Source: Candidatus Mediterraneibacter avicola
GTDB lineage: Bacteria > Bacillota > Clostridia > Lachnospirales > Lachnospiraceae
Direction: 5' to 3'
DNA: 33,414 bases
NCBI GenBank assembly: GCA_019115385.1
Contig: DXDR01000054.1
Coordinates: forward strand, 1 to 33,414
Shown here: positions 1 to 33,414 of the stretch, in pieces
Numbering within the stretch: the first letter of the stretch is position 1
How the letters are laid out: the number at the start of each line of letters is the position of its first letter
Position numbers and translations under genes: made by a program
The notes under the pieces: generated by a model
What the model saw: the letters and a program-made list of their open reading frames with translations, nothing else
Told to the model about the DNA's origin: nothing
Database searches by the model: none

Positions 1-1
1 T

Positions 2-2503
2 TCCAAATTCGACGCTGTACCGATCTACACAGGACGTTACGGACTTGGTTCCAAGGATACAACACCTGCTCAGATCGTTGCTGTATATCACAATGATGAG
101 AAGAAAGTATTTACACTTGGTATTGAGGACGATGTGACAAACCTGTCACTGAAAGCTGACGAACCGCTGGTTACAACACCGGAGGGAACGATCAACTGTA
201 AATTCTGGGGACTTGGCGCTGACGGTACAGTCGGAGCAAACAAGAACTCCATTAAGATCATTGGCGACAACACAGATATGTACGCACAGGCTTATTTCGA
301 CTATGACTCCAAGAAGTCAGGCGGTGTTACAATGTCTCACCTCCGTTTCGGTAAGCTGCCGATCAAATCCACATACCTGATCCATCAGGCAAACTTTGTA
401 GCCTGTCATAATCCGTCCTATGTGGACAAGTACAATATGGTTCAGGAACTTGTTGACGGCGGTACATTCCTTCTGAACTGTCCGTGGGATATGGAAGGGC
501 TTGAGAAACATCTGCCGGGGCAGGTAAAAGCATATATCGCAAACCACAACATCAAATTCTACACGATCGACGGTATCAAGATCGGTAAAGAGATCGGACT
601 TGGCGGACGTATTAATACAGTTCTTCAGTCTGCATTCTTCAAGCTTGCCGCTATCATTCCGGAGGCAGAGGCAATCGACCTGATGAAGGCAGCTGCCAAA
701 GCTACATACGGAAGAAAAGGCGATAAGATCGTTCAGATGAACTACGATGCAATCGATGCAGGCGCAAAACAGGTTGTAGAAGTAACCGTTCCGGAAAGCT
801 GGAAAGATGCAGCTGACGAAGGACTTGCTTCTCCGAAGGTAGACGAAAACGGAAGAAAAGACGTTGTTGATTTCGTTAAGAATATCCAGGCAAAAGTAAA
901 TGCTCAGGAAGGAAATACACTTCCGGTATCTGCATTTAATGACTATGTAGACGGTTCCACGCCGTCCGGTTCTTCTGCATACGAGAAACGCGGTATCGCA
1001 GTAGATATCCCGGTATGGCAGCCGGATAACTGTATCCAGTGTAACCGCTGTGCATATGTATGTCCGCACGCTGTTATCCGTCCGGTAGCTCTGACAGAGG
1101 AAGAGGCTGCAAAGGCTCCGGAAGGAATGGAGACACTCGACATGATCGGTATGCCGGGTATGAAATTCTCCATTACTGTATCTGCATATGACTGTACAGG
1201 ATGCGGTTCATGCGCTAACGTATGCCCGGGCAAGAAGGGCGAGAAAGCTCTCGTTATGGGCAACATGGAAGCAAATGCCGGCAAACAGGACTTCTTCGAT
1301 TACGGAAGAGAGATCCCGGTAAAACCGGAAGTTGTCGCAAAATTCAAAGAGACAACTGTAAAGGGAAGCCAGTTCAAACAGCCGCTGCTTGAGTTCTCAG
1401 GCGCATGTGCAGGCTGCGGTGAGACACCGTACGCAAAACTGATCACACAGCTGTTCGGCGACAGAATGTATATTGCAAACGCAACAGGATGTTCTTCTAT
1501 CTGGGGCAACTCTTCACCGTCCACACCTTATACGGTAAATCCGGAAGGCAAGGGACCGGCATGGAGTAACTCTCTGTTCGAGGACAACGCTGAGTTCGGA
1601 TATGGTATGCTGCTTGCTCAGAATACCATCAGAGACAGAATGAAAGGATATGCTGAGACACTTGCCGCAGAGGCAGAGGATGCCGATGTTAAGGCGGCTG
1701 CTCAGGAATACCTTGATACATTTGCATGCGGCGCGACAAACGGAACCGCAACAGATAACCTTGTTGCAGCTCTGGAGAAATGCGGATGCGACCGCAAAGA
1801 GAAGACAGAACTGCTGAAACACAAAGATTTCCTTTCCAAGAAATCCCAGTGGATCTTCGGCGGTGACGGATGGGCTTACGATATCGGTTACGGCGGTGTT
1901 GACCACGTGCTTGCAAGCGGCAAGGACATTAACATCATGGTATTCGATACAGAGGTTTACTCCAACACAGGCGGACAGTCTTCCAAGGCTACAAAGACAG
2001 GCGCTACGGCACAGTTCGCAGCAGGCGGTAAAGAGACGAAGAAGAAAGACCTGGCAGGCATGGCTATGACATACGGATACGTATACGTGGCTCAGATCGC
2101 TATGGGCGCTGACGTCAACCAGACAGTCAAAGCTATTACAGAGGCTGAGGCATATCCGGGACCGTCACTGATCATCGCGTATGCTCCGTGTATCAACCAC
2201 GGTATCAAGAAAGGTATGAGCAAAGCTCAGACAGAGGAGCACCTTGCAGTAGAGTGCGGATACTGGAATAACTTCCGTTACAATCCGGCTGCAGAAGGCA
2301 ACAAGTTCTTCCTCGACAGCAAGGCTCCGAAACAGGAAGACTATCAGGCATTCCTTGACGGTGAGGTCCGTTACAATGCTCTGAAGAGATCCAACCCGGA
2401 GAAGGCTGCAAAACTGTTCGCGATCAACGAGCAGGAAGCTATGGAGAGATACGACTACCTGAAGAAGATGGTGGATGTATACGCAGAGGACAAAGCAGAG
2501 TAA
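2..2503 (+). CDS. nifJ: Pyruvate:ferredoxin (flavodoxin) oxidoreductase, 3' part
   Basis: Oxidises pyruvate to acetyl-CoA and CO2 and passes electrons to ferredoxin; a central enzyme of anaerobic fermentation in the cytoplasm. The frame is open from the first bases of the window, so the N-terminus is missing. 833 residues are visible, while family members are about 1,170-1,200 residues. Visible parts: the end of the pyruvate-binding region (GRYGLGSKDTTP), the gamma domain, two 4Fe-4S ferredoxin motifs (CIQCNRCAYVCP from base 1031 and CTGCGSCANVCP from base 1193), a further cysteine pair (CAGCGETP), and the C-terminal TPP-binding domain with GDGWAYDIG and NTGGQSSK. It ends at TAA and is followed by a hairpin, so it is probably transcribed separately from secG. 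Codon use is biased toward a small codon set, as in highly expressed genes. Identification is firm. Confidence 0.97.
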   Translation, partial: SKFDAVPIYTGRYGLGSKDTTPAQIVAVYHNDEKKVFTLGIEDDVTNLSLKADEPLVTTPEGTINCKFWGLGADGTVGANKNSIKIIGDNTDMYAQAYFDYDSKKSGGVTMSHLRFGKLPIKSTYLIHQANFVACHNPSYVDKYNMVQELVDGGTFLLNCPWDMEGLEKHLPGQVKAYIANHNIKFYTIDGIKIGKEIGLGGRINTVLQSAFFKLAAIIPEAEAIDLMKAAAKATYGRKGDKIVQMNYDAIDAGAKQVVEVTVPESWKDAADEGLASPKVDENGRKDVVDFVKNIQAKVNAQEGNTLPVSAFNDYVDGSTPSGSSAYEKRGIAVDIPVWQPDNCIQCNRCAYVCPHAVIRPVALTEEEAAKAPEGMETLDMIGMPGMKFSITVSAYDCTGCGSCANVCPGKKGEKALVMGNMEANAGKQDFFDYGREIPVKPEVVAKFKETTVKGSQFKQPLLEFSGACAGCGETPYAKLITQLFGDRMYIANATGCSSIWGNSSPSTPYTVNPEGKGPAWSNSLFEDNAEFGYGMLLAQNTIRDRMKGYAETLAAEAEDADVKAAAQEYLDTFACGATNGTATDNLVAALEKCGCDRKEKTELLKHKDFLSKKSQWIFGGDGWAYDIGYGGVDHVLASGKDINIMVFDTEVYSNTGGQSSKATKTGATAQFAAGGKETKKKDLAGMAMTYGYVYVAQIAMGADVNQTVKAITEAEAYPGPSLIIAYAPCINHGIKKGMSKAQTEEHLAVECGYWNNFRYNPAAEGNKFFLDSKAPKQEDYQAFLDGEVRYNALKRSNPEKAAKLFAINEQEAMERYDYLKKMVDVYAEDKAE

Positions 2504-2549
2504 TTTGCGGAGTATGATTTACAGCTGAATGAAACAGCGATCAACAAAT

Positions 2550-2580
2550 ACGGCGCGGCCAGAAGCTGCGCCGTGTTTGT
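2550..2580 (+). terminator. Likely terminator after nifJ
   Basis: A GC-rich hairpin with arms CGGCGCGGC and GCTGCGCCG (one G-U pair) and a short loop is followed by TGTTTGT. The U-tract is weak, but the position 47 bases after the nifJ stop fits a Rho-independent terminator. Confidence 0.65.
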
Positions 2581-2641
2581 ATATGGTGAATGGCAGGACA
2601 TCAACTGTCACTTGCTCTTTGTTCTTTTTTATCAAAAATTC

Positions 2642-2693
2642 TTGCAAACTCTCCAGGGCTGTGCTAAACTAGTTATGGTTTATCCGCAGGAGG
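2642..2693 (+). promoter_or_regulatory. Promoter and Shine-Dalgarno of secG
   Basis: TTGCAA (2642-2647), a 17-base spacer and TAAACT (2665-2670), with a TGn extension just before the -10 box, form a good sigma-A-type promoter. AGGAGG at 2688-2693 lies 7 bases before the secG ATG. Confidence 0.7.
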
Positions 2694-2700
2694 TGTTACA

Positions 2701-2943
2701 ATGGATATTTTAAGAATTGTACTGACAATTATCTTTGTTATAGACTGTATCGCTCTGGCTGCGATTGTTCTCCTTCAGGAAGGAAAGTCGGCAGGACTCG
2801 GCACGATCAGCGGCGCGGCGGACACATACTGGGGACAGAACAAAGGAAGGTCAATGGAAGGTGCACTCGTAAAATCCACGAAATTCATCGGTGTTCTTTT
2901 TATGGTTCTTGCTGTAGTCCTCAATATGGGATTCCTGAATTAA
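2701..2943 (+). CDS. secG: Preprotein translocase subunit SecG
   Basis: Small membrane subunit of the SecYEG channel that assists SecA-driven export. The 80-residue product has two hydrophobic segments, roughly residues 3-25 and 56-77. Between them is the family's characteristic loop, with LLQEGKSAGLG followed by a GAADTYWGQNKGRSMEG stretch. Length and topology match bacterial SecG. The start is fixed by AGGAGG 7 bases upstream. It sits just before rnr and smpB, the usual Firmicute order, though a hairpin at 3003-3033 probably reduces readthrough into rnr. Identification is firm. Confidence 0.95.
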   Translation: MDILRIVLTIIFVIDCIALAAIVLLQEGKSAGLGTISGAADTYWGQNKGRSMEGALVKSTKFIGVLFMVLAVVLNMGFLN

Positions 2944-3002
2944 TAATTTCGGGATTTCCCGATAATGTATTGAATATTCTATATCGGAAGATAATACCTG
3001 AT

Positions 3003-3033
3003 AAAACACTCTATGCGGATATAGGGTGTTTTT
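3003..3033 (+). terminator. Terminator or attenuator between secG and rnr
   Basis: Arms AACACTCTAT and ATAGGGTGTT (one G-U pair) around a short loop are followed by TTTTT. It lies 60 bases after the secG stop and 37 before rnr, so it either ends the secG transcript or attenuates rnr. Confidence 0.75.
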
Positions 3034-3069
3034 CTCGTCTTATGGACAGAAAACCGGAGGGGAAATTTC

Positions 3070-5184
3070 ATGGACCAGACATTTGAGAAAAGAAAAAAAG
3101 TTATATATGACTTTATCAGGGACGATCATTATGTTCCGATGAAGATAAAAGAAATTGCCGTTCTGCTTCAGATCCCCGGCGAACAGAGGGAAGAACTGCG
3201 CCGGGTGCTGGACGCCCTGGTGGAGGAGGGAAAGATTTCCCTGTCAAAGAGAGGAAAATACAGCTGCGGATCTGCGCAGCGTTTTACAGGAATCTTTCAG
3301 GCAAACGCCAGAGGCTTTGGATTTGTGACTCCTGCTGATGGAGGGGAAGATGTTTTTATTTCGGAAGAAAATATAAACACTGCGTTTCAGGGAGATGAAG
3401 TCGAGTATATTATCATAAAATCCCGGGGCGGGCAGAGAAAAGAAGGCAAAATCGTCCGCATTCTCTCCCATACAGTGACAAAGATCGTAGGCCTGTACGA
3501 AAAGAGCAAAAACTTTGGCTTTGTACGGCCGGACAATCAGAGATATCTCAAAGATATCTATATACCTTCGGGAAAGGAAATGGGCGCCATGAGCGGCCAT
3601 AAGGTAGTGGCAGAACTGACTTCTTACGGCGGGGAGCATGCAAAGCCGGAAGGAAAAGTAATAGAGATCATAGGTCATATCAATGATCCCGGAACGGACA
3701 TTCTCTCTATTGTGATGGATTTTGGAATCGAGACGGAATTTTCGGATAAAGTGCTCAACCAGGCTGTACGTGTGGGAAAAGACGTAAGTCCTGCCGACTG
3801 CGAAGGCAGGATGGATCTGCGGGACTGGCAGATGGTCACCATAGACGGGGAGGATGCCAAAGATCTGGACGACGCCGTTTCTCTGACAAGAGAAGGGGAT
3901 AATTATAAGCTGGGAGTTCATATTGCAGACGTAGCCAACTATGTACAGGAGAGAAGCGCCCTTGACCGGGAGGCACTCAAGCGGGGGACAAGTGTGTACC
4001 TGGCAGACAGGGTGATCCCCATGCTTCCCCATAAGCTGTCAAATGGGATCTGTTCTCTGAATGCGGGAGAGGACAGGCTGGCTTTGTCCTGCATTATGAC
4101 TGTGAATCCTTCTGGAGATGTGACAGATCATATCATAACAGAGACAGTGATCCGGGTGGATAAGAGGATGAGTTATAACGGCGTGGCGAGGATGCTTGCC
4201 GGAGATGAAAAAGAGTTGGGAGAAAATGAAGCGTTTGTCCCCATGATAAAAATGATGAAAGAGCTTTCCGATATTGTCCGTGGGAGGAGAGGAAAAAGAG
4301 GCTCTGTAAACTTTGATTTCCCAGAGACAAAAGTCATTCTGGACGAGAAGGGAAGGGCAGCCGACATCCGCCCTTACGAGAGAAATGACGCGACAAAGAT
4401 TATCGAGGATTTTATGCTGTTGGCAAATGAAACCGTGGCTGAGGAATATTACTGGCGTGAGATACCGTTTCTGTACCGTACCCATGAGCAGCCGGATGAG
4501 GAAAAGATCCGCCAGCTGAATACATTTGTCAATAATTTCGGTTACCATATTCATATGCGAAATGAAATCCGGCCCAAAGAAATCCAGAAATTACTGGATA
4601 AGGCAGAGGGAACGCCGGAGGAAGCTCTGATCAGCCGACTGACGCTCCGTTCCATGAAACGGGCCAGATATACGCCCGACAATGCCGGGCATTTTGGTCT
4701 GGCAGCAAAATACTATACCCATTTCACCTCCCCCATACGCAGGTATCCGGATCTGCAGATCCATCGGATCATCAAGGAAGACCTGCGGGGAAGGCTCACC
4801 GAAGAACGGATGGAGCACTATCGGAAGATCCTTCCTGAAACAGCGGTCCAGTGCAGTGACCGGGAACGCATAGCTGATGAGGCCGAGCGTGAGGTTGTCA
4901 GATTGAAGAAGGCGGAATATATGCAGAGTCATATCGGAGAAGAGTATGAAGGAGTTATCTCCGGTGTGACAAAATGGGGAGTGTATGTTGAACTGCCCAA
5001 TACTGTGGAAGGCCTTGTGCATGTGGCTGATATGCGGGATGACCATTACGAATTTCTGGAGCAGAGCTATGAATTGTGCGGACAGCACACAGGGCGGACA
5101 TTCAAGCTGGGCCAGACCGTCACAGTTCGGGTAACAAACGCAGACCGGCTCCAGCGGACTGTGAACTTTGAAATCATATCATAA
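3070..5184 (+). CDS. rnr: Ribonuclease R
   Basis: 3'-to-5' exoribonuclease of the RNase II/R family. It degrades structured RNA and removes non-stop mRNA released during trans-translation. Domain order in the 704 residues: an N-terminal winged-helix-like segment, two cold-shock OB domains (about residues 70-210), the RNB catalytic domain (about 240-570) and a C-terminal S1 domain from about residue 625 ([19 protein letters not shown]). The metal-binding motif [13 protein letters not shown] starts near residue 259. Length matches the family. The protein ends soon after the S1 domain (TVNFEIIS) and lacks the long lysine-rich tail of many RNase R proteins. The start is supported by GGAGGGG shortly upstream. 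It is followed after 35 bases by smpB, a functional partner. Confidence 0.96.
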
Positions 5185-5219
5185 TTATAAATTGTAATTT
5201 AATTATAAGAGAGGTTGTC

Positions 5220-5684
5220 ATGGCTAAAACAGAGAAAAAGCTAATCGCCAACAATAAAAAAGCGTATCACGATTATTTCATCCTGGAAAAATATGAAGCC
5301 GGAATCGTGCTCCACGGCACAGAGGTAAAGTCCCTCCGTATGGGGAAATGCAGCATCAAAGAAGCGTTTATCCGGGTAGAATCCGGCGAAATGTTCATCT
5401 ATGGAATGCACATATCTCCATACGAAAAAGGAAACATCTTCAACAAAGATCCGATGCGGGTGAAAAAACTCCTCCTGCACAAAAAAGAGATTGACAAAAT
5501 TTTTGGAAAGATGAAAGAGCAGGGAAACACGGTTGTGCCCCTTCAGGTCTACTTCAGCGGCAGTCTGGTAAAAGTAGAGATTGGCCTGGCAAAGGGGAAA
5601 AAATTGTATGATAAAAGGAACGATATAGCAAAAAAAGACCAGAAAAGAGAGGCACAGAGAGAATTTAAAGTAAGAAATCTGTAA
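5220..5684 (+). CDS. smpB: SsrA-binding protein SmpB
   Basis: Binds tmRNA and carries it to ribosomes stalled on non-stop mRNA. The 154-residue protein has the SmpB beta-barrel, with the conserved stretch [16 protein letters not shown], and the basic C-terminal tail [23 protein letters not shown] (given here in part), which enters the decoding centre. The start follows an AGAGAGGTTGTC leader with an AGAGG Shine-Dalgarno. It lies 35 AT-rich bases after rnr, so the two are probably co-transcribed. The stop codon touches the left arm of a 17-bp palindrome shared with the convergent HAD gene. Its RNA partner ssrA is 4.1 kb further on, on the other strand. Confidence 0.97.
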
Positions 5685-5722
5685 ATTCTTCTAAAAGGGG
5701 TCAGTCCCCTTTTAGAAGAATT
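5684..5722. terminator. Bidirectional terminator between smpB and the HAD gene
   Basis: A perfect 17-bp inverted repeat (5684-5700 and 5706-5722) with a 5-base TCAGT loop. Each arm has GGGG next to the loop and AT-rich ends, giving U-runs in either direction. It starts at the last base of the smpB stop and contains the last codons and stop of the convergent HAD gene. Confidence 0.85.
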
Positions 5723-6305
5723 GTATGAATTTTTTGACTTTTTCTGTGTCTCCGGTAAATACGATTCCATCCATTCCCAGTTTCCTGCCGGCTTCTATAT
5801 TGTCTTCCAGGTCATCTATGAAGAAGCACTCTTCAGGCTTCAGCCCGTAGGTCTGGAACAGGTAAAGATATATACCGGGATCAGGTTTGACCATTTTGAC
5901 GGGAGCGGAAAAGACGATTCCGCTGAAATCCCGGAGGACGGGCCAACTGGAGGCCAGGCTGGCAAAATAGGTGGGTGCATTTGAGAGCAGATAGAGGTCT
6001 GCTCCTTTTTCTTTTAATTGAGAAATGAGTTCATATGTCTGAGGGATCGGACTGACGTATTCCGGCCATCTGCGGAAAAAATCCCGGACGACAGCCTGCA
6101 GGCGCTCTGGAACCTGAGCGGCTGCTGTTTCTATATTTTCTTCATAATCAATAGTGCCCGCATCAAGCGCCTGCCAGTTTCGGTATAGAGCAGGAAGAAG
6201 TATATCCATATCCTCCGGTGATGGACAGAACTGCTTCAGGATATAATTTCCATCAAATTTTCCAATTACATTTCCAAAATCAAACACAATATTTTTATAC
6301 TTCAT
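5712..6305 (-). CDS. HAD-superfamily (subfamily IA) hydrolase, YihX-like
   Basis: Predicted cytoplasmic phosphatase acting on a small phosphorylated metabolite; the substrate is not evident. 197 residues. Motif I is FDFGNVI with the nucleophile near D9. The usual second aspartate (DxD) is glycine, as in the YihX/epoxide-hydrolase-like branch, which has DxGN. Motif II is LLSNAP, motif III is the lysine in VKPDPGIY, and motif IV is FFIDDLEDNIEAG. The alpha-helical cap lies between motifs I and II. Two in-frame ATGs exist at 6311 and 6305. The second is 7 bases from AAAGGAA, while the first abuts it, so 6305 is preferred. The 3' end overlaps the shared terminator with smpB. Confidence 0.85.
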   Translation of the reverse strand: MKYKNIVFDFGNVIGKFDGNYILKQFCPSPEDMDILLPALYRNWQALDAGTIDYEENIETAAAQVPERLQAVVRDFFRRWPEYVSPIPQTYELISQLKEKGADLYLLSNAPTYFASLASSWPVLRDFSGIVFSAPVKMVKPDPGIYLYLFQTYGLKPEECFFIDDLEDNIEAGRKLGMDGIVFTGDTEKVKKFIQFF

Positions 6306-6590
6306 ATGCATTTCCTTTCCGCCGGTGCAGGAGTCCGCTGCATTTGCTTAAAGAGTATCAAAGGTATTTTACCACATATCGGCAGATATTTCAGATTGTT
6401 TTGCCCTGCCTTTTCTATACAGGGGCATGCGGCCCGCATAATTAATGAAGACGAGTGGGTAACGAGATTTACTTATCCGGCATAGATATAGAGAAGGAAG
6501 CAATATCTCTGCGGCTCTGACAAGTCTGGATAAAGCTTTAAGACTTTTGTAACGGATATGTTGGTTCCCGGGGAATGAGATGGAGGAATA

Positions 6591-6911
6591 ATGATGGAAC
6601 AGATCATGGATTATATTAAACCTGAGCTGCTTGTGGTGTCAGTTGTGCTGTATTTTGCGGGAATAGGCCTGAAAAAATCTCGTGTTGTACCGGACAAATT
6701 TATTCCGCTTATACTGGGCGCGGCAGGCATTGTTATATGTGCCGTATGGGTGATCGCATCCTGTCCGCTGGATACAAGGGCGGATATTGCAATGGGAATA
6801 TTCACAGCCATTGTGCAGGGAGTGCTGGTGGCCGGACTGAGCACATATGCAAACCAGATCGTCAAGCAGATATGTAAGAAAAACGACAGTAAGACAGATA
6901 AAGCAGACTGA
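6591..6911 (+). CDS. Phage-type holin (probable Hol44/holin superfamily V)
   Basis: Small membrane protein of 106 residues that would form lesions letting the endolysin reach the wall. It has an N-terminal amphipathic stretch (IMDYIKPELLVVSVVLYFAGIGL in part), then KSRVVPDKFIPLILGAAGI, two more hydrophobic segments, and a charged C-terminal tail KQICKKNDSKTDKAD. This three-helix pattern and the VPDKFIPL motif resemble Hol44-type holins of clostridial phages; the family name is from memory. GGAGG lies 5-8 bases before two consecutive ATGs (6591, 6594). The downstream amidase gene starts 54 bases after its stop, a typical lysis cassette. No other phage gene is nearby. Confidence 0.75.
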   Translation: MMEQIMDYIKPELLVVSVVLYFAGIGLKKSRVVPDKFIPLILGAAGIVICAVWVIASCPLDTRADIAMGIFTAIVQGVLVAGLSTYANQIVKQICKKNDSKTDKAD

Positions 6912-6965
6912 GTTGAGAAAAAAGTCTGAGGCGCAGAGGAGTGCTTCTGGAATCGAGGGAAATAT

Positions 6966-7895
6966 ATGACGCATATTTTTGTGATTGCCGGACACGGCGC
7001 CGGAGATCCGGGCGCGTCCGGAAACGGCTATACAGAAGCAGAGAGAGTGAGAGCACTTGCGGCAAAGATTAAGGCATATGGCGGGGATGCTGTGACCGTG
7101 GGCGATACCAGCCGGAACTGGTATGCCGATAATGGGATCAGTACCCTGAGCATATCAAAAAGCTGGCAGATTATCGAACTTCATATGGACAGCGCATCTG
7201 CGTCTGCCCGCGGAGGGCATGTGATCATCAATTCAGGTTTTGAACCGGATAAATATGACACGGCTCTTGCAGCATTTATTTCGGGTATCCTGCCCGGAAG
7301 GGCTCAGACGATCGTGAAGAGAAATGACCTGGCCAACCCGAAAAGGGCGGCTGCAAAAGGATATCCCTACCGGCTGCTGGAATGCGGATTTATTTCAAAT
7401 ACACAGGACGTGAAAATTTTTAATGAGAAAACGGATGAGATCGCAAAAGGCATTTTGAATGTATTTGGAATCGGGACCTCCGCTTCCGGATCAACAGATA
7501 CTTCCGGGGAGTCAAAACCGGTATCCGCCACGCCTCAGCCTGATACGTTAAAGGCCGGCCGTCTGGCAGTGGACGGCAAGTGGGGACGGGATACAACTTT
7601 TCGTCTGCAGAAAATTTTTGGAACCGTGCAGGACGGTGCGGTATCAAATCAGCGGGCTGAGTACAGACAGCCAGGCTGCTACACCGGGTGGGAGTGGGAG
7701 AACGATCCGTCGGGGTATTCCGACCTTATTAAAGCGATTCAGAGGAAAGTCGGCTCCGCTGTGGATGGATGGATCGGACCGGACACTATCAGGGCTATGC
7801 AGAAATACTGGGGAACAGTTCAGGATGGGAAGATCAGTGCTGTTTCCGATCTGGTAAAAGCGATCCAGAAGTGGGCGAACAGCCAGGCGGCATAA
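6966..7895 (+). CDS. Endolysin: N-acetylmuramoyl-L-alanine amidase with C-terminal wall-binding repeats
   Basis: Predicted zinc amidase (Amidase_3 fold) that cuts the bond between MurNAc and L-Ala in peptidoglycan. 309 residues with no signal peptide, so release through the upstream holin is the expected route. Catalytic features: GHGAGDPGA with H10, E24, ELHMDSA with H73, and the general-base glutamate E139 in RLLECGFISN. After a Ser/Thr/Pro linker (about residues 165-195) two related repeats follow, each with a DGxxGxDTxxxxQ and GTVQDG pattern (LAVDGKWGRDTT... and SAVDGWIGPDTI...), resembling peptidoglycan-binding modules of clostridial phage lysins. GAGGG 5 bases before ATG sets the start. 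It ends just before a strong hairpin. Confidence 0.88.
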   Translation: MTHIFVIAGHGAGDPGASGNGYTEAERVRALAAKIKAYGGDAVTVGDTSRNWYADNGISTLSISKSWQIIELHMDSASASARGGHVIINSGFEPDKYDTALAAFISGILPGRAQTIVKRNDLANPKRAAAKGYPYRLLECGFISNTQDVKIFNEKTDEIAKGILNVFGIGTSASGSTDTSGESKPVSATPQPDTLKAGRLAVDGKWGRDTTFRLQKIFGTVQDGAVSNQRAEYRQPGCYTGWEWENDPSGYSDLIKAIQRKVGSAVDGWIGPDTIRAMQKYWGTVQDGKISAVSDLVKAIQKWANSQAA

Positions 7896-7899
7896 ACCG

Positions 7900-7947
7900 G
7901 CTGCCGCACTGATCACTCAGTGCGGCAGCTGTCTCGGGTGATTTTTT
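7900..7947. terminator. Terminator between the endolysin gene and the yitT-like gene
   Basis: A perfect 13-bp inverted repeat (GCTGCCGCACTGA, loop TCAC, TCAGTGCGGCAGC; 7900-7929) is followed on the plus strand by a T7 run at 7941-7947. It starts 5 bases after the endolysin stop and includes the stop region of the convergent yitT-like gene, so it can serve both, although the minus-side U-tract is poor. Confidence 0.75.
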
Positions 7948-8623
7948 TAAGCAGATCCATCTTCCCGTTTTTGGCAGGACGATTGACCGGGGGATATAAT
8001 TTCAGGTTCTGTATCCGATCGATCAGGAAGGATGAAATGACGACTGTAATGACAGAAAACATAATCTTTGAAAAAGAAATATAGGTCAGAGAAAGGCCCA
8101 ACACAACAAGGTCTGTAAAAAGATACGCGCGGGACAAGCGCATGTGGGTAACACGCTGAATGGTGAGGGCCAATGCGTCATCTCCGCCGCTGGATCCTCC
8201 CTGCCGTACGATTATGCCAACGCCAATTCCGACAAAAGTTCCTCCACAGACAGCAGCCATCAGTGGATATGCCGATAAATCCGGGAGCATCGGCGGGAAT
8301 AACTCCCAGATTTTATAGAAAAGCGATACGGATAAAGTCGATATAACTGATATTTTGATGAAATTTCCGCCTAAATATTTAAACGCAGTCAGATAGCAGG
8401 CAATATCCAGCACCGGCGTAATATAAGCGGGAGAAATGCCTAGCCAATGGTCTGCTAAAAGCATCAGTCCAATTACTCCGCCTTCTGTGATGCCGGTTTG
8501 CTGGTGTATATTATGGATGCCAAAAGAACAGATCATTGCTCCAAGCATAATAAATGCGATTGTTTTGTAAGATAATCCGTCTATTAGTTTTTTGTAAAAA
8601 AAAGATAATTGTTTTTCAGCCAT
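7913..8623 (-). CDS. YitT-family (DUF161) membrane protein
   Basis: Integral membrane protein of unknown function, 236 residues with about five or six hydrophobic helices. The family signatures are present: GGVIGLMLL near the second helix and the glycine-rich RQGGSSGGDDALAL motif. Many family members carry a C-terminal soluble DUF2179 domain. Here the protein ends soon after the last helix with a basic tail, so this is the short form. It is divergent from a MerR-type regulator gene. The promoter has the 19-bp spacer and central palindrome used by MerR activators, so it is probably induced by the effector of that regulator. Its substrate cannot be read from the sequence. Confidence 0.85.
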   Translation of the reverse strand: MAEKQLSFFYKKLIDGLSYKTIAFIMLGAMICSFGIHNIHQQTGITEGGVIGLMLLADHWLGISPAYITPVLDIACYLTAFKYLGGNFIKISVISTLSVSLFYKIWELFPPMLPDLSAYPLMAAVCGGTFVGIGVGIIVRQGGSSGGDDALALTIQRVTHMRLSRAYLFTDLVVLGLSLTYISFSKIMFSVITVVISSFLIDRIQNLKLYPPVNRPAKNGKMDLLKKITRDSCRTE

Positions 8624-8663
8624 AAAAAGCTTTCACTCCTTGTGTTTGTTGTTGTTTAGAGAT

Positions 8664-8694
8664 ATAATAAACAATATAGTAACTATAATGTCAA
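8664..8694 (-). promoter_or_regulatory. MerR-type promoter and operator of the yitT-like gene
   Basis: On the minus strand, TTGACA (8694-8689) and TATTAT (8669-8664) are separated by 19 bases, longer than the usual 17. Between and slightly over the boxes is a 21-bp dyad, ACAATATAGT and ACTATAATGT around a central A (8671-8691), with one mismatch between arms. An over-long spacer filled by a dyad is the classical target of MerR activators, which twist the DNA to align the boxes. Confidence 0.82.
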
Positions 8695-8704
8695 GAGGTG
8701 AGCG

Positions 8705-9523
8705 ATGGAAAATTTCTTTTCGATTGGCGAGGTGTCAAAATATCAGAAAATCTCAAAACAAACATTGATTTTTTACGATAAGATCGGTCTGTTTCGCCCT
8801 GCCTATGTCGATCCGGACAATGGATACCGCTACTATAGTGTCAATCAGATTGATCATTTAGACACAATTTTAATAATGAAAAAGATAGGATTTTCATTAA
8901 ATGAAATCAAAGCACTTATGCAGGATTATAATGCTGACAGCAGTTTAATTGCTTTAAAGAAACAGGTTGCCGTTATTGACCGGCAGATTGAAGAACTGCG
9001 CCTGATCCGCAGCAGAGTGCTGCACCGGTGTGAGCAAATGGAAGCTTCCAAAGTGTATCACAGAGATGAAAGCGCAGTTATTGTGGAAGATGTGGAAACG
9101 CAATATATTCTGTTCAGAGAGGTAGAAAAGCCATATACATTAAAAGAGATCAGCATTGCAACAAAAAAGTGTTTTGCTGATTCTTTTCAAGAACAGTTGC
9201 CGATTTTTTTTCAGTCCGGCGTTATCGTCCCCTTTCAGCACATTCAAGAAGGGCGGTTTACAGAAGCGGTAATGGCTTTTTTGCCTATTGAAAAAAATAA
9301 CAGCGCTCCAAACATAAAGCGTCTCCCGCCTGGAAAATGCGTCAGCATTTACCATGTCGGTGATTATCTTTCGATTGGCCGCTCCTATCAAAAACTGCTG
9401 AATTTTTGTGAGACAAATTCTTTGAAAATTTTATCAGATGCATATGAGTTCTGCATAAATGATTACATCACTTCACATGATGAAAATGAGTACATTACTA
9501 AAATTATGCTCTATGTCAAATAA
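8705..9523 (+). CDS. MerR-family transcriptional regulator with GyrI-like effector domain
   Basis: DNA-binding activator of 272 residues. The N-terminal winged helix is clear: FFSIGEVSKYQKISKQTLIFYDKIGLFRP, then NGYRYYS and the helical arm MKKIGFSLNEIKALMQ (quoted in part). A coiled-coil dimerisation helix (about residues 78-110) follows, then a C-terminal region from about 120 that resembles the BmrR/GyrI ligand-binding fold (ETQYILFREVEKPYT, IYHVGDY). Such proteins usually sense cationic or hydrophobic small molecules. AGAGGTG stands a few bases before ATG. The divergent partner is the yitT-like gene, and the 81-base gap contains the 19-bp-spacer promoter, so regulation of yitT (and itself) is likely. 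Confidence 0.88.
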   Translation: MENFFSIGEVSKYQKISKQTLIFYDKIGLFRPAYVDPDNGYRYYSVNQIDHLDTILIMKKIGFSLNEIKALMQDYNADSSLIALKKQVAVIDRQIEELRLIRSRVLHRCEQMEASKVYHRDESAVIVEDVETQYILFREVEKPYTLKEISIATKKCFADSFQEQLPIFFQSGVIVPFQHIQEGRFTEAVMAFLPIEKNNSAPNIKRLPPGKCVSIYHVGDYLSIGRSYQKLLNFCETNSLKILSDAYEFCINDYITSHDENEYITKIMLYVK

Positions 9524-9539
9524 AATAAAACATAAAAAA

Positions 9540-9612
9540 TGGAGTATACGGGATTCGAACCCGTGGCCTCCACAATGCGAATGTGGCGCGCTCCCAACTG
9601 CGCTAATACCCC
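9540..9612 (-). tRNA. tRNA-Ala (anticodon CGC)
   Basis: 73-nt cloverleaf read on the minus strand: acceptor GGGGTAT/ATACTCC with the alanine identity pair G3-U70, D-stem GCGC/GCGC, anticodon stem CCACA/TGTGG with loop TTCGCAT, T-arm ACGGG-TTCGAAT-CCCGT, discriminator A. The CCA end is not encoded. A run of T follows directly, which may terminate the ssrA-tRNA transcript. Confidence 0.93.
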
Positions 9613-9625
9613 ATTTTTAACTTTT

Positions 9626-9648
9626 GGAAACCATCATGTGCGGTTTCC
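9626..9648. other. Hairpin between tRNA-Ala and tRNA-Val
   Basis: Perfect 7-bp inverted repeat GGAAACC/GGTTTCC with a 9-base loop fills most of the 39-base spacer between the two tRNAs. It has no U-tract on the transcribed strand, so a processing signal is more likely than a terminator. Confidence 0.5.
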
Positions 9649-9651
9649 CCA

Positions 9652-9724
9652 TGGAAACAACGGGGCTCGAACCCATGACCTCCCGCTAGTCAGGCGAGCG
9701 CTCTCCCAGCTGAGCTATGTTTCC
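9652..9724 (-). tRNA. tRNA-Val (anticodon GAC)
   Basis: 73-nt cloverleaf on the minus strand: acceptor GGAAACA/TGTTTCC, D-stem GCTC/GAGC, anticodon stem CTCGC/GCGGG, loop CTGACTA giving anticodon GAC, T-arm ATGGG-TTCGAGC-CCCGT, discriminator A, CCA not encoded. Position 37 is T, whereas almost all tRNAs have a purine there. The variable loop is short, which excludes serine. Confidence 0.88.
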
Positions 9725-9766
9725 AAGTTCTTAATGAAAAACGGCACCCCATCAGTGCGCCGCGAA

Positions 9767-10108
9767 TGGAGCTGGCGGGAATCGAACCCGCGTCCAAAAA
9801 CCCATCCCATGTACTTCTACTATCATAGTCCGTTCTTTTTCATTCCCTCTGCCGCACGGAAACGAACATCCTTGCGGGTTCAGTAGCTTCATATTACGCC
9901 TGACGGTTCAAAGCTTTGCCGTCATCGTTTCTCACATCTTTGATACCGGATTCCCGATGTGTGAGTGCGCCGGGAGCGGCATGCAGCATTTAGGCTGCAG
10001 CTAATTCGTAATTATCGTTAGCGTTTAATTTTAATTTTGCGATTTGACGCATCTGCCTGCGGATAGCTTCTCCATCTTCAGGATCCCTGTCGAAACCAGT
10101 ACAACCCC
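9767..10108 (-). ncRNA. ssrA: Transfer-messenger RNA (tmRNA)
   Basis: Rescues stalled ribosomes with SmpB. It is alanylated, enters the empty A site, and its reading frame adds a degradation tag. 342 nt on the minus strand. The 5' end GGGGTTGTACTGGTTTCGACAG pairs with the 3' end CAGCTCC through a 7-bp acceptor stem that includes a G-U third pair for alanine charging. The T-arm is GCGGG-TTCGATT-CCCGC. The discriminator is A and CCA is not encoded. The tag frame lies in the middle. It leads a minus-strand cluster ssrA, tRNA-Val, tRNA-Ala and has its own promoter. In many Firmicutes it lies directly after smpB; here 4.1 kb of accessory genes separate them. Confidence 0.96.
9990..10040 (-). other. 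tmRNA tag reading frame
   Basis: The resume codon GCA at 10040-10038 opens a 16-codon frame ending in TAA (9992-9990) that encodes AKLKLNANDNYELAAA. An alanine from the charged tmRNA precedes it. The terminal hydrophobic ELAAA is the kind of C-terminus recognised by ClpXP. The tag is longer than the 10-residue E. coli tag. Confidence 0.9.
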
Positions 10109-10117
10109 CTGGCTCTG

Positions 10118-10203
10118 CGTACAGGCTGATCAAGCTGTACGGATAAAACGTGCCCTGATAACTGCACAATATATAATATAGGTCTGAAAAAGGGAAAAGT
10201 CAA
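10118..10203 (-). promoter_or_regulatory. ssrA promoter and leader hairpin
   Basis: On the minus strand, TTGACT (10203-10198), a 17-base spacer and TATATT (10180-10175) form a strong sigma-A promoter. The predicted transcript has a leader of about 60 nt before mature tmRNA. The leader contains the hairpin CGTACAG/CTGTACG (10118-10141), a likely substrate for 5' processing. Confidence 0.75.
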
Positions 10204-10225
10204 GATTTCCTTCAGAAAAATATGG

Positions 10226-10385
10226 AACAGTTCAGCCCGCGCCATTCGGAAAACCGCACTGCGTGCTTACTGCGGCTGGCGCCGCCGTTTTCCTCATAGG
10301 CTGGCGTTCAGCACATCTGCACATCAGGAGACGGATTCTTATGCAAGCATAAATCTGTCTCCTGATGACAGATGGCTGAACTGTT
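10226..10385 (+). repeat. 160-bp structured repeat, copy 1
   Basis: A 160-bp element bounded by a perfect 12-bp terminal inverted repeat, AACAGTTCAGCC and GGCTGAACTGTT. Inside are two further palindromes. The first pairs GGAAAAC with GTTTTCC. The second pairs CATCAGGAGACGGATT with its near-complement and continues through TTATG/CATAA around a CAAG tetraloop. It differs from copy 2 at 5 of 160 positions by direct comparison. No coding capacity or transposase is present. It lies upstream of the phospholipase gene, in the gap after ssrA. No clear target-site duplication is seen. The rest of the 412-base gap holds the ssrA promoter and an AT-rich leader. Confidence 0.9.
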
Positions 10386-10520
10386 ACTTAACATAAATTT
10401 TAATATTCAAAAGCGCCGCAGAACTGGATTTTTTGCTGCATATGTGTGATAATATGTAACGGCGGGCTGGCTGCAAACGGCCGGGGCGCCATGACAAACC
10501 GACAGAAAAGAGGAGTTTAT

Positions 10521-11342
10521 ATGCCTACAACATACGCACATTATAAATTTGGAAAAGAAGTGATCAGCGCTCTGCCCAGACCTCTCCAGAATTCGGTTGA
10601 GAAAAACAGAGAGCTTTTTGACATGGGACTGCATGGCCCGGATCTGCTGTTTTACTACCGGCCGGCGACAAAAAATGCGGTAAATATGCAGGGGTATGAC
10701 CTGCACGATAAGATGGCGGATCTGTTTTTTGAAAATGCTGTGCATATTATTGAAAGCGCGGAGAATCCCGGGGCGGCCAGAGCATATATATACGGAGTTA
10801 TCTGCCATTTTGCGCTGGACAGTGAATGCCATCCGTATATTGAGAAAATGATACAGGAGAGCGGCATCAGCCATTCAGAGATCGAGATGGAGTTTGACAG
10901 GCTGCTGATGAAACAGGATTACATCAATCCTCTGCGGCATCTGTCCACCGGGCATATCCATCCCGGGAAAGAAAATGCAGAAGTTATCGCACCGTTTTAC
11001 GAGGAACTGACTCCGCAAATTGTAGAGAAATGTATGAAATCTATGATTTTTTACCATAAATTGCTTCTGGCGCCGGGAAGGGCGAAGAGGAGGCTGCTTT
11101 TTGGCGGCATGAAACTGATCGGAGCCTATGACGGAATGCATGGGATGGTGATGAGCCTTGAACCGAATCCGGCATGTAAAGAGTACTGCCAGTTCCTGAA
11201 ACGTTTGTTTGCAGGAGCGGTGCCGCTGGCTGCGGGACTGATCATACAGTATCAGAAAAAACTGTTTCAGGGCGGTGAACTCCCCTCACGGTTCCACCGT
11301 ACATTCGGTGCGGGAGAAGACTGGGAGCAGCTGCGGCTGTAG
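10521..11342 (+). CDS. Zinc-dependent phospholipase C-like protein
   Basis: 273 residues resembling the zinc-dependent phospholipase C/S1-P1 nuclease-like family. It has the usual short N-terminus MPTTYAHYKFG, with a histidine next to the start, the GLHGPDLLFYY motif and HFALDSECHPYI, giving several His/Asp candidates for metal binding. No signal peptide is visible, so a secreted toxin role is not supported; the protein is probably cytoplasmic or membrane-associated. The ATG at 10521 follows GAGGAG at an ideal distance. Longer in-frame starts at 10491 and 10446 lack such a site. It is followed by the MFS gene after 129 bases, and both are bracketed by the 160-bp repeats. The lipid or other substrate is unknown. 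Confidence 0.8.
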   Translation: MPTTYAHYKFGKEVISALPRPLQNSVEKNRELFDMGLHGPDLLFYYRPATKNAVNMQGYDLHDKMADLFFENAVHIIESAENPGAARAYIYGVICHFALDSECHPYIEKMIQESGISHSEIEMEFDRLLMKQDYINPLRHLSTGHIHPGKENAEVIAPFYEELTPQIVEKCMKSMIFYHKLLLAPGRAKRRLLFGGMKLIGAYDGMHGMVMSLEPNPACKEYCQFLKRLFAGAVPLAAGLIIQYQKKLFQGGELPSRFHRTFGAGEDWEQLRL

Positions 11343-11405
11343 GCCGGAAAGTTCAGAACGGCAGCGTGGACGCTGTGTATTTGACCCTTGCGGCAGTCGC
11401 CAAAT

Positions 11406-11423
11406 GGACATGCGAGCATGTCC
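11406..11423 (+). other. Small hairpin upstream of the MFS gene
   Basis: GGACATGC and GCATGTCC around GA form a perfect 8-bp hairpin 48 bases before the transporter start. A smaller hairpin CAGCGT/ACGCTG lies about 45 bases earlier. No U-tract follows either, so they would sit in the mRNA between the two genes. Confidence 0.45.
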
Positions 11424-11471
11424 GCCTGGCTCGCTGCTCACGGGAATAAAAAGGAAAGAGAGAGCAATGAT

Positions 11472-12725
11472 ATGAAATTCAAACTGACTTCACTGGAAAA
11501 GAAATGGGTGCTCTATGACGTGGGAAATTCCGCATTTACCATGATGGTATCTACGATATTTCCGATCTATTTTAACTCTCTTGCAGAGAGTGCGGGAATA
11601 TCTGATGTGAATTACCTGGCGTATTGGGGATATGCCACGTCGATCTGTACGCTGATCGTGGCAATTCTGGGACCGACTCTGGGAGCCGTCGCAGACACAA
11701 AGAATTTTAAAAAGATCATATTTTCCATTTCTATGGGAGTGGGCGTTTTCGGCTGTATTTTGCTGGGCTTCCTGTCCTCCTGGCTCTGGTTCCTGGGTGT
11801 TTTTGTACTTGCAAAGACCGGTTACTCAGCCAGCCTGATCTTCTATGATGCAATGCTGACTGATGTGACGGAGCCGGAGAGAATGGATTCCGTTTCCTCT
11901 CACGGATACGCGTGGGGCTATATCGGGAGCTGCATTCCATTTGTTGCCTGCCTGGGGGTCGTGCTGGGAGCAGACACTCTGGGGATCGGCACACAGGCTG
12001 CTATGATTCTGGCATTTATTATTACAGCGTTATGGTGGCTGTGTTCTTCCGTGCCTCTTCTGCGCTCCTACCGTCAGAAATATTTTTCTGAGTCGGACGG
12101 ACATGTGGTGCGCAACAGCTTTAAACGTTTGGGCAGAACATTTATGGAACTGGCAAAACAGAAGCATATTCTTGTTTTTCTGGTTGCATTCTTTTTCTAT
12201 ATTGACGGCGTTTATACAGTGATCGATATGGCTACGGCTTACGGAGAGGCGCTGGGTCTGGACAGCACGGGACTGCTTCTGGCTCTTCTGGTGACCCAGA
12301 TCGTCGCGTTTCCGTGTGTCCTTATTTTTGGCAGGATCATAAAGAAAGTAAGACCCGAGACAATTATTACGGTATGTATCGCCGCTTATTTCTGCATTGC
12401 GGTTTATGCATACTGGCTGGACACACAATTTGACTTCTGGCTTCTGGCTGTGCTTGTGGGAATGTTCCAGGGCACGATCCAGGCTCTTTCCCGATCCTAT
12501 TTTGCAAAGATCATACCGGCGGAGAAGTCGGGAGAGTTTTTCGGGATCTATGATATATGCGGCAAAGGCGCATCGGTGCTTGGAACGGCTCTCGTGTCAT
12601 TTTTAGCTCAGGTGACAGGAAGCATCAATATCGGTGTCAGCGCCCTGTCGGTGATGTTCCTGATCGGACTGGTGCTGTTCCGGTACTCGGCTAAACTCAA
12701 CGCGGAACAAAACCAACAGTATTGA
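11472..12725 (+). CDS. MFS transporter, UMF1/Atg22-like family
   Basis: 417-residue integral membrane transporter with about 12 hydrophobic helices. The N-terminal signature KKWVLYDVGNSAFTMMVSTIFPIYF (quoted in part), the VLGPTLGAVADTKNFKKI-type loop and the later GMFQGTIQALSRSYFAKIIP segment match the UMF1/vacuole-effluxer Atg22-like branch of the major facilitator superfamily. The substrate is not known for bacterial members. The start at 11472 follows GGAAAGAGAG. An upstream in-frame ATG at 11388 would add a hydrophilic, unconserved-looking leader and is not preferred. It probably shares a transcript with the phospholipase-like gene. Confidence 0.85.
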   Translation: MKFKLTSLEKKWVLYDVGNSAFTMMVSTIFPIYFNSLAESAGISDVNYLAYWGYATSICTLIVAILGPTLGAVADTKNFKKIIFSISMGVGVFGCILLGFLSSWLWFLGVFVLAKTGYSASLIFYDAMLTDVTEPERMDSVSSHGYAWGYIGSCIPFVACLGVVLGADTLGIGTQAAMILAFIITALWWLCSSVPLLRSYRQKYFSESDGHVVRNSFKRLGRTFMELAKQKHILVFLVAFFFYIDGVYTVIDMATAYGEALGLDSTGLLLALLVTQIVAFPCVLIFGRIIKKVRPETIITVCIAAYFCIAVYAYWLDTQFDFWLLAVLVGMFQGTIQALSRSYFAKIIPAEKSGEFFGIYDICGKGASVLGTALVSFLAQVTGSINIGVSALSVMFLIGLVLFRYSAKLNAEQNQQY

Positions 12726-12768
12726 TGAGAGTCGTTTCCTTCTGCCACATTTTATGTAAAAGGAAAGT

Positions 12769-12928
12769 AACAGTTCAGCCCGCGCCATTCGGAAAACCGC
12801 ACTGCGTGCTTACTGCGGCTGGCGCCGCTGTTTTCCTCATAGAATGGCGCTCAGCACATCTGCACATCAGGAGACGGATTCTTATGCAAGCATAAATCCG
12901 TCTCCTGATGACAGATGGCTGAACTGTT
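12769..12928 (+). repeat. 160-bp structured repeat, copy 2
   Basis: Same length, orientation and terminal inverted repeat as copy 1 (13 bp here if the flanking T/A is counted), with 5 differences. Here the first internal hairpin is better paired: GCGCCATTC matches GAATGGCGC exactly, next to GGAAAAC/GTTTTCC. It lies 43 bases after the MFS stop and may also act as its transcription terminator. The 337-base gap that contains it also holds the ABC operon promoter and a leader hairpin. Confidence 0.9.
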
Positions 12929-12978
12929 ATACTAAAATATGAAATAAATCTGAAATCAGACATATTGATGGAAATTCA

Positions 12979-13028
12979 TGTTATAATTAAACAGGAAACC
13001 AACAAAGCGGGTACATGGTATCCGCTTT
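12979..13028 (+). promoter_or_regulatory. Extended -10 promoter and leader hairpin of the ABC transporter operon
   Basis: A consensus TATAAT (12982-12987) preceded by TGT forms an extended -10 element; the -35 region is poor. Just downstream, AAAGCGGGTA and TATCCGCTTT (13004-13028) form a hairpin in the predicted leader, 34 bases before the ATP-binding gene. There is no U-tract, so its role is open. Confidence 0.5.
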
Positions 13029-13062
13029 CGCTGTATCAGACTATTTTTCAGGAGAAAAGCAA

Positions 13063-13767
13063 ATGGACGAATTTGTAAAGCTGCAGGACATTACAAAAAT
13101 ATATAAGATGGGCGAGGTGGAGATACGCGCGGCAGACGGGATCAGCTTTTTTGTGAAAAAAGGAGAATTTGTCGTCATTGTCGGGCCCAGCGGTGCGGGA
13201 AAGACAACCGTGCTCAATATCCTGGGCGGCATGGACACCGCGACAGAGGGGACGCTCCTCGTGGACGGAGAGAATGTGACACAGTACAGCTCCAGGCAGC
13301 TTACAGAATACCGCCGGGAGGATATCGGCTTTGTATTTCAGTTCTACAACCTGGTTCCAAACCTGACAGCTCTGGAAAATGTGGAACTGGCGCTCCAGAT
13401 CTGCCGGGATCCGCTGGATGCCCGCCAGGTTTTGGAGGAAGTGGGGCTGGGAGACCGGCTGAATAATTTCCCGGCTCAGCTCTCCGGGGGAGAGCAGCAG
13501 AGAGTATCTATAGCCAGGGCGCTTGCGAAGAATCCAAAGCTGCTGCTCTGTGACGAGCCGACGGGAGCTCTTGATTACAATACCGGAAAGTCGATTTTAA
13601 AGCTCCTCCAGAACATGTGCAGGGAGCGGGGAATGACCGTGATCGTAATTACGCACAACCAGGCACTCGCCCCCATGGCGGACCGGCTGATACATATTAA
13701 AAACGGACAGGTTTCACGGATGGAGACAAACGAGCATCCGATGTCGATCGACGAGATAGAATGGTAG
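13063..13767 (+). CDS. ABC transporter ATP-binding protein (MacB/LolD-like)
   Basis: Cytoplasmic ATPase of a type VII (MacB/LolCDE/FtsX-like) transporter; it powers the permease encoded next. 234 residues. Walker A is GPSGAGKTT (41-49), the Q-loop lies in FVFQFYNLVPNLT, the signature is LSGGEQQRVSIARAL, Walker B is LLLCDEPTGALD, and the H-loop is VITHN. The DEPTGALD sequence is typical of this exporter class. GGAG upstream of the ATG at 13063 supports this start over an upstream in-frame GTG or ATG without a binding site. It is separated from the permease gene by 9 bases, so the two are co-translated. Confidence 0.93.
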   Translation: MDEFVKLQDITKIYKMGEVEIRAADGISFFVKKGEFVVIVGPSGAGKTTVLNILGGMDTATEGTLLVDGENVTQYSSRQLTEYRREDIGFVFQFYNLVPNLTALENVELALQICRDPLDARQVLEEVGLGDRLNNFPAQLSGGEQQRVSIARALAKNPKLLLCDEPTGALDYNTGKSILKLLQNMCRERGMTVIVITHNQALAPMADRLIHIKNGQVSRMETNEHPMSIDEIEW

Positions 13768-13776
13768 GGAAAACAT

Positions 13777-16700
13777 ATGAAGAAGAAAGCGTTGAGAAAA
13801 GACTTTTATATGGAAATCCGGCGCAGTATGGGGCGCTTTCTGTCCATTTTTTTTATCGTGGCGATAGGATGCGCTTTCTTTTCCGGCATCCGTTCTTCCG
13901 AGCCGGATATGCGGTATTCCGGGGATGCTTACTTTGATAAAAAGAACCTGATGGATATCCAGGTCATAAGTACGATGGGGCTTACAGATGACGACCTGAA
14001 AGCTGTTGAAAACGTAGACGGGATCGCAAATGCAGAGGGTGGCTACTCTGTAGATGTACTGTGCACGGAAGGGGAAAATAAGATAGGGGTGCATGTTATG
14101 TCTATGCTCCCCTCCATGAATGAAGTGCAGCTGGAAAAAGGACGTCTCCCTGAAAAGGAAAATGAATGTGCGGTAGACGTGGATTATCTGGATGAGGGGA
14201 AACTGAAGATCGGAGATACCATTACTTTTTCAAGCGGCAGCGACGATGCGGTCACAGATACGCTCAGGACGGATACATTTACTATTGTGGGAGCAGTGAG
14301 CAGTCCCTGCTATATATCTTTCCAGAGAGGGAGCACGACGATCGGAAACGGCAGTATTGCGGCATTTATTGTCGTGCCGGAGGAAAGCTTTTCTCTGGAT
14401 GTTTATACGGAAGTCTACGCACAGGTGGACGGCGCGAAGGAACTGACTGCGTTTACAGACGCCTATGACGACCGGGTGGCGGAAGTGCTGGAACAGGTGG
14501 AGAAGACCAAAGAAGAGCGTCAGAAAGCCCGCTACGATGAGATCATGGGTGAAGCGGAGAGTGAGATCACGGATGCGGAACAGGAATTAGCGGACGCCCG
14601 TCAGGAACTGGAAGACGGGAAAGCCGAGGCTGAGGCTGAACTGGCGGATGCCCGTCAGCAGCTTGAGGATGCCCAGGACGAAGTGGACAGAGGATGGGAG
14701 CAGGTCCGGTCATCCAGAGAACAGATAGAGACTTCCAGACAACAGCTCACAGACGGTCAGGAAGAACTGGAACAGGGCGAGCAGGACCTGAACGCTAATA
14801 TTGATACGCTGAACGCTCAGATCGATGCTCTTAATGCGGCGAAGGAGCAGTACAATGCTCTGGCAGCCAGTGGAAAGACCGATGATGTGACACAGGCCGC
14901 TATGAGAACTCTGTATGAAGAAATACAGAAAGGGGAGGAAGCTGTCGTCCAGGCTCAGGCTCAGATTGAGGCAGCAAAAGCACAGCTGGCGTCCTCCCAG
15001 GCGGAGATTGACAGCGGATGGGAGCAGATCGCATCCGGCGAGCAGGAACTGGAAGACGCAGAAGCGGAGCTGGCGGATGCGGAAGCCGGGATCGCGGACG
15101 GCTGGGAAGAGTATTATAAGGGAGAAGCAGATGCGGAAGCCGAGATCGCTGACGGAGAACAGCAGATTGCAGAAGCAGAGGAGGAACTGGAAAATGCCAG
15201 ACAGGAACTCCAGGATCTTGAGGAGCCGGAGTGGTATGTGTATGACCGTTCCAATTTGCCGGAATACAGCGGATACGGAGAAAATGCAGACCGGATGCGG
15301 GCGATCGGCGAGGTGTTCCCGGCAATCTTTTTCCTGGTGGCTGCGCTGATCAGCCTGACGACCATGACGAGAATGGTGGAGGAGGAGAGAACGCAGATCG
15401 GAACTCTTAAGGCATTGGGATATGAACGGCATTCTATTGCGGCAAAATATCTGGGGTACGCGCTGCTGGCGACGGTGACAGGCAGCCTGCTGGGCGTTTT
15501 GTTTGGCGAAAAGGTTTTCCCCTATATTATCATCAATGCCTATGGGATTATGTACCAGCATATGAATGAGATCCGGCTGCCCTACAATCTGCTGTACGGC
15601 GCGGGCGCCGCGGCCGCAGCCCTGGCCAGCACCCTTCTTGCAACGGTGCTGTCATGTTACAGGGAACTGCGGGAGCAGGCGGCGGAACTGATGCGCCCGC
15701 CGGCGCCGAAACAGGGGCAGAGAGTGCTGCTGGAGAGAGTAACATTTATCTGGAAGCGGCTGAATTTTTCCTGGAAAGCCAGCGTGAGAAATCTTGTGAG
15801 ATATAAAAAACGGCTGTTTATGACGATCTTTGGGATCGGCGGATGCATGGCGCTGATGCTGGTAGGATTCGGGCTGAAGGATTCAATATTTGCTATTGTG
15901 GATATCCAGTACGGCGAGATTCAGCTGTACGATGGGAATATTATTTTGGAGGAGGATGTTACAGAAGAGGAACGGACTGGAATTAAGGAAGAACTGGAAA
16001 AAGACAGAGGTATGGCCGGGCTGACTGAGGGACGTCTGACACAGATTTCGGTGGGAACGGATAAAGAGTGGTATGATGTCTATCTTGATGTTCCGTCGGA
16101 TGTGGAAACGTTTTCCGATTTTGTTGTACTGAAGGACCGGAGAACAGACGAAATATATGACCTGGATGATACCGGCGCTGTCCTGACGGAAAAAATGGCG
16201 TCTGAACTGAATGTAAAAGCGGGAGATACGATCATGATCCGTGATGAGGATAAAGGCGATCTGGAAGTAAAGATCAGCGCCGTCTGCGAAAACTATCTGG
16301 GACATTATCTCTATATGACACCGGAACTTTATGAAAAAGTTTTTGGCGAGACAGCGGAGTATAACTCTTTCTTTTATAAGACCGCAGACCGGACCACTGA
16401 GGAAGCAGAGCGCATCGGCGAGGAAGCGCTTACATTGCCGGGAGCTTTGAGCATCAGCTATACAACGGATATGAGGGAACAGGTGGACAATATGCTGGGA
16501 GCGCTGGATCTGGTCATCGCAGTGCTGATCATTTCGGCGGGGATGCTGGCGTTCGTGGTGCTCTACAATCTCAACAATATTAATATTACGGAACGACAGA
16601 GAGAACTGGCCACCTTGAAAGTGCTTGGATTTTATAATAATGAAATTTCAATGTACGTATACCGTGAAAATATTCTCCTGACATTCTTTGGAGCAGTGTT

Positions 16701-16905
16701 TGGAATTATTCTGGGGAAGATCCTCCATCGGTTTATTATTGTGACCGTGGAAGTCGAATCTGTAATGTTCGGACGGAATATTGACCTGAGCAGTTTTATA
16801 TATGGATTCCTTCTTACGTTTGCATTTTCATTTCTTGTAAATGCGGCCATGTATTTTAAACTGAAAAAGATCAATATGGTGGAATCGCTTAAAAGCGTGG
16901 AATAG
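13777..16905 (+). CDS. FtsX-like ABC permease with long coiled-coil insertion
   Basis: 1,042-residue membrane partner of the preceding ATPase. Layout: a cytoplasmic N-terminus rich in Lys/Arg, TM1 at about 20-40, and an extracytoplasmic globular part. From about residue 240 to 483 there is an uninterrupted Ala/Glu/Gln/Asp-rich coiled coil made of repeated units such as ADARQELEDG and AEAELADAEAG, then TM2 at about 512-532 and two more helices. The second FtsX half has one helix near 690, an extracytoplasmic domain and three C-terminal helices after about 910. Motifs typical of FtsX cores are IGTLKALGY and LATLKVLGF. The two-domain plan suggests mechanical transfer or envelope control rather than solute import. 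The substrate is unknown, and no two-component system or lipoprotein is adjacent. Confidence 0.88.
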   Translation: MKKKALRKDFYMEIRRSMGRFLSIFFIVAIGCAFFSGIRSSEPDMRYSGDAYFDKKNLMDIQVISTMGLTDDDLKAVENVDGIANAEGGYSVDVLCTEGENKIGVHVMSMLPSMNEVQLEKGRLPEKENECAVDVDYLDEGKLKIGDTITFSSGSDDAVTDTLRTDTFTIVGAVSSPCYISFQRGSTTIGNGSIAAFIVVPEESFSLDVYTEVYAQVDGAKELTAFTDAYDDRVAEVLEQVEKTKEERQKARYDEIMGEAESEITDAEQELADARQELEDGKAEAEAELADARQQLEDAQDEVDRGWEQVRSSREQIETSRQQLTDGQEELEQGEQDLNANIDTLNAQIDALNAAKEQYNALAASGKTDDVTQAAMRTLYEEIQKGEEAVVQAQAQIEAAKAQLASSQAEIDSGWEQIASGEQELEDAEAELADAEAGIADGWEEYYKGEADAEAEIADGEQQIAEAEEELENARQELQDLEEPEWYVYDRSNLPEYSGYGENADRMRAIGEVFPAIFFLVAALISLTTMTRMVEEERTQIGTLKALGYERHSIAAKYLGYALLATVTGSLLGVLFGEKVFPYIIINAYGIMYQHMNEIRLPYNLLYGAGAAAAALASTLLATVLSCYRELREQAAELMRPPAPKQGQRVLLERVTFIWKRLNFSWKASVRNLVRYKKRLFMTIFGIGGCMALMLVGFGLKDSIFAIVDIQYGEIQLYDGNIILEEDVTEEERTGIKEELEKDRGMAGLTEGRLTQISVGTDKEWYDVYLDVPSDVETFSDFVVLKDRRTDEIYDLDDTGAVLTEKMASELNVKAGDTIMIRDEDKGDLEVKISAVCENYLGHYLYMTPELYEKVFGETAEYNSFFYKTADRTTEEAERIGEEALTLPGALSISYTTDMREQVDNMLGALDLVIAVLIISAGMLAFVVLYNLNNINITERQRELATLKVLGFYNNEISMYVYRENILLTFFGAVFGIILGKILHRFIIVTVEVESVMFGRNIDLSSFIYGFLLTFAFSFLVNAAMYFKLKKINMVESLKSVE

Positions 16906-16939
16906 TCTGCGATACCGGAAAAGCGCGGTTAAATAAGGA

Positions 16940-16984
16940 CAGCGGCAGGTGTGGGTTACAAGCCTGCCGCTGCCTTTTTTATTT
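16940..16984 (+). terminator. Terminator of the ABC transporter operon
   Basis: Perfect 10-bp stem CAGCGGCAGG/CCTGCCGCTG (16940-16949, 16963-16972) with a 13-base loop, followed by CCTTTTTTATTT. It lies 35 bases after the permease stop. Confidence 0.93.
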
Positions 16985-17068
16985 CTATCGGAAAGCCGAA
17001 GGTCGGGATGCGTGCATGGTTATATTGAAGGAGCATGACTTTGATTCTGAGGTATTATAAAAAAAGAC

Positions 17069-17128
17069 TTGCATTTATACCTGCACTGGTTATATAATCA
17101 ACATGTAAAAAATACCCTTAGGGGGTTA
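17069..17128 (+). promoter_or_regulatory. Promoter and CsoR-type operator of the copper operon
   Basis: TTGCAT (17069-17074), an 18-base spacer and TATAAT (17093-17098) form the promoter. Just downstream, TACCCTTAGGGGGTTA (17113-17128) is a G/C-tract pseudo-palindrome of the kind bound by CsoR (TACCC ... GGGTA). A repressor bound there would block transcription until copper is sensed. Another imperfect dyad, CCTTA/TTAAGG, overlaps it. Confidence 0.75.
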
Positions 17129-17170
17129 AGGTAATATAAAAAGCAGAACATACCGGAAAGGAGCAGAGTT

Positions 17171-17485
17171 ATGACAGAAGAACAAAAAGTCTGTCCAGAG
17201 TGCACCCACAAAATAAAAGAGCGCTCTGACAAGGAATATAGAGATTTGGTAAACCGGTTAAGCCGCATTGAAGGACAGGTAAGAGGAATCCGCAAGATGG
17301 TAGAGAATGATGCTTACTGTACGGATATTCTTGTGCAGGTGTCGGCTGTCAATGCAGCGCTGAACAGCTTCAGCAAAGTTCTCCTTGCCAATCACATCAG
17401 AACATGTGTGGCTGATGACATCCGCGCAGGGAAAGAGGAAACCATTGACGAACTTGTTGCAATACTCCAGAAGCTGATGAAGTAA
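17171..17485 (+). CDS. csoR: Copper-sensing repressor CsoR
   Basis: Cytoplasmic all-helical repressor that leaves DNA when Cu(I) binds. 104 residues. The Cu ligand set is complete with canonical spacing: C50 (in DAYCTDIL), H75 and C79 (in NHIRTC), that is 25 and 4 residues apart, with tyrosine just before the first cysteine. The DNA-contact helix [13 protein letters not shown] is present. The N-terminus carries an additional CPECTH, a possible extra metal site seen in clostridial members. AAAGGAG stands before the ATG. It is followed 40 bases later by copA, and the operator upstream indicates autoregulation of the operon. Confidence 0.93.
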
Positions 17486-17525
17486 GTCAGAAATACCGGA
17501 AACGGAAAGATTGGAGGAATTAATC

Positions 17526-20054
17526 ATGGAACAATATAATGTGACGGGCATGAGCTGCGCTGCCTGCAGCGCCCGCGTGGAAAAGGCTGTTTCTGAGGTG
17601 CCGGGAGTCACGTCCTGCTCCGTAAGCCTTCTGACGAACTCTATGGGAGTGGAGGGAAGCGCTTCCCCTGCAGATATTATCGCAGCGGTGGAAGAGGCAG
17701 GATACGGCGCGGCACAGAAAGGAAAAGAACCAGGCGGAACGACAGCAGCAGGATCCGCCGCTGCCGCCGAGGATTCCCTGAAAGACACAGAGACTCCGAA
17801 GATGAAAAAGAGGCTGATCGCATCCCTTTGCTTTCTGATCCCGCTGATGTATTTTTCAATGGGGCATATGATGTGGAACTGGCCCGTTCCTTCTTTTATG
17901 GAAGGCAATCATGTGGCGATAGGGATTCTGCAGCTTCTCCTGACCGGCATTGTCATGGTGATCAACCAGAAATTTTTTATCAGTGGATTTCGGGGGCTGA
18001 TCCACAGAGCCCCGAACATGGACACCCTGGTGGCCCTGGGTGCGGGAGCATCCTTCGTATGGAGCACGTATGCACTCTTTGCCATGACGGATGCACAGAT
18101 GCGGGGGGATATGGATGGCGTCATGTCCTATATGCATGAGTTCTACTTTGAGTCGGCAGCTATGATCCTGACTCTGATCACAGTAGGTAAGATGCTTGAG
18201 GCCAGGTCAAAGGGAAAGACAACGGATGCGTTGAAAAGCCTGATGAAACTTGCCCCGAAGACCGCCCGGGTGCTGCGCAGCGGCGTGGAAGAGGAAGTGG
18301 GCATTGAGCAGGTGAGAAAAGGCGATATATTTGTGGTCAGACCGGGAGAAAATATACCGGTTGACGGTATCGTGCTGGAAGGACACAGCGCAGTTAATGA
18401 GTCAGCCCTTACCGGGGAGAGTATCCCGGTGGATAAAAAAGAAGGAGACCAGGTATCGGCCGCTACTTTGAATCAGTCCGGTTTCATCAAATGTGAGGCG
18501 TCCAGGGTAGGCGAAGATACTACTCTTTCCCAGATCATACAGATGGTAAGCGATGCAGCCGCCACGAAAGCGCCCATTGCGAAAGTTGCGGATCGTGTAT
18601 CTGGAGTATTTGTTCCGGCAGTGATCGGGATTGCCCTTGTAACCATCGCAGTATGGCTTGCGGCAGGGCAGACACTGGGATTTGCTCTTGCAAGAGGAAT
18701 ATCAGTTCTGGTGATCAGCTGCCCCTGCGCGCTGGGGCTGGCGACTCCGGTGGCGATCATGGTGGGGAACGGTGTGGGAGCCAAAAATGGAATTATGTTT
18801 AAAACTGCGGTTTCCCTGGAGGAAACCGGGAAGACACAGATCGTTGCTCTTGATAAAACAGGAACCATTACAAGCGGAGACCCACGCGTGACTGATCTGA
18901 TTCCATTGGAAGGCGTGACGGAGGAAGAACTTTTGTCCAGCGCTTATGCGCTTGAAAAGAAAAGTGAGCATCCTCTGGCCCGTGCGATCCTGGCGCTGGC
19001 AGAGGAAAGACAGATTTCCGGCGAAACAGATACGACCGATTTCCGGGCGGTTCCCGGAAACGGGCTGACCGGAAATCTGGGTACAGACCTTCTGGCCGGA
19101 GGAAATTTTAAATTTATCAGTGAAAATGCCGAAGTCCCTGCCGAGACAAAGGATCTGGCGGAAAATCTTGCCCAGGAAGGTAAGACGCCGCTGTTTTTCA
19201 GCAGAAACGGGAAACTTATCGGTGTGATCGCTGTGGCCGACGTGATCAAGGAAGACAGCCCGAAGGCGGTAAAAGAACTGCAGAATATGGGAATACATGT
19301 GGTCATGCTGACCGGAGACAACGAGCGCACCGCAAATGCGATTGGCAGACAGGCAGGTGTGGACGAGGTGATCGCCGGCGTTCTGCCGGACGGAAAGGAA
19401 AGCGTGATCCGCCGCCTGAAGAAAAAAGGTAAGGTTGCTATGGTAGGCGACGGCATCAATGATGCTCCTGCACTTACCAGAGCAGATATGGGAATCGCCA
19501 TCGGGGCGGGAACCGATATCGCCATCGACGCGGCGGACGTGGTGCTGATGAAGAGCCGGTTGACCGACGTGCCTGCGGCAATCCGTATGAGCCGGGCTAC
19601 ACTTCGGAATATCCATGAAAATCTGTTCTGGGCATTCTTTTACAACGTGATCGGCATTCCTCTGGCAGCAGGGGTTTGGATCCCGATTTTCGGACTTCAG
19701 TTAAATCCCATGTTCGGGGCTGCGGCCATGAGCCTGTCAAGCTTCTGCGTGGTGACAAATGCACTGCGTCTCAACTGGTTTAAGCTGTATGATGCAGGCA
19801 GAGATAAAAAAATAAAATCAAAAAGAAAACAGGAGGAAACAACAATGGTAAAAACAATGAAAATCGAAGGAATGATGTGCGGACACTGCGAAGCAAGAGT
19901 AAAGAAAGTGCTGGAGGCGCTTGCCGAGGTAGATCAGGCGGAAGTCAGCCATGAGGCAGGAACAGCGGTCGTAACCCTGAATGCAGAAATCGCTGACGAT
20001 GTGCTGAAAAAGGCAGTGGAGGATCAGGACTATAAAGTAACAGATATACAGTAG
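17526..20054 (+). CDS. copA: Copper-exporting P1B-ATPase CopA with C-terminal CopZ-like domain
   Basis: Pumps Cu(I) out of the cell using ATP. 842 residues. In order: an N-terminal metal-binding domain with GMSCAAC (C11, C14), two N-terminal helices, six core helices, the actuator motif LTGES, the transport site CPC at about 399-401, the phosphorylation site DKTGT at about 443, SEHPL in the nucleotide domain, TGDN and GDGINDAP near 641. After the last helix pair, a lysine-rich linker leads from codon 774 to a second heavy-metal domain with [14 protein letters not shown]. Most bacterial CopA proteins keep such domains at the N-terminus. GGAGG 8 bases before the ATG at 17526 sets the start; a TTG at 17511 overlaps that site. 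The linker has an A7 tract discussed in the findings. Confidence 0.94.
19831..20054 (+). CDS. copZ: Possible internal CopZ copper chaperone translated from within copA
   Basis: An AGGAGG at 19831-19836 stands 8 bases before the in-frame ATG at 19845. Translation there would yield a 69-residue protein, [20 protein letters not shown]..., which has the size and fold signature of CopZ/Atx1 copper chaperones (MxCxxC at its residues 10-14). Such a site is what an independent gene would have, yet no stop codon separates it from copA in this sequence. The product may therefore be made both as the C-terminal domain of CopA and as a free chaperone. Coordinates include the binding site; the coding part starts at 19845. 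Confidence 0.6.
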
Positions 20055-20154
20055 ATTTGGATTCGTGTGTGTGGGGACGCCGGGAGGGACTGGTGTGTCC
20101 TACATCACCACACCAGTCCCTCCCGGCTGATTTCTCCCACACAAATCCAAATCT
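20053..20154. repeat. Palindromic convergent-gap repeat, copy A
   Basis: Palindrome that fills the whole gap from the copA stop to the ppiB stop. The outer arms begin AGATTTGGATT on both strands. The core is a perfect 19-bp arm, GCCGGGAGGGACTGGTGTG at 20079-20097, with its complement at 20109-20127 and an 11-base loop. A 25-base block including this core recurs in copy B. It probably terminates both convergent transcripts. Confidence 0.88.
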
Positions 20155-20672
20155 TATACTTTTTCAGGCTCCGGATATTCTTCTCCGAAAGTTTCGACGG
20201 TTACCATCTTTATTCTCTGATCTTCCAACGGGCGGTCTCTGAAGTCTGTCGCCGTGCAGGCGATTTTATCCACGATATCCATTCCCTCTGTGATCTTCCC
20301 GAAGGCAGCATAAGCTCCGTCCAGATGCGGGGATTTTTCATGCATGATGAAAAACTGGCTTCCCGCGGAGTCAGGGTGCATGGCTCTCGCCATGGAAAGG
20401 ACGCCCGGGTCGTGGGCAAGGTCATTTGTGAAACCGTTCTGAGCGAACTCGCCCTTTATGGAATATCCCGGGCCGCCCATCCCGGTTCCGGCCGGACATC
20501 CGCCCTGGATCATAAATCCGCGGATGACGCGGTGGAAGATCAGACCGTTATAGAATCCCTTATTTACCAATGAAATAAAATTATTCACTGTGTTCGGCGC
20601 GATATCCGGGTAAAGTTCCGCTTTCATGATATCGCCGTTTTCCATTTCAAATGTGACAACTGGATTTGCCAT
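20154..20672 (-). CDS. Cyclophilin-type peptidyl-prolyl cis-trans isomerase
   Basis: Cytoplasmic folding helper that isomerises Xaa-Pro bonds; ppiB-like. 172 residues without a signal peptide. Cyclophilin core motifs are seen: NTVNNFISLVNKGFYNG, then FHRVIRGFMIQGG with the catalytic arginine, GSQFFIM, and HLDGAYAAFGKI. The tryptophan that confers cyclosporin sensitivity in many members is replaced (leucine in HLDG). GAGGAA upstream of the ATG at 20672 sets the start. A longer open frame from 20792 would run through a fragment of the 160-bp repeat and is not credible. It is convergent with copA and divergent from the MsmX-like gene. Confidence 0.92.
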   Translation of the reverse strand: MANPVVTFEMENGDIMKAELYPDIAPNTVNNFISLVNKGFYNGLIFHRVIRGFMIQGGCPAGTGMGGPGYSIKGEFAQNGFTNDLAHDPGVLSMARAMHPDSAGSQFFIMHEKSPHLDGAYAAFGKITEGMDIVDKIACTATDFRDRPLEDQRIKMVTVETFGEEYPEPEKV

Positions 20673-20709
20673 AGTCAATTCCTCTTTTCTAAATTTTTTG
20701 TTAAATGGT

Positions 20710-20743
20710 AACAGTTCAGCCCGCGCCATTCGGAAAACCGCAC
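20710..20743 (+). repeat. 160-bp structured repeat, truncated copy 3
   Basis: 34 bases identical to the first 34 of copies 1 and 2, from AACAGTTCAGCC through CGGAAAACCGCAC; similarity then stops abruptly. It lies 38 bases upstream of the cyclophilin start, on its leader side. It is a remnant or partial copy of the element. Confidence 0.85.
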
Positions 20744-20849
20744 ATAGCTTTGGACACAGTGCTATTGTATCGGATTTGAACAGATTCGTCAAACCGGCGT
20801 TATGGTTGAAATGTACACTTTTGTCCAGCTTTTTTAGTTACTCGTGCCA

Positions 20850-20878
20850 TTGTTCATTCTGCGTTTACGATTTATACT
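20850..20878 (+). promoter_or_regulatory. Candidate promoter of the MsmX/UgpC-like gene
   Basis: TTGTTC (20850-20855), 17 bases, TATACT (20873-20878). The predicted start lies about 40 bases before the ATG, with GGAGG in the leader. Confidence 0.55.
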
Positions 20879-20924
20879 TATTCCAGAATCAACGATAACA
20901 AGTAATTTAAGGAGGCTATATAAA

Positions 20925-22037
20925 ATGGCAAGTTTATCACTCGAGGGCATTCAGAAAATTTATCCGAACGGGTTCCACGCTGTTAAGGACTTTAATCTTG
21001 AGATTGAAGATAAAGAGTTTATCATCTTCGTAGGACCTTCCGGCTGCGGAAAATCTACCACGCTTCGTATGATCGCAGGTCTGGAGGATATTTCCGGCGG
21101 CACACTGAAGATTGACGGCAAGGTTATGAACGATGTAGAGCCGAAGGACCGCGATATCGCAATGGTATTCCAGAACTACGCGCTGTATCCGCACATGACC
21201 GTATATGATAACATGGCGTTTGGACTGAAACTTCGTAAAGTTCCGAAAGATGAGATCGACAAGAAAGTCCGCGAGGCAGCCAGGATCCTCGACCTTGAGA
21301 AGCTGCTTGACCGTAAGCCGAAGGCTCTTTCCGGCGGACAGAGACAGCGTGTTGCTATGGGACGTGCGATCGTTCGTAATCCGAAGGTATTCCTTATGGA
21401 CGAGCCTCTCTCCAACCTGGACGCAAAACTGAGAGTTCAGATGCGTATTGAGATTTCCAAGCTTCATGAAAATCTGGGCGCTACGATCATCTATGTAACA
21501 CATGACCAGACAGAGGCTATGACGCTTGGTACGAGGATCGTTGTTATGAAAGACGGAGTTGTTCAGCAGGTAGATACACCGCAGAACCTTTACAATACAC
21601 CGTGCAACCTGTTTGTTGCAGGATTTATCGGATCTCCGCAGATGAACTTTATGGATGCGGTATGTAAAGTAGACGGAAACGATGTAACACTTACAGTTGG
21701 AAAACATGTCCTGAAAGTACCGGCATCCAAGAGAAAAGCGCTTATTGAAGGCGGATATGACGGAAAGACGGTTGTCCTCGGAATCCGTCCGGAAGATGTA
21801 CATGATTCCGAAGCATTTATCAGCAACTCACAGGACAGCATTATTGAGTCGACGATCAAAGTTTATGAGCTGCTTGGAGCAGAAGTATTCCTTTACTTTG
21901 ACGTAGAGGGAACACAGATGACAGCACGTGTAAATCCGCGTACTACTCTGAGAACAGGCGACAAAGCTGTATTTGCTCTGGACATGGAAAAGATCCATGT
22001 GTTTGACAAAGAAACAGAGTTGACGATTACAAACTAA
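20925..22037 (+). CDS. Sugar ABC transporter ATP-binding protein, MsmX/UgpC type
   Basis: ATPase energising carbohydrate uptake ABC importers of the CUT1 class. 370 residues. Walker A is GPSGCGKST (37-45), the Q-loop lies in MVFQNYALYPHMT, the signature is LSGGQRQRVAMGRAI, Walker B is VFLMDEPLSNLDAKL, and the switch histidine is in YVTHDQTEAM. The C-terminal third is the OB-like regulatory domain (IGSPQMNFMD, GIRPEDVHDSE) typical of MalK/MsmX/UgpC. No permease or binding protein is adjacent, which fits the shared MsmX-type ATPase that serves several sugar importers elsewhere in the genome. Codon use resembles nifJ and suggests strong expression. GGAGG precedes the ATG at 20925; a start at 20844 is not supported. 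The next gene encodes a PucR-like regulator. Confidence 0.93.
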   Translation: MASLSLEGIQKIYPNGFHAVKDFNLEIEDKEFIIFVGPSGCGKSTTLRMIAGLEDISGGTLKIDGKVMNDVEPKDRDIAMVFQNYALYPHMTVYDNMAFGLKLRKVPKDEIDKKVREAARILDLEKLLDRKPKALSGGQRQRVAMGRAIVRNPKVFLMDEPLSNLDAKLRVQMRIEISKLHENLGATIIYVTHDQTEAMTLGTRIVVMKDGVVQQVDTPQNLYNTPCNLFVAGFIGSPQMNFMDAVCKVDGNDVTLTVGKHVLKVPASKRKALIEGGYDGKTVVLGIRPEDVHDSEAFISNSQDSIIESTIKVYELLGAEVFLYFDVEGTQMTARVNPRTTLRTGDKAVFALDMEKIHVFDKETELTITN

Positions 22038-22148
22038 TGATTTAAAATCTGAATAGTAGCTTAGCGCGGTTGCGAAGATGCTATTCGCTTTCGGCGGCTC
22101 AACTAGTACACCAGGCCGTCCGGTTACCGCTTATTATTAAAAAGGAGG

Positions 22149-22176
22149 GGCTGCACGAACCAGGTGCAGCCTTTTT
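22149..22176 (+). terminator. Terminator or attenuator before the PucR-like gene
   Basis: GGCTGCAC and GTGCAGCC with a 7-base loop, followed by TTTTT. It lies 112 bases after the ATPase stop and only 20 before the regulator start, so the regulator may depend on readthrough. The preceding stretch contains another weak stem, GAATAG/CTATTC (near 22052-22089). Confidence 0.85.
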
Positions 22177-22195
22177 AAATGTACTGGAGATTTTT

Positions 22196-23101
22196 ATGGA
22201 CCACACACCGGAACTTGAAAAGGCACTGAGCGAACTGAAACGGATCACAGGGATCACAATGGATGTAAAGGCAGATACGCCCGGGGAGACAGAGCAGGCC
22301 CTTTCCCAGATCCGCTGCCTGTGTGCCGCTTACAAAGAAAAATATAACAAAGCGGACTTCCTGAAAAGCCTTATGACAGACGGCATCCCTTCTTACGATA
22401 TCAGTGAGAGGGCGGCACGTCTTCATATTGCGCCGGAAGAAAAAAGGGTGCTGTTTCTTCTTGAAGCAAAAACAATGGACGAGACGCTGACAGAGATTTT
22501 AAAAAATCTCTTCCCTTCCCAGAGCAAAACCTATCTTGTTCCTGTAAGCGGGAACAGTATCGCTGTGCTGCGTCCACTGAAATCCGGGGAGACGCCGGAG
22601 TCTATGAACCAGGTGGCGCGTACCATTATCGACACGCTGAATACAGAAGCGCTGGCTCATGTACAGCTATCTTACAGCGCAGTTGTTGATACCCTGGCTG
22701 ATCTTTCCGCCGCCTTTCGGGAAACCAGCCTGGCGCTGAAAGTGGGAAAACTGTTCTATTCTGAGCAGACAGTTTTTCCTTATAACGAACTGGGGATAGG
22801 AAGGCTGATCTACCAGCTCCCTGTTTCTCTGTGCGAGAGTTTTCTGCAGGAAATTTTCGGTAAGGATATTCCAGAATCTTTTGATGAAGAAACCACTTCG
22901 GCAGTTAATAAATTTCTTCAGAATAACCTCAATATCGCAGAGACTTCCCGGCAGCTTCATATGCACAGAAACACGCTGATCTACCGCCTGGAACAGATCC
23001 AGAAACGGACAGGCCTGGATCTGCGGCTTTTTGAAGATGCTATGACATTTAAGATCGCCACTATGGTAATCAACTATCTACACACAGAAAGGAACCAGTA
23101 A
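22196..23101 (+). CDS. PucR/CdaR-type transcriptional regulator
   Basis: Probable DNA-binding regulator of 301 residues. The C-terminal 60 residues form the PucR-family HTH (HTH_30): NKFLQNNLNIAETSRQLHMHRNTLIYRLEQIQKRTGLDLR (quoted in part), a hallmark of PucR and sugar-diacid regulators CdaR. The middle region (about 80-220) resembles the GGDEF-like domain of CdaR proteins without its catalytic signature. The N-terminus is short and gives no clear sensor domain. The start at 22196 follows TGGAG. An upstream in-frame ATG at 22070 would translate through the terminator and is rejected. Located between a shared sugar ATPase gene and a small membrane protein gene 3 bases downstream, it may respond to carbohydrate state. 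Confidence 0.82.
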   Translation: MDHTPELEKALSELKRITGITMDVKADTPGETEQALSQIRCLCAAYKEKYNKADFLKSLMTDGIPSYDISERAARLHIAPEEKRVLFLLEAKTMDETLTEILKNLFPSQSKTYLVPVSGNSIAVLRPLKSGETPESMNQVARTIIDTLNTEALAHVQLSYSAVVDTLADLSAAFRETSLALKVGKLFYSEQTVFPYNELGIGRLIYQLPVSLCESFLQEIFGKDIPESFDEETTSAVNKFLQNNLNIAETSRQLHMHRNTLIYRLEQIQKRTGLDLRLFEDAMTFKIATMVINYLHTERNQ

Positions 23102-23104
23102 ACA

Positions 23105-23605
23105 ATGAATGACGCACTCTATGAACTGATAGTAGCACGTAAACCAAGGCCATATGACCTGATCGTCCGCATACTTGTTATTTTTCTCATTATCGCTGTT
23201 GCTGTCGGCGGTATGCCCTTTATCGGTATGTCGGCTTTCCTTGCAGCCGTACTTATCGCTGTCCTGGCGTATTATTTTATTTTTCCCAGGCTGAATGTGG
23301 AGTATGAGTATGCATTGCTGAATCATGATATGCAGATTGACATGATCTACAACAGAGCAAAAAGAAAATCACTGATGAATATTGATATCCAGGCAGCGGA
23401 AATCATCGCTCCCAGGCAGTCCCCGCGGCTGAAGTCTTTCCACCCGGATAAGGTATATGACTATTCTTCAGGAAACCCGTCCGCGAAAGTATTTGCGATC
23501 CATATGCCGCTGGATCAGAAAAACGTGTGTATCTATATCGAACCCGACTCAAAAATGATCGATCATATGAAACAGTGGATGGGATCCAAAATGTACCTTG
23601 ATTAG
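23105..23605 (+). CDS. Small membrane protein, DUF6106-like
   Basis: 166 residues, function unknown. Two adjacent hydrophobic segments (about residues 22-60: LIVRILVIFLIIAVAVGG and FLAAVLIAVLAYYFIF) are followed by a soluble domain with LNVEYEYALLNHDMQIDMIYNRAKRK and ending KMIDHMKQWMGSKMYLD (first stretch quoted in part). The arrangement, two helices plus a PH-like beta domain, is what I recall for Lachnospiraceae proteins labelled DUF6106; that name is from memory. It begins 3 bases after the PucR-like stop and is surely co-transcribed with it. A palindrome (copy C) follows the stop. Confidence 0.75.
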   Translation: MNDALYELIVARKPRPYDLIVRILVIFLIIAVAVGGMPFIGMSAFLAAVLIAVLAYYFIFPRLNVEYEYALLNHDMQIDMIYNRAKRKSLMNIDIQAAEIIAPRQSPRLKSFHPDKVYDYSSGNPSAKVFAIHMPLDQKNVCIYIEPDSKMIDHMKQWMGSKMYLD

Positions 23606-23699
23606 GGATTTGGATTTTATGAGTGGAGAAAGTATCCGCCGGGAAGCCATGAGGGAGCGCCGGAGGACGCTTTCTCCACTCACAATTTCAAATTCAAAT
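23603..23699. repeat. Palindromic convergent-gap repeat, copy C (divergent member)
   Basis: Fills the gap between two convergent stop codons. Perfect arms TGAGTGGAGAAAG (23620-23632) and CTTTCTCCACTCA (23670-23682) are flanked by GGATTTGGATTTT on one side and the related AATTTGAATTTG (read on the minus strand) on the other. The ATTGTGAGTGGAGAAA block resembles the left arm of copy B, while the loop lacks the 19-bp core. Confidence 0.75.
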
Positions 23700-24200
23700 T
23701 TCCATCCTGTATTCCATGATGTAGTCGTCCATGACGAATCCTCCACCGATATCCGCTTCCTGCGTATCAATGGTTTCAAACCCCAGATGCCGGTACACGG
23801 CCAGACTGTTGTCATTGTGTTTGTTGCAGGTGAGCCAGATGGCGCTGTATTCTCTTTCTCTGCATATATCTTTTAAGAAATCGAATGCCTGGGTTGCCAG
23901 ATGCCGGCCGCGGCAATCCTTCTTTATGTAGAGTTTGCTCAGAAATAATCTCCCGTCCTCCGGATGGATGCCGCAGTAGCCGCAGAATTCACCTTTGTCA
24001 AAGAACTGGTAATATTCATATCCGTTCTGGATCTGCTCAGTGAGAGCAGGATAAGACTGGAATTTATCTACCATGTAGGCAACCTGTCTCTCTCCTATGA
24101 TCGGGGTAAAATGTTCTTTCCATATGATCTCTGCAAGGTCTGCAACAGCATGTATCTGGCGGTCAGATTCAACCTTTTGTGTCTTTAGCTGTTCTTTCAT
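23694..24200 (-). CDS. GNAT-family N-acetyltransferase
   Basis: Predicted cytoplasmic acetyl-CoA-dependent acetyltransferase of 168 residues; the acceptor is unknown. The GNAT core is visible: a beta-strand region GEFCGYCGIHPEDGRLFLSKLYI, then the acetyl-CoA-binding segment KKDCRGRHLATQAFDFL (the R/Q-x-x-G-x-A-like loop is RGRHLAT) and a final LTCNKHNDNSLAVYRHLGFE motif where N and Y are typical (first stretch quoted in part). AAAGGAAG precedes the ATG. A TATAAT lies on its strand at 24292-24287, about 90 bases upstream. It is convergent with the DUF6106-like gene. Confidence 0.88.
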   Translation of the reverse strand: MKEQLKTQKVESDRQIHAVADLAEIIWKEHFTPIIGERQVAYMVDKFQSYPALTEQIQNGYEYYQFFDKGEFCGYCGIHPEDGRLFLSKLYIKKDCRGRHLATQAFDFLKDICREREYSAIWLTCNKHNDNSLAVYRHLGFETIDTQEADIGGGFVMDDYIMEYRMEI

Positions 24201-24382
24201 TTATCTATGCTTCCTTTCGTGATCTACTCCTGCAAGCAGCAGGCATGAAGCCTGTGCCCGCAGAGGGCTATTTGGTTTCTGACTGTATTATACACCATTT
24301 ACACATAAAAGTAAGGTTTAGAAATTCTGAACTTGAACAGAAAACAGAAAATGGATATGATAGAGAAAAAAGGAGAGGGAAA

Positions 24383-25051
24383 ATGTTAGAAAAGTTAAAA
24401 GAGGATGTATGCTTGACAGCGAAAAAGGCGCAAAAAGACGGTCTGTGCAAACACAAGTCGGGGAATTTCAGCGCAAGAGACCCGGAAAGCGGATATGTGG
24501 TGATCACGCCTACCGGCATTGACCGTGACCTGCTGAAGCCGGAAGATATGATCGTCATAGATATGGAGGCAGATGTAATTGAAAATGTTTCAGGGCTCAG
24601 ACCAACCAGTGAGTCGCTGATGCATCTTATGATCTACAGGCAGCGGCCGGACGTGGCGGCCATTGTCCATACCCACTCTGTCTATGCTACAGCTTTTGCG
24701 GTTTTGAACAGACCAATTCCGGCGATCGTGTATGAGGTGGCGCACCTGGGTGTTACAAAAGCCCGGATTCCGGTGGCCCCCTATGGACGCCCGGGAACAC
24801 CGGAACTGGCCGAAAGTGTAATAGGGAGCTGCAGGGAAGCGGACTGTTTTCTCCTTGAAAAGCACGGTGCAGTGGCGCTAGACAGCCGGAATATCTCCGA
24901 GGCTTTTTTAAAAGCAGCTTATATCGAAGAACTGGCGGAGCTTTACCAGCATGTGCTGGCTGTGAATAACGGGCAGGAGCCTCCGGCTTTTTCCCAGGAT
25001 GAACTCGAGAAATGGAAATATCCTTCCCAGATCCGGCTTGAAGGAAATTGA
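24383..25051 (+). CDS. Class II aldolase/adducin family protein (L-fuculose-phosphate aldolase-like)
   Basis: Zinc-dependent aldolase or epimerase family enzyme of 222 residues. Members cleave L-fuculose-1-phosphate, L-rhamnulose-1-phosphate or related sugar phosphates to dihydroxyacetone phosphate and an aldehyde. Visible signatures: KHKSGNFSARD near the start, GLRPTSES with the glutamate expected for catalysis, the zinc pair in VHTHSVYATAFA, and LLEKHGAVALD with the third histidine. AGGAGAGGG before the ATG at 24383 decides the start; the frame is open further upstream to 24179 but without a binding site. It stands alone, without kinase, isomerase or regulator neighbours, so the actual substrate is not decided. 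Confidence 0.85.
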   Translation: MLEKLKEDVCLTAKKAQKDGLCKHKSGNFSARDPESGYVVITPTGIDRDLLKPEDMIVIDMEADVIENVSGLRPTSESLMHLMIYRQRPDVAAIVHTHSVYATAFAVLNRPIPAIVYEVAHLGVTKARIPVAPYGRPGTPELAESVIGSCREADCFLLEKHGAVALDSRNISEAFLKAAYIEELAELYQHVLAVNNGQEPPAFSQDELEKWKYPSQIRLEGN

Positions 25052-25123
25052 TACGCTGCGCGGATCCAAAAAAGGGGGGATGAGCGGAGGGTGCCGTGTG
25101 GATAAAGGATGAATGAGAATATT

Positions 25124-25187
25124 ATCAGCACTCAAGTCAAAAGAGTGCTGATTTTTTGTTGACTTTTATAAATTGCTGTATTAGAAT
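25124..25187 (+). promoter_or_regulatory. CIRCE-like operator and promoter of htpG
   Basis: TCAGCACTC, nine bases, GAGTGCTGA (25125-25151) matches the HrcA operator CIRCE (TTAGCACTC-N9-GAGTGCTAA) with one compensated change per arm and exact N9 spacing. Seven bases later comes a strong promoter: TTGACT (25159-25164), 17 bases, TAGAAT (25182-25187). The predicted leader is about 110 nt. The same hairpin is followed by T6 and may also terminate the upstream aldolase transcript. Confidence 0.8.
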
Positions 25188-25300
25188 ATACACTGGATGC
25201 AGAAAACAGTCTTTTTCATAAAGAATATATATTTTTTACGGGCGCTGAGCCTGGAAATTAAGAGGCTGATACGGGTATTTTATTCAAAGGAGTGTTGGAT

Positions 25301-27358
25301 ATGGCAGTGAAAAAAGGAAATTTATCGATTGACAGTGAGAATATATTTCCGATCATAAAAAAATGGGTATATTCGGATCATGATATTTTTGTCCGGGAGA
25401 TGGTCTCCAACGGATGTGATGCGATCACAAAGCTGAAAAAGCTGGATATGATGGGAGAATATGAACTTCCTGAGGGATATAGACCGAAGATCGAAGTTAT
25501 CGTAAATCCAGAAGAGAAGACCATGAAATTTATTGATAACGGTCTTGGAATGACGGCGGACGAAGTGGAAGAGTATATTACTCAGATCGCTTTTTCCGGC
25601 GCCACCCAGTTCCTGGAAAAATATAAGGACAAGACGACAGAGGACGACATGATCGGCCATTTCGGTCTGGGATTCTACTCTGCATTTATGGTTGCAGACG
25701 AAGTGCATATTGATTCTCTCTCTTATAAGGAGGACGCCGTTCCCGTACACTGGGCGAGCCAGGGAGGCACGGAGTATGAGATGCAGGACGGAAGCAAGAC
25801 GACTGTGGGTACGGAGATCACACTCTTCCTGAACGAGGACAGCCTTGCCTTTGCAAATGAGTACCGTGCGCGTGAAGTGCTGGAAAAATATTGTTCCTTT
25901 ATGCCGGTAGAGATTTTCCTTTCAAAGGCAGACGCAGAAAAGGAGTATGAGACGATCGATGAGTCAGAGCTTCTTGACACAGATGAGATCGTGGAGCATA
26001 TTACAGAAGAGCCGAAAGAGGGAGAAGAAGGGGAGCCGAAGAAGAAAGTAAAGATCGTAAAGCGCCCGGTATCCATAAGTGACATACATCCGCTGTGGGG
26101 AAAGAACCCCAGTGAATGTACAAAGGAAGAGTACATCGATTTCTACCGCAAAGTGTTTATGGATTATAAGGAGCCGCTGTTCTGGATCCACCTGAATATG
26201 GATTATCCGTTTAATCTGAAGGGAATCCTGTATTTCCCGAAGATCAACACCGAGTATGACTCCATAGAGGGAACGATCAAGCTGTACAACAACCAGGTAT
26301 TTATCGCTGACAACATCAAAGAAGTGATACCGGAATTCCTGATGGTATTAAAAGGGGTCATCGACTGTCCGGACCTGCCTCTTAATGTTTCCAGAAGCGC
26401 CCTTCAGAACGATGGATTTGTCAACAAAGTGGCAGATTATATTTCAAAGAAAGTGGCGGATAAGCTGACCGGAATGTTTAAGACGGACCGGGAAAACTAT
26501 GAAAAATATTGGGATGATATCAGTCCGTTTATCAAATTCGGATGCCTGAAAGATGAGAAATTCGGCGAGAAAATGAAGGATTCCATGCTCTATAAGAATC
26601 TGGATCATAAATATCTGACCCTTGAAGATATAATCAAAGAGAACGCTTCCGGCCAGGAGGAGAAAGAAGGAGAGGCAGACGCAGCTCAGGCTGCAGATGC
26701 AGGCGAGGCGGCAGACGCCCAGTCAGAAGAAGAAAAGAAGGAAGAAGAGAAAACAAGCATTTATTATGTGACAGACGAGGTTCAGCAGAGCCAGTACATC
26801 AATATGTTTAAGGCCCAGGGCCAGGATGCGATCATCCTGTCTCACAATATTGACGCGGCTTTTGTGACATATCTGGAGCAGAAGCACACAGATGTACAGT
26901 TCCTGCGGATCGACGCAGACGTACATGATTCGCTGAAGGACGAGGTGGACGAATCCGAGAAGGAATCTTTCCAGAAGACTGCGGACAGTCTTGTGGAGAT
27001 ATTCAGAAAAGAGCTGGATAACGATAAACTGGATGTTAAGGTTGAAAAACTCAAAGATGATAAAGTGGCTTCCATGGCCGTGCTGTCCGAACACAGCAGG
27101 CGGATGAGCGAGATGATGAAGATGTATGGCATGGGAGGTATGGATCCGTCCATGTACGGCGGTCAGGTCACCCTGGTACTCAACGCAAATCATCCTCTGG
27201 TTCAGTTCGTGACAGAGCATAAGCGCAGCAAAAATGTGCCGATCATCTGCAGACAGCTCTACGATCTGGCAATGCTGGCTCATAAGCCGCTCAATCCAGA
27301 AGAAATGACGGCTTTCGTACAGAGAAGTAACGAAATAATGATGCTGCTGACAAAGTAG
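25301..27358 (+). CDS. htpG: Molecular chaperone HtpG (Hsp90)
   Basis: Cytoplasmic ATP-dependent chaperone of 685 residues. The N-terminal GHKL ATPase shows REMVSNGCDAITKL, DNGLGMT, and the GHFGLGFYSAFMVAD lid loop. The middle domain has the LPLNVSRSALQND motif (PLNVSRE in most Hsp90s). The C-terminal dimerisation domain ends at TK. Two charged inserts are present: a Glu/Lys-rich linker (EEPKEGEEGEPKKKVK) between N- and middle domains, and an Ala/Glu/Asp-rich insert at about 447-485 with AADAGEAADAQSEEEKKEEE. AAGGAG 8 bases before the ATG at 25301 decides the start. An upstream CIRCE-like site suggests heat-shock control by HrcA. Confidence 0.96.
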   Translation: MAVKKGNLSIDSENIFPIIKKWVYSDHDIFVREMVSNGCDAITKLKKLDMMGEYELPEGYRPKIEVIVNPEEKTMKFIDNGLGMTADEVEEYITQIAFSGATQFLEKYKDKTTEDDMIGHFGLGFYSAFMVADEVHIDSLSYKEDAVPVHWASQGGTEYEMQDGSKTTVGTEITLFLNEDSLAFANEYRAREVLEKYCSFMPVEIFLSKADAEKEYETIDESELLDTDEIVEHITEEPKEGEEGEPKKKVKIVKRPVSISDIHPLWGKNPSECTKEEYIDFYRKVFMDYKEPLFWIHLNMDYPFNLKGILYFPKINTEYDSIEGTIKLYNNQVFIADNIKEVIPEFLMVLKGVIDCPDLPLNVSRSALQNDGFVNKVADYISKKVADKLTGMFKTDRENYEKYWDDISPFIKFGCLKDEKFGEKMKDSMLYKNLDHKYLTLEDIIKENASGQEEKEGEADAAQAADAGEAADAQSEEEKKEEEKTSIYYVTDEVQQSQYINMFKAQGQDAIILSHNIDAAFVTYLEQKHTDVQFLRIDADVHDSLKDEVDESEKESFQKTADSLVEIFRKELDNDKLDVKVEKLKDDKVASMAVLSEHSRRMSEMMKMYGMGGMDPSMYGGQVTLVLNANHPLVQFVTEHKRSKNVPIICRQLYDLAMLAHKPLNPEEMTAFVQRSNEIMMLLTK

Positions 27359-27871
27359 AATTCGGATTTTGCGAAATGAACTTGACGGGGAAACCGTCCG
27401 AAAATGACAGGGGTGCTCTGCGCGGCGTGGGAAACATATCCGGGATACGGGGCGTGTATTCCTGGCTCCGCTTCGGAATCCGAGAAAAAGTAAAGGCTCC
27501 AGAACCTGATTAAAAGCAAGGCCTTAGATGAAAAAACTCGCTATGCTCGAACAATTTCATCTAAGGCCTTAACATCAGCTTCTGGACCCTCAACTTTTAC
27601 TGACAGATTCCTCCGAGTCACCATGCCCACACGCCCCGCATCTCCTATACATTCTTCCAGCGCGGAGCCCCGGCCATTTTCTACGCTTTTCAAACCGGAA
27701 GTTTCCTTTCCGCAAATTGCGGTAGAACAACAGTGAGAAGGGAGCTTTATCGCTCGTAATTGGATATATTCCAGACTGCGGCTTTCAAGGTCGGAAAAAA
27801 CCATCTTTTTAAACTATTGGGTCGGAATACAGTTCCGTGTTAGCCGGGACAGATCCGGCCTGTTTCTTCCT
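27359..27871. other. Gene-poor gap after htpG
   Basis: 513 bases without a supported gene. It contains a long imperfect palindrome (listed separately), the small palindrome CCGCAA/TTGCGG near 27709, and a hairpin GCCGG/CCGGC near 27843. A minus-strand open frame of 87 codons (27804-27541) has no Shine-Dalgarno and recognisable homology is absent, though its last 25 residues (SVKVEGPEADVKALDEIVRA) look protein-like; it could be a decayed gene end. Confidence 0.5.
27498..27586. repeat. Long imperfect palindrome downstream of htpG
   Basis: Inner arms AAGGCCTTAGATGAAA (27518-27533) and their perfect complement (27555-27570) surround a 21-base loop. The symmetry continues outward through CTGAT and TCCAGAA with a few mismatches, so total arms are about 32-36 bases. 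There is no U-tract on either side, making it an odd terminator; it looks like an inverted duplication. Confidence 0.85.
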
Positions 27872-28067
27872 GTTTGGATTCGGAATTGTGAGTGAGAGAA
27901 AACAGCCGGGAGGGACTGGTGTGGTGATGGAGGACCGTAAAGCAGCGCCGGCACTTAGAGCGCGTTCTTTGCGCTCTTAGTACCGCTGCGTCTGCGCTCC
28001 GAACGCAAGTGTGTCCTCCGACACCACACCAGTCCCTCCCGGCGTCCCCTCTCATATACAAATCCTA
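27872..28067. repeat. Palindromic convergent-gap repeat, copy B
   Basis: About 196 bases ending exactly at the pyrC stop. The core arm GCCGGGAGGGACTGGTGTG extended by GTG (27905-27926) has a perfect 22-bp complement at 28022-28043, then two mismatches and 7 more pairs (GGAGGAC/GTCCTCC). The 80-base interior folds again: GCAGCG/CGCTGC outside and CTTAGAGCGC/GCGCTCTTAG inside. The outer arms carry TTTGGATT and AGATTAGGATTTG, as in copy A. Confidence 0.88.
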
Positions 28068-29327
28068 ATCTGTATATATGATTTTGCCCCGGCATAGGGT
28101 CATTTTTATTTTCCCATACAGTTTCCAACCGGTAAACGGAGAGTTGGAGGAGCGGGAGGCGTATCCTTCCGGGCTCCACTCTTCGTCCGGGTTAAATATC
28201 ACAAGATCTGCCGCTTCTTCTGCGGCGATTTTTCCGGCAGGCAGATGATAGAGCTGAGCCGGATTGACAGTCATTTTTTCCAGAAGTTCCAGCAGGGTGA
28301 GATGCCCCGGCCGGACAAGTTCTGTGATGCCCAGGGAGAGAGCGGTCTCCAGCCCGATAATGCCGCTGGGAGCGGCGGTGATGGAGCGGGCTTTTTCCTC
28401 AGCGCTGTGAGGCGCGTGGTCCGTGGCGATCAGATCGATGGTCCCGTCGGCGAGACCATGGATCAGGGCCAGGCGGTCGTCCTCGGTACGCAGCGGCGGA
28501 TTCATTTTTGCAAGTGTTCCATATTTGGACACAGCGTCCTCGGTCAGTGTGAAGTGATGAGGAGTAGCTTCTGCGTGCAGTTTGGCGCCCATGGCCTTAA
28601 AAGTACGCACAAGTTCTACAGAACGCCCGGAACTGATGTGCTGAATGACCACATGTGCATTGGAACGCAGGGCCAGAAGACAGTCTCTTGCCACAAGGGA
28701 TTCCTCTGCGATAGCAGGAGATCCATAGATGCCAAGCTGTTCCGAGACGGAGCCATGATTGATCCCATTGTTTTTGATAAAGGATGGATCCTCCTCGTGG
28801 AGACTGATAGGAACATCGAGAGCACAGGCTTCCTCCATCGCCCGGTATAAAAATGCTGCATTACGCAGAGGAATGCCGTCATCTGTAAATCCGCAGGCTC
28901 CGGCAGCCTTCAGTGCGGCCATATCTGTCATCTCTTCTCCCTTGAGAGAGCGGGAGACAGACGCTGCCTGGCGGATATGGATATCTTCATTTTCCGCTCT
29001 GGTCAGGATATCATTCAGAGTAGCTGTATTATCCACGACCGGAGAAGTATTCGCCATGCATACGACGGTAGTGAAGCCTCCCTTTGCCGCGGACAGGGCG
29101 CCTGTGTGCAGGTCTTCCTTATAGGTGAATCCGGGATCACGGAAGTGGACGTGGGTGTCCACAAGACCGGGAGCAACGACAAGTCCTTCAGCATCTAAGA
29201 CCTCTTCCCCTGTCCGGGGAGTGAGGGAGGGGCTGATCTCCAGGATCTTCCCATCCTCAATGCGAAGGTCAGAGAAATACAGTCTCTTTGCGGCCGGGTC
29301 TGCAATCTGTCCGTTTTTGATGATCAT
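28065..29327 (-). CDS. pyrC: Dihydroorotase
   Basis: Third step of pyrimidine synthesis: closes N-carbamoyl-L-aspartate to dihydroorotate. 420 residues of the type I amidohydrolase class. Zinc-binding HVH at residues 59-61 is followed by FRDPG. Further motifs are NTSPVVDN, HEEDPSF, VIQHISSG, and ATDHAPHS with the catalytic aspartate. The start at 29327 is chosen because AAGGAGG lies 8 bases upstream, and a promoter (TGGACT, 17 bases, TATACT at 29393-29365) would start transcription downstream of the alternative ATG at 29363. It is alone here, without other pyr genes. Its 3' end joins palindrome copy B. Confidence 0.95.
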   Translation of the reverse strand: MIIKNGQIADPAAKRLYFSDLRIEDGKILEISPSLTPRTGEEVLDAEGLVVAPGLVDTHVHFRDPGFTYKEDLHTGALSAAKGGFTTVVCMANTSPVVDNTATLNDILTRAENEDIHIRQAASVSRSLKGEEMTDMAALKAAGACGFTDDGIPLRNAAFLYRAMEEACALDVPISLHEEDPSFIKNNGINHGSVSEQLGIYGSPAIAEESLVARDCLLALRSNAHVVIQHISSGRSVELVRTFKAMGAKLHAEATPHHFTLTEDAVSKYGTLAKMNPPLRTEDDRLALIHGLADGTIDLIATDHAPHSAEEKARSITAAPSGIIGLETALSLGITELVRPGHLTLLELLEKMTVNPAQLYHLPAGKIAAEEAADLVIFNPDEEWSPEGYASRSSNSPFTGWKLYGKIKMTLCRGKIIYTD

Positions 29328-29364
29328 AAACAAGTCCTCCTTGAAATACTCTTTCTTTCGCATA

Positions 29365-29393
29365 AGTATAGCGTATTCTGTGTCCTCAGTCCA
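29365..29393 (-). promoter_or_regulatory. Candidate promoter of pyrC
   Basis: On the minus strand, TGGACT (29393-29388), a 17-base spacer and TATACT (29370-29365). It predicts a leader of about 30 nt to the ATG at 29327. No PyrR-type anti-terminator structure is apparent in so short a leader. Confidence 0.6.
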
Positions 29394-29486
29394 GTCAAAG
29401 TCCTGCCTCCGGCAGACCAGCGTTCAGTCTGTGAGATCCCTCCATATGCCGCTGGAAGAGGAAGGTGAAAAGGAAAAACAGGATTA

Positions 29487-29533
29487 CAGAAAAACCGGGA
29501 GGACATCTGCCGCATTGCGGTGGTCCTCCCGGT
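29487..29533 (-). terminator. Terminator of the phosphofructokinase gene
   Basis: An 11-bp stem ACCGGGAGGAC/GTCCTCCCGGT (29533-29523 and 29504-29494) with an inner CCGC/GCGG stem, followed on the minus strand by a TTTTT run. It lies 22 bases after the pfk stop. Confidence 0.88.
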
Positions 29534-29554
29534 AAAATCCAGGCAGCCTATATC

Positions 29555-30787
29555 CTACAGATGGCGGTAAAGATGACGCGGTATGCCGTCCACCATGACA
29601 GGAGATACGTCGCCCTGGATCAGCGGGCGTACATAATTTACGAATTCATCTGTTACATAAGATCCATCCTCTGTGACCCATTCGCGGGGAACAAGTTTTT
29701 CGTCATTGGCAATCTTATGCACATCTTTTACTTCTGTTCCGCTCTGGTACGGGTCGTCTGACAGACGTTTGAGCACAACCATTTTTCCAGAATCACCCTC
29801 ATCTGCCGCTTTGACAGCCGCACCGCCTACCTGGTAAGCTTCCAGGATATCTACGCGGGATGCGCAGTGAGAAGCGGCGCGCTGCAGGGAACTGAGCTCG
29901 ATGGAACGGGTCTTGCAGCCAATCTCGCCTGCGATAAAGCTTGCCAGATAATTTGCCGTGCCGGAAAGTTGTTTGTGTCCGAAAGCATCTACAAAATCAA
30001 TGCTCTGTCCAAGTTCGCAGACATAACGTCCGTCATCCAGGCGGATGCCTTCAGAAACAGCCACGACTACGGAAGACTTTTTGGAAAGAAGTTCCTTTAC
30101 TTTTGAACTGAATGCCTCGATGTCAAAAGGAAGTTCCGGGAGATAGATCAGATCCGGGCCGGCACAGTCTTCGCCTCTGGCAAGGGCAGACGCTCCGGTC
30201 AGCCAACCTGCATTTCTCCCCATGATCTCGACGATCGATACAAGGCCTTTCTCATACTCAAGACAGAAACTGTCGCGGATGATCTCTTTTACAGAAGTTC
30301 CGATGTATTTGGCCGCGCTTCCGTATCCGGGCGTGTGGTCAGTCAGAGCCAGGTCGTTGTCAATGGTTTTCGGGCATCCAATAAAACGTGTGGGATGTCC
30401 CGTTACGATGGCATAATCTGACAGCTTTTTGATCGTATCCATAGAATCATTGCCGCCGATGTAGATAAATGCTTCGATATTCAATTTATCGAGAATCCCG
30501 AAAATTTTCTCATAAACTTCTTTATCCTGATGGATCTCGGGAAGTTTGTAACGGCAGGAACCTAAAAATGCTGCCGGTGTTCTTTTGAGCAGTTCTGCAT
30601 CCAGTTCATTTGTAATGTATTCGGACAGATCGACGTAGCGCTCCTGAAGAAGCCCCTGAATGCCGTGAAGCATTCCATACACTTTTCCGGCGCCTCGGTC
30701 CTTTGCTGTGCGGTATACACCTGCAAGGCTGGAATTGATCGCAGCTGTAGGACCGCCTGACTGTCCAACGATAACGTTTCCTTTCAT
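29555..30787 (-). CDS. 6-phosphofructokinase, probably pyrophosphate-dependent
   Basis: Phosphorylates fructose 6-phosphate in glycolysis. 410 residues. The start GQSGGPTAAINSS is typical of the PfkA superfamily. Two positions decide the phosphoryl donor. The GGDGS of ATP enzymes is here GGNDS (D114), and PGTIDND is here PKTIDND (K140). Asp and Lys at these sites block ATP and favour pyrophosphate, so this is predicted to be a reversible PPi-PFK (EC 2.7.1.90). The MGRNAGWLTG motif for sugar phosphate is present. The ATG at 30787 is about 10 bases after GGAGG; an ATG at 30796 is too close to it. It has its own terminator and a leader region with three direct repeats. Confidence 0.9.
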   Translation of the reverse strand: MKGNVIVGQSGGPTAAINSSLAGVYRTAKDRGAGKVYGMLHGIQGLLQERYVDLSEYITNELDAELLKRTPAAFLGSCRYKLPEIHQDKEVYEKIFGILDKLNIEAFIYIGGNDSMDTIKKLSDYAIVTGHPTRFIGCPKTIDNDLALTDHTPGYGSAAKYIGTSVKEIIRDSFCLEYEKGLVSIVEIMGRNAGWLTGASALARGEDCAGPDLIYLPELPFDIEAFSSKVKELLSKKSSVVVAVSEGIRLDDGRYVCELGQSIDFVDAFGHKQLSGTANYLASFIAGEIGCKTRSIELSSLQRAASHCASRVDILEAYQVGGAAVKAADEGDSGKMVVLKRLSDDPYQSGTEVKDVHKIANDEKLVPREWVTEDGSYVTDEFVNYVRPLIQGDVSPVMVDGIPRHLYRHL

Positions 30788-30808
30788 GTCTTTCATACCT
30801 CCGTTTTG

Positions 30809-30917
30809 CATAATAACTGTTATCACGTATTTTTCCCTGTGAAAACGACTCTATTAACAGTTTAGTGCATAATAACCAATTTGTAAATGAAAAAATAAAA
30901 TATATGGTCATAATAAC
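30809..30917 (-). repeat. Three direct repeats upstream of pfk
   Basis: The 9-mer GTTATTATG (minus strand) occurs at 30817-30809, 30876-30868 and 30917-30909 in an AT-rich gap. The first overlaps a small palindrome ATAAC-T-GTTAT. The sites may be operator repeats or chance in AT-rich DNA. Confidence 0.45.
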
Positions 30918-31014
30918 GAAAAAGAACAGAGCAGGACAAATATAAAGAAAAAGGTGTTATGATAAGAAAATAAGGGACACAGCAAATTGTGTTTTGAAAG
31001 AGAGGGATTATTTA

Positions 31015-32115
31015 ATGAAAAAGTACGATTATCTGATCGTGGGTGCAGGTCTGTACGGCGCAGTTATGGCACATGAGCTCACAAAAAAGGGCAAGAAGTG
31101 TCTGGTGATCGACAGAAGAGATCATATTGCCGGAAATATATACTGTGAGGATATAGAAGGAATCCACGTACACAAATACGGCGCTCATATTTTCCATACA
31201 TCAGACAAAAGAATCTGGGATTATATCAACCAGTTTGCGGAATTTAATAATTATATCAATTCTCCGGTTGCCATATACAAAGACGAGCTGTATAATCTGC
31301 CCTTTAATATGAACACATTCAGCAAAATGTGGGGGATCAAAACGCCAGACGAGGCCAGGGCGATCATTGAAAAACAGCGCAGGGAGGCAGGTATCACAGA
31401 ACCGAAGAACCTGGAAGAGCAGGCGCTCTTTCTGGGAGGCAGAGATATCTATGAGAAGCTGATCAAAGGATATACAGAAAAACAGTGGGGAAGAAAGTGT
31501 ACGGAGCTTCCGGCATTTATCATCAAACGTCTTCCGTTCCGTTTTATCTATGACAACAATTATTTTAATGACAGATACCAGGGAATACCGGTCGGGGGCT
31601 ACACCCGCATTGTGGAGAAAATGCTGGACGGCGCAGAGGTGCGCACCGGAGTTGATTTCTTTGAACTCAGGAAGACGGAGCCGGATATTGCGCAGACCGT
31701 CATCTTTACGGGAATGATCGACGAGTATTTCGATTACTGTCTGGGCGCGCTTGAATATCGTTCTGTACGGTTTGAGACAGAAGTACTGGATTGTGCCAAT
31801 TACCAGGGCAACGCAGTGGTGAACTATACGGATCGGGATGTTCCCTATACCCGGGTGATCGAGCACAAACATTTTGAATTCGGGCAGCAGGAGAAGACTG
31901 TTATCTCAAGGGAATATTCTTCCGAGTGGAGCGTAGGGATGGAACCCTACTATCCGGTAAACGACGAGAAAAACAACAGACTTTTTGAGGAGTATAAGAA
32001 ACTGGCGGAGAAAGAAGGAAATGTTATTTTCGGAGGCCGCCTGGGGGATTATAAATACTATGACATGGACAAGGTGATCGCTGCGGCGCTGGCACGACTG
32101 GAAAGCATTGACTGA
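31015..32115 (+). CDS. glf: UDP-galactopyranose mutase
   Basis: Flavoenzyme that converts UDP-galactopyranose to UDP-galactofuranose, the precursor of galactofuranose in surface glycans. 366 residues. The FAD-binding Rossmann motif is VGAGLYGAVMAHEL near residue 8. GAHIFHTSDKRIWDYI and the active-site region KGYTEKQWGRKCTELP are family hallmarks, as are RFIYDNNYFNDRYQGIPVGGY and the terminal GGRLGDYKYYDMDKVI (the longer two quoted in part). The ATG at 31015 follows a weak AGGG site; an ATG at 30994 is less likely. No glycosyltransferase or polysaccharide genes are adjacent, so it is an unlinked glf. It is divergent from pfk and followed by a strong terminator. Confidence 0.95.
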   Translation: MKKYDYLIVGAGLYGAVMAHELTKKGKKCLVIDRRDHIAGNIYCEDIEGIHVHKYGAHIFHTSDKRIWDYINQFAEFNNYINSPVAIYKDELYNLPFNMNTFSKMWGIKTPDEARAIIEKQRREAGITEPKNLEEQALFLGGRDIYEKLIKGYTEKQWGRKCTELPAFIIKRLPFRFIYDNNYFNDRYQGIPVGGYTRIVEKMLDGAEVRTGVDFFELRKTEPDIAQTVIFTGMIDEYFDYCLGALEYRSVRFETEVLDCANYQGNAVVNYTDRDVPYTRVIEHKHFEFGQQEKTVISREYSSEWSVGMEPYYPVNDEKNNRLFEEYKKLAEKEGNVIFGGRLGDYKYYDMDKVIAAALARLESID

Positions 32116-32130
32116 CCGCAGGACAGAGAC

Positions 32131-32172
32131 GCCCCGCTTCACGCTTTGATGCGACGAAGCGGGGCATTTCTA
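32131..32172 (+). terminator. Terminator of glf
   Basis: A perfect 10-bp stem GCCCCGCTTC/GAAGCGGGGC (32131-32140, 32156-32165) with a 15-base loop, followed by ATTTCTATT. It lies 15 bases after the glf stop. Confidence 0.88.
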
Positions 32173-32201
32173 TTGCGTTTTCAGAAAAATTCATGTATGA
32201 T
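32173..32201 (+). promoter_or_regulatory. Candidate promoter of the pseudokinase-like gene
   Basis: TTGCGT (about 32173-32178), 17 bases, TATGAT (about 32196-32201). Transcription would begin near 32208, downstream of the first in-frame ATG (32193), which argues for a later translation start. Confidence 0.5.
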
Positions 32202-32330
32202 ATTAATACTTCGACATATCTGAACGAAGTCTTTTTTCAACATCAGTTTCTGATGATTTTTACACGGATCGGGAAAATACTGCCGCGCAGTGCGGAATGG
32301 ATTTTTGTATGCGTTTTGCGGCTGAAGAAA

Positions 32331-33414
32331 ATGAATATGGAAGAAATGTATGAAGTCCTGAAATTTATTGAGCATGGAACACAGTGCAGGCAGAGTATGG
32401 ACAGTGAAAGCGGCGAGCTGCTTATTTACTGCCTGCGTGACCGCCGGCAGCTGGAAAAGAAAGTTCTGTTTGAATGGTTCCGGCAGATCGGTGTCAGTCT
32501 GGATCAGTTCCACCGATGCAGGAGGGGGCAGAGATACCGCTATCTGAACCCGTACAGTATTGTTGTGGCTGAAAATGGAAGAGTGTATCTGCTGGATCTG
32601 GAGGCACCGGAAAATGAACGGGTAATGAAGCAGATGCAGAACAGAGTCGTGAGAAAGCATTTTGTAAAGCCTGTGTGCGGAAACGGCTCTGATTTTGAAG
32701 GAGACGTGGATCTGTTTGGTTACGGAAGGACAATGCAGTTTGTGCTGGCTTATGTTACTGTGACCCCGGGACTGAGCAGGCGGGAGGAGAAAAAAATGTC
32801 CAGGATAATCCGGCGCTGCACAGAAGTTTCGGGAAACCGTTACAGCGACGTAAGACAGGCGGCTGGAGATATACCTGCAGCGGGAGAAAATCCCGCTTTT
32901 ATGGGCAGATCAGGCAGGAAAGCTGCTGCTGCGGCCGCCGGCTGCCTCAGTATTCTGGCAGCATTGTCACTTCTCCTGGCGGGGACGGACAATGGATCCG
33001 GCGGCAAAACTGTGGGAGAAGATGTAAATAAGGAAGCAAGTACAGACACAGATAACGGGCAGACCGGGAAGAATTTGCATGAAGAGTATGGAGCGGAGAT
33101 AACAGATGAAGAATATATTGCCGGAGCGGGTCAGGTGCTTCAATCTTATCTGTTGGAAAATACAGCCGGTGGAAATGAGCAGGTTCTTTTGCTGGGCAGA
33201 GAACTGGAGCGGAATGCAGTGCGTTCTCTGGCGGCGGCCTATGAGCGGCAGGAAATGACGGAGGAAGCGGTTCAGGCCTATGACCGCCTCCTTGAGATTG
33301 AAGAGGGCATTGACCGGATTGAGGCGGCGGCTGAGAAAAAGATGAGGCTGGAAGCCGGGCAGGGGCAGTACGCCCAGGCGGTTCTGACAGGGGAAGAGGC
33401 TCTTCTGAAAGTAC
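32331..33414 (+). CDS. Membrane protein with degenerate kinase-like N-domain and TPR-like outer domain, 5' part
   Basis: The frame is open from 32193 to the window end with no stop, so the 3' end is missing. About 361 residues follow the ATG chosen at 32331; ATGs at 32337 and 32346 are equally possible and none has a strong binding site. The N-terminal 150 residues recall the end of a protein kinase fold with its catalytic residues lost: FEWFRQIGVSLDQFHRC, YRYLNPYSIVVAENG (where HRDLKPxN is expected) and RVYLLDLEAPEN (where DFG is expected). A basic stretch GRSGRKA leads into one membrane helix (about 33 residues ending in LLLAG, near base 32930-32985), giving an outside C-terminus. The outer part is acidic, then helical with TPR-like character (EEAVQAYDRLLEIEEG). 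The plan resembles EssB/YukC of type VII secretion, but no partner gene is visible. Function unknown. Confidence 0.7.
   Translation, partial: MNMEEMYEVLKFIEHGTQCRQSMDSESGELLIYCLRDRRQLEKKVLFEWFRQIGVSLDQFHRCRRGQRYRYLNPYSIVVAENGRVYLLDLEAPENERVMKQMQNRVVRKHFVKPVCGNGSDFEGDVDLFGYGRTMQFVLAYVTVTPGLSRREEKKMSRIIRRCTEVSGNRYSDVRQAAGDIPAAGENPAFMGRSGRKAAAAAAGCLSILAALSLLLAGTDNGSGGKTVGEDVNKEASTDTDNGQTGKNLHEEYGAEITDEEYIAGAGQVLQSYLLENTAGGNEQVLLLGRELERNAVRSLAAAYERQEMTEEAVQAYDRLLEIEEGIDRIEAAAEKKMRLEAGQGQYAQAVLTGEEALLKV

Follow-up and report, generated by a model that had tools for sequence, protein, structure and literature searches.

The window, a 33,414-nt stretch of Candidatus Mediterraneibacter avicola, holds three long palindromes, copies A, B and C, each between two convergent genes. 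Copy A takes up all 99 nt separating a P-type ATPase gene (copA-like; stop 20052-20054) from ppiB (stop 20154-20156), with perfect 19-nt arms at 20079-20097 and 20109-20127, and copy C the 88 nt from a DUF6106 gene (stop at 23603-23605) to a GNAT gene (stop at 23694-23696); the families of the genes flanking these two copies were checked separately. The element at copy B makes up the whole 706-nt gap between htpG (stop 27356-27358) and pyrC (stop 28065-28067) and contains two different structured modules, R1 and R2. The features are:

20055..20153, no strand assigned: copy A, palindrome without core, occupying all DNA between the stops of the P-type ATPase gene and ppiB
23606..23698, no strand assigned: copy C, palindrome without core, its right arm overlapping the GNAT stop (23694-23696)
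27359..28064, + strand: copy B, full element, all DNA from the htpG stop to the pyrC stop; both halves recur in the genome
27497..27587, + strand: module R2 in copy B, a long stem with apical loop AACTCGC..GCTC..ACA; cmsearch 70.9 bits, E 5e-16, matching its own model by construction as 1 of its 13 training rows
27872..28067, + strand: palindrome 2 of copy B, module R1 flanked by long arms (copy B of the preliminary description)
27921..28027, + strand: module R1 in copy B, a three-way junction with a GNRA tetraloop (GCAA); cmsearch 110.8 bits, E 1.6e-26, likewise by construction (1 of 31 training rows)

The preliminary description had placed all three copies correctly; the extent that it gave copy B (196 bp) is too small, since the stretch 27359-27872 likewise recurs in the genome and carries the second structured module, so that the element reaches the htpG stop. 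Each copy folds far better than its shuffles (z -9.7 for A, -6.8 for C and -13.0 for B; 0 of 200 shuffles as good for each). The sequence blocks reported to be shared were confirmed as a 47-nt inverted match between A and B (91%) and a 22-nt match between B and C (86%), also in inverted orientation. The three are indeed modular relatives, sharing sequence in alignments and dispersed through genome and genus, and copies A and C are relatives that do not have the core.

Structure and distribution of modules R1 and R2

R1 (107 nt, the right-hand module of copy B) folds into a three-way junction, 23 of whose 35 pairs show compensatory changes; in R2 (93 nt, the left-hand module) 27 of 31 pairs do. 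The R1 tetraloop is GNRA in all 104 of 104 aligned matches while its closing pairs vary, and the share of paired cells in R1 is 95.8%, compared with 81.4% for shuffles and 27-52% when the alignment is slid. The alignments thus point to strong compensatory selection on module structure, part of which homogenisation of the palindromes could mimic. At gathering threshold, an Rfam scan of the window returned only tmRNA and two tRNAs, with no family for the palindromes, and at relaxed thresholds 27340-28090 had 14 matches, none anywhere near the gathering score; the earlier impression that this is no named family is therefore borne out for Rfam. Our literature searches found no publication naming the R1/R2 repeat family.

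As had been proposed beforehand, the full genome and relatives were searched with the core, which recurs in both: A, B and C belong to a family of dispersed repeats found in the genus Mediterraneibacter. The window's own genome has 8 long copies by blastn, window included, and 11 R1 copies at E<=0.001. Across the genus, R1 is present in 44 of 58 genomes (at most 48 copies) and R2 in 49 of 58 (maximum copy number at least 73); across the order, R1 occurs in 31 of 295 genomes and 14 of 128 genera, 13 of them besides Mediterraneibacter, and all 31 genomes lie within the window's family. Copies within the own genome are alike over ~190 nt, those of other species mostly in the core only. The hairpins also occur paired, as inverted R1-R1 pairs and as R2-R2 pairs. 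By blastn, R1 had no match in plasmid and phage records. In viral contigs, two 15-base exact R1 patterns were found in 2 and 10 stretches, short hits that speak neither for nor against R1 there.

Placement at stop codons

Placement was read in stretches fetched around the copies, with genes called by a simple ORF script using codon log-odds, which on the window missed ORF 7913-8623. Three genomes (G020, G029 and G080) supplied 107 R1 copies, of which 100 lie in called gaps and the other 7 within a predicted ORF or at the end of a contig; copies of one genome are not independent of each other. The idea of an element spreading among convergent gaps did not hold up as the main pattern: of 99 element gaps, 30 are convergent, 55 tandem and 14 divergent. 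The convergent share exceeds that of control gaps of at least 60 nt (27 of 214; Fisher p 0.0003), and the excess is uneven, with 13 of 21 in G020 (p 3e-7), 12 of 46 in G029 (p 0.056) and 5 of 32 in G080 (p 1.0). A second sample, the 40 best-scoring listed R2 copies of G061 and G081 (35 in called gaps), is convergent in 11 of 18 gaps versus 0 of 17, respectively. Among the 11 R1 copies of the window's own genome, 9 could be classified, 2 as convergent and 7 as tandem. Convergence was dropped as the placement rule in favour of nearness to a stop codon.

Of the 100 R1 copies, 65 have a stop codon facing their 3' side, no more than 100 nt away in 55 of them, and 35 have a start codon there; the other contacts within 100 nt are 3'-side starts (10), 5'-side stops (16) and 5'-side starts (5). 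Tandem gaps (n=55) repeat the pattern within 60 nt of the core, with 29 stops on the 3' side, 4 stops on the 5' side and 3 starts on each of the two sides. Abutment on stop codons, exact at copies A, B and C as first described, was also seen in other genomes. The core edge in G020 lies 40-47 nt, an arm length, from a stop in 19 of 22 copies, and in 8 of its 13 convergent gaps the opposite end lies 0-6 nt from the opposite stop (distances read by eye). For G061, the terminal motif ATCTG stands within 30 nt on 26 of 29 stop-facing sides, within 3 nt on 23 and at 0 nt on 17. In both of these genomes the majority of element ends come within 0-3 nt of the natural stops of unrelated genes, with the result that convergent gaps are filled exactly, and in tandem gaps the upstream region of the next gene is left free. 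The R1 3' edge is 36-43 nt from a stop in only 5 of 11 copies of the window's own genome, and outside the genus (19 loci taken; L329, with no readable core, left out) the 3' side is a stop in 9 and a start in 9 of the 18 readable loci. Nearness to a stop codon is the placement rule, stronger than convergence, and abutment is not universal.

Orthologous junctions were compared across species. At the ppiB stop, 4 of the 30 loci read bear elements, the window among them, with a full copy including the R1 core in G072 and R2-matching elements in G063 and G074. The DUF6106 stop is followed by a 221-795 nt insert in 7 of 10 other species examined, with an R2 match in 3 of the 6 inserts searched; three species have a DUF6106/trxB gap of 32-43 nt and six others one of 221-795 nt, and in G020 it measures 456 nt from stop to stop. 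At htpG, a family end lies 0-2 nt downstream of the stop in 4 of 22 loci (L221, L224, L226 and L263), all four with an R2 match. At glyA, three different families (in G020, G002 and G013) span from the stop to one identical base just before the next promoter, a stretch occupied by native sequence in 4 of 9 relatives fetched; the exceptions are R2 matches with other boundaries in G024 and G009 and a larger insert in G076. In these comparisons, the native terminator region is missing at two orthologous junctions bearing elements. Several element sites are common to sister species, so the exact fit may in part be ancient and owed to deletion instead of targeting.

Termination, mobility and competing explanations

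Bidirectional intrinsic terminators are hairpins serving two converging transcripts; the elements described here differ in that they all come from one dispersed family, can reach hundreds of nt in length and often have no U-tract. Action as a two-way terminator, suggested in the preliminary description, would fit one of the three genomes. Pooled over the 100 gapped copies, the U-tract test showed A in excess of T beyond the stem on the sense strand (p 2e-6), the sign opposite to the terminator idea; the genomes were next taken one by one. In G020, 17 of 22 copies have a U-rich tract after the stem on the sense strand and 18 of 22 on the antisense strand, versus 2 and 1 of 46 in G029 and 2 and 1 of 32 in G080. 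From its U-tracts, two-way termination appears plausible in M. catenae; from the same signal it does not appear plausible in the two other genomes. Since a U-tract is lacking in almost every one of the 78 G029 and G080 copies, intrinsic termination would not be general, and a terminator function would at best be lineage-dependent or work without a U-tract.

We consider it probable that these are non-coding modular dispersed repeats that occupy the 3' slot of genes, standing, at the junctions compared, where the native terminator region was. The elements are long hairpins, often paired, with R1 and/or R2 as conserved RNA-like motifs at the apex of variable self-complementary arms. The elements may act on RNA as hairpins at transcript 3' ends, as terminator and/or 3'-end protector, and could in this way replace a lost terminator. 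They would spread as non-autonomous repeats and be homogenised within each genome, as suggested by the likeness far beyond the core among the copies of the window's own genome. Abutment could arise if insertion is targeted to terminator hairpins close to stop codons or, alternatively, if the neutral DNA between stop codon and element is entirely lost after insertion.

Survivorship would need neither function nor targeting: insertion would be random, copies in genes or promoters would be lost, and neutral DNA next to the stop would be deleted. The sites common to sister species speak for this account, which is also given in PMC3049150 for repeats enriched between convergent genes, the pneumococcal BOX, RUP and SPRITE. 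However, the abutment in G061 and the almost invariant spacing of 19 of the 22 G020 copies are, in our judgement, too sharp to be expected from deletion drift, and the modules appear to be under strong compensatory selection, even if palindrome homogenisation could mimic part of it; we hold survivorship possible, if on the unlikely side.

We give still less credence to a structured-RNA mobile element whose insertion targets the 3' ends of genes, to almost the exact nucleotide at the stop codon, displacing the native terminator and remodelling the 3' ends of dozens of genes in each genome. Since stop codons are meaningful only in translation, targeting would need to read mRNA 3' ends, stop-adjacent terminator hairpins or a ribosome-linked event. 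Terminal inverted repeats, as expected of a MITE, are present in G020 (AATTCCGGATTTATC..GATAAATCCGGAATT) and G061 (ATCTGTATTTGTGGGGG..CCCCCACAAATACAGAT). No target site duplication is recognisable at the junctions compared, because hardly any ancestral flank is left, and a search confined to Y1 found no mobility enzyme or parental transposon.

A REPIN/RAYT-like system, in which a Y1 (HUH) transposase moves hairpin dimers, is very improbable. According to PMC3733652, REP/REPIN (BIME) are extragenic palindromic units, often inverted dimers (head-head or tail-tail), with a hypothesised role in termination or mRNA stability. The inverted R1-R1 pairs and the R2-R2 pairs resemble such dimers, and a Y1_Tnp match occurs in 49 of 58 genomes, in 37 of them in a longer frame (246-309 aa). 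However, R1 copy number is not correlated with Y1 number across the 58 genomes (Spearman 0.17, p 0.20; long Y1 0.21, p 0.11), which speaks against the Y1/RAYT transposase as driver; six genomes have R1 but no Y1 match, including G072 (28 copies, 100% complete), and 11 have Y1 but no R1. The units are also ~190-350 nt long with conserved RNA-like apical motifs, whereas those described in that source are 20-40 bp and tagged GTAG or CGTC at one end; the ends here, read by eye, begin ATCTG.., AATTCCGG.., AATTCGTG.. or ATTTGG.., with no such tag. Independent intrinsic terminators, alike by chance or by convergent selection on GC-rich stems, are hardly credible: strong hairpins do stand at gene ends throughout, some with U-tracts, but loop and junction sequence is shared, a genome has up to 48 R1 copies, the three-way junction is conserved over 14 genera, and the alignments refute the idea.

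Among the closest parallels are BOX, RUP and SPRITE of S. pneumoniae, described in PMC3049150 as dispersed repeats over-represented between convergent genes and with structured RNA potential; BOX provides the 3'-end stop codon of 36 CDSs, with no strong evidence of truncation, and SPRITE is named after its terminator-like structure. BOX, compared here by the organisation given in that source, is likewise a modular dispersed repeat. The present elements differ in organism and in structure, being long hairpin pairs that carry the R1 three-way junction or the R2 loop; in some genomes both their ends meet stops and convergent gaps are exactly filled, and the native terminator region is missing at two junctions compared.

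If these repeats do occupy the 3' slot of genes, a common gut genus would carry dozens of near-interchangeable 3'-end modules per genome instead of individual terminators, and the transcript ends of unrelated genes would evolve jointly. The family would then offer a test bed for how repeats find stop codons, and the R1 junction, which occurs across 14 genera and has no Rfam match, is suited to structural and functional study.

Modular architecture of the palindromes

Palindromes A, B and C, which the preliminary description had placed between convergent genes, are genuine and fold far beyond chance level. A and C each span their convergent gap from stop codon to stop codon (99 nt and 88 nt, respectively). 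B is likewise a palindrome, but its element is longer than first noted: positions 27359-27872 have further copies in the genome as well, so that B takes up the entire 706-nt gap from the htpG stop to the pyrC stop.

Features of the window
5684-5722: perfect 17-bp inverted repeat across a 27-nt convergent gap (judged by eye, the genes are smpB-like and HAD-like); as a small two-way terminator of the ordinary sort, it serves for comparison
9540-10108, minus strand: tmRNA and two tRNAs in succession
10224-10386 and 12767-12929: another repeat, starting GTAACAGTTCAGCCCGCGCCATTCGGAAAACCGCAC, in two 161-nt copies 97% alike; one more exact copy neighbours an R1 element of the same genome (L085)
20055..20153: A, between genes for a P-type ATPase with HMA domains and a cyclophilin (ppiB)
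20708-20743: 36-nt piece of the GTAACAGTTCAGCCCGCGCCATTCGGAAAACCGCAC repeat, upstream of ppiB
23606..23698: C, between genes for a DUF6106 protein and a GNAT protein
27359..28064: B, between genes for an Hsp90 (htpG) and an amidohydrolase (pyrC in the preliminary description; Pfam Amidohydro_1, with a DHOase match slightly below cut-off)
27497-27587: R2, left of R1 in B, a hairpin with the conserved loop AACTCGC..GCTC..ACA
27921..28027, plus strand: R1, the apical three-way junction module of B, with a GNRA tetraloop

The palindromes are modular relatives and not independent terminators, as had been proposed: blastn with B returned eight long copies in its own genome, B included, in which the apical part is near constant and the arms vary between copies with complementarity kept. 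Of the 35 pairs in a covariance model of R1 (107 positions, 31 sequences), 23 show compensatory changes, and 95.8% of cells are paired; shuffled controls reach 81.4%, and sliding the partner column leaves no more than 52%. All 104 aligned matches with E<=1e-5, drawn from the window plus 99 of the 100 stretches fetched, have a GNRA sequence in the small hairpin loop (GAAA 68, GAGA 21, GCAA 10, GCGA 4, GTAA 1), and its closing pairs vary; this alignment is fitted to the model, and copies from one genome are related to each other. A constant GNRA loop with changing closing pairs is a pattern typical of RNA, and it assigns R1 a strand, which for copy B of the window is plus.

In R2, 27 of 31 pairs show compensatory changes (13 sequences). 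The window and 99 stretches together give 27 R2 matches, 23 of which have an R1 match within 900 nt; 22 of these neighbours share a strand, with R2 5' of R1 and starts 146-622 nt apart, and one (stretch L099) has the modules on opposite strands. Inverted R1-R1 pairs are present at some sites, and R2-R2 pairs at L221, L224, L309 and L178. These pairings indicate that many elements are hairpin dimers of two unit kinds; others show a single module. Also of note, in L145 (G020:C12, ~195 kb; M. catenae) a third hairpin type, with loop GTCCTTGCCCGTAAACGGGTGCTTTGC, lies between R2 and R1. In L237, from an uncultured Dorea sp., a 327-nt convergent gap after the htpG stop is filled with large nested palindromes, perhaps a third module family; the R2 search gave no match there at E<=0.001.

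Distribution and position relative to genes

Within the genus, R1 occurs in 44 of 58 genomes (0 to 48 copies each) and R2 in 49 of 58 (0 to at least 73, the top count being a lower bound set by the number of candidates scored). Some genomes hold R2 only, such as G081, with at least 73 R2 and 0 R1. Across the order, R1 is found in 31 of 295 genomes and 14 of 128 genera, all 31 within the window organism's family; blastn alone gave a match in 24 of 61 genomes, none of the 24 outside the genus. The element has no Rfam match, in line with the preliminary description, which did not recognise it as a named family, and the plasmid and phage collections searched returned no match.

To place R1 relative to genes, we used 100 stretches that together cover every one of the 107 copies listed for three genomes (G020, probably M. 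catenae, G029 and G080). The 99 gaps holding 100 R1 copies comprise 30 convergent, 55 tandem and 14 divergent; the control gaps there (60 nt or longer) number 27, 137 and 50, which gives a convergent excess (p 0.0003) mostly due to G020. The proposed preference for convergent gaps is not supported as a rule: most R1 gaps (69/99) are tandem or divergent. In an independent sample of 40 R2 copies from G061 and G081, 35 lie within called gaps, which are convergent in 11/18 and 0/17 cases, respectively, versus 5/55 pooled controls. Of the 9 R1 copies that could be classified in the window organism's own genome, 2 lie in convergent and 7 in tandem gaps.

Proximity to stop codons is a sharper signal than convergence. 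Of 100 R1 copies, 65 have a stop facing their 3' side, 55 of them at most 100 nt away; 32 of the 65 have it at 40-50 nt, the arm length. Over the same 100 nt, 10 copies have a start on the 3' side, and on the 5' side 16 have a stop and 5 a start. As first noted for A, B and C, elements of G020 tend to end at stop codons: the core edge is 40-47 nt from a stop in 19 of 22 copies, the end ..GATAAATCCGGAAT(T) is followed near-directly by the stop codon in successive unrelated genes, and the opposite end comes within 0-6 nt of the second stop in 8 of the 13 convergent gaps. On the stop-facing sides in G061, the terminal motif is at most 3 nt from the stop in 23 of 29 cases and at 0 nt in 17; element ends in G081 lie some nt past the stop. 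In the own genome, the R1 core 3' edge lies 36-43 nt before the stop in 5 of 11 copies, and outside the genus the 3' side faces a stop in 9 and a start in 9 of 18 readable loci.

Occupied and empty orthologous junctions

The DUF6106/trxB junction measures 32-43 nt stop to stop in G027, G070 and G013, 456 nt in G020 and 221-795 nt in G004, G074, G076, G002, G021 and G063. Three of these last six inserts have R2 matches (L307, L309, L311), two (L306, L308) have the end motif ATTCGTGTTTG in common, and L310 is ambiguous; the short G027 gap (32 nt) also forms a near-perfect palindrome built of arm sequence. Two further junctions, whose genes we take from their protein sequences to be DegV-like and YfcC/rubrerythrin-like, measure 24 nt (G009), 110 nt (G024) and 603 nt (G020), and 114 nt (G009), 74 nt (G024) and 197-815 nt (G063, G002, G074, G076, G020), respectively.

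At a tandem glyA-like junction, fetched from nine relatives, G023, G003, G021 and G035 carry native sequence with, by eye, a hairpin and T-run; this region is ~137-168 nt longer than the stretch kept by G020 before the next start. G020, G002 and G013 hold three different element types, all running from the stop codon to the identical base before the next promoter. G024 and G009 have R2 matches with differing boundaries, and the G076 insert is larger. Differing family members adjoin one natural ppiB stop codon in the window (copy A), G072, G063 and G074 (4 of 30 loci read). The stop codons beside elements look natural, as orthologous proteins appear by eye to end alike with or without an element. 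Because differing types hold one slot in related species and ends are genome-typical, homogenisation between copies or repeated replacement is suggested.

Spread, function and kinship

A Y1 transposase as the driver of spread finds little favour, as copy number does not track Y1. Besides the IS200-like Y1, 37 of 58 genus genomes have a longer frame (246-309 aa) that matches Y1_Tnp, mostly one each. The two-way terminator first envisaged is plausible for M. catenae, where a U-rich tract follows the stem (17 and 18 of 22) and the copies look like two-way intrinsic terminators, but not for the G029 and G080 copies, which lack this look; 3'-end protection or Rho-linked termination may therefore play a part there.

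In organisation, the family resembles pneumococcal BOX, RUP and SPRITE (PMC3049150) and REP dimers (PMC3733652). The REP tests tried gave negative results. Taken together, the R1/R2 family consists of modular intergenic palindromes that have two RNA-like cores not in Rfam and are placed with unusual exactness relative to stop codons, best read as a dispersed repeat family that would take the place of terminators and fold in RNA at gene 3' ends.
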